Positions 1 through 64,000 of a stretch of DNA of 64,000 nucleotides are shown piece by piece. This stretch comes from Acidovorax sp. NB1 (lineage in GTDB: Bacteria > Pseudomonadota > Gammaproteobacteria > Burkholderiales > Burkholderiaceae_C), in contig NZ_BJHU01000013.1 of assembly GCF_005405905.1 (NCBI RefSeq), positions 124,001-188,000 on the forward strand, read 5' to 3'. The position numbers and the translations under genes are program-made. The notes beneath the pieces were generated by a model. It saw nothing but the letters and a program-made list of their open reading frames with translations. It did not search any database and had not been told where the DNA came from. Position 1 is the first letter of the stretch, and each line of letters begins with the position of its first letter.

Positions 1-2667
1 ATCAACATGATGCAGGCCCTGCGCAAAGAGGTGACGGCCGACTACGCCGTCTGCGTGTTCGACGCCTCGGGCCCCACCTTCCGCGATGCCCTGTACACCG
101 AATACAAGGCCACGCGCTCGCCCATGCCCGACGACCTGCGCAGCCAGATCGAGCCCATCCACGAGGTGGTGGACCTGCTGGGCTGGAAGGTAGTGGCCGT
201 GCCCGGCGTGGAGGCGGACGACGTGATCGCCACCCTGGCCAACGTGGCTGCAGCGCAAGGCATTGAAGTCATTGTGTCCAGCGGCGACAAAGACCTGAGC
301 CAACTGGTCAACGAGCACATCACCATCATCGACACCATGAGCGGCAAGCGCCGCGATGTGGCGGGCGTGACGGCGGAGTTTGGCGTGCCACCTGCGCTGA
401 TGGTGGACTACCAGGCCCTGGTGGGCGACACCGTGGACAACGTGCCCGGCGTGACCAAGGTGGGCCCCAAGACCGCCGCCAAGTGGCTGGAAGAATATGG
501 CTCGCTCGACAACCTGATTGCCAACGCCGACGCCATCAAGGGCGTGGCAGGCAACAATCTGCGCGAGGCGATTGCCAGCGGCCAACTGGCCTTGAGCCGC
601 CAGCTGGTCACCATGAAAACCGACTGTGCGCTGGCCGACTACATCCCCGGCTTGCCCGCGTTTGACGACATCACGCTGGACGCGCCAGACAACACCGGCC
701 TGCTGCCGTTTTACGAAAAATACGGCTTCAAGGGCCTGGCCAGCGCGATCAAGGGTGCAGCGGCCCCCGCCGCTGCCGCCCCCACCGTCGCCATGCCCGG
801 CCAAAGCGGCGATCTGTTTGCCGACCACTCCGCCAGCACCGTGGCCGAAGAGGCCCAGCACCGCACGGTGGTGTACGACACCATCCTGAACTGGGCCGAC
901 TTTGACCAGTGGCTGGAGCGCCTGCACAAAGCGCCGCTGGCGGCCATCGACACCGAGACTGACTCCCTCGACGAGATGCGCGCGCAAATCGTCGGCATCA
1001 GCTTCAGCGTGCAGCCCGGCGAAGCCGCCTACATCCCCCTGCGCCACGAAGGCCCCGATGCGCCCGCGCAACTGCCGCTGGATGAAGTGCTCGCCCGCCT
1101 CAAGCCGTGGCTGCAAGACCCCAAGCACCACAAGCTGGGCCAGCACATCAAATACGACCGCCATGTGTTCGCCAACCACGGCATTGAGGTGCAGGGCTAC
1201 GCGCACGACACCATGCTGCAAAGCTACGTGCTCGAAGTGCACAAGCCCCACAACCTGACCAGCCTGGCCGAGCGCCACACCGGCCGCAAAGGCATCACCT
1301 ACGAAGACCTGTGCGGCAAAGGCGCGCACCAGATCCCGTTTGCGCAAGTGCCGGTGGACAAGGCCGCCGCCTACTCGTGCGAAGACTCCGACCAAACTCT
1401 GGACGTGCACAACGCCCTGTGGCCCCTGCTGCAGGCGGACGACAAACTGCGCTTCATCTACGAGCTGGAGCTTGCGAGCAGCGAGGCCCTGTACCGCATC
1501 GAACGCAACGGCGTGCTGATTGACGCCCCCACGCTGGCCGCGCAAAGCCACGAGCTGGGCCAGCGCATCTTGCAGCTGGAAACCGAGGCCTATGAGATTG
1601 CAGGCCAGCCCTTCAACCTGAGCAGCCCCAAGCAACTGGGCGAAATCTTCTTCGACAAGCTGGGCATGCCCGTGGTGAAGAAGACCGCCACCGGCGCCCG
1701 CAGCACCGACGAAGAAGTGCTGGAAAAGCTGGCCGAGGACTACCCCCTGCCCGCCAAGCTGCTGGAGCACCGCAGCCTGGTCAAGCTCAAAGGCACCTAC
1801 ACCGACAAGCTCGCGCAGCTGGCGCTGCCACGCACCGGCCGCGTGCACACGCACTACGCGCAGGCCGTAGCCGTCACCGGGCGCCTGTCCAGCAACGACC
1901 CCAACCTGCAGAACATCCCCATCCGCACCCCCGAAGGCCGCCGCGTGCGCGAAGCCTTTGTGGCCCCCGCAGGCCGCGTCATTGCGAGCGCCGACTACTC
2001 CCAGATCGAGCTGCGCATCATGGCCCACCTGAGCGGCGACCACTCGCTGCTGCACGCCTTCCACGCCGGGCTGGACGTGCACCGCGCCACCGCCGCCGAA
2101 GTGTTTGGGGTGGAGGTCGATCAGGTCACCAGCGAGCAACGCCGCTACGCCAAGGTCATCAACTTCGGCCTCATCTACGGCATGAGCAGCTTTGGCCTGG
2201 CCAAGAATTTAGGCATCGAAACCAAGGCCGCGGCCGCCTATATCGACAAATACTTCCAGCGCTACCCCGGCGTAAAGCAGTACATGGACGACACCAAGGC
2301 CGCCGCCAAGTCCATGGGCTATGTCGAAACCGTGTTTGGCCGCCGCCTGTACCTGCCCGAAATCAACTCCCCCAACGGCCCCCGCCGCGCCGGGGCAGAG
2401 CGTGCGGCCATCAACGCCCCCATGCAGGGCACGGCAGCTGATTTGATCAAGCTGGCCATGGTGGCCGTGCAAAAAGAGCTGGACGCGCACAAGCCCAGCA
2501 TCCAGATGATCATGCAGGTGCACGACGAACTGGTGTTTGAGTTGCCCGAGAGCGAGGTGGACTGGCTCAAGACCCACATCCCGCGCCTGATGGCGGAGGT
2601 GGCGGCGCTGAAGGTGCCGTTATTGGCGGAGGTGGGGGTGGGGGCGAACTGGGACAAGGCGCACTGA
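1..2667 (+). CDS. polA: DNA polymerase I (5' end outside window)
   Basis: Replication and repair polymerase. The frame is open from base 1, so about 40 N-terminal residues lie outside the window. In order: a 5' nuclease domain (GVEADDVIATLA, SGDKDLSQLV, VGDTVDNVPGV), a 3'-5' exonuclease domain with exo I DTETDSL, exo II GQHIKYD and exo III YSCED all intact, and a family A polymerase domain with motif A (ADYSQIELR), the O-helix (KVINFGLIYGMS) and motif C (QVHDELVFE). Because the acidic exonuclease residues are kept, proofreading should be active. The gene stands alone, with a convergent small gene after it. Confidence 0.98.
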   Translation: MNMMQALRKEVTADYAVCVFDASGPTFRDALYTEYKATRSPMPDDLRSQIEPIHEVVDLLGWKVVAVPGVEADDVIATLANVAAAQGIEVIVSSGDKDLSQLVNEHITIIDTMSGKRRDVAGVTAEFGVPPALMVDYQALVGDTVDNVPGVTKVGPKTAAKWLEEYGSLDNLIANADAIKGVAGNNLREAIASGQLALSRQLVTMKTDCALADYIPGLPAFDDITLDAPDNTGLLPFYEKYGFKGLASAIKGAAAPAAAAPTVAMPGQSGDLFADHSASTVAEEAQHRTVVYDTILNWADFDQWLERLHKAPLAAIDTETDSLDEMRAQIVGISFSVQPGEAAYIPLRHEGPDAPAQLPLDEVLARLKPWLQDPKHHKLGQHIKYDRHVFANHGIEVQGYAHDTMLQSYVLEVHKPHNLTSLAERHTGRKGITYEDLCGKGAHQIPFAQVPVDKAAAYSCEDSDQTLDVHNALWPLLQADDKLRFIYELELASSEALYRIERNGVLIDAPTLAAQSHELGQRILQLETEAYEIAGQPFNLSSPKQLGEIFFDKLGMPVVKKTATGARSTDEEVLEKLAEDYPLPAKLLEHRSLVKLKGTYTDKLAQLALPRTGRVHTHYAQAVAVTGRLSSNDPNLQNIPIRTPEGRRVREAFVAPAGRVIASADYSQIELRIMAHLSGDHSLLHAFHAGLDVHRATAAEVFGVEVDQVTSEQRRYAKVINFGLIYGMSSFGLAKNLGIETKAAAAYIDKYFQRYPGVKQYMDDTKAAAKSMGYVETVFGRRLYLPEINSPNGPRRAGAERAAINAPMQGTAADLIKLAMVAVQKELDAHKPSIQMIMQVHDELVFELPESEVDWLKTHIPRLMAEVAALKVPLLAEVGVGANWDKAH

Positions 2668-2677
2668 GCCGCGTGGA

Positions 2678-2950
2678 TCAGGCCGCCTGCGTACCGGTGT
2701 TGGAGGTCCGCAGATCCTGGACCCCAGCAGCAGAGAGCCAGACCAGGGTACTCAGGGAGGTTTCAATTTTTGCCACGATCCCTTCGCGCGGTCCGCTGCG
2801 CCAAGCCTCTGACGCGTAGAACTGGTCTTGGCTTGGCTGCAGACCGGCCTGATCCTTGTAGGCGCAGATGAGAAAGTAGCCATTCTCTTCTTGTGCAGAA
2901 ATGCCGTATGCCACGACGACGGTCTCCCACTGTCTCAGGGGGCTGGACAT
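2678..2950 (-). CDS. Hypothetical protein, 90 aa
   Basis: No family recognised. It encodes a soluble 90-residue protein beginning MSSPLRQWETVVVAYG, with central residues YFLICAYKD and no signal peptide or membrane segment. An AGGA ribosome-binding sequence sits about nine bases before the ATG, and amino-acid composition looks natural, which favours a real gene. It is convergent with polA, ten bases from its stop codon. It could still be a chance reading frame. Confidence 0.5.
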   Translation of the reverse strand: MSSPLRQWETVVVAYGISAQEENGYFLICAYKDQAGLQPSQDQFYASEAWRSGPREGIVAKIETSLSTLVWLSAAGVQDLRTSNTGTQAA

Positions 2951-3471
2951 TGTGGGTTCCTGAAAGTTGGAGATTGCCGAGGCTAGGGCTTGCGGGCAGA
3001 GGTGTTTGGCCAGATTCGGACCTCTCCCTCAAGGGACGGAATTCGCTGTCACGGCGGGGACGGCGCAGGCCCTGAAAAAAGAAGCTGCCTAGCCAAACGC
3101 GTCTTCACCCGTGGCACACAAGCCACCTCCTGACTTCCTGGACGCCCAGGGCTCCGCGTGCCTGAACCTCACCCGACATCTGGCAATTGAGCGAAGAAAA
3201 CGGCCGCCCGTTCGTTCGCATCAACTGACCCATTGCAGGCGCCACTCACGAAAAAAATTGCCTCGCAGGGCGGCACCCGCTGCACATGCATTCGCTGGCC
3301 ATGCCCAATGAGTATGGAAAAGCCCCGCGACTGCAAATCGACGTTGCAAGCTGTTTCACGTCAAGTGCATGTTCACCGTACCATGCCCGGCCCAGCGCGC
3401 TCCGCAGGTTTGCGGTCTATGGCCCGCTGGGCAAACCGTCAAAGGTTGACGATCAACTACCAATACAACCC
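2951..3471. other. Intergenic region, 521 bases, with a yghU remnant
   Basis: No intact gene was found on either strand. The middle part (3175-3322) is a decayed copy of the start of yghU. The first 220 bases and the stretch from 3323 to 3471 show nothing recognisable apart from an expected promoter for the following small gene, which could not be pinpointed. Confidence 0.5.
3175..3322 (+). pseudogene. Decayed copy of the yghU 5' region
   Basis: Bases 3177-3322 align with 4057-4199 inside yghU at roughly 70-75% identity by eye, including an identical 17-base block, CCCATTGCAGGCGCCAC. Translation starts IWQLSEENGRPFVRIN against IWQWNKENGGQFASIN in yghU, then meets a stop and loses frame. Similarity fades after 3322. 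It looks like a remnant of a tandem duplication, separated from the intact gene by the small monooxygenase-like gene. Confidence 0.75.
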
Positions 3472-3768
3472 ATGCACAAAATCGCTCTCGTCGTAACAAT
3501 TGAATTCAAACCTGAGTCAAAAGCGTCATTTCTGCAATCTTTGCTGGATCACAAGCAGCGCTGCCTGGCAAGCGAACCGGGCACCCTTCAGTTTGAAGTG
3601 CTAGCGCCTACAGAAAGCGCCCAGTCAGTCGTGCTGTTTGAGTTGTATGCAAGCGCTGAAGCTCTGGTAGCGCATGATGCGGGTGGTAGCTTGGCATTGT
3701 TCATAGAGCAGGCAGGCCCGTTGATTACCAAGGTCTCGCGCCAACACTGCTCTGTCCTCAGTCCTTGA
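3472..3768 (+). CDS. ABM-domain (antibiotic biosynthesis monooxygenase-like) protein
   Basis: A 98-residue protein beginning MHKIALVVTIEFKPE, followed by a helix with FLQSLLDHKQRCLASEPGTLQFEV and then VVLFELYASAEALVAHD. This is the layout of the dimeric ferredoxin-like ABM fold (YgiN/quinol monooxygenase and related proteins). The substrate cannot be told. The start was chosen where domain homology begins; the frame is open further upstream but that part is the yghU remnant. No good ribosome-binding site is seen, so the start is uncertain. Confidence 0.7.
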   Translation: MHKIALVVTIEFKPESKASFLQSLLDHKQRCLASEPGTLQFEVLAPTESAQSVVLFELYASAEALVAHDAGGSLALFIEQAGPLITKVSRQHCSVLSP

Positions 3769-4024
3769 ATTCAGCACCTCCGAGCGCTCTATTCAACAAC
3801 CGTTTCCAGGGGGGTGCTTGGCGAGTTGCTGCGGGTTCGAGACCACTTGTGGGCAACTCGCTCTTTTTTGGATAGTCGCATCGCCAGATCACTGGCAGCG
3901 TAATTTGGCGCGGCGCGTCGGTGGCATTTGCCACAGCCCAGTGGCGGACAAGTCGCGTCGCTACACTTTCCGGGCAATTGCTGGCGATCTCGCCACTCTC
4001 CCTACCATTTGACTGGAGCTGTGC

Positions 4025-4927
4025 ATGCCCGATTCCACCCCTTACACCCCCCCCGCCATCTGGCAATGGAACAAAGAAAACGGCGGCCAGTTCGCCAGCA
4101 TCAATCGGCCCATTGCAGGCGCCACGCACGATAAAGAGCTGCCTGTAGGCAAGCACCCGCTGCAGCTCTACTCGCTGGGCACGCCCAATGGCGTGAAGGT
4201 GACGGTCATGCTGGAAGAGCTGCTGGCGCTGGGCCACAGCGGGGCGGAGTACGACGCGTGGCTGATTCGCATCAACGAGGGGGCGCAGTTTGGCAGCGGG
4301 TTCGTTTCTGTGAACCCCAACTCCAAGATTCCCGCGCTGCTGGACCGCACCGACCCCGCCAACCCCGTGCGTGTGTTCGAGTCCGGCGCCATCCTGATGT
4401 ACCTGGCGGAGAAGTTTGGTAGCGCCTTCTTGCCCAAGGACGGCGCGGCGCGGGCGGAGTGCTTGTCGTGGCTGTTCTGGCAGATGGGCAGTGCGCCGTT
4501 TGTGGGCGGCGGGTTTGGGCATTTTTATGCCTATGCGCCGGTCAAGATCGAGTACGCCATTGACCGCTATGCCATGGAGGCCAAGCGCCAGCTGGATGTG
4601 CTGAACCAGCGCCTGGCGGTGACCGAGTACGTGGCGGGCGATGAATACACGGTGGCAGATATTGCGATCTGGCCCTGGTATGGCTTGCTGGTGAAAGGGC
4701 AGGCCTACAACGCCGGCGAGTTTTTGCAGGTGCACGAATACACGCATGTGGTGCGCTGGGCCGAGCAGGTGGCCAAGCGCCCGGCGGTGCAGCGGGGGCG
4801 CAAGGTGAACCGTGTGCAGGGTGATCTGGCCAGCCAGTTGCGCGAGCGGCACGACGCGAGCGACTTTGACACGAAGACGCAGGACAAGATCGAGGCGGCA
4901 GCAGCAGCTTCTTCCCCCGCACGCTGA
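4025..4927 (+). CDS. yghU: Nu-class glutathione S-transferase / disulfide-bond reductase (YghU-like)
   Basis: A cytosolic glutathione-dependent disulfide reductase of the YghU/YfcG (Nu) class, 300 residues. The N-terminal extension IWQWNKENGGQFASIN is typical of YghU. The thioredoxin-like domain follows (residues ~45-130) with YSLGTPNGVKV, whose Thr-Pro-Asn contacts glutathione disulfide in this class, and FESGAILMYLAEKFG. The helical C-terminal domain has the usual DYTVADIAIWPW-like segment (YTVADIAIWPWYG). A second GST follows 21 bases downstream and is probably co-transcribed. A broken copy of the 5' end lies upstream at 3175-3322. Confidence 0.93.
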   Translation: MPDSTPYTPPAIWQWNKENGGQFASINRPIAGATHDKELPVGKHPLQLYSLGTPNGVKVTVMLEELLALGHSGAEYDAWLIRINEGAQFGSGFVSVNPNSKIPALLDRTDPANPVRVFESGAILMYLAEKFGSAFLPKDGAARAECLSWLFWQMGSAPFVGGGFGHFYAYAPVKIEYAIDRYAMEAKRQLDVLNQRLAVTEYVAGDEYTVADIAIWPWYGLLVKGQAYNAGEFLQVHEYTHVVRWAEQVAKRPAVQRGRKVNRVQGDLASQLRERHDASDFDTKTQDKIEAAAAASSPAR

Positions 4928-4948
4928 GTGTTTTTGCAAGGCGTCACC

Positions 4949-5581
4949 ATGATCACCTTGTACGACTGCGCCACGGCGCCCAGCCCGCGCCGTGCGCGCA
5001 TCCTGCTTGCAGAAAAGGGCGTGCCCCACAACACCGTACAGGTGGACCTGCGCAATGGCGAGCAACTGGGCGAGGCGTATCGCCAGATCAACCCACAGTG
5101 CACGGTGCCCGCGCTGCGCACCGAAGACGGCTTGCTGCTGACCGACAACGCGGCGATCACGGCGTATGCGGAGGCGCGCTACCCGCAGCCCGCCCTACTG
5201 GGCGAGACGCCAGCAGAAAAGGCCGAGATTGCGAGCTGGAACTGGCGCATGGAGTTCGAAGGCCTGCAGGCCATTGCCGAGGCGCTGCGCAACAGCGCGC
5301 CCGCCATGGCCAACAGGGCCTTGCCCGGCGCAGTGGATTACCCACAGATCCCGGCGCTGGCGGAGCGCGGGCTGGTGCGTGTGGGGCAGTTTTTCAATCT
5401 GTTGAATGATCGATTGGCAGGCCGCGAGTTCATTGCCACTGACCGTTTCAGCGTGGCCGACATCACGGCGGTGGTGGCGCTGGACTTTGCGCGGGTGGTC
5501 AAGCACAAGCCGGGGGAGCAACACCCGCATTTGCTGCGCTGGCGCGCGGCCATGGCGCAGCGGCCGTCGATGTCGCTCTAA
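4949..5581 (+). CDS. Glutathione S-transferase family protein
   Basis: A 210-residue cytosolic GST. The N-terminal thioredoxin-like half starts MITLYDCATAPSPRRARILLAEKG, with the Ser-Pro after the first strand in the place of the catalytic residue. LLTDNAAITAYAEARYP marks the glutathione-binding Asp-Asn/Ala segment. The C-terminal half has FSVADITAVVALDFARV. The ATG at 4949 was preferred over a GTG at 4928 because homology begins there. It lies 21 bases after yghU and likely shares its transcript. Substrate unknown. Confidence 0.9.
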   Translation: MITLYDCATAPSPRRARILLAEKGVPHNTVQVDLRNGEQLGEAYRQINPQCTVPALRTEDGLLLTDNAAITAYAEARYPQPALLGETPAEKAEIASWNWRMEFEGLQAIAEALRNSAPAMANRALPGAVDYPQIPALAERGLVRVGQFFNLLNDRLAGREFIATDRFSVADITAVVALDFARVVKHKPGEQHPHLLRWRAAMAQRPSMSL

Positions 5582-5667
5582 CTATCGCGCTGCTCCAGTC
5601 CCCGTTTTAGTCGCAATGGGTGGATGCAAGGATTGCGCATCGGGCCTGTTCCTTGCATTGTTAGTTG

Positions 5668-6594
5668 ATGCGCCTTCGCCACATAGAAGTCTTCAACGCC
5701 GTCATGCTCACCGGCAGCGTGAGCGCGGCTGCCCGCCTCATCAACGTCACGCAGCCTGCGGTCAGCCGCATCCTGGCGCATGCTGAATTGCAGCTGGGCT
5801 TTCCGCTGTTTCACCGGCTCAAGGGCAAGCTGGTGCCCACCACCGAGGCGCAGACGCTGTACCCGCACATCGAGCGCCTGTTCACCCAGCTCGACGATGT
5901 TCAGCGCCTCGCCAACAGCCTCAAGAGTGACCAGCGCGAGGGCGAGTTGCACATCCTGAGCGTGTTGGCCCTGAGCTACGAGGTGTTGCCGCGTGCGCTG
6001 CGGTTCTTTCGCCAGAAGCACCCCGATGTGAAGGTCACCATCGATGCGCTGCACTCGCCACAGATCGTCTCGGCCCTGGTGCTGCAGGAGGCAGACGTGG
6101 GCTTTGTGTTCAGCGCCATTGCCCACCCGGCGCTCACACAAGAGCACTTGGCTGATGGCCGCATGGTGTGCGTGGCGCCCAAGGGCATGCTGGGTGCGGC
6201 GCTGGTGGATGCGGGCGTGGTGCACCTGGCCGATCTGGCGGATACGCCGGTGGTGCGGTTGGATGTGCGCGACCCCATCGGCACGGTGGTCAACCATGCC
6301 TGCCGCGAAGCGGGGGTGGGGCTGCAGACAGCGATCACGGTGCAGACCTACCACGCTGCGCTGGCATTGGCGCACCATGGCCACGCGGTGGCGGTGGTGG
6401 ACAGCTGCACAGCGGCTTCGGCCGACCGCAGCAAGGTGGAGGTGCTGGCGCTGGCGCCGCACATTGCTGTACCCATCAAGTCGCTGCGCACTGTGAACCG
6501 GCCCAGCTCGCTGCTGGCCAGCGCCATGACGCAATGCATGCGGCAGGCGGTGGCAGAAACCATGGCCTCCGTCGATTTACCCGACGTGGAGTAG
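5668..6594 (+). CDS. LysR-family transcriptional regulator
   Basis: A 308-residue LysR regulator. The N-terminal winged helix-turn-helix reads RHIEVFNAVMLTGSVSAAAR then INVTQPAVSRILAHAE, followed by the linker helix and a periplasmic-binding-protein-like effector domain (from about residue 90). The ATG at 5668 was chosen; an upstream TTG is also in frame. It is convergent with the DadA-like gene and close to the D-amino-acid cluster, but nothing in the sequence proves that it controls it. Confidence 0.92.
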   Translation: MRLRHIEVFNAVMLTGSVSAAARLINVTQPAVSRILAHAELQLGFPLFHRLKGKLVPTTEAQTLYPHIERLFTQLDDVQRLANSLKSDQREGELHILSVLALSYEVLPRALRFFRQKHPDVKVTIDALHSPQIVSALVLQEADVGFVFSAIAHPALTQEHLADGRMVCVAPKGMLGAALVDAGVVHLADLADTPVVRLDVRDPIGTVVNHACREAGVGLQTAITVQTYHAALALAHHGHAVAVVDSCTAASADRSKVEVLALAPHIAVPIKSLRTVNRPSSLLASAMTQCMRQAVAETMASVDLPDVE

Positions 6595-6634
6595 TGCGCG
6601 CCGGGCCGTGTTGCGCAGGGCTTGTTCGCGATCC

Positions 6635-6650
6635 CTCACGAGATCGTGAG
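6635..6650. terminator. Short dyad between convergent genes
   Basis: CTCACGAGATCGTGAG is a self-complementary 16-base sequence between the convergent LysR and DadA-like genes. No T-run follows, so it is only a possible terminator. Confidence 0.3.
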
Positions 6651-6658
6651 CAACGATC

Positions 6659-7882
6659 TCAGGCGGGTGCCAGCAGTTCGGCGACCTGTGCCGCTGTGCC
6701 AAACGCCAGCGTGAAGCCCAGCGAGCCATGGCCGGTGTTGAGCAGCAGGTTGTCGGGCCCACTGGCGTGTGGGCCCACCACGGGCAGGCCGGTGGGTGTG
6801 GCGGGGCGCATGCCGGTCCAGGGGCGCAGCTCCTCAAACTCGCTGCAGCCCGGGAACAGCGCGCGTGCGGCGTTGCACAGGCTCTCGATGCGTGCGGGCG
6901 GGATGCGGGCGTCATGCCCCACCAGCTCGGCCATGCCCGCCACGCGCAGGCGGTGGCCAATGCGTGCAAAGACCACCTTGCGGGCGGCATCGGTCACGTT
7001 GACGCGGGGCACCGTGCCAGGGGCGGCGTTGGCCCCGGTGGTATCGAGCGTGATGCTGTAGCCCTTGAGCGGATACACCGGCAGGCGAAGCCCCAGCGTG
7101 CGGGCCACCGCGTGGCTGTGGCTGCCCAGCGCCAGCACAAACTGCTGGGCTTCGACCGCACCGGCGCTGGTCTGCACGGCCGCAATGCGACGGCCCTGGC
7201 GCACAAAACCCCGGACCTGTGCCCCCAGCAGAAACCGCACGCCACGCGCGGCCAGCACGGCCTGCAGCCCCTGGCACAGCTTGAGGCAGTCGGCTGCGCA
7301 TTCGCTGGGGGTGTAGATGGCACCGGCGATGCGGGATTGGTAGTGGTGCAGCGCGGGCTCGATCTCAGCGCAGCGGGCGGCCGACACGGCCTGCTGCTGG
7401 CTGCCCCAGGCCCGTTGCAGCTCCATCTGCCGCTGGGCAGCGGCCAGACCGGCGGGCGTGTCGTACAGCACCAGCTTGCCGGTGCGGGAGAAGTCGCAGT
7501 CGATGGACTCGGCCTGCAGCATGGCTTCGAGCCCGTGGCGGCTCAGTGCGGCCAGGGCCAGCAGGCGTTCGGTGCTGCGTTCGGACGTGTGCCGGTTGCA
7601 TGCGCGCAAAAAGGCAAGGCCCCAGTGCCACTGGTGTGTGTCCCACTGCGGGCGCAACTTGAGCGGGGAGCTGGGCGACAGCAGCAGGCGGGGCAGCTGG
7701 CGCCAGATGCTGGCGTCGGCCAGGGGCTGCACATAGCTGTAGCTGAGTTGGGCGCCATTGCCGCCACTGGCGCCCATGCCAGGCTGGGCCTGGTCGATGA
7801 CGGTGACCTGGAAGCCGCGCTGCTGGAGTTCATACGCCGTGGCCAGGCCGACAATGCCTGCGCCCAATACACATACCTGCAT
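6659..7882 (-). CDS. D-amino acid dehydrogenase-like FAD oxidoreductase (DadA family)
   Basis: A 407-residue DAO-fold flavoprotein resembling the small subunit of D-amino acid dehydrogenase, which oxidises D-amino acids to 2-oxo acids and passes electrons to the membrane quinone pool. The FAD-binding motif is GAGIVGLATAYELQQRG at residues 7-23, followed by VIDQAQPGMGASGGNGAQLSYSY. The C-terminus has RPATPTGLPVVGP and LLNTGHGSLGFTLAFGT, the flavin-capping segment of this family. It is divergent from a binding-protein and racemase pair, suggesting D-amino-acid use. Confidence 0.9.
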   Translation of the reverse strand: MQVCVLGAGIVGLATAYELQQRGFQVTVIDQAQPGMGASGGNGAQLSYSYVQPLADASIWRQLPRLLLSPSSPLKLRPQWDTHQWHWGLAFLRACNRHTSERSTERLLALAALSRHGLEAMLQAESIDCDFSRTGKLVLYDTPAGLAAAQRQMELQRAWGSQQQAVSAARCAEIEPALHHYQSRIAGAIYTPSECAADCLKLCQGLQAVLAARGVRFLLGAQVRGFVRQGRRIAAVQTSAGAVEAQQFVLALGSHSHAVARTLGLRLPVYPLKGYSITLDTTGANAAPGTVPRVNVTDAARKVVFARIGHRLRVAGMAELVGHDARIPPARIESLCNAARALFPGCSEFEELRPWTGMRPATPTGLPVVGPHASGPDNLLLNTGHGSLGFTLAFGTAAQVAELLAPA

Positions 7883-8218
7883 CTTGTGGGGAATGGATGG
7901 TTGACTGATTGCAGGCCAATGTAGGGCGCGGTCTGCGCTTTGAACAATGCCAATGCCGAGCCTGCCTATGCCGGTAAGTTATGTGCTTCAGCCTCCATCG
8001 CCCCAGGCCTGGCCTTTGCATGGGGCATGGCGCAAATGGTGCGTGCTGAAGCAATTTGGTGCAGCGGTGTGCACTGCAAAAGAGCCATAACTTTTCATCA
8101 TGACGCACCCCCGCGAATGAATTGTTCAAAGGCGCCGCGAGTTTTTACAGTGCCCCTGCGTTCTGTTTTTCCTCAACCCGCGTACCCGCTTACCTGCTTT
8201 TTTTGCAAAGGGATCCCC
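7883..8218. promoter_or_regulatory. Divergent promoter region, 336 bases
   Basis: Separates the DadA-like gene from the binding-protein gene. It holds an inverted repeat, GTGCA (8059-8063) and TGCAC (8070-8074), flanked by TTT and AAA, which may be an operator. No gene was found; the frame open from 7940 upstream of the binding protein lacks a credible start. Confidence 0.4.
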
Positions 8219-9109
8219 ATGAAGCTCTCCGCCGTCACGTCTGCTGCCCTGGTGTGGGTTGGCCTGCTGTCCTGCACCGTGGCCCATGCCGACACCCTCA
8301 AGAAGATTGCCGACTCGGGCAAGATCACGCTGGCCTACCGTGAGTCGTCGGTGCCCTTCAGCTACCTGTCGGGCCCGGGTGTGCCCGTGGGGTTTTCGGT
8401 GGACATTTCCAACGCGGTGGTGGACGCGGTGAAGAAGCGCCTGAACAACCCGGCCATCAAGGTGGAGCTGCAGGCCGTGACATCGCAGAACCGCATTCCG
8501 CTGCTGACCAACGGCACCATTGACCTGGAGTGCGGATCGACCACCAACAACACGGTGCGTGGCAAGGATGTGCAATTTGCCATCAACTACTTCTACACCG
8601 GCACACGCCTGCTGACCAAGAAGACCTCGGGCGTCAAGAACTACGCCGACCTGGCCAGGAAGAAGGTGGCCAGCACCTCGGGGACCACCAACGCGCAGGT
8701 CATCCGCAAGTACAACCGCGACAACAACCTCGACATGGACATCGTGCTGGGCAAGGACCATGACGACTCCCTGTTGTTGGTGGATTCGGGGCGGGCTGAG
8801 GCTTTTGCGATGGACGACATCCTGCTCTTTGGCCTGATGGGCAATCAGCGCAACCCCGCCGAGTGGATGGTGGTGGGCGATTCGCTGCAAGTGGAGCCCT
8901 ACGCCTGCATGCTGCGCAAGGACGACCCGCAGTTCCAGGCGCTGGTCAACGGCGTGATCGGCGGGATGATGAAGTCCGGCGAATTCGACAAGCTCTACAC
9001 CAAGTGGTTCATGTCGCCCGTGCCGCCGCGCAACCAGAACCTGAACCTGGCTATGAGCAAGGAGCTGCGCGAGAACCTGGTGGCGCAGAGCGACAAGCCC
9101 GCACAGTAA
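8219..9109 (+). CDS. Amino-acid ABC transporter substrate-binding protein
   Basis: A periplasmic binding protein of the glutamate/aspartate (GltI-type, SBP family 3) group, 296 residues. The signal peptide is about residues 1-24 (cleavage after AHA). The mature protein starts DTLKKIADSGKITLAYRESS and has the family features PVGFSVDISNAVV, ECGSTTNNTVRG and GKDHDDSLLLVDSGRAEAFAMDD. The ATG at 8219 starts the signal peptide. No permease or ATPase gene lies beside it, so it must share a transporter coded elsewhere. The racemase follows after 12 bases, probably in one operon. A paralogue lies at 62368. Confidence 0.93.
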   Translation: MKLSAVTSAALVWVGLLSCTVAHADTLKKIADSGKITLAYRESSVPFSYLSGPGVPVGFSVDISNAVVDAVKKRLNNPAIKVELQAVTSQNRIPLLTNGTIDLECGSTTNNTVRGKDVQFAINYFYTGTRLLTKKTSGVKNYADLARKKVASTSGTTNAQVIRKYNRDNNLDMDIVLGKDHDDSLLLVDSGRAEAFAMDDILLFGLMGNQRNPAEWMVVGDSLQVEPYACMLRKDDPQFQALVNGVIGGMMKSGEFDKLYTKWFMSPVPPRNQNLNLAMSKELRENLVAQSDKPAQ

Positions 9110-9121
9110 GCCGGAGTACGC

Positions 9122-9910
9122 ATGTCTTTGGTGTCTGCAAGCCCCACGCACGCCCCGCAGGTGGTGGGCATCCTGGGCGGGATGGGCCCGGCTGCCGGGG
9201 CTGATTTTGTACGCCTGTTTGTGCAGGCCTGCACAACACGCATGGAGGTGCTGGGTATTCCGGTGCGTGACCAGACCTACCCCGAGCACTGGCTGGCGCA
9301 GGTGCCCATCCCGGACCGCACGGCTGCACTGAGTGACACGCGCCCCGGTGCCCACCAGCCCGCAGACCCCATGCTGCAGGCCACCGGGCGGCTGGCTGCG
9401 CTGGGTGCGCGGGTGGTGGCGATTGCCTGCAACACGGCCCACGCGTGGCACGGCATCCTGCAGCAGCGGTTTCCGCAGATGGTGGTCTTGCATGGCGTGC
9501 AGGAAGTGGTGGCCGAGCTGTCGGCGCGCAAGGTGCAGGGCGTGGGGCTGCTGGCCACACGCGGCGCCTACGACGCGGGTCTTTACCAGCGTGAGCTGGA
9601 GCGGGCGCGCATCGCCTGCTTGGTGCCCGAAGACCATGAGCGCGAGCAGCTGATGCAGGGCATCTATGAAGGTGTGAAAGCGGGCAATTACCCGCTGGCG
9701 CGCCAGCGCTTTGAAGCTGTCTCGATGGCGCTGCAGGAGCGCTACGGCGTGTCCACGCTGATCATGGGTTGCACCGAGATTCCGCTGGCGCTGTCGGAGC
9801 ATCCCCGGCTGGAAGGGATATCGCTGGTGAACCCCTCGGTGGTGCTGGCCTCGGCGCTGGCCCGGCATGCTTACTGCGATATGCCCACCGAGGGCATTGC
9901 CCAGGCCTGA
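9122..9910 (+). CDS. Aspartate/glutamate racemase family protein
   Basis: A cofactor-independent amino-acid racemase, 262 residues. Both catalytic cysteines are present: Cys103 in IACNTAHAW and Cys217 in MGCTEIPLAL. The N-terminal GILGGMGPAAGADF is typical of the Asp/Glu racemase (YgeA-like) branch. It is 12 bases after the binding-protein gene. With the divergent DadA-like dehydrogenase it suggests interconversion and oxidation of acidic D-amino acids. The exact substrate is inferred. Confidence 0.92.
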   Translation: MSLVSASPTHAPQVVGILGGMGPAAGADFVRLFVQACTTRMEVLGIPVRDQTYPEHWLAQVPIPDRTAALSDTRPGAHQPADPMLQATGRLAALGARVVAIACNTAHAWHGILQQRFPQMVVLHGVQEVVAELSARKVQGVGLLATRGAYDAGLYQRELERARIACLVPEDHEREQLMQGIYEGVKAGNYPLARQRFEAVSMALQERYGVSTLIMGCTEIPLALSEHPRLEGISLVNPSVVLASALARHAYCDMPTEGIAQA

Positions 9911-9923
9911 AAATTTTCAGGCC
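9904..9923. terminator. Perfect 20-bp palindrome at the racemase stop codon
   Basis: GGCCTGAAAATTTTCAGGCC is perfectly self-complementary and contains the racemase TGA stop. It lies between convergent genes, so it may end transcripts from both sides. The central AAAATTTT leaves no proper loop, which makes it atypical as a terminator. Confidence 0.45.
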
Positions 9924-9976
9924 AGAAGCCTTGAGGGTCACTGCAGGCGGCGTGTCTGGCGCATTGGGCCCCGGGA

Positions 9977-12367
9977 TCAGCCCGTCGCATCAAACACCTC
10001 CAGCCGGTTGCGGCCGCCATGTTTGGCGCGGTACAGGGCCGCGTCGGCGGCCTGCACCAGGCTGTCTGGCTGGGCCCCAGGGCGCGGCACCACGCTGGCC
10101 ACCCCCGCACTGAGCGTGATGATGGGCGCCGTGGGCGAGCGGGGGTGGGCCAGGGCGGCCGAACGCAGGCTGTCCATGCAGCGCTGGGCGGCCGTCACCG
10201 CATCGGCCACGGTGGCGTCGGGCAGCAGCAGCACAAATTCTTCGCCACCATACCGCGCAGCAATTTCGTCCGCACGGCGGATGTTGCCCTGCAGCAGTTG
10301 GGCCACGCGGCGCAGGCATTCATCGCCCGCCAGGTGGCCGTAGTGGTCGTTGTAGAGCTTGAAATGGTCGATGTCGATCAGCACCACGGCCAGTGGCAAG
10401 TGGTGGCGGCCGCAGCGCATCCACTCGGCGGCCAGCCGCTCGTCAAAGCGGCGCCGGTTGCTGATGCCGGTCACGCCGTCGGTGGTGGACAGCAGGGCCA
10501 GCTTGGCGTTGGCGGCGGCCAGTTCCTGCTCCTTGCGCACCAGCTGGGTCACATCGGTGCGCACACCGGCGATGCCGCCCTGGGGGGTGCGCCGTTCGTC
10601 GGCCTGCAGCCAGCGGCCCTCGGGCAGGCGCTGCAGCACGGCCTGATTGGCCGCGCGGTGGTCGGCCACGCGCTGGGCGACCCAGTTCTCTTCGTTGCCT
10701 ACGGCGTCCAGGTACTGGCCCCTCTCGGCGCCGTAGCGTGCAATCTGCTCAAACGTGCTGCCTGGCACGATCACCGGCGCGGAGATGGGGTAGAGCCTGC
10801 GGTACTGCGCGTTGCACACCACCAGCCGGTCGTCGGCATCGAACAGGGCGAACCCTTCGGGCAGGGATTCCACGGCGTCCTGCAGCAGCTGGCGCGCCTG
10901 CTGGGCTGCCTCCTGGGCGCTTTCCAGGGCCTGGCGCTGCTCGATCAGGTCGGTGATGTCCAGGCGCACCGCCACCACATAGTTCTCGGGGGTGCGGGTT
11001 TCGTAGATGTTGATCCAGCGCCCGTCGGCCAGGCGCTGCACCAGAGTGGACGTGCGGCTGCCGTGCTCGGACAGGCGCTCGGCGATCCAGGCCTCCTCGC
11101 GGCCCTGGGCCGAGGGGATCAGGCCCCGCTCCACCGAATAGCGCAGGATGTCTGCAAAGGCCTTGCCCAGATGCTCTGCGTAGTTCATGTGCGGGTACAT
11201 GCGCGTGAGCTGCTGGTTGAAGAGCACCAGCCGGTCCTGCTCGTCAAAGATCTCGATGCTCACGGGCAGGGCCTCGACCGCACGCTCCAGCAACTGCCGT
11301 ATGCGCTGGTTCTCTTGCCGGGCGGCATCGACCTTGTGGCGCTGCTCGATCAGGTCGCTGATGTCCAGGCGCACCACCACCGTCATGCCCGAGGGCGTGC
11401 GGCTTTCGTGCATGTGCATCCAGGCGCCGTTCGGGTAGTGGCGCACCTCCGGGCCGGGCCGGTGGCCGCGAAGCGCCAGCTCGTGCGCCAGCCACAGCTC
11501 TTCCTGGCCGCTGGCCTCCGCAGGGATGCCGTGGCGCAGGCCCGCACGCAGCAGCTCTTCGTAGGTCTTGCCCAGCGATTCAGCCACCGGCAGGTGCGGG
11601 CGCAGGCGTGCCATCTGGTCGTTGCACAGCACCAGGCGGTCGTTCTCGTCGTAAATTTCGAGCCCGGCGGGCATGGCATTGACCGCTTCGCGCAGGCTGC
11701 GTTCGGCGCGCTCGGCGTCGTGCAGCGCCTGCTTGAGTGCGCGCTCCTTGTGCACCACATCGGTGATGTCGGCACGCAGCACCACCACGCCGCCGCCTTC
11801 GGTGAGGCGCTCGGTGATCCGCATCCAGCGGTCGCCTTCGACTTCCTGCACCTCGGGCAGGTTGGGGGCGCGGTGGCGGGCCATGCGGTGGGCCAGCCAG
11901 GTGTCCACGTCGGGCCGGGCGTCCACGATGTGGCCGGAACGTGCGGCGCGGCGTAGCACATCCTCGAACAAGGTGCCGTAGTCGAGGGCCATCGAGGTGC
12001 CCGTGTTCACCTCGCGGTACTGGGCGTTGCACAGCACCAGGCGGTCGTCGGCGTCATAGATGGCCAGCCCGTCCGGCAGGATGTCGAGCGTGGCCGACAG
12101 CTGGGTGTTGGCGCGCTGTGCGGCCGCCTGGGCATCGTGGGCGGTGGCGCGCAGCGCCAACACCTGCCGCACCAGCCACCATGACAGCAGAGCGCTGGCC
12201 AGCAGACCGGCGCCTGCTGTGGTGAACGCGATGCGGGTGACCAGGTCCATCGACCGGCTGGCCAGGGCCCAGGTCAGCAAGGCCAGGCCGCCGCTGCCAC
12301 AAGCCCCCGCCACCAGCAACGCCAGCAGGTGTCCGCGCGGCAGGGTGGAGGGCGTGGTGCGGTGCAT
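9977..12367 (-). CDS. Membrane-bound diguanylate cyclase with four tandem PAS domains
   Basis: A predicted cyclic-di-GMP synthase, 796 residues. Two N-terminal membrane segments (~14-36 and ~46-66) are followed by four PAS units at about residues 95-215, 225-345, 360-475 and 490-610. Each carries a DDRLVLCN-like core (DADDRLVLCN, DENDRLVLCN, DEQDRLVLFN, DADDRLVVCN) and ends in a VRLDITDL-like connector. The GGDEF domain (~635-790) has the active-site motif GGEEF. The usual inhibitory RxxD reads RADE, so product inhibition may be altered. The repeated PAS units look like internal amplification. It is divergent from the dienelactone hydrolase gene. Confidence 0.93.
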   Translation of the reverse strand: MHRTTPSTLPRGHLLALLVAGACGSGGLALLTWALASRSMDLVTRIAFTTAGAGLLASALLSWWLVRQVLALRATAHDAQAAAQRANTQLSATLDILPDGLAIYDADDRLVLCNAQYREVNTGTSMALDYGTLFEDVLRRAARSGHIVDARPDVDTWLAHRMARHRAPNLPEVQEVEGDRWMRITERLTEGGGVVVLRADITDVVHKERALKQALHDAERAERSLREAVNAMPAGLEIYDENDRLVLCNDQMARLRPHLPVAESLGKTYEELLRAGLRHGIPAEASGQEELWLAHELALRGHRPGPEVRHYPNGAWMHMHESRTPSGMTVVVRLDISDLIEQRHKVDAARQENQRIRQLLERAVEALPVSIEIFDEQDRLVLFNQQLTRMYPHMNYAEHLGKAFADILRYSVERGLIPSAQGREEAWIAERLSEHGSRTSTLVQRLADGRWINIYETRTPENYVVAVRLDITDLIEQRQALESAQEAAQQARQLLQDAVESLPEGFALFDADDRLVVCNAQYRRLYPISAPVIVPGSTFEQIARYGAERGQYLDAVGNEENWVAQRVADHRAANQAVLQRLPEGRWLQADERRTPQGGIAGVRTDVTQLVRKEQELAAANAKLALLSTTDGVTGISNRRRFDERLAAEWMRCGRHHLPLAVVLIDIDHFKLYNDHYGHLAGDECLRRVAQLLQGNIRRADEIAARYGGEEFVLLLPDATVADAVTAAQRCMDSLRSAALAHPRSPTAPIITLSAGVASVVPRPGAQPDSLVQAADAALYRAKHGGRNRLEVFDATG

Positions 12368-12653
12368 GCGGTGGGGCAGTCGCGGCTAGGGGCTGAGGGG
12401 CTGGTTTACCTGGCGGGTATGGGGTGGGTGGGTGGGGCGCACGCGGCAAAAGCCGGGCGGTTCGAAGAAAGTCTAGCAGTGCTGCCCCAATTTCGATACC
12501 CGAAAATGCCGCCCTGCGGTAAACCCCAGCTGGCTGCAGACGTCGCCTTGAGCCCGCTCCGGGGGCTGCCGCAAGGCGGCCTGCAAAACCCCGCAACAAG
12601 CCCTAGACTGCGGGGCTCGTCCCCTTCTTGGCCCCCTTTTTTGGAGAACCCCC

Positions 12654-13550
12654 ATGTTCAATGACGACCTCCACGCCGATGCCCACGCCCTGTTGCCCGG
12701 GCGCACCACCGACGCGGGCGCCACCCGCCGCACCGCGCTGCAGGCGGCGCTGGGCCTTGGTTATGCGGCTGCAGCCGCGCCCATCATGGCCCAGACGGCC
12801 ATTGCCACACCCGCCGATGGGCTCACGGTGGGGGAGGTGAGTTTCACGGTCAACGGCTTCAAGGTGCCCGCCTATCGTGCTGCGCCTGCGGGCAAGACGG
12901 GCCTGCCGGTGGTGCTGGTGGTCCAGGAGATTTTTGGCGTGCACGAGTACATCGCCGACACCTGCCGCCGGTTCGCCAAAGCGGGCTACCTGGCCATTGC
13001 GCCGCAGTTGTATGCGCGCCAGGGCGATCCCTCGCAGTACACCGAAATCGCCAAGCTCATGGCCGAGGTGGTCTCCAAGGTGCCCGACGCCCAGGTGATG
13101 GCCGACCTGGACGGCGCCGTGCAGTGGGCCGCCGCCAACGGTGGCGACGCGGCGCGTGTGGGCATCACCGGCTTTTGCTGGGGCGGCCGAATCACCTGGC
13201 TGTATGCCGCACATGGCCCGGTCAAGGCCGGTGTGGCCTGGTATGGCCGCCTGGTGGGCCAGGCCAGCGAACTCACGCCCAAGCACCCGGTGGACATCGC
13301 CCCCATTCTCAAGGCGCCGGTGCTGGGTCTGTATGGCGAAAAAGACACCGGCATCCCTCTTGACACGGTTGATAAGATGAAAGCTGCCTTGGCCGGTGGC
13401 TCGCCGCAGGCCAAGGCATCGGATTTTGTGGTGTACCCCGATGCGCCCCACGCCTTCCATGCCGACTATCGCCCAAGCTACCGCAAGGAAGCGGCCGAGG
13501 ATGGCTGGAAACGTGCGCTGGCCTGGTTCAAGGCCCAGGGCGTGGTGTGA
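12654..13550 (+). CDS. Dienelactone hydrolase family protein with Tat-like signal
   Basis: An alpha/beta hydrolase of the dienelactone hydrolase family, 298 residues. The triad is visible: Cys175 in GFCWGG, Asp231 in GEKDTGI and His266 in APHAFH. It has a long N-terminal extension with a twin-arginine stretch ([12 protein letters not shown]) and a hydrophobic segment ending IMAQTA, suggesting Tat export. Classic cytosolic dienelactone hydrolases lack this. The ATG follows a GGAG ribosome-binding site. A strong terminator follows. Natural substrate unknown. Confidence 0.9.
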
Positions 13551-13598
13551 CCCCTCCCGCGTGACCGAATCCGGCGCTGTGCCGGTGGGTTGACAGCA

Positions 13599-13624
13599 GC
13601 CGCCCCCACGGGGGCGGCTTTTTT
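13599..13624 (+). terminator. Rho-independent terminator after dienelactone hydrolase
   Basis: An eight-base stem, GCCGCCCC with GGGGCGGC, around a CACG loop, followed directly by six T. This is the clearest intrinsic terminator in the window. Confidence 0.88.
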
Positions 13625-13647
13625 GTCGCGGTTTGGGGTGTGTTTTT

Positions 13648-13695
13648 GAAGAGCAAATAGGCCTTTGCGCCTATCTATAAAGCGTATTTAGCTAT
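13648..13695 (-). repeat. Dispersed repeat copy, inverted, reaching the ZIP start codon
   Basis: Read on the minus strand it contains ATAGCTAAATACGCTTTATA and then GGCGC and AGGCC blocks, which match the other window copies in order. The GCTATG at its edge supplies the ATG of the ZIP transporter gene. Confidence 0.5.
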
Positions 13696-14536
13696 GACTT
13701 TGGTAGCGATCATCCTGGCCACACTGGCCGCAGGCATTGGCAGCGTGTGGCTGGCCGCGCTGCTCATGCGGCTGGGCCTGGGCGGGCGGGCCGACAGCGT
13801 GGGGCCCCAGCACCTGCTCAGCCTGGCGGCGGGCGCGCTGCTGGCCACGGCCTTCATGCACTTGCTGCCCGAGGCGTTCGAGAGCCAGGCGGGCGCCCAC
13901 GACCTGTTTGCCACGCTGCTGGTGGGCGTGGTGTTCTTCTTTTTGCTCGACAAGGCCGAGCTGTGGCACCACGGGCATGAACACAGCCACCCGGAGCCCG
14001 CACCGCAAGGCCACGGGCATTCCCACGATGCCCAACACGGCCATGACCATGGCCATGGCCATGCGCACCATCACCACGGCCCGCGCTCGGGCGGCTGGGC
14101 CGTGCTCACGGGCGACAGCGTGCATTGTTTTGGCGACGGCATCCTGATCGCCTCGGCCTTCATGGCCGACCTGCGCCTGGGGGTGATTGCTGCCGTGTCG
14201 GTGCTGGCGCACGAGGTGCCGCACCACATGGGCGACCTGGTGGTGCTGCGCCAGACCAGCACCAACCGCCGCATGGCGCTGGTCAAGGTGTCGCTGGCCG
14301 GGGCGGTGACAGCGCTGGGCGGCGTGGTGGGCTACTTCCTGGTGGGGCAGCTGCAAGACCTTTTGCCCTACTTCCTGGCGGTGGCGTCCAGCAGCTTTGT
14401 GTATGTGGCGCTGGCCGACCTGATTCCCCAGCTGCAAAAGCGCCTCACGGCCAGGGAAACCATTGCGCAGATCGCCTGGTTGATCGCGGGCATGGTGATC
14501 GTCACGCTGGTGAGCGGGGCGGCGCACGCGCATTGA
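13694..14536 (+). CDS. ZIP family metal (zinc) transporter
   Basis: An inner-membrane divalent-metal transporter of the ZIP family, 280 residues. It starts MTLVAIILATLAAGIGSVWLAALL. A histidine-rich cytoplasmic loop, about residues 95-135, has many HGH/HSH repeats ending in HAHHHHGP. The metal-site helices read HCFGDGILIASAF and AHEVPHHMGDLVVL, matching the paired HNxxDG/HExPHxxGD motifs of ZIPs. Zinc is the most likely cargo, but iron or manganese cannot be excluded. It is monocistronic and its start codon lies at the edge of a dispersed repeat. Confidence 0.92.
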   Translation: MTLVAIILATLAAGIGSVWLAALLMRLGLGGRADSVGPQHLLSLAAGALLATAFMHLLPEAFESQAGAHDLFATLLVGVVFFFLLDKAELWHHGHEHSHPEPAPQGHGHSHDAQHGHDHGHGHAHHHHGPRSGGWAVLTGDSVHCFGDGILIASAFMADLRLGVIAAVSVLAHEVPHHMGDLVVLRQTSTNRRMALVKVSLAGAVTALGGVVGYFLVGQLQDLLPYFLAVASSSFVYVALADLIPQLQKRLTARETIAQIAWLIAGMVIVTLVSGAAHAH

Positions 14537-14637
14537 TGTTGCGGGTGGGCACCGGTGGGTGCCAGCCGGGCCTGGCCCCGCCTTTTCAGAGGGAGTAGCC
14601 CCCGACTACCGCCCCGGCAAGCCTATATTTGTCGATT

Positions 14638-14698
14638 GCTATATTGTTTGTAGCTAACTTCTGTTGATGGTAGCGCGGAGGGGCCCTAAAAAGCTTCC
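14638..14698 (+). repeat. Dispersed repeat copy
   Basis: It begins with GCTATATTGTTTGTAGC (14638-14654, the GCTA-N9-TAGC form) and ends with GCGCGGAGGGGCCC then TAAAAAGCTTCC. Copies at 30722 and 33507 have the same blocks in the same order. It sits between the convergent ZIP and response-regulator genes. Confidence 0.65.
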
Positions 14699-14701
14699 AA
14701 T

Positions 14702-15463
14702 CTACCGCGCCAACTCTTCCCGCACCGCTGCCACCTGCCTGCGCGACACCGCCAGCAGCTCGGTCGATCCCTGCAGGCGCACGGCCCAGCCTTCGCCTTC
14801 TTCGGGGTCGTAGTGTTTTTCGAGCGCGCGCACGGCGCGGCGGGCCACCAGGGCGTTGCGGTGGATGCGCATGAAGCGCGGCGCGAACTTGGCTTCGATC
14901 TCGCTGAGCGAGCCGTCCATGATGTAGCTGCGGGTGGGGGTGCGCACGGTCACGTACTTTTGTTCGGCCTTGAAGTACAGCACCTCGGCCAGGGGCAGGC
15001 GCTCGGTACGGCCCCGGTCCTGGATCAGCAGGGTTTCGCCCTCGGGTACGCTGGGGGCTGCGGCCGGCGCGGGGGCGCGGGCGCTGCGCTGCACCTTGGC
15101 CAGCGCCTGCTGCAGGCGCTCGCGGCGCACGGGTTTGGTGAGGTAATCCACGGCATCCAGCTCGAACGCGCTCACCGCATGGTCGGCGTGGGCCGTGACA
15201 AACACCACCGCCGGGGGCTGGGGCAGGGCCTGCAGCGCATGCGCCAGCGAGAGGCCGTCCTGCCCCGGCATGTGGATGTCCAGCAACACCAGGTCGAACG
15301 CGCGCCCCCCCGTGGGCCCCAACTGCGCCAGTGCCTCGCCCGCGTTGGCGGCCTCGGCCACGGAGATGCGCTGGGTGTCGGCGCAGTCGGACAGCAGGGT
15401 GCGCAGGCGGCTGCGGGCCAGGGCTTCGTCGTCAACGATGAGGATGTTCATGGCAGCGGTCAT
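14702..15463 (-). CDS. LytTR-family response regulator (AlgR/LytR-like)
   Basis: A 253-residue DNA-binding response regulator. The receiver domain has the acidic pair in LIVDDEALARSRLR and the phospho-acceptor Asp62 in LVLLDIHMPG. The C-terminal LytTR domain begins ETLLIQDRGRTERLP, with YFKAEQKYVTVRT and FMRIHRNALVARRAV. Its start overlaps the kinase stop by four bases (ATGA), so the two are translationally coupled. Targets are unknown. An in-frame second Met at residue 5 is an alternative start. Confidence 0.93.
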   Translation of the reverse strand: MTAAMNILIVDDEALARSRLRTLLSDCADTQRISVAEAANAGEALAQLGPTGGRAFDLVLLDIHMPGQDGLSLAHALQALPQPPAVVFVTAHADHAVSAFELDAVDYLTKPVRRERLQQALAKVQRSARAPAPAAAPSVPEGETLLIQDRGRTERLPLAEVLYFKAEQKYVTVRTPTRSYIMDGSLSEIEAKFAPRFMRIHRNALVARRAVRALEKHYDPEEGEGWAVRLQGSTELLAVSRRQVAAVREELAR

Positions 15464-16719
15464 GGGGAGTGGGGATCGTCCGGGAGCGGATGCTCGTCGG
15501 GTGCAGGCACCGCGCCCCGGCGCAGCGGTGGCGCACCCCGGCGCAGGGGGGGCCGCACGCGGGCCGATTGGCCGGGGCGTTGTCTGGATTCGGGCAACGG
15601 CAGCGAGATGCGCACCTGGTACAGGCCATCCTGCACGCCCGCCGTGAATTCGCCCTGCACATCGTGCAGCAGCGCCAGCCGGGCCCGCACATTGGCCAGC
15701 GCAATGCCATGCCCTTTGCTACTGCCCGCGCCGGTGTCGTCAGGCGTACCGTGGCGGCCTTCCTTGGGGGGCAGCGTGTTGGTGATGCGCACCACCACGC
15801 GGCTGCCGCGCAGCTCGGTCAGCACCCGCAGCTTGCCGCCGCGCGCACTGGGCTCCACGCCATGTTTGACGGCGTTTTCGACCAGCGGCTGCAGCAGCAG
15901 CGGGGGCAGGCGGGCGTTGTCGGTGCGCGGGTCCAGGTTCCACTGCACCTGCAGGCGTTTGCCAAAACGCACCTCCTCGATGGCGAGGTAGCGGCGCGCC
16001 AGCGTGATCTCTTCGGCCAGCGTGACCGATTCACCTTGCTCCACCAGGGCCACGCGGAACAGGTCGGAGAGGTCCTCCAGCAGCGATTCGGCCTTGGCGG
16101 GCTCTTCGCGCACCAGGGCGATGGCGCTGTTGAGGGTGTTGAACAAAAAATGCGGGCGGATGCGCGACTGCAGCTCGGTCAGGCGCGCCGTGGTGGCCGC
16201 CGGGGTGCGGCCCCGTGCGCGCAGCACCAGGGCTGCCACCAGCATCGCGGCCAGCAGGGCGCCCGTGGCTGCGCTCGCCAGCCAGGGGGGCGAGGCGGCC
16301 ATGCCCACCAGCGCCAGCATGCCGCAGCCATAGGCACCGGCCAGCGCGCCCAGCAGCACGCCGGCCGCATACTGCTGCGCGGTGGACAGGCGCTGCAGCA
16401 CGGTCTTGAGGCTGCAGGCCGTGATCAGCCACACCAGCGTGGCGGGCAGCGCGCCGCCCGTGAGCAGCGCCAGGCTGGCCAGCCACTGCAGCGGGCTGCT
16501 GGCGCCATACATGGCCCCCACGCCCACCACCACCTCCACAAACAGCACGGCCCGCAGCACCACGCCGACCTGGCAGGCATCAAACACCAGGGCCCGACCA
16601 CGCGGCGGCTGCCCGCCCGGCCCGGCGCCCGCAGCGGCCCGCACGCTGCGCACGGACCGTTCTGGAGGCGCAGAATCCGGCAGCGGGGGCGGGGTCGATA
16701 AAATTTGCGTGTTTTGCAT
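15460..16719 (-). CDS. LytS/AlgZ-type sensor histidine kinase
   Basis: A 419-residue membrane histidine kinase, partner of the LytTR regulator. Four hydrophobic segments lie in residues ~50-165. The His_kinase domain carries [12 protein letters not shown] with phospho-acceptor His190. The ATPase part has [13 protein letters not shown] and [13 protein letters not shown]. The frame is open to 16884, but that would run into argH; the ATG at 16719 leaves a 52-base divergent promoter region before argH. The stimulus is unknown. Confidence 0.9.
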
Positions 16720-16771
16720 TGCGGCGCCCGGGTTGTCCGGGTGTCTGAACTTCCGGATTATTGCCCTCCTT

Positions 16772-18244
<1,473 letters not shown>

Positions 18245-18257
18245 GGACGGCCCCCTG

Positions 18258-18334
18258 AGGCGCTGTGCGCCTTCCTCCCTCCCGAACTGCTGCGCAATGC
18301 GGGAAGGGGGATTCCGCCACCGCAGTGCGGTGGC
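18258..18334. terminator. Two hairpins after argH
   Basis: AGGCGCTGTGCGCCT (18258-18272) and GCCACCGCAGTGCGGTGGC (18316-18334) can each fold into a stem with a three-base loop. Neither is followed directly by a T-run, so they may protect or weakly end the argH transcript. Confidence 0.4.
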
Positions 18335-18410
18335 CGCTGGCCCGGGTCGTGCTTGGTGCACGGGCGATCTCCACAGCCCCCTTTTTTGTTGAATCAACCT
18401 GAGTTCTGCC

Positions 18411-19403
18411 ATGACAACAACCTCCCGCCGCAAACTGCTGTCCCGCCTGGTGCGCACCGGTGCCTTTGTGGGCGCCGCACTGGCTGTGGGCCTGGCATCG
18501 GCCCAATCGGCCAAACCCATCCGCCTGCTGGTGGGTTTTCCACCCGGCGGCGGCACCGATGCCATTGCGCGCACGCTGGCCGAAAAGCTCAAGGATGAGC
18601 TGGGCCAGCCCGTGGTGGTCGAAAACCGCCCCGGTGCGGGCGGCCAGATTGCCGCGCAGGCGCTCAAGGCCTCGGCGCCAGACGGCACCACGCTGTTCCT
18701 CACGCACGACCACACCATCTCCATCCTGCCCCAGGTGGTCAAGAACCCCGGCTTCGACCCCGCGCGCGACTTTGTGGCCGTGGGCGGTTTTGCCACCTTT
18801 GTGAACGCGTTTGCCGTCTCGGGTGGCACCCCCGCCAAGTCGTTCACCGAATACGTGGGCTGGCTCAAGGCATCGGGCGGTGGCAAGGGGGCGGTGGGCA
18901 TTCCTGCACCGGCCTCCACGCCGGAGTTCCTGGTCAAGCTGATCGGGCAGAAGTACCAGCTGGACCTGGTGTCCGCACCCTACCGGGGCAGCGCCCCCAT
19001 GATGGCTGACATGCTGGGCAACCAGATCAGCGCGGGCGTGGCCTCGGTGCAGGATTTCATGGAAAACCACAAGGCGGGCAAGGTGCGCGTGGTGGGCGTG
19101 CTGGGCACCAAGCGCCAGGCTGCGATGCCCGACGTGCCCACGTTCGATGAGATGGGCCTCAAGGGCTTTGAAGACCTGCCGTACTACGGCATCTACGCCC
19201 CCACCGGCACGCCGCAGAAGTTCATCACCGACTTCTCGAGCGCGCTGGCCAAGGTCGTGGCCCAGCCCGATGTGCGCGACCACCTCACGGCCATGGGCCT
19301 CACGGTGGGCCATATGTCGCCCCAGCAACTGGCCGCGCGCGAGAAGGCCTACACCGAGGCCTGGGCGCGCATCATCAAGACCAGCGGCTTCGTGGCGCAG
19401 TAA
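18411..19403 (+). CDS. Bug-family tripartite tricarboxylate transporter substrate-binding protein
   Basis: A periplasmic solute receptor of the Bug/TctC family, 330 residues, very common in this bacterial group. The signal region has a twin-arginine motif (SRRKLL) and ends near ASAQS. The family hallmarks are PIRLLVGFPPGGGTDAIAR and VVVENRPGAGGQIAA, and later APYRGSAPMMADML. No TctA/TctB membrane genes are close, as is usual for orphan Bug proteins. Ligand unknown. Confidence 0.93.
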   Translation: MTTTSRRKLLSRLVRTGAFVGAALAVGLASAQSAKPIRLLVGFPPGGGTDAIARTLAEKLKDELGQPVVVENRPGAGGQIAAQALKASAPDGTTLFLTHDHTISILPQVVKNPGFDPARDFVAVGGFATFVNAFAVSGGTPAKSFTEYVGWLKASGGGKGAVGIPAPASTPEFLVKLIGQKYQLDLVSAPYRGSAPMMADMLGNQISAGVASVQDFMENHKAGKVRVVGVLGTKRQAAMPDVPTFDEMGLKGFEDLPYYGIYAPTGTPQKFITDFSSALAKVVAQPDVRDHLTAMGLTVGHMSPQQLAAREKAYTEAWARIIKTSGFVAQ

Positions 19404-19553
19404 GCCGGCCCAGGCAGGCCGGGGCTGGCGCCCAAGATGCGGGCGGGCCTGCCGCGCGCAGGCTGCGTTCGCTTATGCTGTGCCCGGCCTCCGCGCTCCG
19501 GGCGCAGTTCCGGTGTGCGAGGGGTCGCATTTTTTTGCACTCCTTCTTTTCCC

Positions 19554-20996
19554 ATGCCCACCAGCCGCCTTCCTTCCAACTGGATCCAGCATCGGTACCT
19601 GCCCCTGGTGGTGGGGGTGTGCAGCGGCGCGCTGGCCGCGCTGCTGGCCTGGGTGGTCATCGACATTTCGCACACCAAGGCCCGGGCCGAGATTGCGGCC
19701 CAGGCGCAAAGCCACCTGCTGCAGATCCGCGATCGGCTGGACCGGCAGCTGCAAAGCACCTTGTCGGTGCCTGAAACGGTGGCTGCCTTCATTGCCGCGC
19801 AGGGCAGCATGGCGCCCGACATCTTTGCCACCGTGGTCGGCCGCCTGCTGGAGCACCAGCGCAACATCCGCAACCTGGCGCTGGCGCCCGACAACGTGAT
19901 CGCCGACGTGTATCCGCGCGTGGGCAACGAGCGCGCCATCGGCCTGCGCTACCTGGACAATCCACAGCAGCGCGGCGCCGTGGAGCGGGCCATCCAGTCC
20001 CGCCGCACGGTGGTGGCGGGCCCCATCCCCCTGGTGCAAGGGGGGCTGGGCATCATCAGCCGCACGCCCGTGTTTCTGGCCCACCCGCCCGAGCGGCCGC
20101 CCGTGGGCGGGCCGCAGTACTGGGGCATCGTGTCGCTCACGGTCAATGCCGACACCCTGTTTGCCGACGTGGGGCTCAACTCCGAGCAGATGGGCTTTCA
20201 GGTGGCGGCGCGGGGCCTGGACGCCATGGGCGCGCAGGGCGCAGTATTTGTGGGTCGCCCCCAGCTGTTTGACGAAGCCCCGGCCACGCTCGATGTGCCG
20301 CTGCCCGGTGGCGGCAGCTGGATTCTGGGGGCTGTGCCCACGGGCGGCTGGGGCGCCGCAGGCCGTGCGCCCGCATTGGTGGTGATGCTGGCCTATGCCT
20401 TTGCGCTGGTGCTGGGTCTGCTGAGTGCGCGGCTGGTGCGGGCGCACCAGCAGGTGCTGGCCCTGGCCAGCCACGACCGCCTCACGGGGCTGCCCAACCG
20501 GCGCCTGTTTGAAGACCGCCTGTCGCAAGCCGTGCTGGCGGCCTACCGCGACCACCGCGCCGGTGCGCTGCTGCTGGTGGACCTGGATGGCTTCAAGGCC
20601 GTCAACGACAGCCTGGGCCATGGCAGTGGCGACCAGGTGCTGGTGCGTGTGGCGCAGCGCCTGACGGGGCTGGCGCGCGCCAGCGACACGGCGGCCCGCC
20701 TGGGGGGCGATGAATTTGCGCTGGTGCTCAACGCCGTGGCCTCGCCCGAGGCCGCCATGGAGCAGGCGCACAAAGTGCTGGCGGCGCTGGTGGCGCCCAT
20801 CGGGCTCGACAACGGCCAGCATGTGCTCACGGGGGCCAGCATCGGTGTGGCGCTGTTCCAGGGCCCGGCGGTGGAGTCCCTGTCCGCGCTGATGGACCGT
20901 GCGGACCGCGCGCTCTACGCCAGCAAACATGGCGGCAAGGGCCAGGCCACGCTGGCCGATGCACCGGCGGGCGGTGCCACGGCGCAGCCGGGCTGA
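19554..20996 (+). CDS. Membrane diguanylate cyclase with periplasmic sensor (CHASE-like)
   Basis: A predicted cyclic-di-GMP synthase, 480 residues. The first membrane segment is about residues 12-34 (YLPLVVGVCSGALAALLAWV). A periplasmic sensor of ~240 residues follows, of CHASE type, with a second membrane segment near residues 265-290. The C-terminal GGDEF domain has DRLTGLPNRRLF and the active site GGDEF. The inhibitory RxxD (RASD) lies five residues before it, so feedback control by product is likely. The ATG at 19554 follows a CTTCTTTTCCC stretch with no strong binding site. Confidence 0.93.
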   Translation: MPTSRLPSNWIQHRYLPLVVGVCSGALAALLAWVVIDISHTKARAEIAAQAQSHLLQIRDRLDRQLQSTLSVPETVAAFIAAQGSMAPDIFATVVGRLLEHQRNIRNLALAPDNVIADVYPRVGNERAIGLRYLDNPQQRGAVERAIQSRRTVVAGPIPLVQGGLGIISRTPVFLAHPPERPPVGGPQYWGIVSLTVNADTLFADVGLNSEQMGFQVAARGLDAMGAQGAVFVGRPQLFDEAPATLDVPLPGGGSWILGAVPTGGWGAAGRAPALVVMLAYAFALVLGLLSARLVRAHQQVLALASHDRLTGLPNRRLFEDRLSQAVLAAYRDHRAGALLLVDLDGFKAVNDSLGHGSGDQVLVRVAQRLTGLARASDTAARLGGDEFALVLNAVASPEAAMEQAHKVLAALVAPIGLDNGQHVLTGASIGVALFQGPAVESLSALMDRADRALYASKHGGKGQATLADAPAGGATAQPG

Positions 20997-21002
20997 CCGG
21001 CA

Positions 21003-21022
21003 GGGGTGTGCGCTGGCACCCC
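21003..21022. terminator. Possible bidirectional terminator hairpin
   Basis: GGGGTG and CACCCC arms enclose an eight-base loop in the short gap between the convergent diguanylate cyclase and ferritin-like genes. No T-run on the plus strand. Confidence 0.35.
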
Positions 21023-21032
21023 CCTTGGTTCG

Positions 21033-21635
21033 TCAGTGCAGGGCCACCTGGGGTTCGCTGCGGGGCGCGCCGCCTAGGCCCATCTTCTTGCCCGTTTCGG
21101 GTGGTGGCAGCACGGCGGGCAGGCCCAGCGCCTGGATGGCCAGTTCGCGGTGCCAGCCCTGGATGTGCTGCAGGTGGTGCTCCTCGTTTTTCTCCACGGC
21201 CTTGTGGGCGGCCTTCAGCGTCTGACCCACGTCGCCCACGGCCACCCGGGCCACCCGGCCCAGCAGCTCCCAGTTGGCGTGGTCCTTGGTTTCGGCGTGC
21301 AGCACACATTCGCAGGCCACGCGCTGGGCGGTGTCCGGGTCGCTGGTGCGCTGAGCGGTCTCGATGGCTTGCACCCAGGCGTCGCCCAGTTGCCGGACCA
21401 CGGCCCGCGCGGCCGTGGGGGCCTGCGGGTCCAGGCCCAGTGCGTCGCACATGCGGCGCACCACACCCTGGTGCGCCTGGCTGTCCCTCAGGTAGCCCTG
21501 CCATTCTTTCTTCAGGGCGGGGTGGTGGGCGCAGGCAAGGGCGGCGCGGTACACCCGCTCGCCGACCTGTTCGGTCTCCATCATCTGCAGCACCAGTTCA
21601 TCCAGCTGGTGGCTGTCGTAATGCACGCGGTTCAT
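21033..21635 (-). CDS. Ferritin-like helical protein, function unknown
   Basis: A 200-residue, mainly helical cytosolic protein starting MNRVHYDSHQLDELVL. Acidic and histidine residues recur in helices (MMETEQVGERVYRAAL, LRDSQAHQGVVRRM, LHAETKDHANWELL, KNEEHHLQHIQGWH) in a spacing that suits a di-iron four-helix bundle. The exact family was not recognised. The ATG at 21635 has AAGGAG upstream on the minus strand; the longer open frame upstream runs through the A2M promoter region and is not supported. Confidence 0.65.
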   Translation of the reverse strand: MNRVHYDSHQLDELVLQMMETEQVGERVYRAALACAHHPALKKEWQGYLRDSQAHQGVVRRMCDALGLDPQAPTAARAVVRQLGDAWVQAIETAQRTSDPDTAQRVACECVLHAETKDHANWELLGRVARVAVGDVGQTLKAAHKAVEKNEEHHLQHIQGWHRELAIQALGLPAVLPPPETGKKMGLGGAPRSEPQVALH

Positions 21636-21947
21636 GGCATCTCCTTGCAGTGGGATTGGCGTGGGCCGCGCGCTAGGCAGGGGGAGGGCCGCGCAACGCA
21701 GCAGCTTGGAACAGGTTTTTGCCAGTGTGCGCACTTTGGGCGGGCCTGTCCATCGGGGGAAAAGCCCGATGGCTACCCCGGCAGACTGCATTGCAGCCCC
21801 TATACGTAAGCGCTTGCAACGCTGCGTTGGCCCAGGTGCCGTTTTGTTACGCTCGCAGGTCGCGCCAATCCCCTTCCCCGCGCGGGGGCACTGGGGACGC
21901 CTGCCCTGGGCAGCCCGACAGGCTCCCAGTTCCTTCGGAGGGGAAAA
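21636..21947. promoter_or_regulatory. Divergent promoter region, 312 bases
   Basis: Separates the ferritin-like gene from the alpha-2-macroglobulin gene. The only marked structures are CCCCGCGCGGGG (21876-21887) and the GGAGG ribosome-binding site at about 21939. No gene or clear operator was found. Confidence 0.4.
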
Positions 21948-24900
21948 ATGAACAAGAAACAATGGATGCTGGCGGTCAGCCTGTCGCTGGTGGCCTGGGG
22001 GGCGCAGGCCCTGCAGATCAGCAGCTTCTCGCCGCAGGGCGAGGTGGCGCGTGTGCGCCAGGTGGTGGCCAAGTTCGATGCCGCTGCGGTCAATTTTGGC
22101 GACCCCAAGGCTCCCGCGCCCCTGAGCCTGAGCTGCAGCGACGCCAACGCCGCCAAAGGCACGGGCCGCTGGACGGGCGAGCGGGAATGGGTGTTTGACT
22201 TCGAGCGCGACCTGCCGCCCGGCGTGCGCTGCACGGCCACCGTCAAGATGGGGTTCAAATCGGCCCTTGGCGCTGAGCTGACGGGCACAAAAAGCTATCA
22301 ATTCAATAGCGGTGGCCCGTTTGTGCAGGTCATCCGCCCCAACCCCTACGAACAGATCGACGAAGAACAGTTCTTCGTGCTGCAGCTCAACGGCCCTGCC
22401 ACCGTGGCCAGCGTGCAGGAGCATGTGTGGTGCACTGCCGAGGGAGTGGGCGAGCGCATTCCCGTGCGCTTGATCGAGGGTGCGCAACGCGCCGAAATCC
22501 TCAAGGCGCTGGGCCTGGAGAAAAGCGCGCAGCAGGATCCGCTGCAGTACGCCACCCTGGCCTGCAACCGGCGCTTCACCTCGGGCTCGCGCATGCAGAT
22601 CGTGTTTGGCAAGGGGGTGGTCACGCCCAGCGGGGTGCCCAACACGGTAGAAAAGCGCTTTGACTTCAAGGTGCGCGAGCCGTTCTCGGCCGAGTTCAGC
22701 TGCGAGCGCGAGAACGCGCAGGCCGCCTGTCTGCCCATCCGGCCCCTGCAGCTGTCCTTCAACACGCCGGTGCCGCGCAGCCTGGCCACGGCCATCCGCC
22801 TCAAGTCGGCCAAGGAAACCCTCAAGCCCCAGACCGATGGCGGCATCGAAAGCCAGAAGGGCGATGCGCTGGTCAACAGCGTGCAGTTTGCCGCGCCCCT
22901 GGCCGAGAACACGGCCTTCACGCTGGAGCTGCCCAAGGATTTCAAGGACGCCTCGGGCCGCCCGCTGCGCAATGCAGACAACTTCCCGCTCAAGGTGTCC
23001 ACCGGCGGCATGCCGCCCCTGGCCAAATTTGCAGCGGCGCCGTTTGGCATCGTCGAGCGTTTTGCCGAAGGCCCCGCATCAGACAACCCGCCCGCGCTGC
23101 TGCCGGTGACCCTGCGCAATGTGGAGGCCGCCCTGCGCGTGCAGGGCCTGCAGCCGGGCACGCCCGGTGCAGCGGCACCGGCAGGCAAGGTCAGCACGCT
23201 CCAGCCCGGCACCGATGCCGAGATCATTGCGTGGTTCCGCAAGGTCAAGCGCTATGACAACTACGTGGTGGACCGCAAGCAGGCCCGCCAGGACGTGACC
23301 GGCCCGCTGCCCAAGGTGCTGGACGACGACCGCAGCCATGTGCAGACACGCATGCTGTCGCTGCTGGCGGGCAAGGGTGGCGTGAAGACGCTGGACCTGC
23401 CCAAACCATCGAGCAACGACCCGCGCCCATTCGAGGTGGTGGGCATTCCGCTCTCGCCCGGCTTTCATGTGGTGGAGATCGCATCGCAAAAACTCGGCGC
23501 CTCGCTGCTGGACGACCGCCATGGCGAAGGCCGCACGATGTACGTGCGCACCTCGGCCCTGGTGACCAACCTGGGCGTGCATTTCAAGCTGGGCCGCGAG
23601 AACGCGCTGGCCTGGGTGACCACGCTGGACAAGGGCCAGCCCGTGCAGGGCGCCAAGGTGCGCGTGTCCGACTGCCGGGGCAACGAGGTGGGCACCGCCA
23701 CCACCGACGCCCAGGGTGTGGCCCGGATCGAGGGGCTGTCGCCCGAGGCACCCACCTGCAGCGGCGATGACTGGACCCAGGCCTATTTCGTGAGCGCACG
23801 CTCCAAGGGGGCAGACGGCGTGGAAGACATGGCCTTCACCTGGAGCGACTGGCAGCGTGGCATCGAGCCCTGGCGCTTCAACGTGCCCACGCACACCGGC
23901 CCGCGCCCTACCGAGCGGGCCCACACCATTTTCGACCGCACCCTGCTGCGCGCAGGCGAAACCGTGTCGATGAAACATGTGCTGCGCACCGAAACCCGCA
24001 AGGGCTTTGGCCTGCCCAAGGAGCGGCCCGAGACCCTGGTGATCACCCACCTGGGCAGCGGCCAGCAGTTCACCCAACCGCTGGCCTGGCGCGACACCGC
24101 CACCGGCGGCCTCAGTGCGCAAAGCAGTTTTGCCATTCCGCCTGCGGCCAAGCTGGGCGTTTACCAGGTGGAGCTGCGTAACGATGCGGACAACGAACGC
24201 AGCTTCAGCTCGGGCGAGTTCCGGGTCGAGGAGTTCCGCCTGCCGGTGCTGGAAGGCCGCATCGCGCCTGCCGACAAGAAGGCGCTGGTGCGCGTGCGCT
24301 CCGTGCCCACCGATGTGCAGATCAACTACGTGGCCGGTGGCGGCGCGGCCAACCTGCCGGTGCGCGTGTCGGCCATGGTGCGCGGCAAGTCGCTGAACTT
24401 CAGCGACTACGAGGCGTTCAGCTTCACCCCCCCGCGCAAGCGCGACCAGTCCAACGCCAACAGCGATGACGAGGAGGCCACGGCCAGCCAGGATGCGCGC
24501 GTGATTGCCGACAAGCTGCCGCTCACGCTCAACAAGGACGGCGCGGGCAAGGTCACCATTGACAACGTGCCCCAGGCGCGCCAGCCGCAGGAGCTGGTGA
24601 TGGAAGCCACCTACGCCGACCCCAACGGCGAGGTGCAGACCCTGCGCAGCACACAAACCCTGTGGCCCGCCGGTGTGGTGGCAGGCATCAAGACCGAGGG
24701 CTGGGTGTCGGCCCGCCAGAAGATCCGCTTCCAGGCGCTGGCGCTGCAGCACACCGGCAAGCCCGCGCCTGACGTCGCGCTGCAGGTGCAGGCGATTGCG
24801 CGCATCACCACCACCACGCGCAAGCGCATGGTGGGCGGCTTCTACAGCTACGACAACCAGACCGAAACCAAGGACCTGGGCACGCTGTGCAGCGGCAAGA

Positions 24901-27900
24901 GTGATTCGCGCGGCCTGCTGCTGTGCGAGTCCAAACTCGACGAGGCGGGCGAGGTGGAACTGGTGGTGACGGCCACCGACAAGGACGGCAACACCAGCGT
25001 GGCCGCATCGTCGGTGTGGGTCACGCGCCAGGGCGAGCTGTGGTTTGGCGGCGAAGACCACGACCGCATCGACCTGCTGCCCGAGAAGAAGAGCTACCAG
25101 CCCGGCGAGACCGCCAAGTTCCAGGTGCGCATGCCCTTCCGCTTTGCCACGGCCCTGGTGGCGGTGGAGCGCGAAGGCATCATCGACACGCAGGTGGTGC
25201 AGCTCAACGGGCAGGACCCCACGGTGAGCCTCAAGATCCAGCCCGAGTGGGGGCCCAACGTGTACGTGAGCGTGCTGGCCCTGCGCGGCCGCCTGCGCGA
25301 GGTGCCTTGGTACAGCTTCTTCACCTGGGGCTTCAAGTCGCCGCGTGAGTGGTGGACCTCATTCTGGTACGAAGGCCGTGAATACCAGGCGCCCACGGCG
25401 CTGGTGGACCTCTCCAAGCCCGCGTACCGCCTGGGCCTGGCCGAGATTCGCGTGGGCACGCAGGCCCACCAGATTGACGTGAAGGTGCAGGCCGACAAGG
25501 AAAGCTATGCCGTGCGCGGCAAGGCGCAGGTCACCATCACGGCGACCCTGCCGGGTGGCAAGCCCGCCGCTAATGCCGAAGTGGCTGTGGCCGCCGTGGA
25601 CCAGGCGCTGCTGGAGCTGATGCCCAACAACAGCTGGAACCTGCTCGAAGCCATGCTCCAGCGCCGCAGCTGGGGGGTGGAGACATCGACCGCGCAGATG
25701 GAAATCATCGGGCGCCGCCACTATGGCAAGAAGGCCGTGCCCGCCGGTGGTGGCGGTGGCAAGGCGCAGACGCGCGAGCTACTCGACACGTTGTTGCTGT
25801 GGGAGCCCGCGCTCAAGCTCGACGCCAATGGCCAGGCCAAGGTGACGGTGCCGCTCAACGATGCGCTGACCACCTTCAAGATCGTGGCCGTGGCCGATGC
25901 GTCCACCGGCCTGTTTGGCACCGGCAGCACCAGCATCCGCGCCACGCAGGATTTGCAGATCATCAGCGGCCTGCCGCCCCTGGTGCGCGAGGACGACCAG
26001 TTCCGCGCCCAGATCACGCTGCGCAATACCACCAAGGCGGCGATGAAGGTGGAGGTGGCCCCCCGCGCCACGCTGCTGGAGCTGAAGCCGCAGACCATCG
26101 ACATCCCGGCCGGAGAGGCGCGCGAGGTGTCGTGGAACGTGACCGCACCCGCCCAGCTCGCGCAGACCCGCACCCAGGCCATCCTGTGGGAGATCGAGGC
26201 CAAGGACACTGTCAGCGGCGCGCGCGACGCGCTCAAGGCCAGCCAGAAGCTCATCCCGGCCGTGCCGCTCACGGTGCAGCAGGCCACGCTGGTGCAGGTG
26301 GATGGCAGCTTCAATCTGGACGTGAACCCGCCTGCTGATGCTTTGCCCGGACGGGGCGGCCTCAAGCTGGCGCTGCAGCCCAAGCTGGCCGAAGGGCTGC
26401 CCGGCGTACGCGACTGGTGGGCCCGCTACCCGTTTGCCTGCCTGGAGCAAAAGACCAGCAAGGCCGTGGGCCTGCGCGATGGTGCGTTGTGGCAGACGGT
26501 GGTGGCGCAGCTGCCCAACTACCTTGACAGCGACGGCCTGGCCAACTACTTCCCGCCGCGCGATGGCGATGCCAACCGGGGCAGCGACACGCTCACCGCC
26601 TACGTGCTGGCCGCCACGCACGAGGCCGCCGCCATCAACCCCGCCTTTGCGCTGCCCGACGATGTGCGCGCCCCCATGGAGCGCGGTCTGATCGCCTTCA
26701 TCGAAGGCCGCATCGAGCGCAGCTTCTGGAGCCCGCGCAAGGACCTGGACATGCGTAAGCTCGCCGCCATCGAGGCGCTGTCGCGCTACGGCAAGGCCCA
26801 GGGCCGCATGGTGAGCAGCATCACCGTGGCGCCCAACCAGTGGCCCACGCACGCGGTGATCGACTGGGTGAATGTCTTGAAGCGCGTGGCCGATGTGCCG
26901 CAGCGCGACCAGCGCCTGGCCGAAGCCATGCAGGTGCTGCGTGCACGCCTGTCGTTCCAGGGCACCAAGCTCATCTTCAGCACCGAGCAGGACGACTATT
27001 GGTGGTGGCTGATGCAAAACGGCGATGTGAACACCGCGCGCCTGATGCTGGCCGTGATGGACGACCCCAGCTGGAAGGACGACATGGGCCGCCTGGCCAA
27101 TGGCTTCATCGGCCGCCAGAAGGCGGGCGCCTGGCACACCACCACGGCCAACCTGTGGGGTGGGCTGGCGCTGGAAAAATTCAGTGCCAAGTTCGAGGCG
27201 GTGCCAGTCTCCGGCACCACCAAGGCCAGCATGGGTGGCAACACCGCCAGCGTGGACTGGAGCAAGGTCGAGCGTGTGAAGACCAGCGACCTGACCGGCG
27301 CGCCCCACCAGGGCACCTGGTTCGGCGCCCCTGCATCGCCGGGCAACCTCAAGAACAACGGCATGTTCCTGCCTTGGACATCCGCTGCTGGCAAAACCGG
27401 TGGTAAGGAGCAGCTGGCTGTCGCGCACCAGGGCCCCGGCAAGCCCTGGCTCACACTGCAGTCGGTGGCCGCCATCCAGCTCAAGGCGCCGTTTGCGGCA
27501 GGTTATGCCATCACCAAGACCATCACGCCCGTGGAGCAGGCCAACAAGTCGCTGCCAGCAGGCCAGTACACGCGCGGCGACGTGCTGCGCGTGACGCTGG
27601 AAGTCAACGCCAGCGCCGACATGACCTGGGTGGCCATCACCGACCCCGTCCCGGGCGGCGCCACCATCCTGGGCAGCGGCCTGGGCCGCGACTCCGCCAT
27701 CGCCACGCAGGGCGAAAAGGCGCGCACCGGCCCCGGCTGGCCCGCGTTTGAGGAGCGCAGCTTCGAGTCCTTCCGCAGCTACTACGAGTACCTGCCCAAG
27801 GGCACTGTCAAGATGGAATACACCGTGCGCCTGAACAACGTGGGCGACTTCGCGCTGCCCCCGAGCCGTGTCGAGGCGATGTACGCGCCCGAGATGTTTG

Positions 27901-27944
27901 GCGAGTTTCCCAACGCGCGGGTGAAGGTCGAAGCGGCGAAGTAA
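21948..27944 (+). CDS. Bacterial alpha-2-macroglobulin (thioester type)
   Basis: A very large (1998 residues) periplasmic protease-trapping protein, analogue of E. coli YfhM/ECAM. It has an N-terminal signal peptide ending GAQA. The macroglobulin domains occupy the first ~1150 residues, then the bait region and the alpha-2-macroglobulin domain (LLLWEPALKLDANGQAKV, LTTFKIVAVAD). The thioester motif CLEQ is present at Cys1498 in YPFACLEQKTSKAVG, so it should be able to link covalently to attacking proteases. Unlike E. coli ECAM there is no lipobox cysteine after the signal. PbpC is encoded downstream, the usual partner. GGAGG precedes the ATG. Confidence 0.95.
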   Translation: MNKKQWMLAVSLSLVAWGAQALQISSFSPQGEVARVRQVVAKFDAAAVNFGDPKAPAPLSLSCSDANAAKGTGRWTGEREWVFDFERDLPPGVRCTATVKMGFKSALGAELTGTKSYQFNSGGPFVQVIRPNPYEQIDEEQFFVLQLNGPATVASVQEHVWCTAEGVGERIPVRLIEGAQRAEILKALGLEKSAQQDPLQYATLACNRRFTSGSRMQIVFGKGVVTPSGVPNTVEKRFDFKVREPFSAEFSCERENAQAACLPIRPLQLSFNTPVPRSLATAIRLKSAKETLKPQTDGGIESQKGDALVNSVQFAAPLAENTAFTLELPKDFKDASGRPLRNADNFPLKVSTGGMPPLAKFAAAPFGIVERFAEGPASDNPPALLPVTLRNVEAALRVQGLQPGTPGAAAPAGKVSTLQPGTDAEIIAWFRKVKRYDNYVVDRKQARQDVTGPLPKVLDDDRSHVQTRMLSLLAGKGGVKTLDLPKPSSNDPRPFEVVGIPLSPGFHVVEIASQKLGASLLDDRHGEGRTMYVRTSALVTNLGVHFKLGRENALAWVTTLDKGQPVQGAKVRVSDCRGNEVGTATTDAQGVARIEGLSPEAPTCSGDDWTQAYFVSARSKGADGVEDMAFTWSDWQRGIEPWRFNVPTHTGPRPTERAHTIFDRTLLRAGETVSMKHVLRTETRKGFGLPKERPETLVITHLGSGQQFTQPLAWRDTATGGLSAQSSFAIPPAAKLGVYQVELRNDADNERSFSSGEFRVEEFRLPVLEGRIAPADKKALVRVRSVPTDVQINYVAGGGAANLPVRVSAMVRGKSLNFSDYEAFSFTPPRKRDQSNANSDDEEATASQDARVIADKLPLTLNKDGAGKVTIDNVPQARQPQELVMEATYADPNGEVQTLRSTQTLWPAGVVAGIKTEGWVSARQKIRFQALALQHTGKPAPDVALQVQAIARITTTTRKRMVGGFYSYDNQTETKDLGTLCSGKSDSRGLLLCESKLDEAGEVELVVTATDKDGNTSVAASSVWVTRQGELWFGGEDHDRIDLLPEKKSYQPGETAKFQVRMPFRFATALVAVEREGIIDTQVVQLNGQDPTVSLKIQPEWGPNVYVSVLALRGRLREVPWYSFFTWGFKSPREWWTSFWYEGREYQAPTALVDLSKPAYRLGLAEIRVGTQAHQIDVKVQADKESYAVRGKAQVTITATLPGGKPAANAEVAVAAVDQALLELMPNNSWNLLEAMLQRRSWGVETSTAQMEIIGRRHYGKKAVPAGGGGGKAQTRELLDTLLLWEPALKLDANGQAKVTVPLNDALTTFKIVAVADASTGLFGTGSTSIRATQDLQIISGLPPLVREDDQFRAQITLRNTTKAAMKVEVAPRATLLELKPQTIDIPAGEAREVSWNVTAPAQLAQTRTQAILWEIEAKDTVSGARDALKASQKLIPAVPLTVQQATLVQVDGSFNLDVNPPADALPGRGGLKLALQPKLAEGLPGVRDWWARYPFACLEQKTSKAVGLRDGALWQTVVAQLPNYLDSDGLANYFPPRDGDANRGSDTLTAYVLAATHEAAAINPAFALPDDVRAPMERGLIAFIEGRIERSFWSPRKDLDMRKLAAIEALSRYGKAQGRMVSSITVAPNQWPTHAVIDWVNVLKRVADVPQRDQRLAEAMQVLRARLSFQGTKLIFSTEQDDYWWWLMQNGDVNTARLMLAVMDDPSWKDDMGRLANGFIGRQKAGAWHTTTANLWGGLALEKFSAKFEAVPVSGTTKASMGGNTASVDWSKVERVKTSDLTGAPHQGTWFGAPASPGNLKNNGMFLPWTSAAGKTGGKEQLAVAHQGPGKPWLTLQSVAAIQLKAPFAAGYAITKTITPVEQANKSLPAGQYTRGDVLRVTLEVNASADMTWVAITDPVPGGATILGSGLGRDSAIATQGEKARTGPGWPAFEERSFESFRSYYEYLPKGTVKMEYTVRLNNVGDFALPPSRVEAMYAPEMFGEFPNARVKVEAAK
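22294..22310 (+). repeat. GCTA-N9-TAGC-type repeat core inside the A2M gene
   Basis: GCTATCAATTCAATAGC has the same 17-base dyad form as the heads of the copies at 14638, 30722 and 33507. Only the core is recognisable. It codes for part of KSYQFNSGG in frame. Confidence 0.45.
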
Positions 27945-27998
27945 TTCGCTGTTGCACCACATGCATCTTCAGCCACCCCAACCCGCTCCATCACGGCC

Positions 27999-28367
27999 AT
28001 GAGCCTCAGCGTATTTGTCGAGCTGCGGTTCTGGCTGCTGGTGGTGTTTTCGGTGGTGCTGCCCGTGGGCATCTATGCGCTGCTGTTGGCCACCCGGTCC
28101 ATCTCGCGCATGGCGGTGTTGGGCTTTGGCGTGGCGCTGGTGCTGATTGCGGGGGTGGACGTGTACCTGCTGCAGTCGCTCGCGTCGCTGGCCAAGACAA
28201 CGCCGTCGCTGGCGGACGACGCGGTGTTCCTCTCCGAACTCAGCATCGCGCTGTATGTGCTGCCTGTGGTGTTTGGTGGCATTGGCGTCAACCTGATGTC
28301 GCATGTGCTGCTGCGCCACCTGAGCGAGGCAGAAACCCGGTTTGACCGGGAGCATCCCGATGATTGA
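27999..28367 (+). CDS. Small three-helix membrane protein in the A2M-PbpC operon
   Basis: A 122-residue inner-membrane protein of unknown function with three predicted membrane segments: ~11-30 (FWLLVVFSVVLPVGIYALLL), ~38-58 and ~82-106. The tail HLSEAETRFDREHPDD is charged and probably cytoplasmic. It starts 54 bases after the alpha-2-macroglobulin stop, and its end overlaps the next gene by eight bases. Its position suggests a role with the A2M and PBP1C system, but no motif shows it. Confidence 0.8.
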   Translation: MSLSVFVELRFWLLVVFSVVLPVGIYALLLATRSISRMAVLGFGVALVLIAGVDVYLLQSLASLAKTTPSLADDAVFLSELSIALYVLPVVFGGIGVNLMSHVLLRHLSEAETRFDREHPDD

Positions 28368-28713
28368 ACGGTGGCGATCTCCCTTGCGCCCCGGGTGGTG
28401 CGCGGTGCTGGCTGGCACCCCCCTGGCCGCCCACGCTCATGGGCAGGAGGTGCTGGCCGTGGTGTACGCCCAGGCGGCGGTGGTGGGGGTGTGCCTGCTG
28501 CTGGTGTGGTGGGTGCCTGGGCTGCGCGCGGGCCGCTGGGCTGTGGCGCTGGGCTGCGGGGCCGGGGTGGTGCTGGCCTGGGCGCGAGTACTGGATTTGC
28601 CCCGCCAGTCCCACGCTGCCGAGACCATGGCCTGGATGGTGCTCTCGCCGCTGCTGGGCGCCGCCGGGGCCGTGCTCTGGGCCTGGGTGCGCCGAGGCCG
28701 CCATGGTCGCTGA
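28360..28713 (+). CDS. Small membrane protein in the A2M-PbpC operon
   Basis: A 117-residue protein starting MIERWRSPLRPGWC, with about three hydrophobic segments (EVLAVVYAQAAVVGVCLLLVWW, WAVALGCGAGVVLAWA, MVLSPLLGAAGAVLWAWV) and a basic C-terminus RRGRHGR. No family recognised. Its ATG overlaps the previous stop and its end overlaps the PbpC start by 11 bases, so the three genes are translationally coupled. Confidence 0.78.
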   Translation: MIERWRSPLRPGWCAVLAGTPLAAHAHGQEVLAVVYAQAAVVGVCLLLVWWVPGLRAGRWAVALGCGAGVVLAWARVLDLPRQSHAAETMAWMVLSPLLGAAGAVLWAWVRRGRHGR

Positions 28714-31114
28714 CATCGGCCTGGCCGCGCGGGTGGGGCGCTGGTGGCGGCAGCATGCCCCTAGCCCGTTGGCGTTGTTTGCTGCGTTTTTGATAGCTTT
28801 TGCGGCAAGCCCAGCGCGCGCAATACCCACTTTTGACGAGGTGCGGGCTGATTTCAAACCCTCCGACACCGTGCTGCTCTCGCGCGAAGGCGAGGTGGTG
28901 CAGCGCCTTCGCACCGACCCCACGGTGCGGCGCGGGCGGTGGGTGCCGCTGGCCGACATCTCGCCCGCGCTGCGCCAGGCGCTGGTGCTGAGCGAGGACA
29001 AGCGCTTTTTTGAACACAGCGGGGTGGACTGGCGCGCCGCATCGGCCGCCGCCTGGGGCAACCTCTGGAACCAGCGCACACGCGGCGCCAGCACCATCAC
29101 CATGCAGCTGGCGGGTTTGCTCGACGGCCCGGACTCCGATTTCCTGCGCCAGAGGCCGGGCGGGCGCACCGTGGTGCAAAAACTGGGGCAGACGGTGGCC
29201 GCCCAGGTGCTGGACCGGCGCTGGCGCAAGGACCAGATCCTGGAGGCCTACCTCAACCTCGTGCCGTTTCGCAGCGAGCTGGTGGGCATCGACGCGCTGA
29301 GCCGCACGCTGTTTGGCAAGGCTGCCCATGGCCTGGACGACCGCGAGGCGGCCGTGGCTGCCTCGCTGGTGCGCGCGCCCAATGCCCGGCCTGCGCTGGT
29401 CGCGCAGCGGGCGTGTGGGGTGTTGCGCGATATGCAGCGGAGTGGCGTCGGCGGTAGTGGTAGCGGTGGTAGCGGTGGTAGCGGTGGGGCCCGCATCGCC
29501 TGCGATGCGCTCGACCTGTTCACCACCGCCGCGCTGCAGCGCCGCGCGTTTGACGCGAGCGAAGGTGTGGCCCCGCACTTTGCGCGCCACCTGCTGCGCC
29601 AGCGCTTTGGCAAGGACAGCGTGGTGCCCGAGCGTGTGCAGAGCACGCTGCGCGCACCGCTGCAGCGCTTTGCCGTGCAGACCCTGCAGCAGCACCTGCG
29701 CGAGCTGCGCGGGCGCAATGTGGAAGACGGCGCGGTGCTGGTGCTCGACAACGCCACGGGCGCGGTGCTGGCCTGGGTGGGCTCGTCGGGCCAGCTCAGC
29801 CAGGCGAGCGAGGTGGACGGCGTGCTGGCGCTGCGCCAGCCGGGCTCTACGCTCAAGCCGTTTCTGTATGGGCAGGCGATTGCAGAGCGGCGCCTCACGG
29901 CCGCGTCGCTGGTGGATGACTCGCCCGCGCACATCGCCACGGCGGGCGGGCTCTACATCCCGCAGAACTACGACCGGCAGTTCAAGGGCTGGGTGTCGGT
30001 GCGCACGGCGCTGGCGGCGTCGCTCAACGTGCCGGCGGTGCGCACGCTGGTCATGGTCACGCCCGATGCGTTCCACCGCCAGCTCGGTGCCGTGGGCCTG
30101 CCGCTGCGCGAGAGTGGTGATTACTTCGGCTACAGCCTGGCGCTGGGCAGTCCCGAGGTGCCGCTCTTGCATCTGACCAACGCCTTTCGCACACTGGCTA
30201 ATGGGGGGCGGCTGAGCCCGGTGGCCCTGGCCTGGCCTGCCACGGGCCGCCCACCCGCGTTCACCCAAGGGATGGACCCGCGCGCGGCCTTCATCGTGGG
30301 CGACATCCTCTCGGATGTGAACGCTCGCGCCCGCACCTTCGGCACCGACAGCGTGCTCGCCACGCGCTTCTGGACGGCAGTGAAGACCGGCACCAGCAAG
30401 GACATGCGCGACAACTGGGCCGTGGGCTGGTCCGAGCGCTACACCGTGGGCGTGTGGGTGGGCAACGCCAGCGGCGCGGCCATGCACGACGTGAGCGGCA
30501 CCAGCGGCGCCGCGCCCATCTGGGCGGCGGTGATGGGCTTTTTGCACGCGCGCGAGCCCAGCCGTGCACCCAGGCCGGCGCAGGGGCTGCTGCAGGCGAA
30601 GGTGCGGTTTGGTCCAGGGCCCGTGGCAGATGGCATGCTGGGCCGTGCGCCCGACCTCCGCCTGCCGCTGGAGGCCGCGCGCGAAGAGTGGTTTGTGCAG
30701 GGCACGCAGCAGCCCTTGTTTGCTATTGATTCAGTAGCTGATAAGCCATATCCATCGCGCGCAGAAGGCCCAAAAAGCTTCAAAAAAGAGCTTGCCCAGG
30801 CGGCCGAGGCACCCGGCAGTCCGGCCCGCATCACCGCGCCCGCTCCCGGCACCATCATTGCGCTGGACCCGGACATTCCCCCCGCGCGCCAGCGCCTGCA
30901 GTTCACGGCCACGGGCGACGGGCTGCTCTGGCGCATGGATGGCAAGCCCCTGGGCCGGGGCCCGCGTGTGGCCTGGCTGCCCTGGCCGGGGCGGCATGTG
31001 GTGCAGATCACCGATGCCCGAGGGCAGGTGCTGGACGAGATCCGCATCGAGGTGCGCGGAGCGGGCGTGGTGGCAGGCACAGGGACATCCCTAACCCGTG
31101 CGGCAACGCCTTGA
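28703..31114 (+). CDS. pbpC: Penicillin-binding protein 1C
   Basis: A bifunctional peptidoglycan synthase, 803 residues, anchored in the inner membrane by residues ~22-38. The GT51 domain has the catalytic Glu98 (SEDKRFFEHSG) and GASTITMQLAG. The transpeptidase domain has SxxK at Ser382 (GSTLKPF), SLN, and KTG at Lys561. The C-terminal BiPBP_C domain spans ~710-795. The ATG at 28703 starts inside the preceding gene. Oddities: a Gly/Ser microsatellite at residues 247-262 and a dispersed repeat coding for residues ~674-693. PBP1C is thought to work with the A2M protein after cell-wall damage. Confidence 0.95.
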   Translation: MVADIGLAARVGRWWRQHAPSPLALFAAFLIAFAASPARAIPTFDEVRADFKPSDTVLLSREGEVVQRLRTDPTVRRGRWVPLADISPALRQALVLSEDKRFFEHSGVDWRAASAAAWGNLWNQRTRGASTITMQLAGLLDGPDSDFLRQRPGGRTVVQKLGQTVAAQVLDRRWRKDQILEAYLNLVPFRSELVGIDALSRTLFGKAAHGLDDREAAVAASLVRAPNARPALVAQRACGVLRDMQRSGVGGSGSGGSGGSGGARIACDALDLFTTAALQRRAFDASEGVAPHFARHLLRQRFGKDSVVPERVQSTLRAPLQRFAVQTLQQHLRELRGRNVEDGAVLVLDNATGAVLAWVGSSGQLSQASEVDGVLALRQPGSTLKPFLYGQAIAERRLTAASLVDDSPAHIATAGGLYIPQNYDRQFKGWVSVRTALAASLNVPAVRTLVMVTPDAFHRQLGAVGLPLRESGDYFGYSLALGSPEVPLLHLTNAFRTLANGGRLSPVALAWPATGRPPAFTQGMDPRAAFIVGDILSDVNARARTFGTDSVLATRFWTAVKTGTSKDMRDNWAVGWSERYTVGVWVGNASGAAMHDVSGTSGAAPIWAAVMGFLHAREPSRAPRPAQGLLQAKVRFGPGPVADGMLGRAPDLRLPLEAAREEWFVQGTQQPLFAIDSVADKPYPSRAEGPKSFKKELAQAAEAPGSPARITAPAPGTIIALDPDIPPARQRLQFTATGDGLLWRMDGKPLGRGPRVAWLPWPGRHVVQITDARGQVLDEIRIEVRGAGVVAGTGTSLTRAATP
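28781..28835 (+). repeat. Possible dispersed repeat copy at the PbpC membrane anchor
   Basis: GCTGCGTTTTTGATAGC followed by TTTTGCGG and CAAGCCCAGCGCGCG resembles the repeat family. It codes for part of the membrane anchor and the residues after it. More diverged than the other copies. Confidence 0.4.
29453..29488 (+). repeat. Tandem GGTAGCGGT microsatellite inside pbpC
   Basis: Three near-exact tandem copies of the nine-base unit GGTAGCGGT and partial units code for GGSGSGGSGGSGG (residues ~250-262), a flexible linker near the end of the glycosyltransferase domain. Repeat number could vary between strains without breaking frame. Confidence 0.85.
30722..30780 (+). repeat. Dispersed repeat copy translated within pbpC
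   Basis: It begins GCTATTGATTCAGTAGC, then ATCCATCGCGCG and AGAAGGCCC, ending AAAAAGCTT. It matches the copies at 14638 and 33507 block by block. It is read in frame as about 20 residues (AIDSVADKPYPSRAEGPKSF) in the linker before the C-terminal BiPBP_C domain. Confidence 0.7.
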
Positions 31115-31198
31115 CGCGCCCAAAGCCGAGGAATACGGTGTGATTTCCCCATTCAGCGCCCCGATACGGGTCGCCTAAAATGGTTACAAATTATTTCT

Positions 31199-33481
31199 AT
31201 GCCGTTTTTGCGCCAGTTCTTTTCGCATCGCCTGATCTGGCTTGCTGTGTTGGTCTCTTTGGGGATCGGTGCGCTGTTTGCGCGCTCGATCTGGACCATC
31301 CGCCAGGACGAATGGAACTACGCTGCGCAGACCAATGCCAACCTGGTGCAGACCCTGGAGCAGGGCCTGGGCTGGGTGCTGGATTCGTTCGACAAGTCCC
31401 TGGAGGGCGTGGCCCGTGAGGTAGGCCGCCCCGAGGTGTGGGCGCTGCCCGCCGAGCTGCGCGCGCGGGTGGTGTTCGACAACTCGCTGCGCGCCCGAGG
31501 CGCGGGGGATGTGCTGGTGCTAGATGCCCAGGGCAACATCATCCTGGATTCCGGCTCGCTCGTGCCGCGCAAGGCCAACCTCGCCGATCGGGACTACTTC
31601 CTGGCGTTCAAGAAAGACGGGCACCAGGGCCTGTACATCGGCAAGCCCGTGCCTTCGCGCATCACAGGGCTCAATATCCTGCCCTTGTCGCGGGCGTATT
31701 TCCATGCCGATGGCAGCTTTGCGGGCGTGGTGGTGGGGGCCGTGCGCCTGAGTTACTTCAACGAACTCTTTGGTGCGCTGGACATGGGCTCCAACAGCGG
31801 CGTGAATCTGTTCCGCAGCGATGGCGTGGTGATCTCGCGCTTCCCCTACGGTGACATGGATGTGGGCAAGACGATTGCCGGGTCGCCCAACATGCTGCGC
31901 TTTCAGAAAGAGGGCAATGGCGCTTTTGTGGGCACGGCGGCGCTCGATGGGGTCGAGCGCCTGTATGCCTTCCGGCAGGTTGGCGAGTTCCCGCTCATCA
32001 TCAACGTGGCCCAGGCCACCGACACCATCCTGGGCAAGTGGTACCGCAGCTCCCTGTGGTTGGGTGGCTTTGCGCTATTGCTGATGGCTGCCTGCCTGGG
32101 GCTGGCCCTTTTGTTCGTGCGCGAGCTGACCCTGCGCCAGAAGGTGGCGGCCCGGCTCAGCGAGGCCGAGCACGATGTGCGCACCATCCTCAACAACATG
32201 CCGTCGATGATCGGCTACTGGGACGCGCAACTGCTCAACCGCTTTGCCAACAAGTCCCACTTCGAGTGGTTTGGCATCCAGCCTGAGCGGCTGCGGGGCA
32301 TGCACTTCAGCGAGCTGGTGGGCCCCGAGCGTTTTGCGATGAACAAGCCGTTTCTGGAGCGCGCGCTGCAGGGCGAGCCGCAGCTGTTCGAGAGCACCTT
32401 GCTCGACGTGCATGGCGTGTCGCGCCACATCATCGTCTCGTATGTGCCCGACACCGAGGCGGGCGCCGTGCGCGGCATTTTTGTGCAGACCACCGACATC
32501 TCCGACCGAAAGCGCATGGAGGACGAGCTGTTTGACGAAAAGGAGCGCGTGCGCCTCACGCTGCAGTCCATTGGCGATGCCGTGGTCTGCTCGGACGCCC
32601 GGGGCGCTGTCACTTACCTCAACCCGGCGGCCGAGCGGCTCACGGGCTGGCAGGCCTTTGATGCCGCAGGCCACAACGTCGATGAGGTGGTGTGCCTGCG
32701 CAGCCCGGACAACGATGCGCTGCTGCCCAGCCCGTTGCGCACCGCCATCCAGCAAGGCTCTGTGATGGAGGCCGTGCGGGGCATCGTGGTGCACCGCCGC
32801 AGCGGCCAGCGCTTTCAGGTGGAGGAAACCGCCAGCCCCATCACCGACCGCCATGGCGCCGTCAAAGGTGCGGTGGCCGTGCTGCGCGACGTGACCGAGG
32901 CCGTGGCCATGGCCGAGCGCATGGCGCACCTGGCGCAGTACGACGCACTCACCGACCTGCCCAACCGCGTGCTGTTGCACGACCGCGCCCAGCTGGCCAT
33001 TGCCCAGGCCCGGCGCGACGGCAAGTCGCTGGCCGTGATGTACCTGGACCTGGATGGCTTCAAGGAAGTCAACGACCGCCTGGGCCACGACGTGGGCGAT
33101 GTGCTGCTGGTGCAGTTTGCCCAGCGCCTGAAGGCGGCCGTGCGTGCGTCTGACACCGTGTGCCGCCAGGGCGGCGACGAATTTGTGGTGCTGTTGCCCG
33201 GCCTGGAGGGCGCCGAGCCCGCGCGCAGTGTGGCGCGCAAGATCCTGGCGTCGTGCGACGCGCCCTTCGAGCTGGCGGGCGAGCCCATGCGCGTGGGGCT
33301 CAGCGGCGGCATCGCGCTGTTCCCGCAGCATGGCGACACCTTCGACGCACTCTCGCGCCACGCCGACAGCGCCATGTACGCCGCCAAGCGCGGTGGCCGC
33401 ATGCGCTTCATGCTGTACCGGGGGGCTGACGTGGAACCCGAGGTGGTGTTGCCCGACGTGGTGGTGGGGGCCGAAGGGTGA
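31199..33481 (+). CDS. Membrane diguanylate cyclase with dCache-like sensor and two PAS domains
   Basis: A predicted cyclic-di-GMP synthase, 760 residues. Membrane segments lie at ~12-30 and ~283-307, flanking a periplasmic dCache-like sensor (DRDYFLAFKKDGHQGLYIGKP in two halves of the domain). Two PAS domains follow, ~325-440 and ~450-570, each ending in a connector (TTDISDRKRMEDEL, LRDVTEAVAMAERM). The GGDEF domain has DALTDLPNRVLL and GGDEF; RASD five residues before it is a complete inhibitory site. No EAL domain. Starts 84 bases after pbpC. Confidence 0.94.
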   Translation: MPFLRQFFSHRLIWLAVLVSLGIGALFARSIWTIRQDEWNYAAQTNANLVQTLEQGLGWVLDSFDKSLEGVAREVGRPEVWALPAELRARVVFDNSLRARGAGDVLVLDAQGNIILDSGSLVPRKANLADRDYFLAFKKDGHQGLYIGKPVPSRITGLNILPLSRAYFHADGSFAGVVVGAVRLSYFNELFGALDMGSNSGVNLFRSDGVVISRFPYGDMDVGKTIAGSPNMLRFQKEGNGAFVGTAALDGVERLYAFRQVGEFPLIINVAQATDTILGKWYRSSLWLGGFALLLMAACLGLALLFVRELTLRQKVAARLSEAEHDVRTILNNMPSMIGYWDAQLLNRFANKSHFEWFGIQPERLRGMHFSELVGPERFAMNKPFLERALQGEPQLFESTLLDVHGVSRHIIVSYVPDTEAGAVRGIFVQTTDISDRKRMEDELFDEKERVRLTLQSIGDAVVCSDARGAVTYLNPAAERLTGWQAFDAAGHNVDEVVCLRSPDNDALLPSPLRTAIQQGSVMEAVRGIVVHRRSGQRFQVEETASPITDRHGAVKGAVAVLRDVTEAVAMAERMAHLAQYDALTDLPNRVLLHDRAQLAIAQARRDGKSLAVMYLDLDGFKEVNDRLGHDVGDVLLVQFAQRLKAAVRASDTVCRQGGDEFVVLLPGLEGAEPARSVARKILASCDAPFELAGEPMRVGLSGGIALFPQHGDTFDALSRHADSAMYAAKRGGRMRFMLYRGADVEPEVVLPDVVVGAEG

Positions 33482-33506
33482 GCGGCGGGGGCTGGGTGCA
33501 TGGTTT

Positions 33507-33569
33507 GCTACTAAATTTGTAGCTATTACCGCATGTCCATTGCGCGGAGAAGGCACTTTTTTCTTGAAA
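33507..33569 (+). repeat. Dispersed repeat copy upstream of the lactate dehydrogenase-like gene
   Basis: It begins GCTACTAAATTTGTAGC (33507-33523), followed by GCATGTCCATTGCGCGGAG and AAGGCAC, then a T-rich end. Same order of blocks as the copies at 14638 and 30722. Lies in the 217-base gap after the diguanylate cyclase gene. Confidence 0.7.
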
Positions 33570-33698
33570 AGCAGCCGTCCGCGCGCCACGCACAGAGGCT
33601 GCGCTGAAAATTTGTTGCAGCCCGTCGAAATAATTTTGATGGCTGCCCCCGGCGCCTGCGCCTACCATCTGGCGCATTCCCCACCCTGGAGAGCCTGC

Positions 33699-34865
33699 GT
33701 GCCTGACCTGTCCAAAATCACCTGCATCGAAGACCTGCGTGCCATCGCCCAGCGCCGCGTGCCGCGCATGTTCTATGACTACGCCGATTCAGGCTCGTAC
33801 ACCGAGGGCACCTACCGCGCCAACGAAAGCGACTTCCAGCGCATCAAGCTGCGCCAGCGCGTGGCCGTCAACATGGAAGGCCGCACCACCCGCACCACCA
33901 TGGTGGGCCAGGACGTGGCCATGCCCGTGGCGATTGCGCCCACGGGGCTCACCGGCATGCAGCATGCCGATGGCGAGATCCTGGGCGCCAAGGCGGCCAA
34001 GGCCTTCGGCATCCCGTTCACGCTCTCGACCATGAGCATCTGCTCCATCGAAGACATTGCCGAACACACGGGCCGCCACCCGTTCTGGTTCCAGGTGTAT
34101 GTGATGCGCGACCGCGACTTCATCGAGCGCCTGATCGACCGCGCCAAGGCCGCCAACTGCTCGGCGCTGCAGCTCACGCTCGATCTGCAGATCCTGGGCC
34201 AGCGCCACAAGGACATCAAGAACGGCCTGTCGGCCCCGCCCAAGCCCACCATTGCCAACCTCATCAACCTGGCCACCAAGCCGCGCTGGTGCCTGGGCAT
34301 GCTGGGCACAAAGCGCCGCAGCTTCGGCAACATCGTGGGCCACGCCAAGGGCGTGGGCGATTTGTCTTCGCTGTCGTCGTGGACGGCCGAGCAGTTCGAC
34401 CCGCAGCTCAACTGGGGCGATGTGGAGTGGATCAAGAAACGCTGGGGCGGCAAGCTGATCCTCAAAGGAATCATGGACGCCGAAGACGCGCGCCTGGCCG
34501 TGAACAGCGGCGCGGACGCGCTTATCGTCAGCAACCACGGCGGCCGCCAGCTCGATGGCGCGCCATCCTCCATTGCCGCGCTGCCAGGCATTGCCGCAGC
34601 GGCAGGCAAGGACATCGAGGTCTGGATGGACGGCGGCATCCGCAGCGGGCAGGACGTGCTCAAGGCCCGTGCGCTGGGTGCACAGGGCACGCTGATCGGG
34701 CGCAGCTTCCTGTACGGCCTGGGCGCCTTTGGCGAGGCGGGCGTGACCCGCGCGCTGCAGATCATCCAGAAGGAGCTGGACATCACCATGGCGTTTTGTG
34801 GCCACACCAACATCAACAACGTGGACCGCTCCATCCTGCTGCCGGGTACGTTTCCCGTCGCCTGA
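33699..34865 (+). CDS. lldD: FMN-dependent alpha-hydroxy-acid dehydrogenase, L-lactate dehydrogenase-like
   Basis: Oxidises L-lactate or a related 2-hydroxy acid to the 2-oxo acid; lldD-type enzymes feed the quinone pool at the inner membrane. 388 residues. FMN-site and active-site features include RMFYDYADSGSYTEGT, IAPTGLTGMQH, the catalytic His in SNHGGRQLDG, and MDGGIRSGQDVLKA with LGAQGTLIGR. The GTG at 33699 is preferred because CTGGAGAG lies just before it and homology begins there. A cytochrome c gene is convergent 11 bases after its stop. Confidence 0.92.
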   Translation: MPDLSKITCIEDLRAIAQRRVPRMFYDYADSGSYTEGTYRANESDFQRIKLRQRVAVNMEGRTTRTTMVGQDVAMPVAIAPTGLTGMQHADGEILGAKAAKAFGIPFTLSTMSICSIEDIAEHTGRHPFWFQVYVMRDRDFIERLIDRAKAANCSALQLTLDLQILGQRHKDIKNGLSAPPKPTIANLINLATKPRWCLGMLGTKRRSFGNIVGHAKGVGDLSSLSSWTAEQFDPQLNWGDVEWIKKRWGGKLILKGIMDAEDARLAVNSGADALIVSNHGGRQLDGAPSSIAALPGIAAAAGKDIEVWMDGGIRSGQDVLKARALGAQGTLIGRSFLYGLGAFGEAGVTRALQIIQKELDITMAFCGHTNINNVDRSILLPGTFPVA

Positions 34866-34876
34866 GCCGGGAGGCG

Positions 34877-35290
34877 TTACCGGGCGGCTGCCTCCGGTGA
34901 CGGCAGGCGTTTGAGGGTGGCCAGATAGGCCACCACGTCCTCACGGTCGCGCGCTTTGTCGAGCTGGTAGTCCATGGCTTGGCCGGGGATCAGCGCCTCG
35001 GGGTCGCGCAGCCAGGCCTTGAGCGTGTCCCGCGTCCACAGAATCTTGCTTGCGCTCAGCGCGGGCGAATAGTCAAAGTCCTTCAGCGCCCCCGCGCGGC
35101 GCCCCAGCACGCCCCGGTGAGCCGGGCCGTCTCCGTGCTGGTCGGCGCTGTGGCAGCTACTGCAGTGCGCGGCATACAGCGCGGCACCACGTTCTACCGA
35201 CTGGGCGGCAGCGGGGCTGTGGGCCGTCCATAGCAGGGCGGCTGCCACGGCTACACAATGAACAAGGGGCACTGGGCGAGGCAGGGGCAT
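34877..35290 (-). CDS. Exported c-type cytochrome
   Basis: A single-haem periplasmic cytochrome c, 137 residues. The signal peptide ends near PAAAQS. The haem motif is CSSCH in LYAAHCSSCHSAD; GQAMDY supplies the likely methionine ligand, and DVVAYLATLKR is the typical C-terminal helix. The ATG at 35290 precedes the signal peptide directly. It is divergent from the ECF sigma gene, and a GAATCC-N16-CGTATTGC promoter-like sequence lies 52 bases upstream, matching those before the sigma factor and DUF4331 genes, so it is probably part of the same regulon. Confidence 0.9.
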   Translation of the reverse strand: MPLPRPVPLVHCVAVAAALLWTAHSPAAAQSVERGAALYAAHCSSCHSADQHGDGPAHRGVLGRRAGALKDFDYSPALSASKILWTRDTLKAWLRDPEALIPGQAMDYQLDKARDREDVVAYLATLKRLPSPEAAAR

Positions 35291-35341
35291 GGCGGGGAGC
35301 GACGGGTGGAAAGCGCCTTGGGCGCGAGCAGGCGAACCCTT

Positions 35342-35371
35342 GCAATACGGCCTCTCCATCCATCTGGATTC
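35342..35371 (-). promoter_or_regulatory. ECF-type promoter for cytochrome c
   Basis: On the minus strand: GAATCC, 16 bases, then CGTATTGC. Spacing is the same as in the three other sites (35446, 36983 and 41525). It lies 52 bases before the ATG. Found by eye as a shared pattern, so function is inferred. Confidence 0.68.
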
Positions 35372-35445
35372 ATTCGGCCCTGTCCGGGTGGGGAAAATCC
35401 GGCGACACGTGACTCTGCTGCCGAGACGCTGTTTGTGCCCCCACT

Positions 35446-35475
35446 ACATCCAAAGTGCCCGCTGTGGCGTATTCA
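35446..35475 (+). promoter_or_regulatory. ECF-type promoter for the sigma factor itself
   Basis: ACATCC, 16 bases, then CGTATTCA, ending 56 bases before the sigma factor ATG. The -10-like CGTATTCA is identical to that before DUF4331, which suggests autoregulation. Confidence 0.7.
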
Positions 35476-35531
35476 CCTACAGCAATGCCCTGCAGGCACT
35501 GCCGAACCGACCAATCCCAGAGAATGGGCGC

Positions 35532-36107
35532 ATGAGCACCCTCCACCCAGACAGTGAACTGATGGACCTCCTAGATCGTATTGCCGCGCAGGACGATTCC
35601 GCGCTGAAGAGACTGTACGAGCGCACCTCGTCGCAGCTTTTTGGCCTGGCCCTGCGCATCGTCCGCAACCGTGACGCTGCGGAAGATGTGCTGCAGGAGG
35701 CGTTCTTGACCATCTGGCGCAGCGCAGGCAGCTACCGCGCATCGCTGAGTCCGCCCATGGCCTGGATGGGGCTTATCGTGCGCAGCCGGGCGCTGGATGC
35801 CCTGCGCAAGCGCACCTCCGACCGGGCCGATCTGATGAACGAGCTGGACGATGACATGGCCCAGACGCTGGAAGGCGACTCGCCCAACCCCATGGACGCT
35901 GCCGACGCCAGCGAGCAGGCCTTTGCCCTGCACCACTGCCTGGGCAAGCTGGAGAGCAAACAGCGCGAGGTGGTGAGCCTGGCCTACCTGCGCGACCAGA
36001 GCCATGGCGAGCTGGCCGAGCAGCTCAAGCTGCCGCTGGGCACCGTCAAGACCTGGATTCGCCGGGGGCTGGAGCAACTGCGTGCCTGCATGGCGCGCTA
36101 TGCCTGA
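35532..36107 (+). CDS. ECF RNA polymerase sigma factor (SigK/ECF19-like)
   Basis: A 191-residue ECF sigma factor. Region 2 is QLFGLALRIVRNRDAAEDVLQ and the following IWRSAGSYR; region 4 is REVVSLAYLRDQSHGELAEQ and GTVKTWIRRGLEQLR, its helix-turn-helix. The pairing with an RskA-like membrane anti-sigma factor recalls the SigK (ECF19) group. The ATG at 35532 is the start of homology; the upstream open frame runs through the divergent promoter region. Its stop overlaps or abuts the anti-sigma start. Four candidate target promoters in this window include its own. Confidence 0.94.
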   Translation: MSTLHPDSELMDLLDRIAAQDDSALKRLYERTSSQLFGLALRIVRNRDAAEDVLQEAFLTIWRSAGSYRASLSPPMAWMGLIVRSRALDALRKRTSDRADLMNELDDDMAQTLEGDSPNPMDAADASEQAFALHHCLGKLESKQREVVSLAYLRDQSHGELAEQLKLPLGTVKTWIRRGLEQLRACMARYA

Positions 36108-36117
36108 GGTCGTCGCC

Positions 36118-36909
36118 ATGAACATCACCCAACACCCCGATTTGCTCGACCGCCTGGCCGCCAGCTACGCCCTGGGCACGCTGCGCGGTGGCGCCCGCCG
36201 CCGCTTTGAAACCCTGGCGCGCGAGCACGCCACCGTGCGTGCCGCCGCCCTGGTGTGGCAGACCCGCTGGTCGGGCCTGACCGAGCTGCAACCGCAGGTG
36301 GCGCCGTCGCCCGCCGTCTGGACGCGCATTGACAACCTGGTGCGGGCTGGCCAGCTGGAGCAGGCCATGCTGGCCGCCCGGCAGGCCGCGCCTGCCCCGG
36401 CCTCCGGCGGCTGGTGGCGCAACCTGCTGGTGTGGCGCGGTGCCGCCGCTGCTGGGGCCATCGCCACACTGGCGGCGGTGGTGGTGGGCGTGCAGGTCAA
36501 CGGCGGCCTGCGCGCCACCACGGGCGCGCAGATCGCGGCCCTGCAGCAGCAACTGCAGTCCGCGCCCCAGATCCAGTACGTGGCCGTGCTGGCGGACGAC
36601 AAGGCGGCTGCGTCCATGCTGGTCACCTTCGATCCCAAGAACAACCAGCTGGTGCTGCAGCGCGTGGGCGGTTTTCAGGAAAGTGCGGACAAATCCCTGC
36701 AGCTGTGGGCGCTGCCGCCCGCAGGCGGGCCGCGTTCGCTGGGTGTGCTGGGGCAGGACAAGCTGCTCAAGCTGGTGGCCCAGGAGGGCGATGTGAAAGA
36801 AGTCCCCACGCTGGCCATCAGTCTGGAGCCCAAGGGGGGGGTGCCCAGCGCCACCGGCCCGACCGGGCCGGTGCTGTTCAAGGGCGCTCTGATCCGCAAG
36901 GCCACCTGA
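36118..36909 (+). CDS. RskA-like membrane anti-sigma factor
   Basis: A 263-residue inner-membrane protein that should hold the ECF sigma factor inactive. N-terminal cytoplasmic region with LLDRLAASYALGTLRGGARRRFE, typical of the RskA sigma-binding part (no zinc-binding HxxxCxxC). One membrane segment at ~107-126, then a periplasmic RskA_C-type domain (YVAVLADDKAAASMLVTFDP, SLQLWALPPAGGPRSLGVL). The ATG at 36118 has GAGG ten bases upstream; an in-frame ATG at 36100, overlapping the sigma stop, is possible. The periplasmic domain is the likely signal sensor. Confidence 0.9.
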   Translation: MNITQHPDLLDRLAASYALGTLRGGARRRFETLAREHATVRAAALVWQTRWSGLTELQPQVAPSPAVWTRIDNLVRAGQLEQAMLAARQAAPAPASGGWWRNLLVWRGAAAAGAIATLAAVVVGVQVNGGLRATTGAQIAALQQQLQSAPQIQYVAVLADDKAAASMLVTFDPKNNQLVLQRVGGFQESADKSLQLWALPPAGGPRSLGVLGQDKLLKLVAQEGDVKEVPTLAISLEPKGGVPSATGPTGPVLFKGALIRKAT

Positions 36910-36982
36910 CACCCGGGTTTCAGGCAGTTGCGTACAGGTCTGGAAGAACCGGTGGCGAAAGAAAAGAATAGTTGCCACCGTT

Positions 36983-37012
36983 GAATCCACGGGTTTCTCT
37001 TCGTCGTATTCA
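36983..37012 (+). promoter_or_regulatory. ECF-type promoter for the DUF4331 operon
   Basis: GAATCC, 16 bases, then CGTATTCA, ending 46 bases before the DUF4331 ATG. The -10-like part is identical to that before the sigma gene, and the -35-like part to that before cytochrome c. Confidence 0.7.
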
Positions 37013-37058
37013 AGGTGGGGTGCTTGGCACCCCACCATCCACCTACGAGGAGATCCCC

Positions 37059-38612
37059 ATGCCATTGAAAAAAATCAGTCTGGCCGTGCTGGCTGTTCTG
37101 GCTGCCAGCGCAGCGGGCGTCAGTCTGGCGTCCAGCCACCGCGAGGCGCCGTTCATCACGACCCAGCCCAAGGTTGACGGCAGTGATTTCTACCTGTTCA
37201 ACAGCTACGAACCGGGTCGAGCGGGTTTTGTCACCATGATCGCCAACTACCTGCCGCTGCAGGATGCCTATGGCGGCCCCAACTACTTCAGCCTGGACTC
37301 GAATGCGCTGTACGAGATCCATATCGACAACAACGGCGACGCAGCGGAGGACATCACCTTTCAGTTCCGCTTCAAGAACACGCTGAACAATGGTGGCAAC
37401 GGCATCACACTCGATATCGGCCCTGACGGTGCCCGCAAGAAGGTGGCCATTCCGCTGCGCAACGCCGGTGGCATCAGCGGCGCAGCGGGCGACCCGCTGG
37501 CCTACCGCGAAGAGTACGAGATGTTCATCGTGCGCGGTGACCGCCGTACCGGCAAGCGCGAGCAGATCACCATGGCCGGTGGGGGCACCACCTTTACCAA
37601 GCCCATCGACTACATCGGTGAAAAATCGCTGGGCAATGCGGCCGCCTACGACGCCTACGCCGGCAAATATGTGTATGGCATCAACATCCCCGGCTGCTCC
37701 ACCCCCGGCAAGGTGTTTGTGGGCCAGCGGCAGGACCCGTTCCCGGTGTCGTTGGGCACCATCTTTGATCTGGTGAATGCACCTGCCGCCGTCATCACCA
37801 GCGAGTCGAATGCTGCGGCCTTCGGCGCGGGCCAGATTGCCAACAAGAACGTGACGTCGCTCGCGGTGGAAGTGCCCACCAATTGCCTCACGGCGGCATC
37901 GGGCGAGAAGGTCATTGGCGGCTGGACCACTGCCAGCCTGCGCCAGGCCCGCTTGCTCAATGGCAAGCCAGACTCGGGCCTGCAGACCAGCGAGAAGGCC
38001 GGTGGCGCATGGACGCAGGTCTCGCGCCTGGGCATGCCGCTGGTCAACGAGGTGGTGATTGGCCTCAAGGACAAGGACAAGTTCAACGCATCCAAGCCCA
38101 AGGATGATGCGGCCAACTTTGCGGACTACGTGACGCACCCCACGCTGCCCACGCTGGTCGAGACGCTGTTTGGCGCAAAGGCCCCCACGAATTTCCCGCG
38201 TACCGACCTGATGACGGCCTTCCTCACGGGGCTGCCCACCGTCAATCGCCCCGGCAACGTCACCGGCCTGGGTGCTGGAGGCCCCCTGGCCGAAATGCTG
38301 CGCTTGAACACGGGCATTGCCGCCACGGCTGCGGCTGCGCAGAACTCGCTGGGGGTGGTGGCAGGGGATGCGGCCGGCTTCCCGAACGGCCGCCGCTTGG
38401 GCGACGACGTGGTGGACGTATCGCTGCGCGTGGCCATGGGTGCGCTGTGCACGGTGACGGGTGCCACGGACACGCTCAAGGTGGGCTGCAAGCCGGGTGA
38501 TGCCCCGGCAGGAGGGGTAGCGTTTGTGGACGGCTCGCGCACCAAGGCGACGGACTACCGTACGGCGTTTCCGTATGTGAACCCGCCGCTCCCCGGTGCC
38601 AAGAACTTCTGA
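37059..38612 (+). CDS. DUF4331 exported protein
   Basis: A 517-residue secreted protein. The signal peptide is about residues 1-24 (ending SLASS), followed by the DUF4331 hallmark SSHREAPFI and then DGSDFYLFNSYE. The C-terminal hallmark is NGRRLGDDVVDVSLRVAMG. Molecular function of the family is not established. The gene starts a likely operon with a small lipoprotein, a TPR protein and a HupE/UreJ protein, behind its own ECF-type promoter. AGGAG precedes the ATG. Confidence 0.93.
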   Translation: MPLKKISLAVLAVLAASAAGVSLASSHREAPFITTQPKVDGSDFYLFNSYEPGRAGFVTMIANYLPLQDAYGGPNYFSLDSNALYEIHIDNNGDAAEDITFQFRFKNTLNNGGNGITLDIGPDGARKKVAIPLRNAGGISGAAGDPLAYREEYEMFIVRGDRRTGKREQITMAGGGTTFTKPIDYIGEKSLGNAAAYDAYAGKYVYGINIPGCSTPGKVFVGQRQDPFPVSLGTIFDLVNAPAAVITSESNAAAFGAGQIANKNVTSLAVEVPTNCLTAASGEKVIGGWTTASLRQARLLNGKPDSGLQTSEKAGGAWTQVSRLGMPLVNEVVIGLKDKDKFNASKPKDDAANFADYVTHPTLPTLVETLFGAKAPTNFPRTDLMTAFLTGLPTVNRPGNVTGLGAGGPLAEMLRLNTGIAATAAAAQNSLGVVAGDAAGFPNGRRLGDDVVDVSLRVAMGALCTVTGATDTLKVGCKPGDAPAGGVAFVDGSRTKATDYRTAFPYVNPPLPGAKNF

Positions 38613-38629
38613 TCCGAAGGAGCCACACC

Positions 38630-38881
38630 ATGCAAAAGAACCTTCGGATTCAGCACCTGGCCCTTACTTCGGTGGCGGCATTGGCCATCACCGGTTGCGG
38701 CGGGGGCGGTAGCGGCGACAACACGGCAGACCCTGGCAATGGGGGCCCCGTGATGGTGAACGCGTTCGCGTTTGTGCAGCCCATTGTGGCCAGCGGCGCA
38801 TCGGACACCACCGAACCTCAGGCGGTGGACCAGCTGGTGCTGTCCACTACCGAGACTGAAGAGCCCGATTCGCGGCTCTGA
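38630..38881 (+). CDS. Small lipoprotein of the DUF4331 operon
   Basis: An 83-residue lipoprotein. The signal sequence ends in the lipobox ITGC at about residue 22, followed by a GGGGSG linker. The acidic C-terminal part has repeated Thr/Glu (TTETEEPDS). It lies 17 bases after DUF4331 with AGGAG before the ATG. No family recognised; it may tether or chaperone the DUF4331 protein, but that is a guess. Confidence 0.82.
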   Translation: MQKNLRIQHLALTSVAALAITGCGGGGSGDNTADPGNGGPVMVNAFAFVQPIVASGASDTTEPQAVDQLVLSTTETEEPDSRL

Positions 38882-38977
38882 CCCTTGCGCGATGTCTTGG
38901 CTGCGCCCCGAAGGGGTGTGGCCAGGGCGTGCGTGGGTGATTGTGTCTCTTTCGATATCCGCTGTTGTCACGAGCCC

Positions 38978-40120
38978 ATGAAGAAACCTCATCACTGTGT
39001 GTGCGTGGCCTTGTGCCTGGTGCTATGGGCGGGCACGGCCCTGGCGGCCTTGCCGCAGGACTTGCCACCCGGCCTCGATGCCGATGTGGTCGAGCGTCTG
39101 CCCGAGCGTGTGAGCGCAGCCCCCGCCACGCCCCAGGCCGCCGCCACCACGGCCCGGCGCTGGATCACGCTGTCACGCGAGACGGCGGACCCGCGTTACC
39201 TGGGCCGGGCACAGGCGGCCCTGGCTCGCTGGTGGGGCCAGGCGGATGCCCCGGCCGATCTGCTGGTGTTGCAGGCCACCGTAGAGCAAGGGCGCCATGA
39301 ATTTTCAGCAGCGCGCGCCACGCTGGAGCGCGCCTTGCAAACCAACCCCGCACAGGTGCAGGGCTGGCTCACGCTGGCCACGCTGGAGCGTGTGGCCGCG
39401 CGCTATCAGGCCGCCGAGGCCGCCTGCCGCAACGTAGCCCGCCACGGTGCTGCGCTGTATGCCACCGCCTGCCTGCTTGAAACCCGTTCACTGCAAGGCC
39501 AGCACGATGCCGCGCGCAATGGCTTCACCGCACTGCGACAGCAGGTTGCGGGGGATGCTGCCCAGCGGGCCTGGATCGGGTCGCTGCTGGCCGAGAGCGA
39601 AGAGCGCGCAGGGCGCGATGACGCTGCCGACGCGGCCTACCGCCGCAGCCTGGCCGATGCCCCCGACGGCTACACGGCGCTGGCCTATGCCGACCAGCTG
39701 TTGCGCCGCAATCGTGCGAGCGCCGCACTGGAGGTGCTCAGGCACCAGCCCGACAGCGACTCCGTGCTGCTGCGGCGCGCGCAGGCCCTGCGGCTGATGG
39801 GGGACGCCGCGTGGCAGCCCCTGGTGCGCGACCTGGAAGCGCGTTTTGCCGCCATCGCGGCGCGCGGAGAGGGGCTGGACGCCCACGCCCGGGAGCGTGC
39901 CATGCTGGCGCTGTGGTTGCAGGGGCAACCCGCCGCCGCATGGAAGGCGGCCCTCACCAACCTTGCCCTGCAAAAAGAGCCACTCGACTGGTGGCTTGCA
40001 CTGCAGACCTCTGAGCAGTCGGGCGACGCTGCTGCCCACCAGGCCGTGCGGCAGGCCCTGCAGCAAGCAGGACTGCAAGACCTGCGCCTGGCGCGCTGGC
40101 AGACCCGGGGAGCCCAATGA
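38978..40120 (+). CDS. Exported TPR-repeat protein
   Basis: A 380-residue periplasmic protein with a signal peptide ending GTALA. Repeated helix pairs (FSAARATLERALQTNPAQ, WLTLATLERVAARYQAAEAA, DAADAAYRRSLADAPDGYTA) are tetratricopeptide-type. It probably serves as a protein-interaction scaffold for the DUF4331 system. Its stop codon overlaps the HupE start (ATGA), so the two are translationally coupled. It begins 96 bases after the lipoprotein gene. Confidence 0.87.
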   Translation: MKKPHHCVCVALCLVLWAGTALAALPQDLPPGLDADVVERLPERVSAAPATPQAAATTARRWITLSRETADPRYLGRAQAALARWWGQADAPADLLVLQATVEQGRHEFSAARATLERALQTNPAQVQGWLTLATLERVAARYQAAEAACRNVARHGAALYATACLLETRSLQGQHDAARNGFTALRQQVAGDAAQRAWIGSLLAESEERAGRDDAADAAYRRSLADAPDGYTALAYADQLLRRNRASAALEVLRHQPDSDSVLLRRAQALRLMGDAAWQPLVRDLEARFAAIAARGEGLDAHARERAMLALWLQGQPAAAWKAALTNLALQKEPLDWWLALQTSEQSGDAAAHQAVRQALQQAGLQDLRLARWQTRGAQ

Positions 40121-41448
40121 TGCGCTGCATGCACTGGTTAACGGGCCTCCTGCGCCCACACGGGCGTTCCCTGCGGGCCATGGTGGCTGTCGCGTTGGCT
40201 GCCGCAGCACTGGCGCCCAGTGCCTGGGCCCACAAGGCCAGCGACGCCTATCTGCGGGTGGCGGATGCCCCGGCATCCCTGGGCACTGCAGGGGCGGGCG
40301 CATCGATAGGCCTTGTGCTGTCGGTGGCCTTGAAGGATGTGGATGCCGCGCTGGAGCAGCTCGATGCCGATGGCGACCGTCAGCTCACATGGGGCGAGGT
40401 GCGACAGTCCATGCCCGCCATCGTCCAGTGGGTGGGCCAGGGCATGTTGTGGCAGTGCGACGGAACGGCGACGGTGCCTGCCTGGCGCTTTGAAGCGTTG
40501 GAGCAGCGCACCGATGGGCGTTACGCGCGGCTGGCTGCCACGCTGCCCTGTGCGCCAGCCCAGGCGGTCACTCTGCGCTACGGCCTGATGCAGGGCATCG
40601 ACCCCACACACCGCCTGCTGGTGGGCGGCGCGTTGAGCGGCCAGACGCTGGCAGCCGTGCTGGCCCCTGACGGGCGCTCGGGCACCGACCTGCGCTCTGC
40701 GGGCAGCCGCGCAGGACAAGCGGGGGCAGACGGTGCGGAAGGGGCTCAAGGTGCGGACGCAACAGAGCCCGGCGCCACACGCGGCGGGTTGGCCACGCTG
40801 CTGCACTTTGTGACCGAGGGGGTGCACCACATCCTGTCTGGCTACGACCACCTGGCCTTTTTGCTGGCACTGTTGCTGCCCATCTCCCTGGCGCGGCCGC
40901 AGCCCCGCCACCGCGATCTGCCATTGCACACGGAGTCCGGCACCACACCGATCGCTGAAACCCCGGCCTCCGGCGCCAGGGACCGCTTCGCCGGGATCAA
41001 GGCGCTCCTGCTCACGGTGACCTGTTTCACCGTGGGCCATTCCATCACGCTCGCACTGGCAGGCCTGGGCTGGGTCACCGTGTCGGGCAACTGGGTGGAG
41101 CCCGCCATTGCCATCAGCATCGGCATCTCGGCGTTGCTGAACCTGTTTCCCGTCCAAGGCCTGCGCAGTAGCTGGCTTGCTCTGGGCTTTGGGCTGGTGC
41201 ACGGGCTGGGTTTTTCCGGGGTGCTGGTTGAAGCGGGCGTGGCGGGGGCTTCGCTGTTGTGGGCCCTGGCGGGGTTCAACCTGGGGGTCGAAGTGGGCCA
41301 ACTGATGGTGGTCGCCCTGTGGTGCGCGGTCTCGGTGGCACTGGCGCGCAGGGCGTGGTACCGCTCGGTGGTGGTGCATGGGGGCTCCGTCGCGTTGCTG
41401 GTGCTGTCGCTGTACTGGACCGTGCAGCGCCTTGCCTTCGCTGGCTGA
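40117..41448 (+). CDS. HupE/UreJ-family membrane protein with an EF-hand-like loop
   Basis: A 443-residue inner-membrane protein. The signal peptide ends AWA before the typical HKASDAYL. A periplasmic domain (40-220) carries DADGDRQLTWGE at residues 83-94, a full EF-hand loop spacing with Asp at positions 1, 3 and 5 and Glu at 12. The HupE/UreJ membrane part (from ~225) has HHILSGYDHLAFLLALLLP, CFTVGHSITLALA and FGLVHGLGFSG; HupE/UreJ proteins are linked to nickel or cobalt. The cargo here is unknown. The start overlaps the TPR gene stop. Confidence 0.9.
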   Translation: MMRCMHWLTGLLRPHGRSLRAMVAVALAAAALAPSAWAHKASDAYLRVADAPASLGTAGAGASIGLVLSVALKDVDAALEQLDADGDRQLTWGEVRQSMPAIVQWVGQGMLWQCDGTATVPAWRFEALEQRTDGRYARLAATLPCAPAQAVTLRYGLMQGIDPTHRLLVGGALSGQTLAAVLAPDGRSGTDLRSAGSRAGQAGADGAEGAQGADATEPGATRGGLATLLHFVTEGVHHILSGYDHLAFLLALLLPISLARPQPRHRDLPLHTESGTTPIAETPASGARDRFAGIKALLLTVTCFTVGHSITLALAGLGWVTVSGNWVEPAIAISIGISALLNLFPVQGLRSSWLALGFGLVHGLGFSGVLVEAGVAGASLLWALAGFNLGVEVGQLMVVALWCAVSVALARRAWYRSVVVHGGSVALLVLSLYWTVQRLAFAG

Positions 41449-41524
41449 CGAGAACGGTGGCCAGTCCGTCGTGGGGGCCGGACCCTGATCAGGCGCTAAA
41501 GACCCTTTGCGGTACTCTGGATTC

Positions 41525-41554
41525 ACATCTGGACGTCGCCCGTGTGCGTAATGA
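41525..41554 (+). promoter_or_regulatory. ECF-type promoter for the DUF3034 operon
   Basis: ACATCT, 16 bases, then CGTAATGA, ending 40 bases before the DUF3034 ATG. One base off in the -35-like part and two in the -10-like part compared with the sigma factor promoter; spacing identical. Confidence 0.55.
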
Positions 41555-41594
41555 CGCTGTCGTAGCAATTATTTACAAACACGAGGAGCGCCCC

Positions 41595-42527
41595 ATGAAG
41601 AGTCCCCTTTCCATCGCCGTGCTGGCTGGCGTTGCACTGGCCTGCAGTGCGGCCCAGGCCGATACCGGCAAGCTGCTGCTCACCGGTGGTGTCAGCACCA
41701 TCGCCGGATCGGCGGGCGGCGGGCTGACCCCCTGGGCAGTGATTGGCAGCAATGCCACCGAGGGCGAGGTGGGTGTCAGCGCCTATGCCACCCGTGCTGC
41801 GACCCAGGATTACAGCCTGAACGGCTATGGCGTGGCCCTGGGCCTGCACGACCGCCTGGAGCTGTCGCTGGCGCGCCAGGACTTTGATGCCTCGCCCGCG
41901 ATCGCGCTCAACGGCATTGCGCCGTTTGGCGTGACACCCGGCCAGCACATCAAGATGGATGTGCTCGGCATCAAGCTCAAGGTGGCGGGCGACGCGGTGC
42001 TCAACAGCGACAGCTGGATGCCCCAGATTGCGGTGGGGCTGGAGCACAAGCAGGTGCACCCGGGCTCCATCAGGTCAGTGCTGGACTTTCTGGGCACCAA
42101 AACCAGCGGCACCGATGTGTACGTGAGCGCCACCAAGCTGCTGCTGGCGCAAAGCGTGCTGGTCAATGGCACGCTGCGCTACACCAACGCCAACCAGAAC
42201 GGCCTGCTGGGCTTTGGCTCGGCCGCACCTGGCAAGAACAGCCGCAGCCTGCAGCCCGAGTTCTCGGTGGCGTACCTGATCAACAAGAACCTGGCGGTGG
42301 GCGCCGAATACCGCTTCAAGCCCAACAACCTGCAGGCGCTGGGCGCTGCGGCAGGCCTGGGCGCTGCGCTGCGCGAAGACGACTGGAAGGACATCTTCGT
42401 GGCCTGGGCGCCCAGCAAGAACGTGTCGCTCACGCTGGCCTATGTGGACCTGGGCCGCATCGTCCCCGGCATCACCAACAACCGCCGCCAGACGGGTTAC
42501 TACCTGTCGGCCCAAGTCGCTTTCTGA
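41595..42527 (+). CDS. DUF3034 outer-membrane-like protein
   Basis: A 310-residue exported protein. The signal peptide ends AAQA before DTGKLLLTGGVSTIAGSAGG, the family start. The rest has alternating hydrophobic residues typical of a beta-barrel, and ends in Phe (YYLSAQVAF), the outer-membrane insertion signal. The function is not established. GAGGAG precedes the ATG. It is the first gene of a likely operon with the truncated haemoglobin (nine bases later) and the cupredoxin-like gene. Confidence 0.9.
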   Translation: MKSPLSIAVLAGVALACSAAQADTGKLLLTGGVSTIAGSAGGGLTPWAVIGSNATEGEVGVSAYATRAATQDYSLNGYGVALGLHDRLELSLARQDFDASPAIALNGIAPFGVTPGQHIKMDVLGIKLKVAGDAVLNSDSWMPQIAVGLEHKQVHPGSIRSVLDFLGTKTSGTDVYVSATKLLLAQSVLVNGTLRYTNANQNGLLGFGSAAPGKNSRSLQPEFSVAYLINKNLAVGAEYRFKPNNLQALGAAAGLGAALREDDWKDIFVAWAPSKNVSLTLAYVDLGRIVPGITNNRRQTGYYLSAQVAF

Positions 42528-42536
42528 GGAGTTTTC

Positions 42537-43010
42537 ATGGCACACCCCCGCACCCTCATCGCCCTTGCCATCGCCCTGAGTGGCTTGCTGGCAGCCCCGG
42601 CCTTTGCGCAGACCGCTGCAGCGCAAGCGGCAGCCACCGCTGCCGCTGCCCCGGCAGGCCTGTACCAGGCGCTGGGTGAAAAGCCCGGCATCACCCGCCT
42701 GATGGACGACTTCGTGAACCGTGTTGTCAAAGACCCACGCATTGGCGGCCACTTCAAGGACGTGAAACCCGCCGCCCTCAAGGAGAGCCTGACCGACCAG
42801 ATCTGCCAGCTGAGCGGCGGCCCTTGCAAATATGAAGGCGCTGACATGAAATCGGCCCATGCCGACATGGACATCAACAAGGGCCATTTCAACGCCCTGG
42901 TCGAGGTGCTGCAAAGCGCCATGGATGCCCAGGGCATACCCTTCGCCCAGCAAAACCGCTTGCTGGCCCTGCTGGCGCCCATGCACCGGGACGTGATCAC
43001 CACCCGTTGA
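42537..43010 (+). CDS. Exported group 1 truncated haemoglobin
   Basis: A 157-residue truncated haemoglobin with a clear signal peptide (ending AFAQT), hence periplasmic, which is unusual because most are cytosolic. The proximal haem ligand His108 is in SAHADMDI, and a Cys-Gly-Gly-Pro-Cys-like pair is in ICQLSGGPCKYEG. The B10 position, usually Tyr, is Val60 in DDFVNRV, so classic Tyr-based oxygen binding or NO removal is unlikely. It lies nine bases after DUF3034 with GAGGAG upstream. Confidence 0.9.
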   Translation: MAHPRTLIALAIALSGLLAAPAFAQTAAAQAAATAAAAPAGLYQALGEKPGITRLMDDFVNRVVKDPRIGGHFKDVKPAALKESLTDQICQLSGGPCKYEGADMKSAHADMDINKGHFNALVEVLQSAMDAQGIPFAQQNRLLALLAPMHRDVITTR

Positions 43011-43016
43011 ACCACC

Positions 43017-43784
43017 ATGAGAAATACTCTTGTTTTGATAGCTATCAGTGCTTTGTGGACGGGCGCTAGCGCCGGAAATATCCAGATCCAGGTGCTGGAC
43101 CGCGAGGGCAAACCCGTGCCCGACGCCGTGGTGGTGATCTACCCTGGCAACGCAGCGGGCACGCCGCCCAATCTGCTGCAGGCCAGCCCCACCATCGAGC
43201 AGGAAAAAATGCGCTTTGTGCCTGCGGTGACGGTGGTCTCGGCAGGCACTACGGTGCGCTTCACCAACCAGGACCGCTGGGACCACCATGTGCGCGGCAA
43301 CCCCACCGGCGTAGCCCCGGCTGCTGCGCCCGGCGCGGCGACCAGTACCAATTTCGAATTACGCCTGGCGGGCAAGACCGACGGAAAGCCCGCCAACTTT
43401 GCCGACGTGAAGCTGGACGCGCCCGGCGTGGTGCTGCTGGGCTGCCACCTGCACGGCTCCATGCGCGGCCATGTGTTTGTGACGGACTCGGCCTGGTCGC
43501 TCAAGACCGACAACGACGGCATTGCGCGTTTTCCTGCCGTGCCCGATGGTGCCGCCCAGGTGCGCGTCTGGCATGCCGAACAACTGGTGGACCTGCCACG
43601 CAAGGCCCTGAACGTGGTGCCCGGCCCCGTGCTCGACACCGTGCAGCTCAGCGTCGTGCCCCGCGTGCGCCGCGCCCCACCGGCCTCACCCGGCAACACA
43701 CCCGGCAACACACCCGGCGGGCCCATGGGCTCATACAGTCTGGCGCCTGCACAGGACGCCCACGCCCACCACCGCGGGAGCTGA
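43017..43784 (+). CDS. Cupredoxin-like protein (methylamine utilisation protein type)
   Basis: A 255-residue exported protein with a signal peptide ending ASAG. A transthyretin-like beta domain begins IQIQVLDREGKPVPDAVVVIY. Plastocyanin-like copper ligands are visible: His in WDHHVRGN, then Cys, His and Met in LLGCHLHGSMRGHV. The tail has a short PGNT tandem repeat. It starts six bases after the truncated haemoglobin, so electron exchange between copper and haem proteins is plausible. The signal peptide coding overlaps a repeat-like sequence. Confidence 0.87.
   Translation: MRNTLVLIAISALWTGASAGNIQIQVLDREGKPVPDAVVVIYPGNAAGTPPNLLQASPTIEQEKMRFVPAVTVVSAGTTVRFTNQDRWDHHVRGNPTGVAPAAAPGAATSTNFELRLAGKTDGKPANFADVKLDAPGVVLLGCHLHGSMRGHVFVTDSAWSLKTDNDGIARFPAVPDGAAQVRVWHAEQLVDLPRKALNVVPGPVLDTVQLSVVPRVRRAPPASPGNTPGNTPGGPMGSYSLAPAQDAHAHHRGS
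43031..43080 (+). repeat. Possible dispersed repeat copy in the cupredoxin signal peptide
   Basis: TGTTTTGATAGC followed by TATCAGTGCTTTG, GGGCGCTAGCGCC and GGAAATA resembles the repeat family in other genes here, most like the copy at 28781. It codes for residues in the signal peptide (LVLIAISALWTGASAG). Confidence 0.4.
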
Positions 43785-43824
43785 CCCACCACCGCAGCGG
43801 GTGGTCCACCGGGCGGTGGGTCAG
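43781..43824. terminator. Bidirectional terminator between convergent genes
   Basis: CTGACCCACC (43781-43790) pairs with GGTGGGTCAG (43815-43824), and the loop can fold further. The left arm contains the stop codon of the cupredoxin-like gene. It lies between this gene and the convergent dihaem cytochrome gene. Confidence 0.6.
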
Positions 43825-43847
43825 CAAGCAGCCTTTTCGCTAGGGGT

Positions 43848-44846
43848 TCAGCCCGGCAGCTTGAGTCCGCCCGGGCCCGAGGGCACGGTGTTGGCGCTGC
43901 TCTTGGTGCCCTGGGCCGGGGGCAGGGGGTTGGCATTGCCCACCTCCTGCTTCACGCTACCCACCGGGGCATTCAGGTAGAGGTACAGCGCCTGCGCATC
44001 CACATCGCTGAGCTGGCCCAGCGATTCGAAAGGCATCACCTGGATGGGCGTGCCATCGGGCCGCTTGCCGGTGCGCAGCATGGCCACAAAGCTGGTGGCG
44101 TTGGGGTAGCGCGCCAAGGCGCTGTCGGCGCTGTGGGAGCCGGGGCGGATGTCGGAGGCCGCAGGCCAGTCGGGCGGGCCGCCCGGGATCTTGCCGCCCG
44201 ACAGGTCTGCGCCGTGGCAGCCGATGCACATGTTGGCAACGTACTGGCCGTTGGCCAGCGTCACGCCCGCAGGCACGGGGCGCGAGGGCGCCAGCTGGTG
44301 GTCGATGCGCGCGGCAGCGTCAGGGATCACGCCCAGGCCATACAGCACCCAGGCGGGGCGGGGCAGCTCCACCACCGCCTGCTGGGTGCTCTCCTGGGGC
44401 GGCAGCTGGCGGATGTACGACACCAGCGCGTTCAGGTCGTCGTTGGTGAAGCGGTTGTAGTCTTCGCTGGGCATCACCATCACGGGGCGGCCGTTGGGCT
44501 TGACGCCGTGGCGGATCACGCTGTTCCAGTCCTCGGGCTGGTAGCGGCCCACCACGCCTGCGGACGTGATGTTGGGCCCCGCGATGCGCGTGCCCTTGCC
44601 ATCGTTCACAAACTCGCGGCCCGTGCCCTGCGCGCCGTGGCAGTCGGTGCAACCACGCGATGCATACAGGTAGCGCCCGCGTTCAATCGTTTGCGCATCG
44701 GTGGTGTAGGCCACGGGGCGCGGCTTGATGTCGATGTAACGGTTGCGCCGCTGCTCGGCCAGGTACAGGCCGCTGGCTGCGGTGGCGGCCACGATCACGC
44801 CCAGCAGCATGGCGCCGCCTGCAGTCCATTTGATCCAGCGTTTCAT
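43848..44846 (-). CDS. Membrane-anchored dihaem cytochrome c
   Basis: A 332-residue cytochrome with an N-terminal membrane anchor (~9-30) and two haem motifs: CTDCHG and CIGCHG. Each domain has a methionine candidate (PVMVMPSEDY; PIQVMPFESLG). It resembles the electron-transfer subunit of alcohol or aldehyde dehydrogenases, but no such dehydrogenase is near. The ATG at 44846 sits before the membrane anchor; the open frame upstream is not supported. A CRP-type palindrome lies 112 bases upstream. It converges on the cupredoxin-like gene. Confidence 0.92.
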   Translation of the reverse strand: MKRWIKWTAGGAMLLGVIVAATAASGLYLAEQRRNRYIDIKPRPVAYTTDAQTIERGRYLYASRGCTDCHGAQGTGREFVNDGKGTRIAGPNITSAGVVGRYQPEDWNSVIRHGVKPNGRPVMVMPSEDYNRFTNDDLNALVSYIRQLPPQESTQQAVVELPRPAWVLYGLGVIPDAAARIDHQLAPSRPVPAGVTLANGQYVANMCIGCHGADLSGGKIPGGPPDWPAASDIRPGSHSADSALARYPNATSFVAMLRTGKRPDGTPIQVMPFESLGQLSDVDAQALYLYLNAPVGSVKQEVGNANPLPPAQGTKSSANTVPSGPGGLKLPG

Positions 44847-44957
44847 GGTGGTATCCCTCTTCTTCGATTCGACGACCCAATTGCCGTGTTCAGGCGGCGG
44901 ATTCTGAATTCGAAGCAGCGGTTTGGGGCACCCCATGCCGCAGTGTGTGGCGGGGCC

Positions 44958-44973
44958 GGTGACATTTGTCACA
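44958..44973. promoter_or_regulatory. CRP/FNR-type palindrome
   Basis: GGTGACATTTGTCACA fits TGTGA-N6-TCACA except for the first base. It is 112 bases upstream of the dihaem cytochrome start on the minus strand. A CRP-family regulator is a plausible binder. Confidence 0.5.
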
Positions 44974-44984
44974 AACAGCCCGCT

Positions 44985-45013
44985 GGTGTGAGCAGGCGTT
45001 GCCTGCTCACACC
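44985..45013 (-). terminator. Perfect 13-bp hairpin after the binding-protein gene
   Basis: GGTGTGAGCAGGC and GCCTGCTCACACC pair perfectly around a GTT loop, five bases after the minus-strand stop. No T-run follows on that strand, so it may act as an mRNA-stabilising or factor-assisted end. Confidence 0.6.
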
Positions 45014-45017
45014 CTTC

Positions 45018-46094
45018 TCAGCGCTCGACGGTCTTGTTCCAGCGCGTGTTCCAGGCGGGGCGGTTGGCGTTCACGCTGTCCCAGTCCAGCGTCACGGCAT
45101 TTTTCATCCACTGGCTGATCTGGGCGACCTGGGCCGCGCCTTCGCCCACGGCCGGTGCCTTGGGGTTGGTGGGGATCTGCGCGCCAAATTGCAGCACGTT
45201 GGCCTGTGCCAGCGGGCTCAGCAAAAATTCGGCGAGCTTCTGTGCCAGCTCGGGCTCGCTGTTTTTCGCAATCACGCACTGGCCGGTCATGAGCACCACC
45301 GAGCCTTCCTTGGGCTGTGCATATTCCACCGGGATGCCCTTGGACTTGAGCGCTGCCACCGCCGTGGGTGTGAGCGGGAACAGCGCAGCCTCACCCGTCT
45401 GCACCATCTCGGAGATCTTGGCCGAGCTGGGGATGTACTCCAGCACATTGGGGCCGATGGTCTTGGCCCAGTTGTTGAAGCCTGGCTCCACGTTCTTGTC
45501 GTTGCCGCCCTGGATGCGGTTGAACATCAAGAAGCCGTGCAGCCCGAAGGACGACGACGGCATGGACTGGAACACCACCTTGCCCTTGAACTTGGGGTCG
45601 GCAAAGTCCATCCACGACGTGGGCGCGGCCCAGCCCTTTTCGGCAAACATCTTGGTGTTGTAGGCAATGCCCGTCATGCCCAGGCTCACGCCGCTGGCCA
45701 GGTCGTCCTTGAAGCGCGCGGCAGGGTAGATGTCGTTCAGGTGCGGGTTGGGCTTTTGCTTCTCGCACAGGCCCATGCCCATGGCGCGCACCATGATGCC
45801 GTCATCGAGGAACATCACGTGCATCTGCGGCTTGTCCTTGTTGGCCTGGGCCTTGGCCAGGATGTCCGAGGACGTGCCGGGCACCACCACCACGCGCGCG
45901 CCGTGCAGCTTTTCAAAGGCCGGGAACACGTACTGCGTGTATGCCTTCTCCATGGTGCCGCCGTTCATGCCGATGTACAGCGTCTTGGTTTGTGCAACGG
46001 CGGCGCCGCTGGCGGCCAGGGCCGTGGCAGCAGCCGCTGCGGCCAGCAGGCCACGGCGCAGGGAGACAACGTTCGAGCGGAAAGCGAAGTTCAT
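45018..46094 (-). CDS. Polyamine/opine-type ABC transporter substrate-binding protein
   Basis: A 358-residue periplasmic binding protein of the PotD/PotF-like group. The signal peptide (with RRGLLAAAAAATALA) ends near AVAQT. The mature protein starts KTLYIGMNGGTMEKAYTQYV; other features are VMFLDDGIMVRAMGMG and PTSWMDFADPKFKGKV. It is the last gene of the seven-gene uptake and oxidation operon. The operon's oxidases suggest an amine, amino acid or opine as cargo. Confidence 0.93.
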   Translation of the reverse strand: MNFAFRSNVVSLRRGLLAAAAAATALAASGAAVAQTKTLYIGMNGGTMEKAYTQYVFPAFEKLHGARVVVVPGTSSDILAKAQANKDKPQMHVMFLDDGIMVRAMGMGLCEKQKPNPHLNDIYPAARFKDDLASGVSLGMTGIAYNTKMFAEKGWAAPTSWMDFADPKFKGKVVFQSMPSSSFGLHGFLMFNRIQGGNDKNVEPGFNNWAKTIGPNVLEYIPSSAKISEMVQTGEAALFPLTPTAVAALKSKGIPVEYAQPKEGSVVLMTGQCVIAKNSEPELAQKLAEFLLSPLAQANVLQFGAQIPTNPKAPAVGEGAAQVAQISQWMKNAVTLDWDSVNANRPAWNTRWNKTVER

Positions 46095-46142
46095 GGTGAT
46101 TGCCTTTCGGGTGGGGAGGGGGGTGATGAAAGATCGGCGGGC

Positions 46143-47318
46143 TCAGTGGGCCTGCACTGTGGTTGTGGGGATGGCGCCAGCGGCGGGCGCGGGCGGTTCG
46201 TCAAAGCGAGCGAGAGAAAACGCGTCGATGGGTGTGCTGGTCTGCCCGTCGCGCGCCAGTTCGGCCAGCACCTCGCCCACGGCGGGGCCGATCTGGAAAC
46301 CCGCGCCCGCAAAGCCGAAGCCGTGGACCAGGCCCGGCGTGGTGCGGCTTTTGCACAGCACGGGCTGGCGGTCGGGCAGGTAGCCTTCGGTGCCGCTCCA
46401 GGTGCGGATGAAATGCGCGTGTTTGAGCGCAGGCAGCAGCTCGATGGCCTGCTCTGTGAGCGATGCGATGGCGCCGCGCTCCGAGCGCGCGCGGTCGGCA
46501 TCGAGCCAGAAGCCCGAGCCGCCGCCCAGCACCAGGTTGCCGCGTTCTACCTGGCGGCAGTAGATGCCACCACCTTCCACGCCCAGGCTCCAGCGCATGA
46601 AGTAGGGCAGGGGCTCGGTGACCATCATGGCCGGGTGGCCGGAGCGCAGCGGCACGGCTTCGCCAAACTGAGCGGCCAGGGCACCCGCCCAGGCACCTGC
46701 GCAGTTGAGCACCACGGGCGCCTGCACCTGCAGCGCAGTGCCCGACTGCAGCGTGAATTGCCTGCCGCTGTGCTCGATGCGCGTGAGCGGCGAGCGCTCG
46801 AAGATCTGCGCACCGGCACGCTGGGCTGCCAGCGCGAACGCGGGCGACACCAGGCGCGGGTTGGCCTGCCCATCGTCCACACACAGCGAACCGCCCACGG
46901 CCTTGCCGCCCAGCCACGGGCATTCGGTGCGCAGGCGCCCGTCGCTGATCAGCTGGATGCCCAGCTCGAAGTCGCGGCTGATGTCTGCATAGTGCTCCAG
47001 CGAAGCCATGTCCGCTTCACTGCGTGCGATCTTGAAATGCCCGGTGCGCGCGTATTCGCCATCGGTGCCGATCAGCTCGGGCAGGCGCGCCCAGATCTGG
47101 TGAGCGCGCTGCGCCAGGGGCAACTGGCTCAGCGGGCGGCCCTGGCGGCGCACGCCGCCGTAGTTCACGCCGCTGGAGCGCGAGCCGCACAGGTCGCGCT
47201 CCAGCAGCACCACATCCACGCCCTTGCGGCGCAGCGCTAGCGCGGCCGATGCGCCCACGATGCCGCCGCCGACAATGGCGACGTCGGTTTGGATGGTGCG
47301 GGTGGGGTGGCTGCTCAT
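46143..47318 (-). CDS. DAO-type FAD oxidoreductase
   Basis: A 391-residue flavoprotein of the glycine/D-amino acid oxidase family. The FAD motif VAIVGGGIVGASAALALRRKG starts near residue 13 and is followed by LLERDLCGSRSSGVNYGGVR. The end has DRQPVLCKSRTTPGLVHGFG and IGPAVGEVLAELARDG. Its ATG overlaps the upstream gene's stop (47315-47318). With the 2Fe-2S protein and the pyridine-nucleotide oxidoreductase it resembles the beta subunit of opine oxidases or HcnC. Confidence 0.92.
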   Translation of the reverse strand: MSSHPTRTIQTDVAIVGGGIVGASAALALRRKGVDVVLLERDLCGSRSSGVNYGGVRRQGRPLSQLPLAQRAHQIWARLPELIGTDGEYARTGHFKIARSEADMASLEHYADISRDFELGIQLISDGRLRTECPWLGGKAVGGSLCVDDGQANPRLVSPAFALAAQRAGAQIFERSPLTRIEHSGRQFTLQSGTALQVQAPVVLNCAGAWAGALAAQFGEAVPLRSGHPAMMVTEPLPYFMRWSLGVEGGGIYCRQVERGNLVLGGGSGFWLDADRARSERGAIASLTEQAIELLPALKHAHFIRTWSGTEGYLPDRQPVLCKSRTTPGLVHGFGFAGAGFQIGPAVGEVLAELARDGQTSTPIDAFSLARFDEPPAPAAGAIPTTTVQAH

Positions 47319-48730
47319 GCGCTGGCTCCCGCGTCGGCGCTCTGCCGCACTTGCCGTGCCTGCAGGTGGATTGGTATCGGCTTGATAGGGGCCTGCCCGC
47401 GCAGGCGGCCCACCAGCTCCACGGGCTTGCCGGTGGCCTGGGCCAGGATTTCAGCGGCTGCCACGCCGCAGCTGCGGCCCTGGCAGCGGCCCATGCCCAC
47501 GCGGGTAAGGGCCTTGAGCCGGTTCATCTCGTCGGCGCCGCTGTCGCGCACACAGGCGCGCAACTCGCCCGCCGTGATGTTCTCGCAGCGGCAAACCACC
47601 AGCGCATCGGGCGCGTGTGCGGCCCAGTCGGTGGGGAAAGGGAAGGCACGCTCCAGCCCCTGGCGAAAGCGCATCAGATGGCTGAGCTGGCCCCGCAGCG
47701 TTTGCATGCGGGCAGCATCGACAGCCGCACCGTGGTCTTGCAGCAGCGCCAGCGCCGCCAGCTCGCCCGCCCACTCGGCGGCATCTGCCCCCATGATGCC
47801 CGCGCCATCGCCCGCCAGGTACACGCCTGGCACGCTGCTGCGGCCGTCGGCATCCCGCTCGGGCAGGTGGGCGCGGTGCAGGGGCACCCAGGCAAAGCGG
47901 CAGCCCAGCAGGTCGGCCAGCTGGGTCTCTGAGCGCAATGCGTAGCCAAAGCCCACGGCATCGCAGTCCATCGTGTGCTCACGTCCGGCGCCATCGGCCC
48001 ACACCACACCCGCCACGCGGGTGTCGCCCAGCACACGCACGGGGCGCACACCGCTGTGGATGGGCACGCCGTGCGCGCGCAGCCACGCCACGTAGTACAC
48101 GCCTTTGGCAAACACCGCAGGCTGGGTGAGCATGGCGGGCACGGCGGCCATCTGGTCGGTGAGCCTTGCGGTATCCAGCACGGCGGCCACGGTGGCCCCT
48201 GCCTTCACATACTGGTAGGCCACCAGGTAGAGCAGCGGGCCCGTGCCCATCAGCACCACGCGGCTACCAATCGCACAGCCCTGGAACTTGAGCGCCACCT
48301 GCGCGCCGCCCAGCGTGTACACGCCCGGCAGCGTCCAGCCCGGGATGGGCAGCACCCGGTCTGTGGCGCCGCTGGCCACGATGAGCTGGCTGTAGGGCAC
48401 CGTGCGCGTGGTCTGTGTGGGGCCATGCAGCACGTCCAGCAGGCCGCCCTGGGCATTCCACACCAGGCTGTCGGGCTGGTAGTCGATATGGGTCTGCATG
48501 CCATCGAGCGCGCTGTGCACCGCCGTGGCGCGCGCAGCCTCGGTGCCATACAGCGTGGCCGGGGGGCGTTCAAAGTGCGCGGGCGGGCGGCGGTAGATCT
48601 GCCCACCGCCGCGCGCGGCCTCGTCGATCAGCACAGGGCGCACGCCATGGGCCGCCAGTGTCTGCGCGGCGCGGACGCCAGCGGGGCCCGCGCCCACGAT
48701 CACGGGTTGCAAAGAGGGCGCGGTTGTCAT
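47315..48730 (-). CDS. FAD/NAD(P)-binding oxidoreductase with BFD-like 2Fe-2S domain (OoxA/HcnB-like)
   Basis: A 471-residue subunit of a heteromeric dehydrogenase. The first dinucleotide motif is IVGAGPAGVRAAQTLAAHG; a second one is VVLMGTGPLLYLVAYQYV. The C-terminal BFD-like domain has CRCENITAGELRACVRDSG and GMGRCQGRSCG, four cysteines for a 2Fe-2S cluster. The ATG at 48730 overlaps the stop of the preceding 2Fe-2S gene. This layout is that of opine oxidase subunit A or HcnB. Substrate unknown. Confidence 0.92.
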   Translation of the reverse strand: MTTAPSLQPVIVGAGPAGVRAAQTLAAHGVRPVLIDEAARGGGQIYRRPPAHFERPPATLYGTEAARATAVHSALDGMQTHIDYQPDSLVWNAQGGLLDVLHGPTQTTRTVPYSQLIVASGATDRVLPIPGWTLPGVYTLGGAQVALKFQGCAIGSRVVLMGTGPLLYLVAYQYVKAGATVAAVLDTARLTDQMAAVPAMLTQPAVFAKGVYYVAWLRAHGVPIHSGVRPVRVLGDTRVAGVVWADGAGREHTMDCDAVGFGYALRSETQLADLLGCRFAWVPLHRAHLPERDADGRSSVPGVYLAGDGAGIMGADAAEWAGELAALALLQDHGAAVDAARMQTLRGQLSHLMRFRQGLERAFPFPTDWAAHAPDALVVCRCENITAGELRACVRDSGADEMNRLKALTRVGMGRCQGRSCGVAAAEILAQATGKPVELVGRLRGQAPIKPIPIHLQARQVRQSADAGASA

Positions 48731-49068
48731 GCCTGGCCTCCGGTGGCCAAGGCCATCGTGTCCACGGGCTCGGTGCGCAGTGCCAGGCCCGGTGCAATGA
48801 AGGTGCTGCAGGCGCGCAGGCGCTCGCCGCTGTCGGTCTGCACCCAGCAGTCCTGGCAGGCGCCCATCAAACAAAAACCTGCGCGGGGCTCGTGGCTGAA
48901 TTCGTTGCGGCGCAGTTGCGCATGCTGGGTGAGGATGGCGGTCAGCACCGTGTCGCCCTGCAGGGCGGTGGCGGGTTGGCCGTTGAGGGTGAAGTGCACG
49001 GGCGCACGGCTCTTTTCGGCCACACGGTGCAGCAAGGCTGGGCTGGAACTCATGGTGTGGGTGCTCAT
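48727..49068 (-). CDS. 2Fe-2S ferredoxin-like subunit (HcnA/SoxA-like)
   Basis: A 113-residue protein. FTLNGQPATALQGDTVLTAIL starts the fold, and cysteines in GFCLMGACQDCWV with one in LRACST form the 2Fe-2S site. It has the size of the small subunit in three-part amine, opine or glycine dehydrogenases. The stop overlaps the next gene's start, and its start abuts the permease stop (49069), so the genes are tightly coupled. Confidence 0.92.
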   Translation of the reverse strand: MSTHTMSSSPALLHRVAEKSRAPVHFTLNGQPATALQGDTVLTAILTQHAQLRRNEFSHEPRAGFCLMGACQDCWVQTDSGERLRACSTFIAPGLALRTEPVDTMALATGGQA

Positions 49069-49863
49069 CTACTTCCGGCCCACGAGGACGCGGTCCAGTC
49101 CATACACACGGTCCAGCAGCACCATGGCGCAGGCCGTGACCGCCACCATCAGCGCCGACACGGCGGCCATCAGCGGGTCGATGGATTCTGTGGCGTACAT
49201 GTACATGCGCACCGGCAGCGTCACCGTGCTGGGCGAGGTGACGAAGATCGACATGGTCACTTCGTCAAAGCTGTTGATGAAAGCCAACATCCACCCGCCC
49301 GTCACGCCCGGCAGGATCATCGGCAGCGTGATGCGCGTGAACACCGTGGCCTGGCTCGCGCCCAGCGACAGGGCTGCATGCTCGGCACTGCGGTCAAACC
49401 CCACCAGCGCCGCCACCACCAGCCGCAGCGTGTAGGGTGTGACGATGAGCGCATGCGCCACCACCAGCCAGCCAAAGCTGCCCGTGCCGCCGATCAGTGC
49501 AAACAGGCGCAGCAGGGCCACGCCCAGCACCAGGTGCGGAATGATGAGTGGCGACAGGAACAGGCCGTTGAGGAAACCGCGCCCGGGAAAGTCGTAGCGC
49601 GTGATCGCAATGCCCGCAGGAACGGCCAGCACCGTGGCCAGCGTGGCCGATGCCAGGGCCAGCCACAGGCTGTTCCAGAACGACTGCACAAAGTCGGAGT
49701 GCTCGAACACCGCCTTGAACCAGCGCAGCGAGAACTCGGTGGTGGGCAGCGTCAGCGTGTTGTGCGGCGTGAAGGCGACGATGCACACCACCAGCAACGG
49801 GGCAAGCATGAAGGTGATGACCAGCGCGTTGAACGCGAGGGCGAGGGGGCCGTTCTTTTGCAT
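49069..49863 (-). CDS. ABC transporter permease (PotC/PotI-like)
   Basis: A 264-residue inner-membrane permease with six predicted membrane segments (the first near residues 10-30: ALVITFMLAPLLVVCIVAF). The EAA-type loop that contacts the ATPase is at ~165-185 (AALSLGASQATVFTRITLPM). It ends in LDRVYGLDRVLVGRK. Five bases separate it from the upstream permease gene; together they form the transport channel for polyamine or opine-type substrates. Confidence 0.94.
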   Translation of the reverse strand: MQKNGPLALAFNALVITFMLAPLLVVCIVAFTPHNTLTLPTTEFSLRWFKAVFEHSDFVQSFWNSLWLALASATLATVLAVPAGIAITRYDFPGRGFLNGLFLSPLIIPHLVLGVALLRLFALIGGTGSFGWLVVAHALIVTPYTLRLVVAALVGFDRSAEHAALSLGASQATVFTRITLPMILPGVTGGWMLAFINSFDEVTMSIFVTSPSTVTLPVRMYMYATESIDPLMAAVSALMVAVTACAMVLLDRVYGLDRVLVGRK

Positions 49864-49868
49864 CTTGG

Positions 49869-50768
49869 TTATCCCAAAGACTTTTTGTAGCGGCCTTCAA
49901 CCAGCCGGTTGTAGCTCAGCATGACCACCAGGTTGGCCACCAGCAGCGTCAGCGCAATCGCGGCGCCCAGCGGCCAGTTCAGCTCGTGCAGGTACTCGTC
50001 GTACACCACCGTGGCCACCATCTTCAGCCGCCGACCGCCCAACAAGCCGGGGATCGCGAACGAGCTGGCCGCGAGGCCAAACACGATCAGGCTGCCCGAA
50101 AGGATGCCGGGCAGCACCTGCGGCAACACAATGCGCCGCAGCGTGGTGAAGGGCGAGGCCTGCAGCGACAGGGCCGCGTTTTCCACGCCCGGGTCGAGCT
50201 TCTGCAACGATGTCCACACGGGGATCACCATGAAGGGCAGCATCACGTGCACCAGCGCAATCACCACCGCAATCTCGGTGTAGAGCATCTTCACCGGGCC
50301 GATGCCCACCAGGCCGAAGGCGGCATTCACCAGCCCCTCGGGGCCCAGCAGCATGCTCCAGCCAAACGCGCGCACCACCACCGACACCAAGAGCGGCGCC
50401 AGCACCACCAGCAGCAAGATGGAGCGCCACGGGTTGCGCATACGGCTGAGCACATAGGCCTCGGGCGCGCCAATCAGCACACAGATCAGCGTGACCAGAC
50501 CGGCGATCCAGAACGTGCGCCAGAAGATCGCGTGGTAGTACGAATCGGCAAACACATGGCCGTAGTGCTCCAGCGTGAACTCGCCCGCTTTCACCCCCGT
50601 GGCCGGGTCGAAGGCGTTGAACGAGAGCACGGCTGTGAGTGCCAGCGGCACCAGCAGCAGCACGGTGAATAGCAGCAGCGCCGGGCCGGACAGCCACCAG
50701 GGCAGGGCCTTTTTGCCCAGCAACTGATGGGGCGTTGCTGCCGTCGTCGTTGTCGTTGCGCTTGTCAT
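49869..50768 (-). CDS. ABC transporter permease (PotB/PotH-like)
   Basis: A 299-residue inner-membrane permease. It has about six membrane segments (first ~26-48, GPALLLFTVLLLVPLALTAVL) and an EAA-type loop with AALSLQASPFTTLRRIVLPQ. Its start overlaps the stop of the ATPase gene by four bases. It pairs with the permease coded downstream. Confidence 0.94.
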   Translation of the reverse strand: MTSATTTTTAATPHQLLGKKALPWWLSGPALLLFTVLLLVPLALTAVLSFNAFDPATGVKAGEFTLEHYGHVFADSYYHAIFWRTFWIAGLVTLICVLIGAPEAYVLSRMRNPWRSILLLVVLAPLLVSVVVRAFGWSMLLGPEGLVNAAFGLVGIGPVKMLYTEIAVVIALVHVMLPFMVIPVWTSLQKLDPGVENAALSLQASPFTTLRRIVLPQVLPGILSGSLIVFGLAASSFAIPGLLGGRRLKMVATVVYDEYLHELNWPLGAAIALTLLVANLVVMLSYNRLVEGRYKKSLG

Positions 50769-51853
50769 GGCGTGGCCTCGGCTTCGGCCATGGCCGCTTC
50801 ATCGGCAGGCAGCAGGCGCATGCAGTGGTCGGGCCAGTCCAGGCCCGTGCGCTCGCCTTCGTCGAGTGCGCTGCGGCCATCGTTGGGCGCCAGCACCATC
50901 AAATCGCCCATGGCCGTGCCCACGCGGTACAGCCACTGGCTGCCCAGGAAGAAGCGCTCGCACACCTCGCCGTCGATGCGGCCCTGCACCGTTGGCACCA
51001 GTTGCAGCTTTTCGGGCCGCACGCTCAGCAGCACGGCCGCACCGGGGCGGAACTGCGCGCCCTCCACCTGCACCTCGATGGGCCCTGCGCCCACATGGGT
51101 GTGTGTGGCGCTGGCCGTGGTCACCTTGCCGGGCACCAGGTTGGCCTTGCCCACAAAGGTAGAGATGAAGCGCGTGCGTGGGTGTTCATATACGCGGTGC
51201 GGGTGGTCAATCTGCGTGGCACGGCCGGCCTCCATCACCACCACGCGGTCGCTGATGGACATGGCTTCGCTCTGGTCGTGGGTGACCATCACCGTGGTGG
51301 TGCCCACCTTGCGCTGGATCTGCCGCAGCTCGAACTGCATCTCTTCACGCAGCTTGGCGTCGAGGTTGGACAGGGGCTCGTCCAGCAGCAGCACGGGCGG
51401 CTCGATCACCAGCGCGCGTGCCAGCGCCACGCGCTGGCGCTGCCCGCCCGACAGCTCGCGCGGGTAGCGGCCTGCGTGTTTTTCCAGGTGCACCAGGCCC
51501 AGGGCCTGGGCGACGCGCTCCTTGCGCTCGGCCTTGGGCACCTTGCGCATCTCCAGGCCAAAGCTCACGTTGTCGGCCACCGTCATGTGCGGGAAGAGGG
51601 CATAGCTCTGGAACACGATGCCCAGCCCGCGCGTGTTGGCCTTGGCATGCGTGATGTCGCGCCCCGCCAGCTCGATGCGGCCACTGCTCACCGCCTCGAA
51701 GCCCGCCACCATCTGCAAGGTGGTGGTCTTGCCGCAGCCCGACGGGCCCAGCAGCGATACGAACTCGCCTTTTTCCACCGAAAGGTTCATGGACTGCACC
51801 GCGCAGGTGCTGCCATAGAACTTGGTCACATCCGTGAGTTGAAGGAAGGACAT
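50765..51853 (-). CDS. ABC transporter ATP-binding protein (PotA-like)
   Basis: A 362-residue ATPase of the polyamine transporter type. Walker A GPSGCGKTTT, signature LSGGQRQRVALARAL, Walker B VLLLDEPLSNLD and switch His in MVTHDQSEAMS are all present, followed by a TOBE-type C-terminal domain (LLSVRPEKLQLVP). The ATG at 51853 (MSFLQLTDVTKFYG) is the homology start; the longer open frame crosses the divergent regulatory region. First gene of the operon. Confidence 0.95.
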   Translation of the reverse strand: MSFLQLTDVTKFYGSTCAVQSMNLSVEKGEFVSLLGPSGCGKTTTLQMVAGFEAVSSGRIELAGRDITHAKANTRGLGIVFQSYALFPHMTVADNVSFGLEMRKVPKAERKERVAQALGLVHLEKHAGRYPRELSGGQRQRVALARALVIEPPVLLLDEPLSNLDAKLREEMQFELRQIQRKVGTTTVMVTHDQSEAMSISDRVVVMEAGRATQIDHPHRVYEHPRTRFISTFVGKANLVPGKVTTASATHTHVGAGPIEVQVEGAQFRPGAAVLLSVRPEKLQLVPTVQGRIDGEVCERFFLGSQWLYRVGTAMGDLMVLAPNDGRSALDEGERTGLDWPDHCMRLLPADEAAMAEAEATP

Positions 51854-51976
51854 GCGTGGGCCTTTCTGCTGTCTGTCTTTTCTGGATGCCGTCGCCCGGT
51901 TTCCTTGAGGGGATACAGGGCAACAGACGGTGTCTTGGAACGCCAGGCTGCCTGTATTCCAGTTTGTGGAGCGGTG

Positions 51977-51993
51977 TGCACCGCTGTGGTGCA
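51977..51993. promoter_or_regulatory. NtrC-like binding site
   Basis: TGCACCGCTGTGGTGCA is a 17-base site that matches the enterobacterial NtrC consensus form TGCACC-N5-GGTGCA exactly. It lies 124 bases upstream of the ATPase gene start, a usual place for an NtrC enhancer. Confidence 0.55.
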
Positions 51994-52070
51994 CCTTGTT
52001 CCCTGAAATTGGACTTGCCCGGTGATGTTGATTCACTCTATTGCAATATGCGAACCAGCTCGACTCGGGT

Positions 52071-52087
52071 ATTCCATTAAACAGAAT
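52071..52087. promoter_or_regulatory. IclR-type operator copy 1
   Basis: ATTCCATTAAACAGAAT, a near-palindrome with one base changed in the right arm. Its centre is 30 bases from the second copy, about three helix turns. Confidence 0.7.
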
Positions 52088-52100
52088 TTTTCTTCAATTT

Positions 52101-52117
52101 ATTCCGTTTAATGGAAT
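52101..52117. promoter_or_regulatory. IclR-type operator copy 2
   Basis: ATTCCGTTTAATGGAAT, with perfect ATTCC/GGAAT arms. It reads as the inverted form of copy 1 and lies 43 bases before the iclR-type gene start. Confidence 0.75.
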
Positions 52118-52160
52118 ATGAGGATTAGAATGCAACCCATCTATTCCGCAGGAGTGACGC

Positions 52161-53021
52161 ATGGAAGCAGCATCCGCAGGCACGGGCGGCGTACCCCGGG
52201 TCTTTGCCCTTATCCGCGCCCTGGTGGCCGTGCAGGCCGAGGGGGGGCGAGTCACCCAATTGGCGCGCGCGATTGGCCTGACCCAGGGCACCACGCACCG
52301 TTTGCTGCAATCGCTGGTCGCTGAGGGCATGGTTGAGCAGGACGAGCGCAGCAAGCTCTATCGCCTGTCCACGGAGTTCTTTGCGCTCGCGGCCAAGGCG
52401 GGCAACCCTGGCGACCTGCGCAGCATCTGCCGCCCTGCGCTGCTGCGCCTGAGTGCCAGCCTGGGTGACAGCATCTTCTTGTTGGTGCGCAGCGGGTTCG
52501 ACGCGATCTGCCTGGACCGCAGCGAGGGGCCGTTCCCCATCCGCTCATTCACTGGCGACATTGGCGGCCGCGTGGCGCTGGGTGTGGGGCAGGGGGCCTT
52601 GTCCATCCTCGCCTTCCTGCCTGAGGCTGAGCGCGAGGAAGTGATCCGTTTCAATCTCTCGCGCGTGCGCGAGTACGGCGTGTACGACGAGGTCTATCTG
52701 CGCACCGAGATCGAGCGCGTGCGCCAGAGTGGCTATGCCGCGCGCAACACCGGCCTGCTCGAAGGCATGGCCGGGGTGGGGGTGCCCGTGCTCGACCGCG
52801 AAGGCCGGGCCGTGGCCGCGCTGAGCGTGGGCACCATCTCTGCCCGCCTCAACGAAGACCGGCTGCCCACCGTGGTCGAACTGCTCAAGCGCGAGGCCGC
52901 CGCCATCGGCCCGCGCATCCACCCCTTCGATGCCACCCTGCGTCGGCCTGCGCAAAGCCTGGCGGGGCAGCCGTCTGAGCAACTGCTGGCGCCGCCCGGC
53001 GCCGCCAACTCTTCGGTGTGA
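52161..53021 (+). CDS. IclR-family transcriptional regulator
   Basis: A 286-residue IclR regulator. The N-terminal helix-turn-helix is VTQLARAIGLTQGTTHRLLQ; the effector domain has LRSICRPALLRLSASLGDS and GMAGVGVPVLDREGRAVAAL. It is divergent from the transporter/oxidase operon and close to two matching palindromes, so it very likely controls that operon and itself. AGGAG precedes the ATG. Confidence 0.94.
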   Translation: MEAASAGTGGVPRVFALIRALVAVQAEGGRVTQLARAIGLTQGTTHRLLQSLVAEGMVEQDERSKLYRLSTEFFALAAKAGNPGDLRSICRPALLRLSASLGDSIFLLVRSGFDAICLDRSEGPFPIRSFTGDIGGRVALGVGQGALSILAFLPEAEREEVIRFNLSRVREYGVYDEVYLRTEIERVRQSGYAARNTGLLEGMAGVGVPVLDREGRAVAALSVGTISARLNEDRLPTVVELLKREAAAIGPRIHPFDATLRRPAQSLAGQPSEQLLAPPGAANSSV

Positions 53022-53280
53022 TGGCACGCGCGTGCTGCACCCGACGTGCGGTTCGCTGTGATGACGGATTGGATGTGGCCTGTTGTTCCAGTGCGCAGAC
53101 CGCCCGCCCAGCCGCTGCAAAAAAGCGCCAAATCCCAGAGGTGTGGTGCCGATAGAACGCAGCACTACCAAGGTGGCTTTGCGTCGCTATAGTCCGCGCT
53201 TTCCTGTGCGCAGGCAGCTCCACCGGCAGGTGGATGCAGATTGCGGCACTGCCACCCATTCACCGAGCCAACGCGACCCC

Positions 53281-53667
53281 ATGAGCCTGCAACAAACCAC
53301 CCCCGGGTACCTCGACCAATGCCGCGCCGCACAGCGTGCCGAACAAGAACAATCCCTGGCCATCACCGACAACTGGGCGCATGTGGACAAAACTAAGGTG
53401 CATGCCGACTTCGACGCCTTCTACAAAGAGCTGGCGCCGCTGATCGACGCCAATGCCCCCGAGTCCGAGGCGATTCAGGCACTGATGGAAAGACACTTTG
53501 CCATCGTTGCGCGGTTCTACGTGCCATCGCGCGATGCTTACGTGGGCACCGCGCTGTTCTACGCCGACAACGCCGATATGAAGACCTTTCACAACACCTA
53601 CCACCCGCGCATGGTGGAGTTTCTGGGCGACGCCGCATATTGCTACGCGCTGCAGAACCTGCAGTAA
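53281..53667 (+). CDS. TipAS-domain protein without DNA-binding part
   Basis: A 128-residue protein starting MSLQQTTPGYLDQCRAAQRA. It resembles the TipAS antibiotic-recognition domain normally at the C-terminus of MerR-type regulators (MERHFAIVARFY, YNTYHPRM-like segment HNTYHPRMVEF, and DAAYCYALQNLQ end). There is no helix-turn-helix, so it may bind a small molecule or protein rather than DNA. It lies 259 bases after the iclR-type gene. Ligand unknown. Confidence 0.75.
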   Translation: MSLQQTTPGYLDQCRAAQRAEQEQSLAITDNWAHVDKTKVHADFDAFYKELAPLIDANAPESEAIQALMERHFAIVARFYVPSRDAYVGTALFYADNADMKTFHNTYHPRMVEFLGDAAYCYALQNLQ

Positions 53668-53828
53668 TACCTGCAGAGAGCCTCGGCGCAGGCCATTGTG
53701 CAGAGATGGGGCATCGCCCCGCAAGGCCTGCAGGTCGTCAACGGGTGGCATACAGCAGCAGGTAAGCCCGGGTAATCTCGCGGCTCCTGCTTGTCGTTTT
53801 TTGGGGTCGCACACCCCTGGAGGCTGCT

Positions 53829-54596
53829 TTGACTCTCAAACCTATTGCACTCTCTGCGACCTTGCAGCCGCCACTGGCTTCCAGCCTGCCGTACAGCTTT
53901 GGTAGCCCTGTGCCACTGCACAACGGCGCCTGCCTGCTGCTATGGGTTGCAAGTGCCCTGGCGTTCGCCCTGTTGTTGCTGGTTCCGCGTTGGTGGCAGG
54001 GTGCGTGGGTCGGCGTTTTGGCCGCGCTGCTGTTTGTGGGCGTGCAGTGGGCGGGGTTGCGCGTCGCCGTGGGCCAGGACTGGGTGGCCCTGTTCAGACG
54101 CCCCCGTTGGCGCGATGTGGCGTTGGCATTGGCCGCCGTGCCGCTGGTGTTGGGCTTGCCTGCCCTGGTGGCGGTGTACGGGCTCGGCATGTCACACCTC
54201 AGTGCCAACGCCAGTTTGGATGTTGCGGCGGGCCTGACTTCGGCACAGCTGGTGGTGCGGTTTGCGTTGACGGCCGTGCAATTGCTGGGTGAGGAACTGG
54301 TCACCATCCTGCCCCTGCTGGCCACCGTGGCTTTGCTGCACCGCGCTGGCATGCCTGCCCGCTGGGCTGTTGCCTTTGCGTGGGTGGCCACGGCGCTGCT
54401 GTTTGGTGCGCTGCACCTGCCCACCTACCAATGGCATGTCGGCCAGGCCCTGCTGGTCATCGGCACCGCGCGTCTGGTGCTCACGGCCGTCTTCATCTAC
54501 ACCCGCAACCTGTGGGCCAGCACCATCGCCCACATTGCCAACGACTGGGCGATCATGGCCTTTGCGCTGGCCTTTTCAAGCAGCGTGGGCACCTGA
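53829..54596 (+). CDS. CPBP-family intramembrane protease
   Basis: A 255-residue inner-membrane protein of the CPBP (Abi) glutamic intramembrane protease group. Three conserved motifs are visible: Glu-Glu in LLGEELVT, FGALHLPTY, and HIANDW. About seven membrane segments. The TTG start at 53829 is supported by GGAGG seven bases upstream, with no ATG in frame until residue ~120. The next membrane protein gene follows 32 bases downstream. Confidence 0.85.
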   Translation: MTLKPIALSATLQPPLASSLPYSFGSPVPLHNGACLLLWVASALAFALLLLVPRWWQGAWVGVLAALLFVGVQWAGLRVAVGQDWVALFRRPRWRDVALALAAVPLVLGLPALVAVYGLGMSHLSANASLDVAAGLTSAQLVVRFALTAVQLLGEELVTILPLLATVALLHRAGMPARWAVAFAWVATALLFGALHLPTYQWHVGQALLVIGTARLVLTAVFIYTRNLWASTIAHIANDWAIMAFALAFSSSVGT

Positions 54597-54628
54597 CTGA
54601 ACGGGCCCTTGGCCTCAAGGAGTTGCTG

Positions 54629-55297
54629 GTGGACTTTCTCAAGATCCTCAAGTCGTTTGAAGACTTTGTGTACGAAGCCCTGATCTGGCTGGTGTTGTTG
54701 CCCAAAACGTTGTGGCGCATCGTGCTGCATCCCCGCCAGATGGTGGCTTACGTGCAGACGGAGCAAACCCGCGAGGGCGACGACCGCTACGGCGACGCCA
54801 TCAGCCCGCCGCTGCTGCTCATCCTGTGCGTGCTGGTGGCCCATGTGCTGGATCTGGCGCTGCGCAAGCAGGCCGACCAAGAGATGGGCTCGCTGGCCGC
54901 CGCACTGCTCAAGTCCGAGCAAAACCTGCTGATGTACCGCACCATGGCCTTCGGCATCTGGTCGCTGGCAGGCGCTGTCTGGTACATGCGCCACAGCCGG
55001 CAGCCCATCCACCGCGTGAATTTGCGCAACCCGTTTTACGAGCCGTGCTACCTGGTGGCGCCATTCGCGCTGGCCATGTCCATCAGTACCTCGTTCGCTC
55101 TGTCTGGCGGGGTTCTGCCGGCAGTGGGCGTGGGGCTGGCGGGGCTGGCGCTACTGTGGTTTTGTGTCGCTGAGTGGCAATGGGTGCGCGAACGTGCGGG
55201 GCTGGGTGCCGGGCATGCCGCGCTGGTGGCAGGGGCACTGGTGGTGCTGGGGCTGGTGGCGAATACCGGGCTGGGGTACTTGTTGCGGCATTTGTGA
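54629..55297 (+). CDS. Polytopic membrane protein, function unknown
   Basis: A 222-residue membrane protein. A cytoplasmic-looking N-terminal part (DFLKILKSFEDFVYEALIWL, then VLHPRQMVAYVQTEQTREGDD) is followed by about four hydrophobic segments (LLLILCVLVAHVLDLAL, FGIWSLAGAVWYM, CYLVAPFALAMSIST, VGVGLAGLALLWFCV). No family recognised with confidence. The GTG start has CAAGGAG upstream. It probably shares a transcript with the CPBP gene. Confidence 0.72.
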   Translation: MDFLKILKSFEDFVYEALIWLVLLPKTLWRIVLHPRQMVAYVQTEQTREGDDRYGDAISPPLLLILCVLVAHVLDLALRKQADQEMGSLAAALLKSEQNLLMYRTMAFGIWSLAGAVWYMRHSRQPIHRVNLRNPFYEPCYLVAPFALAMSISTSFALSGGVLPAVGVGLAGLALLWFCVAEWQWVRERAGLGAGHAALVAGALVVLGLVANTGLGYLLRHL

Positions 55298-55428
55298 GCA
55301 CGCCAATGGGCGATGTACACCGTTGTGATGGACGGGCCAGCGCAAAAAATCATCGGCAGGGCTGGATGTCAGGCTGTTGTGCTCCTCCGCCGCCCTCCAA
55401 TCCCTGCCGACCTGGGTGCGCTTCGGAG

Positions 55429-56115
55429 TCAGAACACCGCCAGTGCCCGGGCCACTTGCGCGTGCGCATCGGTGTCAATGACGCAGTTGTGGGCCACCAC
55501 CACCCGTGTGAAGGGCCAGCGCAACAAACGCTCCGCACTGCGGGCCGCTGCAGCCCGGTCGCGCACCAGCGCACGCACCGTGAGCGGCACGGCCAGCTTG
55601 CCCCGCACCCCCGTCAGCGTGGCATAGGCCCGCGTGGGCCAGGGCAGATCACCCGCCATCCACTGCAGCAGGTCCGTCACGATCAGCGTGGCCGATGGCC
55701 GGTGAAACCACACCGATTCATTGCCCGCTGGAATGCCCTCGAATGCAAAGTGCTCCAGCTCCGGCAGCCACTCGGGCAGGTCGCCCGCAGGCAGCGCACG
55801 CAAGGTTGCGGCCAGGTCCCGCCGCTTCTGCGCAAGCCCTTGCGGGCCGTAGACCACCGCGCCCGGAAAGGCCTGTGCACAGGGCGCCAGAAACAGGTGG
55901 TGCATCTTGTTCGGCGCCACGATAAAGGCCACGCTGCCGAGGTCTTGCACCTGGCGCAACAACGCGCTGCCGGGCGGCATCGGAATGGGCGAGTGGATCA
56001 AAAGCTTGCGCCCTGGCAGGCGCACCACCGTCATGCGCGTGGTGATGGGAAGGCTGTTGGCCTTGAAGGCGTGGGTGGCGTGCCAGAGGTGGGTGTCGAG
56101 GGGTTCAAGTTGCAT
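55429..56115 (-). CDS. DUF4336-domain (metallo-beta-lactamase-like) protein
   Basis: A 228-residue cytosolic protein. Features of DUF4336: LDTHLWHATHAFKANSLPIT, RLPGRKLLIHSPIPM, GSVAFIVAPNKMHHLFLAPC and VVVAHNCVIDTDAHAQVA. These resemble a degenerate metallo-beta-lactamase fold with some metal-ligand histidines. The function is unknown. The ATG at 56115 is the start of homology; an upstream ATG at 56214 is less likely. Confidence 0.78.
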   Translation of the reverse strand: MQLEPLDTHLWHATHAFKANSLPITTRMTVVRLPGRKLLIHSPIPMPPGSALLRQVQDLGSVAFIVAPNKMHHLFLAPCAQAFPGAVVYGPQGLAQKRRDLAATLRALPAGDLPEWLPELEHFAFEGIPAGNESVWFHRPSATLIVTDLLQWMAGDLPWPTRAYATLTGVRGKLAVPLTVRALVRDRAAAARSAERLLRWPFTRVVVAHNCVIDTDAHAQVARALAVF

Positions 56116-56217
56116 GGCGCGGGATGGTGCCTTTGCGAGGGGGGTGGGGTCTTGAACGAAGGCGACACTGGGCTCTGGGTGCTGATGTGTCTTGCTCTGT
56201 GGGTATGTGGGCAAATG

Positions 56218-57153
56218 TCAGCGCTGTGTTTGGGCCGCAGAGCCCAGCACCTGGGACATTTGCGTCAGCATCCACCGATGGCCCGGGGTGCTTGCATGCC
56301 GGGGATGGAAGAACGCCTTGAGCGTGTACGGCGGCGTGCGCAAGGGCGCTGGGTGGATGGCGAGCGGCAGGCTCGCCGCAGCATGAACCGCCGCACTGTG
56401 CGGAAGTGTCAGAAGGAGATCGGTGGCTGCAATGATGCTGGTCGCAGCCAGCATGCTCGGAAGCTCCAGCGCTACATCGCGCGCTTGCTTCATCTGAAGC
56501 AGCGCTCCGTCAATCACACTCGTTTCATGCTCCCAGGGAAGAACGGCGACATGCCGTTCCTTCAGGTATTGGGCTAGCGTAAGCTTGCCTTGGATGCGTG
56601 GATGGTCGGCCCGCGCGAGCACCACGTAGTCGCCTTCCATGAAGGTGACGGAATCTAGGCCCTTATGGATGGTGGCGCTTTCGTCTGCGAACCCCAGGGC
56701 GAAATGCGCGCGGCCACATGCCAGTGCTTCCACGGAATCACGGCGTCGCGAATGCTCCACCTTGATGCGTATCCGGGGCGCCACGGCCGCCACGGCAGCA
56801 ACCAATGGAGGCAGGAGTGCGAATGTGGTGAAGTCCGTGGCCGTGAAAACGAAGGTTTGCCGACTGCTTGCCGGGTTGAACGAGCGGCCTTCGCCCAGGC
56901 TCGTCGAGAGCAGGCGCAATCCATCCTGCACGCCGTCCGCCAGCCTCCTGGCCTTTGCCGTGGGCTCCATGACCGTCCCCTCGCGAACGAACAACTCGTC
57001 CAGCAAGGCGGAGCGAAGACGCGCCAGCGCATGGCTGCACGCCGAAGGGCTGATCGCCAGCTCGTCAGCAGCCACCGCCACGCTGCGGTGCCGCAGCAGG
57101 GCGTCGAATACCAACAGCAGGTTCAGGTCCAATTGGCGAAGAGCATCGTGCAT
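56218..57153 (-). CDS. LysR-family transcriptional regulator
   Basis: A 311-residue LysR regulator of the NodD/LeuO-like type. Start MHDALRQLDLNLLLVFDALL, then HTH RHRSVAVAADELAISPSACS and HALARLRSALLDELFVREG. Effector domain from ~95. The ATG at 57153 was chosen because DLNLLLVFDALL is near the usual start. A perfect LysR-type dyad lies 25 bases upstream (57178-57192), between this gene and the divergent GNAT gene, probably its own operator. Confidence 0.9.
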   Translation of the reverse strand: MHDALRQLDLNLLLVFDALLRHRSVAVAADELAISPSACSHALARLRSALLDELFVREGTVMEPTAKARRLADGVQDGLRLLSTSLGEGRSFNPASSRQTFVFTATDFTTFALLPPLVAAVAAVAPRIRIKVEHSRRRDSVEALACGRAHFALGFADESATIHKGLDSVTFMEGDYVVLARADHPRIQGKLTLAQYLKERHVAVLPWEHETSVIDGALLQMKQARDVALELPSMLAATSIIAATDLLLTLPHSAAVHAAASLPLAIHPAPLRTPPYTLKAFFHPRHASTPGHRWMLTQMSQVLGSAAQTQR

Positions 57154-57177
57154 GCTGTTCACTATAGCCTGAAGAAA

Positions 57178-57192
57178 ATGCAGTACATGCAT
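57178..57192. promoter_or_regulatory. LysR-type operator
   Basis: ATGCAGTACATGCAT has perfect ATGCA/TGCAT arms and contains T-N11-A. Located in the 101-base gap between the LysR gene and the divergent acetyltransferase gene. Confidence 0.5.
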
Positions 57193-57254
57193 TGAGGGGC
57201 ATGCGTACCATTGGCCTGTTCTCACAGTTCTTTTTTTCGCCCCTTTCCTCCACC

Positions 57255-57770
57255 ATGTCTGTTGCCTCCTCTGCTTGCTCCCCTTTTCGCAACGCCATCG
57301 CCTGCGATGCGCAGCGCTGCTTTCAGATCGAATCGGCTGCGTACGGCGGTGACGAGGCGGCGACGCTGGAGAAGATAACGAAGCGCATCGCCGACTATCC
57401 CGAAGGTTTCCTGGTGATGGAGCTGGAGGGGCAGGTGGTGGGTTTCATCAACAGCGGCTGCGCACACGAGGTTGCTATGGCGGATGATGCATTCAAGCAG
57501 TTGGTGGGTCATGACCCTGCTGCGTCGCACGTGGTCATCATGTCTGTTGCGGTGGATCCCGTGCACCAGGGTAAGGGCTACTCCCGTCGCATGATGGAGC
57601 GGTTTGTCCGCGGGATGGTAGAGCGGGGCAAGACCAGTATTCATCTGATGTGCAGGGAGCGCCATGTTGGTCTGTATGAACGCATGGGCTACCGGTATGT
57701 CAGGCCGTCGGCCTCTGGCCATGCGGGACTTGCTTGGCACGAGATGGTGATGGAGCCGCTGCCGATGTGA
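57255..57770 (+). CDS. GNAT acetyltransferase (AANAT-like)
   Basis: A 171-residue N-acetyltransferase. FRNAIACDAQRCFQIESAAY starts the fold. The acetyl-CoA loop is VAVDPVHQGKGYSRRMMERF, and GLYERMGYRYVRPS is the usual end strand. It resembles arylalkylamine N-acetyltransferases. The ATG at 57255 is preferred; an in-frame ATG at 57201 would add a hydrophobic stretch. It is divergent from a LysR regulator that may control it. Confidence 0.88.
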   Translation: MSVASSACSPFRNAIACDAQRCFQIESAAYGGDEAATLEKITKRIADYPEGFLVMELEGQVVGFINSGCAHEVAMADDAFKQLVGHDPAASHVVIMSVAVDPVHQGKGYSRRMMERFVRGMVERGKTSIHLMCRERHVGLYERMGYRYVRPSASGHAGLAWHEMVMEPLPM

Positions 57771-57854
57771 GAGCAAGTGCAAGACGCCGACGATTGCCGC
57801 TGTGCAGACCTGCAGCTACCTGATATTCCTGAGACTTGAAACCAGCCTTTTCCC

Positions 57855-58301
57855 ATGTACCCAGTTTTTCGCCCCTGTTCCCCTGGGGATGCAGCGGGCT
57901 GTCTTGAAATCTTTGACAGCAACACCCCGCCGTTTTTTGATCCATCCGAACGTGCCTATTTCGTGAAGTTCTTGGAGGAGAACAGTTGCCACTACTTTGT
58001 TCTGGAGCAGGCGCAGGCCGTGGTGGCTTGCGGCGGATACTGCGAGGATGCGCAAGGTGGCATGGTGCTGGTTTGGGGCATGGTCCGCCGTGACCTGCAC
58101 CGACGAGGCCTGGGAAAGGTACTGGTCCACCAGCGTGTCCAAAGGATCCTGCAGGCCCATCCCGGCGCCCCCATTCGTCTGGAGACCAGCCAGCACACCC
58201 AAGACTTCTATAGCCACCAGGGGTTCAGGGCAATGGACTGTACCCTGGACTTTTACGGCCCTGGGTTGCACCGCGTGGAAATGGTACTCACACCAGCCTG
58301 A
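57855..58301 (+). CDS. GNAT acetyltransferase
   Basis: A 148-residue GNAT-fold N-acetyltransferase. MYPVFRPCSPGDAAGCLEIF begins the domain, and GMVRRDLHRRGLGKVLVHQR is the acetyl-CoA-binding loop. DFYSHQGFRAMDCTLDFYG is the typical C-terminal strand. It is 84 bases after the other GNAT gene. Acceptor unknown. Confidence 0.9.
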   Translation: MYPVFRPCSPGDAAGCLEIFDSNTPPFFDPSERAYFVKFLEENSCHYFVLEQAQAVVACGGYCEDAQGGMVLVWGMVRRDLHRRGLGKVLVHQRVQRILQAHPGAPIRLETSQHTQDFYSHQGFRAMDCTLDFYGPGLHRVEMVLTPA

Positions 58302-58384
58302 ACCTGCCGCGCATCCTCGCGCAGGGTGGCCCCCCCTATGTTCGCACGTGAGGGTGTGAAGGGCTCTGGCCGTACCCACCTCAG

Positions 58385-59293
58385 TTACTGTCCGTGCCCC
58401 GCACACTCCCCCACCACCCAATCCCTGAACGCCTTCACCAGCGGCGTCTGCGCTCGCGCCTCGGGGTACACGAGGTAATACGCATCGGTGCTGGTCAGCA
58501 CCTGGTCTGACAGCTCCACCAGGCTCCCCGCAGCCAACTCCTGCTCGATCAAGAAGCGCGGCAGCAGCGCCGCCCCCAGGTGCGACACAGCTGCCTGCGC
58601 AATCATGGCGAAGTGCTCGGACTGCGGGCCGCGCAGGGCCAGGGCCGTGGGGGCACCCACCCGCTCAAACCATTCGGCCCACTGGGTGGGTCGGGTGCTT
58701 TGCTGCAGCAGCACCACGCGCGTCAGGTCGTGCGGGGTGTGGATGTTGTGGCGGTCGCGGTAGGTGGGACTGCACACGGGCACGGTTTCTTCGTGCATCA
58801 GGTATTCGCACACGGCGCCCGCCCAGTGCGGGTTGCCGAAGTGTATGGCGGCGTCGAACGGGGTGCCTGCAAAGTCAAAGGGCTCAGTGCGTGCCGAGAA
58901 GTTGACCATGGCCTCGGGGTGCAGGGCCATGAAGCCACCCAGGCGCGGGATGAGCCAGCGTGTGCCCAGCGTGGGCAGCACGGCCAGGTTGAGCAGGCCG
59001 TCGGTGCTGGAGAACGCCATGGCTTTCTGTGTGCTGGCCGACAGTTGCTGCAGCACGTTTTGCACATCGGCCGCATAGACGCGGCCCGCGTCGGTCAGCA
59101 CCACGCGCTGGCGCACGCGGTGGAAGAGGGCGGTGCCGATCTGCTCTTCCAACTGGCGGATCTGGCGCGACACGGCGCTTTGGGTGAGGTGCAGCTCCTC
59201 GGCCGCGCGCGACACGCTCTGGTGGCGGGCGGCGGCCTCGAAGGCCAGCAGGTCGGCGGTGGAGGGCAGGAAGGCGCGGCGCAGCAGGGTCAT
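58385..59293 (-). CDS. GcvA-type LysR regulator
   Basis: A 302-residue LysR regulator of the GcvA type. The start RRAFLPSTADLLAFEAAARH and HTH VSRAAEELHLTQSAVSRQIR are typical, followed by the effector domain. It is divergent from the ALDH operon and likely regulates it; a CCTGA-N5-TCAGG dyad lies between them at 59381-59395. Confidence 0.92.
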   Translation of the reverse strand: MTLLRRAFLPSTADLLAFEAAARHQSVSRAAEELHLTQSAVSRQIRQLEEQIGTALFHRVRQRVVLTDAGRVYAADVQNVLQQLSASTQKAMAFSSTDGLLNLAVLPTLGTRWLIPRLGGFMALHPEAMVNFSARTEPFDFAGTPFDAAIHFGNPHWAGAVCEYLMHEETVPVCSPTYRDRHNIHTPHDLTRVVLLQQSTRPTQWAEWFERVGAPTALALRGPQSEHFAMIAQAAVSHLGAALLPRFLIEQELAAGSLVELSDQVLTSTDAYYLVYPEARAQTPLVKAFRDWVVGECAGHGQ

Positions 59294-59380
59294 GCCAGGT
59301 TATGCGTTGGGGGAATGATGGTTGAAAGCAAAAATGGGGCCTTTTGAGTCATTGCCGCGCATTGGATATAGGGTAAAGGT

Positions 59381-59395
59381 CCTGATATTTTCAGG
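59381..59395. promoter_or_regulatory. Dyad between LysR gene and ALDH operon
   Basis: CCTGATATTTTCAGG, perfect CCTGA/TCAGG arms around five bases. Likely operator of the LysR regulator; not a textbook T-N11-A, so uncertain. Confidence 0.4.
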
Positions 59396-59537
59396 CACTT
59401 CATTCTGATTTGTGATCAAGTAGTTCCATTTTTTTGCTATCCAGCGCGGCGCGATTGGCGGATATTGGCGCATTCATTGCGTGTGTTCTCCCACGCTGCT
59501 GTCTTCTATCCGCCTCCATCCACCCTTGCGAGCCGCC

Positions 59538-61073
59538 ATGTCTGCCACCTCTGTCGCCACCTCCCTCGTGTCCGAAGTCGATCAACTGCTGCAACGCCTG
59601 GGCGTGCCCCGCGCCGCCTACACCGGCGGCACGCTGGCGGCCCGTTCGCCCATCACGGGCGAGGTGCTGGCGCAGGTGCCACAGCAAAGCCCGGCCGACG
59701 CCACGGCCGCCATCGGCCGCGCGCATGCGGCCTTTTTGGCGTGGCGCAATGTGCCCGCACCGCGCCGGGGCGAGCTGGTGCGCCTGCTGGGCGAAGAGCT
59801 GCGCGCCGCCAAGGCCGACCTGGGCCTGCTCGTGACCATCGAGGCGGGCAAGATCCCGTCCGAAGGCCTGGGCGAGGTGCAGGAGATGATCGACATCTGC
59901 GACTTTGCCGTGGGCCTGTCGCGCCAGCTGTACGGCCTGACGATTGCCACCGAGCGCCCCGGCCACCGCATGATGGAAACGTGGCATCCGCTGGGCGTGT
60001 GTGGCGTGATCTCGGCCTTCAACTTCCCCGTGGCCGTGTGGTCGTGGAACGCCGCGCTGGCGCTGGTGTGCGGTGACTCGGTGGTGTGGAAGCCTTCGGA
60101 AAAGACCCCGCTCACCGCCCTGGCCACGCATGCGATTGCACAGCGCGCCATTGCACGCTTTGGCGTCGATGCGCCCGAAGGCCTGCTGGAGCTGATCGTG
60201 GGCCAGCGCGACATTGGCGAGGTGCTGGTGGATGATGCCCGCGTGCCTGTGCTCTCGGCCACAGGCTCCACCGCCATGGGCCGCGCCGTGGGCCCGCGCC
60301 TGGCAGCGCGGTTTGCGCGCGGCATTCTGGAGCTGGGCGGCAACAACGCGGCCATCGTGGCTCCCACGGCTGATTTGGACCTGGCACTGCGCGGCATTGC
60401 CTTTGCCGCTATGGGCACGGCAGGCCAGCGCTGCACCACGCTGCGCCGCCTGTTTGTGCACGAAAGCATTTACGACCAGCTGGTGCCTCAGCTGGCCAAG
60501 GTGTACGCCAATGTGCAGGTGGGCAACCCGCGCACGCCCGGAACGCTGGTGGGCCCGCTGATCGACCGCATGGCTTTTGACGGCATGCAAAAGGCGCTGG
60601 AGCTAAGCCGTGCGCTGGGTGCCACGGTGCACGGTGGTGGCCGCGTGGAAGGCATCGGCGGTGCCGATGCGTACTACGTGCGCCCTGCGCTGGTCGAGCT
60701 GCAAAAGCACGAAGGCCCCGCGCTGCACGAAACCTTTGCGCCCATTCTGTACGTGGTGCGGTACAGCAGCATCGACGAAGCCATTGCCATGAACAACGCC
60801 GTGGGGGCGGGCCTGTCGTCGTCCATCTTCACGCTGAACGTGCGCGAGGCGGAGCAGTTCATGTCGGCCGCCGGTTCGGACTGCGGGATTGCCAACGTGA
60901 ACATTGGCCCCAGCGGCGCCGAGATCGGTGGCGCGTTTGGTGGCGAAAAGGAAACCGGCGGTGGCCGCGAGGCGGGCTCGGACAGCTGGAAGGCCTACAT
61001 GCGCCGGGCCACCAACACCATCAACTATTCGACCGCTTTGCCGCTGGCGCAGGGCGTGACGTTTGACGTGTAA
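59538..61073 (+). CDS. amaB: ALDH7-type aldehyde dehydrogenase (aminoadipate-semialdehyde dehydrogenase-like)
   Basis: A 511-residue NAD(P)-dependent aldehyde dehydrogenase of the antiquitin (ALDH7) group, which oxidises alpha-aminoadipate semialdehyde/piperideine-6-carboxylate in lysine breakdown. Key features: NFPVAVWSWNAALALVCGDS, VWKPSEKTPLTALA, the general base region LELGGNNAAIV and the catalytic Cys299 in GQRCTTLRR. The ATG at 59538 is preferred. It is first in a likely operon with an FAD oxidoreductase, a binding protein and an aminotransferase. The symbol rests on family only. Confidence 0.88.
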   Translation: MSATSVATSLVSEVDQLLQRLGVPRAAYTGGTLAARSPITGEVLAQVPQQSPADATAAIGRAHAAFLAWRNVPAPRRGELVRLLGEELRAAKADLGLLVTIEAGKIPSEGLGEVQEMIDICDFAVGLSRQLYGLTIATERPGHRMMETWHPLGVCGVISAFNFPVAVWSWNAALALVCGDSVVWKPSEKTPLTALATHAIAQRAIARFGVDAPEGLLELIVGQRDIGEVLVDDARVPVLSATGSTAMGRAVGPRLAARFARGILELGGNNAAIVAPTADLDLALRGIAFAAMGTAGQRCTTLRRLFVHESIYDQLVPQLAKVYANVQVGNPRTPGTLVGPLIDRMAFDGMQKALELSRALGATVHGGGRVEGIGGADAYYVRPALVELQKHEGPALHETFAPILYVVRYSSIDEAIAMNNAVGAGLSSSIFTLNVREAEQFMSAAGSDCGIANVNIGPSGAEIGGAFGGEKETGGGREAGSDSWKAYMRRATNTINYSTALPLAQGVTFDV

Positions 61074-61096
61074 GCCACGCGCTGCTGGCACCGTTC

Positions 61097-62293
61097 ATGT
61101 TGACCGCTAAGGCCCCACACCCCATCGTCATCATTGGCGGTGGTGTCATCGGCAGCGCGATTGCGTACTTCCTCACGCTGCAGCAGCCGGGCTGCGAGGT
61201 GGTGGTGGTCGAGCGCGACCCGACGTACGCCCGTGCCTCATCGGCCCTGTCGGCCAGTTCCATCCGCCAGCAGTTTTCTACCGATATCAACATCCAGATC
61301 TCGGCGTTTGGCATCGGCTTTCTGCGCAACGTGGGCCAACTGTTGGCGTGCCATGGTGATGTGCCCGACATCGGCCTGCACGAAGGCGGCTACCTGTACC
61401 TGGCCACCCAGGCGGGCGAAGCCACGCTGCGCGAGAACCACGCACTGCAAAAGCAGCACGGCGCCGATGTGGCGCTGATGAACCCGCAGCAACTGGCAGA
61501 GCGCTTTCCGTGGCTGGCGCTGCAGGATGTGGTGCTGGGCTCACTGGGCATGTTGGGGGAGGGCTGGTTTGATGGCTACCTGCTGCTCACGGCCTTGCGC
61601 AAAAAGGCGCAGAGCCAGGGCGTGCGCTACATGGCCGACGAGGCTGTGGGGCTGGATACGGTGAGCAGCGATGGCGTGTTGCACGTAAACGCGGTACGCC
61701 TGCAAAGCGGCACCGTGCTGCCTTGCCGCTATGCCGTGAATGCCGCTGGCCCCTGGGCTGCGGCGATTGCAGGCTGGGCGGGCATGGATCTGCCCGTGGT
61801 GGGTAAGCGCCGCACGGTGTTCAACCTCGCCAGCCCCGCCGCGCTGCCGGGTTGCCCTCTGCTCATCGACACCAGCGGCATCTGGCTGCGGCCCGAAGGC
61901 AAAGGCTTCATATGCGGCTTTGCGCCGGATGCGGACAACGACGCCGACTTTGCCCCGCTGGAGCCCGAGTACGACGCGTTTGACCACCACATCTGGCCCA
62001 CCCTGGCCGAGCGTATCCCGGGCTTTGAGGCACTGCGCATGCAGGGCGCCTGGGCGGGCTACTACGAGATGAACACCTTCGACCATAACGCCATCGTGGG
62101 CCTGCATCCGGCGTGCGACAACCTGGTGTTTGCCAACGGCTTTTCGGGCCACGGCCTGCAGCAGTGCCCCGCTGTGGGCCGGGGCGTGGCCGAGCTGTTG
62201 CTCACGGGCAGCTACCAAAGCCTGGACCTGTCGCCGCTGTCCATCGAACGCATTGCGCGCAACGCGCCGCTGCTCGAAAAAAACGTGATCTGA
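61097..62293 (+). CDS. DAO-type FAD oxidoreductase
   Basis: A 398-residue flavoprotein of the DAO family (FOXRED1/sarcosine oxidase-like). FAD motif: IVIIGGGVIGSAIAYFLTLQ at residues ~10-30, then RASSALSASSIRQQFST. The C-terminus has VGLHPACDNLVFANGFSGHG and QCPAVGRGVAELL. It begins 23 bases after the aldehyde dehydrogenase. Together they could be the pipecolate or amino-acid oxidase step before the semialdehyde dehydrogenase, as in the amaA/amaB pair of Pseudomonas. The substrate is inferred. Confidence 0.9.
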   Translation: MLTAKAPHPIVIIGGGVIGSAIAYFLTLQQPGCEVVVVERDPTYARASSALSASSIRQQFSTDINIQISAFGIGFLRNVGQLLACHGDVPDIGLHEGGYLYLATQAGEATLRENHALQKQHGADVALMNPQQLAERFPWLALQDVVLGSLGMLGEGWFDGYLLLTALRKKAQSQGVRYMADEAVGLDTVSSDGVLHVNAVRLQSGTVLPCRYAVNAAGPWAAAIAGWAGMDLPVVGKRRTVFNLASPAALPGCPLLIDTSGIWLRPEGKGFICGFAPDADNDADFAPLEPEYDAFDHHIWPTLAERIPGFEALRMQGAWAGYYEMNTFDHNAIVGLHPACDNLVFANGFSGHGLQQCPAVGRGVAELLLTGSYQSLDLSPLSIERIARNAPLLEKNVI

Positions 62294-62367
62294 GCGCTAT
62301 CGTTACTGCCAGTTTTCCCTCGCCCTTTTCTCAACCTGCCAATCACAACACATACGGAGACAACGAC

Positions 62368-63285
62368 ATGGCAATTTCCCGCAAGACCTTCACTGCGCTC
62401 GCTGCAGGCCTGGCCCTGGCCTGCATGGCCACAGCCCCTGCGCAGGCGCAGACGGTCACCCAGCCCACGCTGGAGAAGATCAAGGCCAGCGGCAAGGCCG
62501 TGCTGGGCGTGCGCGAGACCTCGCCGCCCATGGCCTATGCGCTGGGCGCGAATGAAAAATACGTGGGCTACCACGTCGAGTTGTGCGAGCGTGTGCTCAA
62601 GGAGATCGCACCCGACGCCAAGCTCGAATACATGGCGGTGACGGCACAGAACACGCTGCCCTTGGTGCAAAACGGCACGTTGGATATTGGCTGCGGTCCC
62701 ACCACCAACAACACCGCGCGCCAGCAGCAAGTGGCCTTTGCGGTGACCACCTACGTGAGCGAAGTGCGCATGGCGGTGCGCAAGGACTCCGATCTCAAAT
62801 CCATCAGCCAGCTGGCAGGCCGCACCATTGCGGCGTCCACCGGTACCACCGCTGTGCAGCTGCTGCGCAAGCAAGAGCGCGCACTGGGTGGCGCCCCCAT
62901 CAAGACCGTGCTGGGCAAGGACCACCACGAGAGCTTCCTGCTGCTGGAGACCGGCCGCGCTGATGCCTTTGTGCTCGACGACAACCTGCTGGCCGGGATG
63001 ATTGCCAACTCCAAGGACCCCTCGGCCTACCGCATCGTCGGCGAGCCGTTGGGCGCTGAGCCCATTGCCCTGCTGTTCCGCAAGGACGACCCAACCTTCA
63101 AGGCCGCGGTGGACGGTGTGCTCACCAAGCTCATGCAAAGCGGCGAGATGGAAAAGATCTACACCAAGTGGTTTGTGAACCCCATTCCGCCCAAGAACAT
63201 GAGCCTGAACCTGCCGCTGGGCACCACGCTGCGCCAGCTGTTTGCCACCCCCAACGACAAGCCCCTGGAGACCTACCAGCAATGA
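62368..63285 (+). CDS. Amino-acid ABC transporter substrate-binding protein
   Basis: A 305-residue periplasmic SBP family 3 protein. The signal peptide ends APAQAQ. Features are GYHVELCERVLKEIAPDAK, GCGPTTNNTARQQQVAFAV and GKDHHESFLLLETGRADAFV. It is clearly paralogous to the protein at 8219, sharing the C-terminal KWFVNPIPPKN pattern. No permease or ATPase gene is in the visible part of the operon. GGAGA precedes the ATG. Its stop overlaps the aminotransferase start. Confidence 0.93.
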   Translation: MAISRKTFTALAAGLALACMATAPAQAQTVTQPTLEKIKASGKAVLGVRETSPPMAYALGANEKYVGYHVELCERVLKEIAPDAKLEYMAVTAQNTLPLVQNGTLDIGCGPTTNNTARQQQVAFAVTTYVSEVRMAVRKDSDLKSISQLAGRTIAASTGTTAVQLLRKQERALGGAPIKTVLGKDHHESFLLLETGRADAFVLDDNLLAGMIANSKDPSAYRIVGEPLGAEPIALLFRKDDPTFKAAVDGVLTKLMQSGEMEKIYTKWFVNPIPPKNMSLNLPLGTTLRQLFATPNDKPLETYQQ

Positions 63286-64000
63286 ACGCTCCCATCCTCG
63301 CCACAGCCTTCCGCGCGGCCGACCGCCTGGGCGCCATCGGCGTCTCCGAAATTGTGCGCCTGACGCAAGAGGCTAACCAGCTCAAGCGCCAGGGCCAGCC
63401 CGTGATCGTGCTGGGCCTGGGCGAGCCCGATTTCGACACACCAGCCCACATCCTGGAGGCCGCGCAAAAAGCCATGGCGCGGGGGGAGACGCACTACACG
63501 GTGCTGGATGGCACGGCCGAACTCAAGGCCGCCATCCAGCACAAGTTCAAGCACGACAACGGGCTGGACTTTGCGCTCAACGAAATCACAGCCGGTGCAG
63601 GCGCCAAACAGATCCTCTACAACGCGCTGATGGCGTCGGTGAACCCCGGTGACGAGGTGATCCTGCCCGCGCCGTACTGGACGTCGTACGCCGACATGGT
63701 GCTGATTGCGGGCGGCGTGCCGGTGGTCGTGCCCTGCACCGAGGCCAACGGCTTTCGCATCACCCCCGAGCAGCTGGAGGCCGCTATCACGCCGCGCACG
63801 CGCTGGGTGTTCATCAACTCGCCTTCCAACCCCAGCGGCGCGGCCTACAGTGCCGAGCAACTGCGGCCGGTGCTCGAGGTAGTGGAGCGCCACCCGCAGG
63901 TGTGGCTGCTGGCGGACGATATCTACGAACACATCCTGTATGACGGCCGCGCGTTTGCCACGCCTGCTGCCGTGCTGCCGTCACTGCGCGATCGCACGTT
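63282..64000 (+). CDS. Class I/II PLP-dependent aminotransferase (3' end outside window)
   Basis: The N-terminal 239 residues of an aspartate-aminotransferase-fold enzyme. Visible features: VIVLGLGEPDFDTPAHILEA, the phosphate-binding GAGAKQILYNAL region, and PAPYWTSYADMV with NSPSNPSGAAYS and LLADDIYEHILYDG. The PLP-binding lysine lies beyond the window. The ATG overlaps the stop of the binding-protein gene (ATGA). The amino donor cannot be told. Confidence 0.93.
   Translation, partial: MNAPILATAFRAADRLGAIGVSEIVRLTQEANQLKRQGQPVIVLGLGEPDFDTPAHILEAAQKAMARGETHYTVLDGTAELKAAIQHKFKHDNGLDFALNEITAGAGAKQILYNALMASVNPGDEVILPAPYWTSYADMVLIAGGVPVVVPCTEANGFRITPEQLEAAITPRTRWVFINSPSNPSGAAYSAEQLRPVLEVVERHPQVWLLADDIYEHILYDGRAFATPAAVLPSLRDRT

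Follow-up and report, generated by a model that had tools for sequence, protein, structure and literature searches.

At the centre of the locus analysed here, which lies within a 64-kb stretch of Acidovorax DNA (the window), is a gene for an ECF sigma factor of 191 aa (35532..36107, plus strand; PF04542 and PF08281), whose best PDB match is SigK (4nqw). It is followed, 10 bases past its stop codon, by the gene of an RskA-like anti-sigma factor of 263 aa (36118..36909, plus strand; PF10099, RskA_C, E 1.9e-25), with orthologues at 76-95% in 24 further Acidovorax genomes; this adjacent RskA_C protein bears out the RskA-like partner proposed in an earlier note on this DNA. A c-type cytochrome of 137 aa with a signal-peptide-like start is encoded on the minus strand (34877..35290; PF00034, E 4.9e-12). 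The plus strand also carries the gene of a DUF4331 protein of 517 aa, again with a signal-peptide-like start (37059..38612; PF14224, E 2.6e-141), the model of which has no clear relative among solved structures. The remainder of its cassette comprises a small lipoprotein-like ORF of 83 aa (38630..38881, plus; no Pfam or NCBIfam match), a TPR-type protein of 380 aa (38978..40120, plus; weak NCBIfam TPR-protein matches below cut-off, none in Pfam) and a HupE/UreJ_2 membrane protein of 443 aa (40117..41448, plus; PF13795, E 5.6e-43). A DUF3034 protein of 310 aa (41595..42527, plus; PF11231, E 1.3e-94) likely shares an operon with a bacterial-like (truncated) globin with a signal-peptide-like start (42537..43010, plus; PF01152, E 3.5e-12), and the gene of a cupredoxin-like protein (43017..43784, plus; sub-threshold PF00127 and PF10670) is likely the end of this operon.

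The earlier note had placed four ECF-type promoters with a common 16-base spacing shortly before the start codons of the cytochrome c, sigma factor, DUF4331 and DUF3034 genes. All four identities were confirmed by Pfam, and the sites were found letter for letter where they had been located. The candidate promoter of cytochrome c reads GAATCC-N16-CGTATTGC (35342-35371, minus strand; ATG at 35290, minus), the putative autoregulatory promoter of the sigma gene ACATCC-N16-CGTATTCA (35446-35475, plus; ATG at 35532), that of DUF4331 GAATCC-N16-CGTATTCA (36983-37012, plus; ATG at 37059) and that of DUF3034 ACATCT-N16-CGTAATGA (41525-41554, plus; ATG at 41595). Counted from the coordinates, the 30-base sites are separated from their ATGs by 51, 56, 46 and 40 bases, respectively. 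In place of TG, the -35 elements begin with G or A followed by A or C. Of these sites, that of DUF3034 (ACATCT, CGTAAT) is the weakest, and most relatives have GAATCC at this position.

It is hardly credible that these upstream hexamers resemble one another by chance or through coding constraint. The pattern RMATCY-N16-CGTA, which was fitted to the four sites themselves, matches exactly four times on both strands of the window, against 0.15 expected (shuffle mean); the largest count in shuffled sequence was 2, and none of 100 shuffles reached 4. A longer, mismatch-tolerant consensus speaks for chance, since its four matches with at most three mismatches (1.26 expected; 4 reached in 5 of 100 shuffles) are not significant in the window; one of them is the reverse strand of the DUF4331 site, and the DUF3034 site is absent among them. 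Because the shorter pattern was fitted to the sites, the stronger support is independent, and comes from 33 other genomes of the genus and from a motif-free enumeration outside it.

Comparison of the orthologous loci, which the earlier note had asked for, covered 34 sigma-bearing Acidovorax genomes (our own and 33 others). The site was kept before the sigma gene in 34/34, before the cytochrome c orthologue in all 20 genomes having it at the locus, before DUF4331 in 7/7 loci and before DUF3034 in 32/33 genomes. Acidovorax delafieldii DSM 64 also carries this locus. By contrast with these operon-first genes, none of 106 internal operon genes had a site: the globin gene had none of its own in 28 genus loci, the cupredoxin-like gene none in 26, and the small lipoprotein-like ORF, which accompanies the cassette in six genus loci (our own included), none in any of them. 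The cores and the 16-base distance between them are conserved, whereas the spacers themselves have diverged to 39-54% mean pairwise identity. Both observations argue against a chance resemblance.

GAATCC-N16-CGTA occurs 199 times in the 34 sigma-bearing genomes (5.85 each) and 26 times in 13 others (2.0 each), with 16 and 7 matches, respectively, for the reversed control. The genomes scored as sigma-less are still above their control (26 vs 7), and six of these 26 matches belong to G025, in which sites are present and no sigma orthologue was found. As contig 232 of G025 (5297 bp) runs from inside DUF3034 to the first DUF4331 residues, the sigma locus probably falls in an assembly gap; this genome is scored as sigma-less in the GAATCC-N16-CGTA counts and as sigma-bearing in the peroxidase analysis below. 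DUF3034 is missing from the genomes of the genus without the sigma factor.

Across taxa, we examined 80 DUF4331 loci, the best of 541 confirmed relatives and therefore a set skewed to close ones. The strict site was found before DUF4331 at spacing 16 in 65 of the 78 loci with at least 200 bases of upstream sequence (Acidovorax contributing up to six of them), as against 0 to 5 loci at every other spacing between 10 and 22; such enrichment of spacing 16 alone is hard to reconcile with chance. Shuffles of these 78 upstream regions gave a mean of 0.13 and at most 2, and the reversed pattern gave 0; an opposite-strand match was also present in 9/78. A looser pattern was found in 66/80. When pairs of 4-mers were enumerated with no preset motif in 73 of the 80 loci (six Acidovorax loci and one short locus omitted), the top pair was ATCC-N16-CGTA, in 53/73. 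A TPR-protein relative accompanies DUF4331 in 62/80 loci and a HupE/UreJ_2 relative in 60/80. On the best reading, DUF4331-TPR-HupE forms a movable cassette.

A related ECF sigma gene lies within the examined flank of only 33 of these 80 DUF4331 loci. In a survey of 48 of the 80 loci (46 further genomes), mostly those with no sigma gene nearby, an RskA_C gene at E<=1e-5 was absent in 10 of the 46 genomes, seven of which have the DUF4331 site. The sigma gene is itself preceded by the site in 9/9 cases in which the sigma factor is at least 63% identical to ours, but among 50 more distant SigK-like sigmas in only seven. Other sigmas may therefore read the DUF4331 site outside close relatives.

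A scan of our own genome with RMATCC-N16-CGTAH, which misses the ACATCT site of DUF3034, gave 14 matches, with 0 for the reversed pattern. Three are sites of the window, five lie before other genes and six fall inside open frames of at least 150 codons. The last figure favours chance, as it shows that the pattern does arise in this way; some gene-upstream sites overlap open frames too, so the open-frame test of unassigned matches is weak. The site was found before the genes of a fasciclin protein, a glutathione peroxidase and two DUF4148 proteins. Perhaps bcsB is a further, doubtful target, with a putative site in our own genome (190 bases before a GTG start) and in three relatives (G010, G013 and G014). 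The fasciclin orthologue has the site in 21/22 genomes by script, and in the 22nd (G016, locus at the contig start) it corresponds to the C48:601 match of the RMATCC-N16-CGTAH scan. Where DUF3455 stands divergent from the sigma gene, in four Acidovorax genomes, it too has the site. The regulon is larger than the set described in the earlier note and extends outside the window. The four sites are genuine and conserved, and the larger set to which they belong probably turns on cell-envelope and periplasmic proteins together in Acidovorax, and perhaps also in many related bacteria.

The peroxidase offers the one distant site for which sigma dependence could be tested by co-occurrence. Among 35 sigma-bearing genomes (G025 included) a 10/10 match is present in 25 and at least 9/10 in 33, with none in two; among genomes without the sigma it is present in 0/8. 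Six of the eight 9/10 matches lie farther upstream (-146 to -206) and one is in a fragmented gene. In the peroxidase gene tree, in which G025 was likewise taken as sigma-bearing, the eight sigma-less genomes require three label changes, so that the link between sigma and site is a co-occurrence over few independent events. The best explanation as a whole, to which we assign a probability of about 0.85, is that the SigK-like sigma factor (35532-36107) drives the four sites, in a self-amplifying envelope-stress regulon of SigK/RskA type. One sigma is favoured because of the fixed spacing, the restriction to the first genes of putative operons, the presence of a site upstream of the sigma's own gene and the absence of the peroxidase site where the sigma is missing; the self-regulation proposed in the earlier note agrees with this.

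It appears improbable that these promoters are read mainly by another ECF factor of the genome, such as that of a further SigK/RskA pair on G000 contig 40 or of an ECF11-ChrR system. The promoter core does equal the ECF11 signature, the genome has another SigK-like sigma (41% identity) accompanied by an RskA, and many DUF4331 sites stand at loci with no SigK pair nearby. However, ChrR (TIGR02451) gave nothing at E<=0.001 in our own genome, and in 47 genus genomes no match passed the cut-off (eight had weak partial matches), so that ECF11-ChrR was rejected as the reader. In ten sigma-bearing genomes of the genus, the window-type RskA is the sole one at E<=1e-5; the peroxidase site is complete in eight of them (G001, G007, G019, G021, G022, G029, G033 and G035), matches 9/10 in G011 and is absent from G016. 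The sigma-less G003, G012, G018, G026 and G032 have another RskA-like match but no peroxidase site. On this distribution the second pair was rejected as sole reader, and its sigma gene has no site within 200 bases upstream.

Among solved structures, the window sigma is closest to SigK (4nqw, E 1.7e-21), followed by RpoE of Rhodobacter (E 2.6e-15). Cysteines 133 and 183 of SigK are both kept (aligned C in HHCL and LRACM); according to the available part of PMC7509140, they are conserved in 94% of ECF18, 56% of ECF19 and <2% elsewhere. The sequence LAASYALGTL of the anti-sigma factor resembles, by eye, the AS19-1 consensus in the accessible part of PMC7406223. Among the NCBIfam matches listed (25 of 89), the general sigma70-ECF model alone is over cut-off for the sigma. 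The SigK kinship suggested earlier is supported by 4nqw, the cysteines and RskA_C. Since CGTA and the 16-base spacing match the ECF11 signature, "SigK-type sigma with ECF11-like promoter" describes the system more exactly than plain ECF19.

MPT83 is a fasciclin protein, and the putative fasciclin target found here recalls the mpt83-sigK-rskA cassette, except that our fasciclin gene lies on another contig, not adjacent to the sigma gene. A further difference is the -10 element, which is CGTA here; that of mycobacterial SigK differs from CGTA. The SigK-RskA systems (ECF18/ECF19) of Mycobacterium tuberculosis and Yersinia enterocolitica, as described in the available part of PMC7509140, are alike in sigma kinship, cysteines and adjacent RskA_C, and that part contains no mention of DUF4331, DUF3034, globin, cupredoxin, cytochrome c, peroxidase or DUF4148 as targets. 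The ECF11 (RpoE-ChrR) signature, TGATCC-N16-CGTA, is given for oxidative-stress regulons in the portions of PMC4336711 and PMC5507510 at hand, and Rhodobacter RpoE, Shewanella RpoE2 and Pseudomonas syringae PSPTO_1043 share with our system the ATCC-N16-CGTA core and autoregulation (PMC4336711, PMC5507510 and PMC7074977, in the parts available). Moreover, a periplasmic glutathione peroxidase is a target in Shewanella (PMC4336711) and the fasciclin RSP_1409 stands in an apparent gene table of the R. sphaeroides RpoE regulon (PMC7074977), as far as these excerpts go, and both types of gene carry the site here. The differences are that the partner here is RskA-like, not ChrR, that the TG of TGATCC is replaced, and that the -35 of the DUF3034 site ends in T. 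The ECF26 factors RpoE1/RpoE4 of Sinorhizobium likewise pair an ECF sigma with a membrane anti-sigma and control cytochrome and azurin genes, but the promoter given in the available parts of PMC6180224 and PMC6527743 is GGAAT/CGTC and the targets are of sulfite oxidase type. The terms ECF19 and ECF26 and the motif letters were not found in the main text of PMC3817407.

In the proposed mechanism, the RskA-like membrane anti-sigma would retain the sigma factor until an envelope signal provokes its cleavage. The released sigma would transcribe its own operon, leading to amplification, together with the c-type cytochrome, the DUF4331-lipoprotein-TPR-HupE cassette and the DUF3034-globin-cupredoxin operon, and would reach the distant fasciclin, glutathione peroxidase and DUF4148 genes. 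By analogy with RpoE-ChrR regulons, which have the same promoter core and peroxidase and fasciclin targets, the most likely signal is oxidative damage outside the cytoplasm, with singlet oxygen, an organic peroxide or another such oxidant as the cause.

A real regulon answering to a non-oxidative signal, for example attachment to roots or surfaces, a metal such as copper, or oxyanions of sulfur, is a serious, though less probable, alternative. The cupredoxin, cytochrome and HupE-type genes would suit a metal, and the DUF3455 sites divergent from sigma would suit attachment. Delftia acidovorans belongs to the same family as Acidovorax. In its root-attached cells, according to the available part of PMC7725335, a fasciclin gene and two DUF3455 genes were strongly induced; among the literature matches listed for DUF3034, DUF3455 and HupE UreJ, only this transcriptome seemed relevant by title, and DUF4331 was not mentioned in the literature searched. 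Sulfite oxidation is under ECF control in other proteobacteria, but the alphaproteobacterial promoters in the accessible part of PMC6527743 (GGAAT/CGTC) are unlike the sites here, and an ECF26-like sulfite regulon was rejected on this ground. The putative peroxidase target and the match of the promoter core to oxidative-stress ECFs speak against a non-oxidative signal in general.

On the oxidant reading, it is conceivable, though we advance it tentatively, that a SigK/RskA-type ECF governs an undescribed envelope oxidant-stress regulon of Burkholderiales, replacing ECF11-ChrR with nearly the same promoter. DUF4331-TPR-HupE would be its hallmark target, a cassette that retains this promoter in Betaproteobacteria, in some Gammaproteobacteria as well as in at least one myxobacterium, and that would move between strains together with it. 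The proposed regulon places DUF4331, DUF3034, DUF3455 and DUF4148 in a common regulatory context that can be tested, and its predicted promoter can be used for scanning many genomes. It also ties SigK-type sigmas to the singlet-oxygen promoter class of ECF11, which allows the kinship of the sigmas to be set against their promoter specificity, and the DUF4331 cassette illustrates how a promoter-bearing module can enter an ECF regulon through recombination.

The four promoter-like sites described in the earlier note were confirmed letter by letter in the window, and family profile matches agreed with the gene identities named there: cytochrome c, an ECF sigma factor (35532..36107, plus strand), its RskA_C-type anti-sigma partner (36118..36909, plus), DUF4331 and DUF3034. 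DUF4331 opens a cassette with a small lipoprotein-like ORF, a TPR-type protein and HupE/UreJ_2 (37059..41448, plus), and DUF3034 a putative operon with a truncated globin and a cupredoxin-like protein (41595..43784, plus). By coordinates, the sites end 51, 56, 46 and 40 bases before the ATG of cytochrome c, sigma, DUF4331 and DUF3034, respectively. The pattern RMATCY-N16-CGTA, drawn to cover all four, matched four times in the window (0.15 expected from shuffled sequence). A longer consensus with three mismatches was a weak test: it gave 4 matches against 1.26 expected, one being the third site read on its reverse strand, and left the DUF3034 site unmatched. Just past the regulon lies a further cytochrome c-type gene (43848-44972, minus), with no matching site in front of it within the window.

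The source genome was placed in Acidovorax, and an orthologue of sigma or anti-sigma was found in 34 of 47 genus genomes: 25 of 36 (own genome included) via anti-sigma, and 9 of the remaining 11 via sigma. When the 11 genomes without an anti-sigma orthologue were searched again for sigma, just a 44% relative was detected, in genome G025. The comparison of orthologous loci suggested by the earlier note bore out its sites. Within the 34 genomes, [AG][AC]ATC[CT]-N16-CGTA was present upstream of sigma in 34/34, of cytochrome c in 20/20 loci, of DUF4331 in 7/7 loci and of DUF3034 in 32/33 genomes (the sole exception, G019, has a match farther upstream, at C218:19969), and before none of 106 internal genes of the putative operons (anti-sigma, lipoprotein, TPR, HupE, globin, cupredoxin). 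Since the spacers of distinct sites diverge strongly among genomes (mean pairwise identity 39-54%), selection, beyond recent descent alone, appears to keep the promoter cores.

The regulon proposed in the earlier note, self-regulated and with four promoters, was correct and, if anything, too modest, as further sites lie outside the window. A whole-genome scan pointed the same way: on average, a sigma-bearing genome has 5.85 copies of GAATCC-N16-CGTA, versus 2.0 in the 13 others (still above the reversed control, about 0.5 in both groups; G025 supplies 6 of their 26 matches). In the own genome RMATCC-N16-CGTAH matched 14 times and its reversed control never. Three matches are window sites; five precede bcsB, both copies of a gene for a small DUF4148 protein, and the genes of a fasciclin protein and of a glutathione peroxidase whose start resembles a signal peptide; six, within long open frames, are probably chance, and some of the five likewise overlap open frames. 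DUF4148-type small proteins with the same promoter were seen at loci L084, L085, L096 and L100, the last being the one inspected of five near-identical pattern copies in genome G014.

A fasciclin orthologue (84-100% identity) occurs in 22 genomes, all with the site (21 from the upstream-region script, G016 from the genome-wide pattern match). None was found in the 12 genomes that show no sign of the sigma locus, two of which have 55-56% relatives; DUF3034 (E<=1e-20) had no match in these 12 either. The peroxidase gene is present with and without the sigma locus, and its site matches fully in 25/35 genomes with the locus, and in at least 9 of 10 positions in 33/35 versus 0/8 without it. Among the eight 9/10 matches, six are unusually far upstream and one belongs to a fragmented gene. 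The eight sigma-less genomes require three state changes on the peroxidase gene tree, so that independent events are few. In G021, G033, G035 and G070 (L224, L080, L225, L236), DUF3455 is divergent from sigma, with the site in 4/4; it occupies the place where cytochrome c was not found. Of the 16 distinct DUF3455 genes that have upstream sequence across all examined loci, 8 carry the site (hand count), two of these 8 retrieved via the pattern itself; the DUF3455 gene adjoining the second SigK pair of the own genome has none upstream.

Judged by sequence, this ECF circuit is of the SigK/RskA type, and its promoter resembles that of ECF11. The SigK kinship recognised earlier holds: SigK of M. 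tuberculosis is the best solved relative (RpoE of Rhodobacter the next), the partner is RskA_C-type, and both cysteines described as typical of SigK groups in PMC7509140 are present. By eye, the presumed -35-reading helix in the alignment, LPLGTVK, is closer to LPLGTIK of Rhodobacter RpoE than to NLSTIK of SigK, which agrees with the ECF11-like promoter. The sites share ATCC-N16-CGTA with TGATCC-N16-CGTA, the promoter given for Shewanella RpoE2 and P. syringae PSPTO_1043 in PMC4336711 and PMC5507510. According to PMC7074977, R. capsulatus RpoE is nearer to SigK than to R. sphaeroides RpoE, its gene adjoins a glutathione peroxidase, and fasciclin and cytochrome c2 stand in an apparent table of RpoE-regulon genes. 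No ChrR protein over the cut-off was found among the 47 genomes. At L231:13084 and L232:10128, TGATCC or GGATCC-N16-CGTAAGT sites follow the anti-sigma gene, next to another SigK-like pair that has two fasciclin genes a few kilobases away; with their slightly altered -35, these sites may mark a sister regulon.

From about 36750 to 42500, spanning the DUF4331 promoter through the DUF3034 end, the window is 95.6-100% identical to A. delafieldii (250-base bins), while most flanking bins show 74-92% (90-96% upstream at 33750-34500). On this contrast the tract is taken as a recent recombination tract. Given also that DUF4331 was found at this place in 7 of 34 sigma-bearing loci (some stretches examined were short), the DUF4331-lipoprotein-TPR-HupE unit behaves as a putative exchangeable module carrying its own predicted promoter. 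In G021 and G035 (L224, L225, ~2900-10300), about 7.5 kb separate the sigma-anti-sigma pair from DUF3034, and in G021 this stretch, in place of the DUF4331 cassette, encodes a large hybrid histidine kinase together with a GGDEF response regulator.

Beyond the genus, among the best 80 of 541 DUF4331 loci in named genomes (six Acidovorax), the site lies within 350 bases of DUF4331 in 65 of 78 with enough sequence, and in 30 of 41 clusters at 80% identity. Controls on the 78 gave 0.13 (shuffles), 0 (reversed pattern) and 9 (opposite strand), and spacings of 10-15 and 17-22 gave 0 to 5 loci each. With no preset motif and every spacing from 10 to 23 counted, ATCC-N16-CGTA was the commonest 4-mer pair before 73 non-Acidovorax DUF4331 genes (53/73), followed by its own overlapping shifts. 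Site-bearing loci include Duganella, Janthinobacterium, Massilia, Variovorax, Leptothrix, Marinobacter, Paraperlucidibaca and Corallococcus. An RskA_C gene occurs anywhere in 36/46 further genomes versus 2/14 control genomes of other taxa. The case for this sigma as the likely reader of the DUF4331 promoter is confined to close relatives, because in the available flanks a related ECF sigma accompanies only 33 of the best 80 loci (an RskA-like gene 30), the site persists in 7/10 genomes without an RskA_C gene, and a self-site precedes the sigma gene in 9/9 relatives at least 63% identical and in 7/50 more distant ones.

The promoter assignment to sigma is well supported by these comparisons. 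The RskA-like protein, with a hydrophobic stretch at about residues 108-127 (by eye) and an RskA_C match at 112-252, most likely holds sigma, as its family would suggest. An envelope signal would free sigma, presumably by proteolysis as in related families, and freed sigma would amplify its own operon and switch on cytochrome c, the DUF4331 cassette, the DUF3034 operon, fasciclin, peroxidase and the DUF4148 genes. The peroxidase target and the promoter kinship lead us to favour oxidative stress outside the cytoplasm as the signal. In a Delftia root transcriptome (PMC7725335), expression of a fasciclin gene and of DUF3455 genes goes up in cells attached to roots, which suggests root life as one possible setting. 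The whole is a variant of a known ECF circuit whose predicted regulon includes many unstudied envelope proteins.
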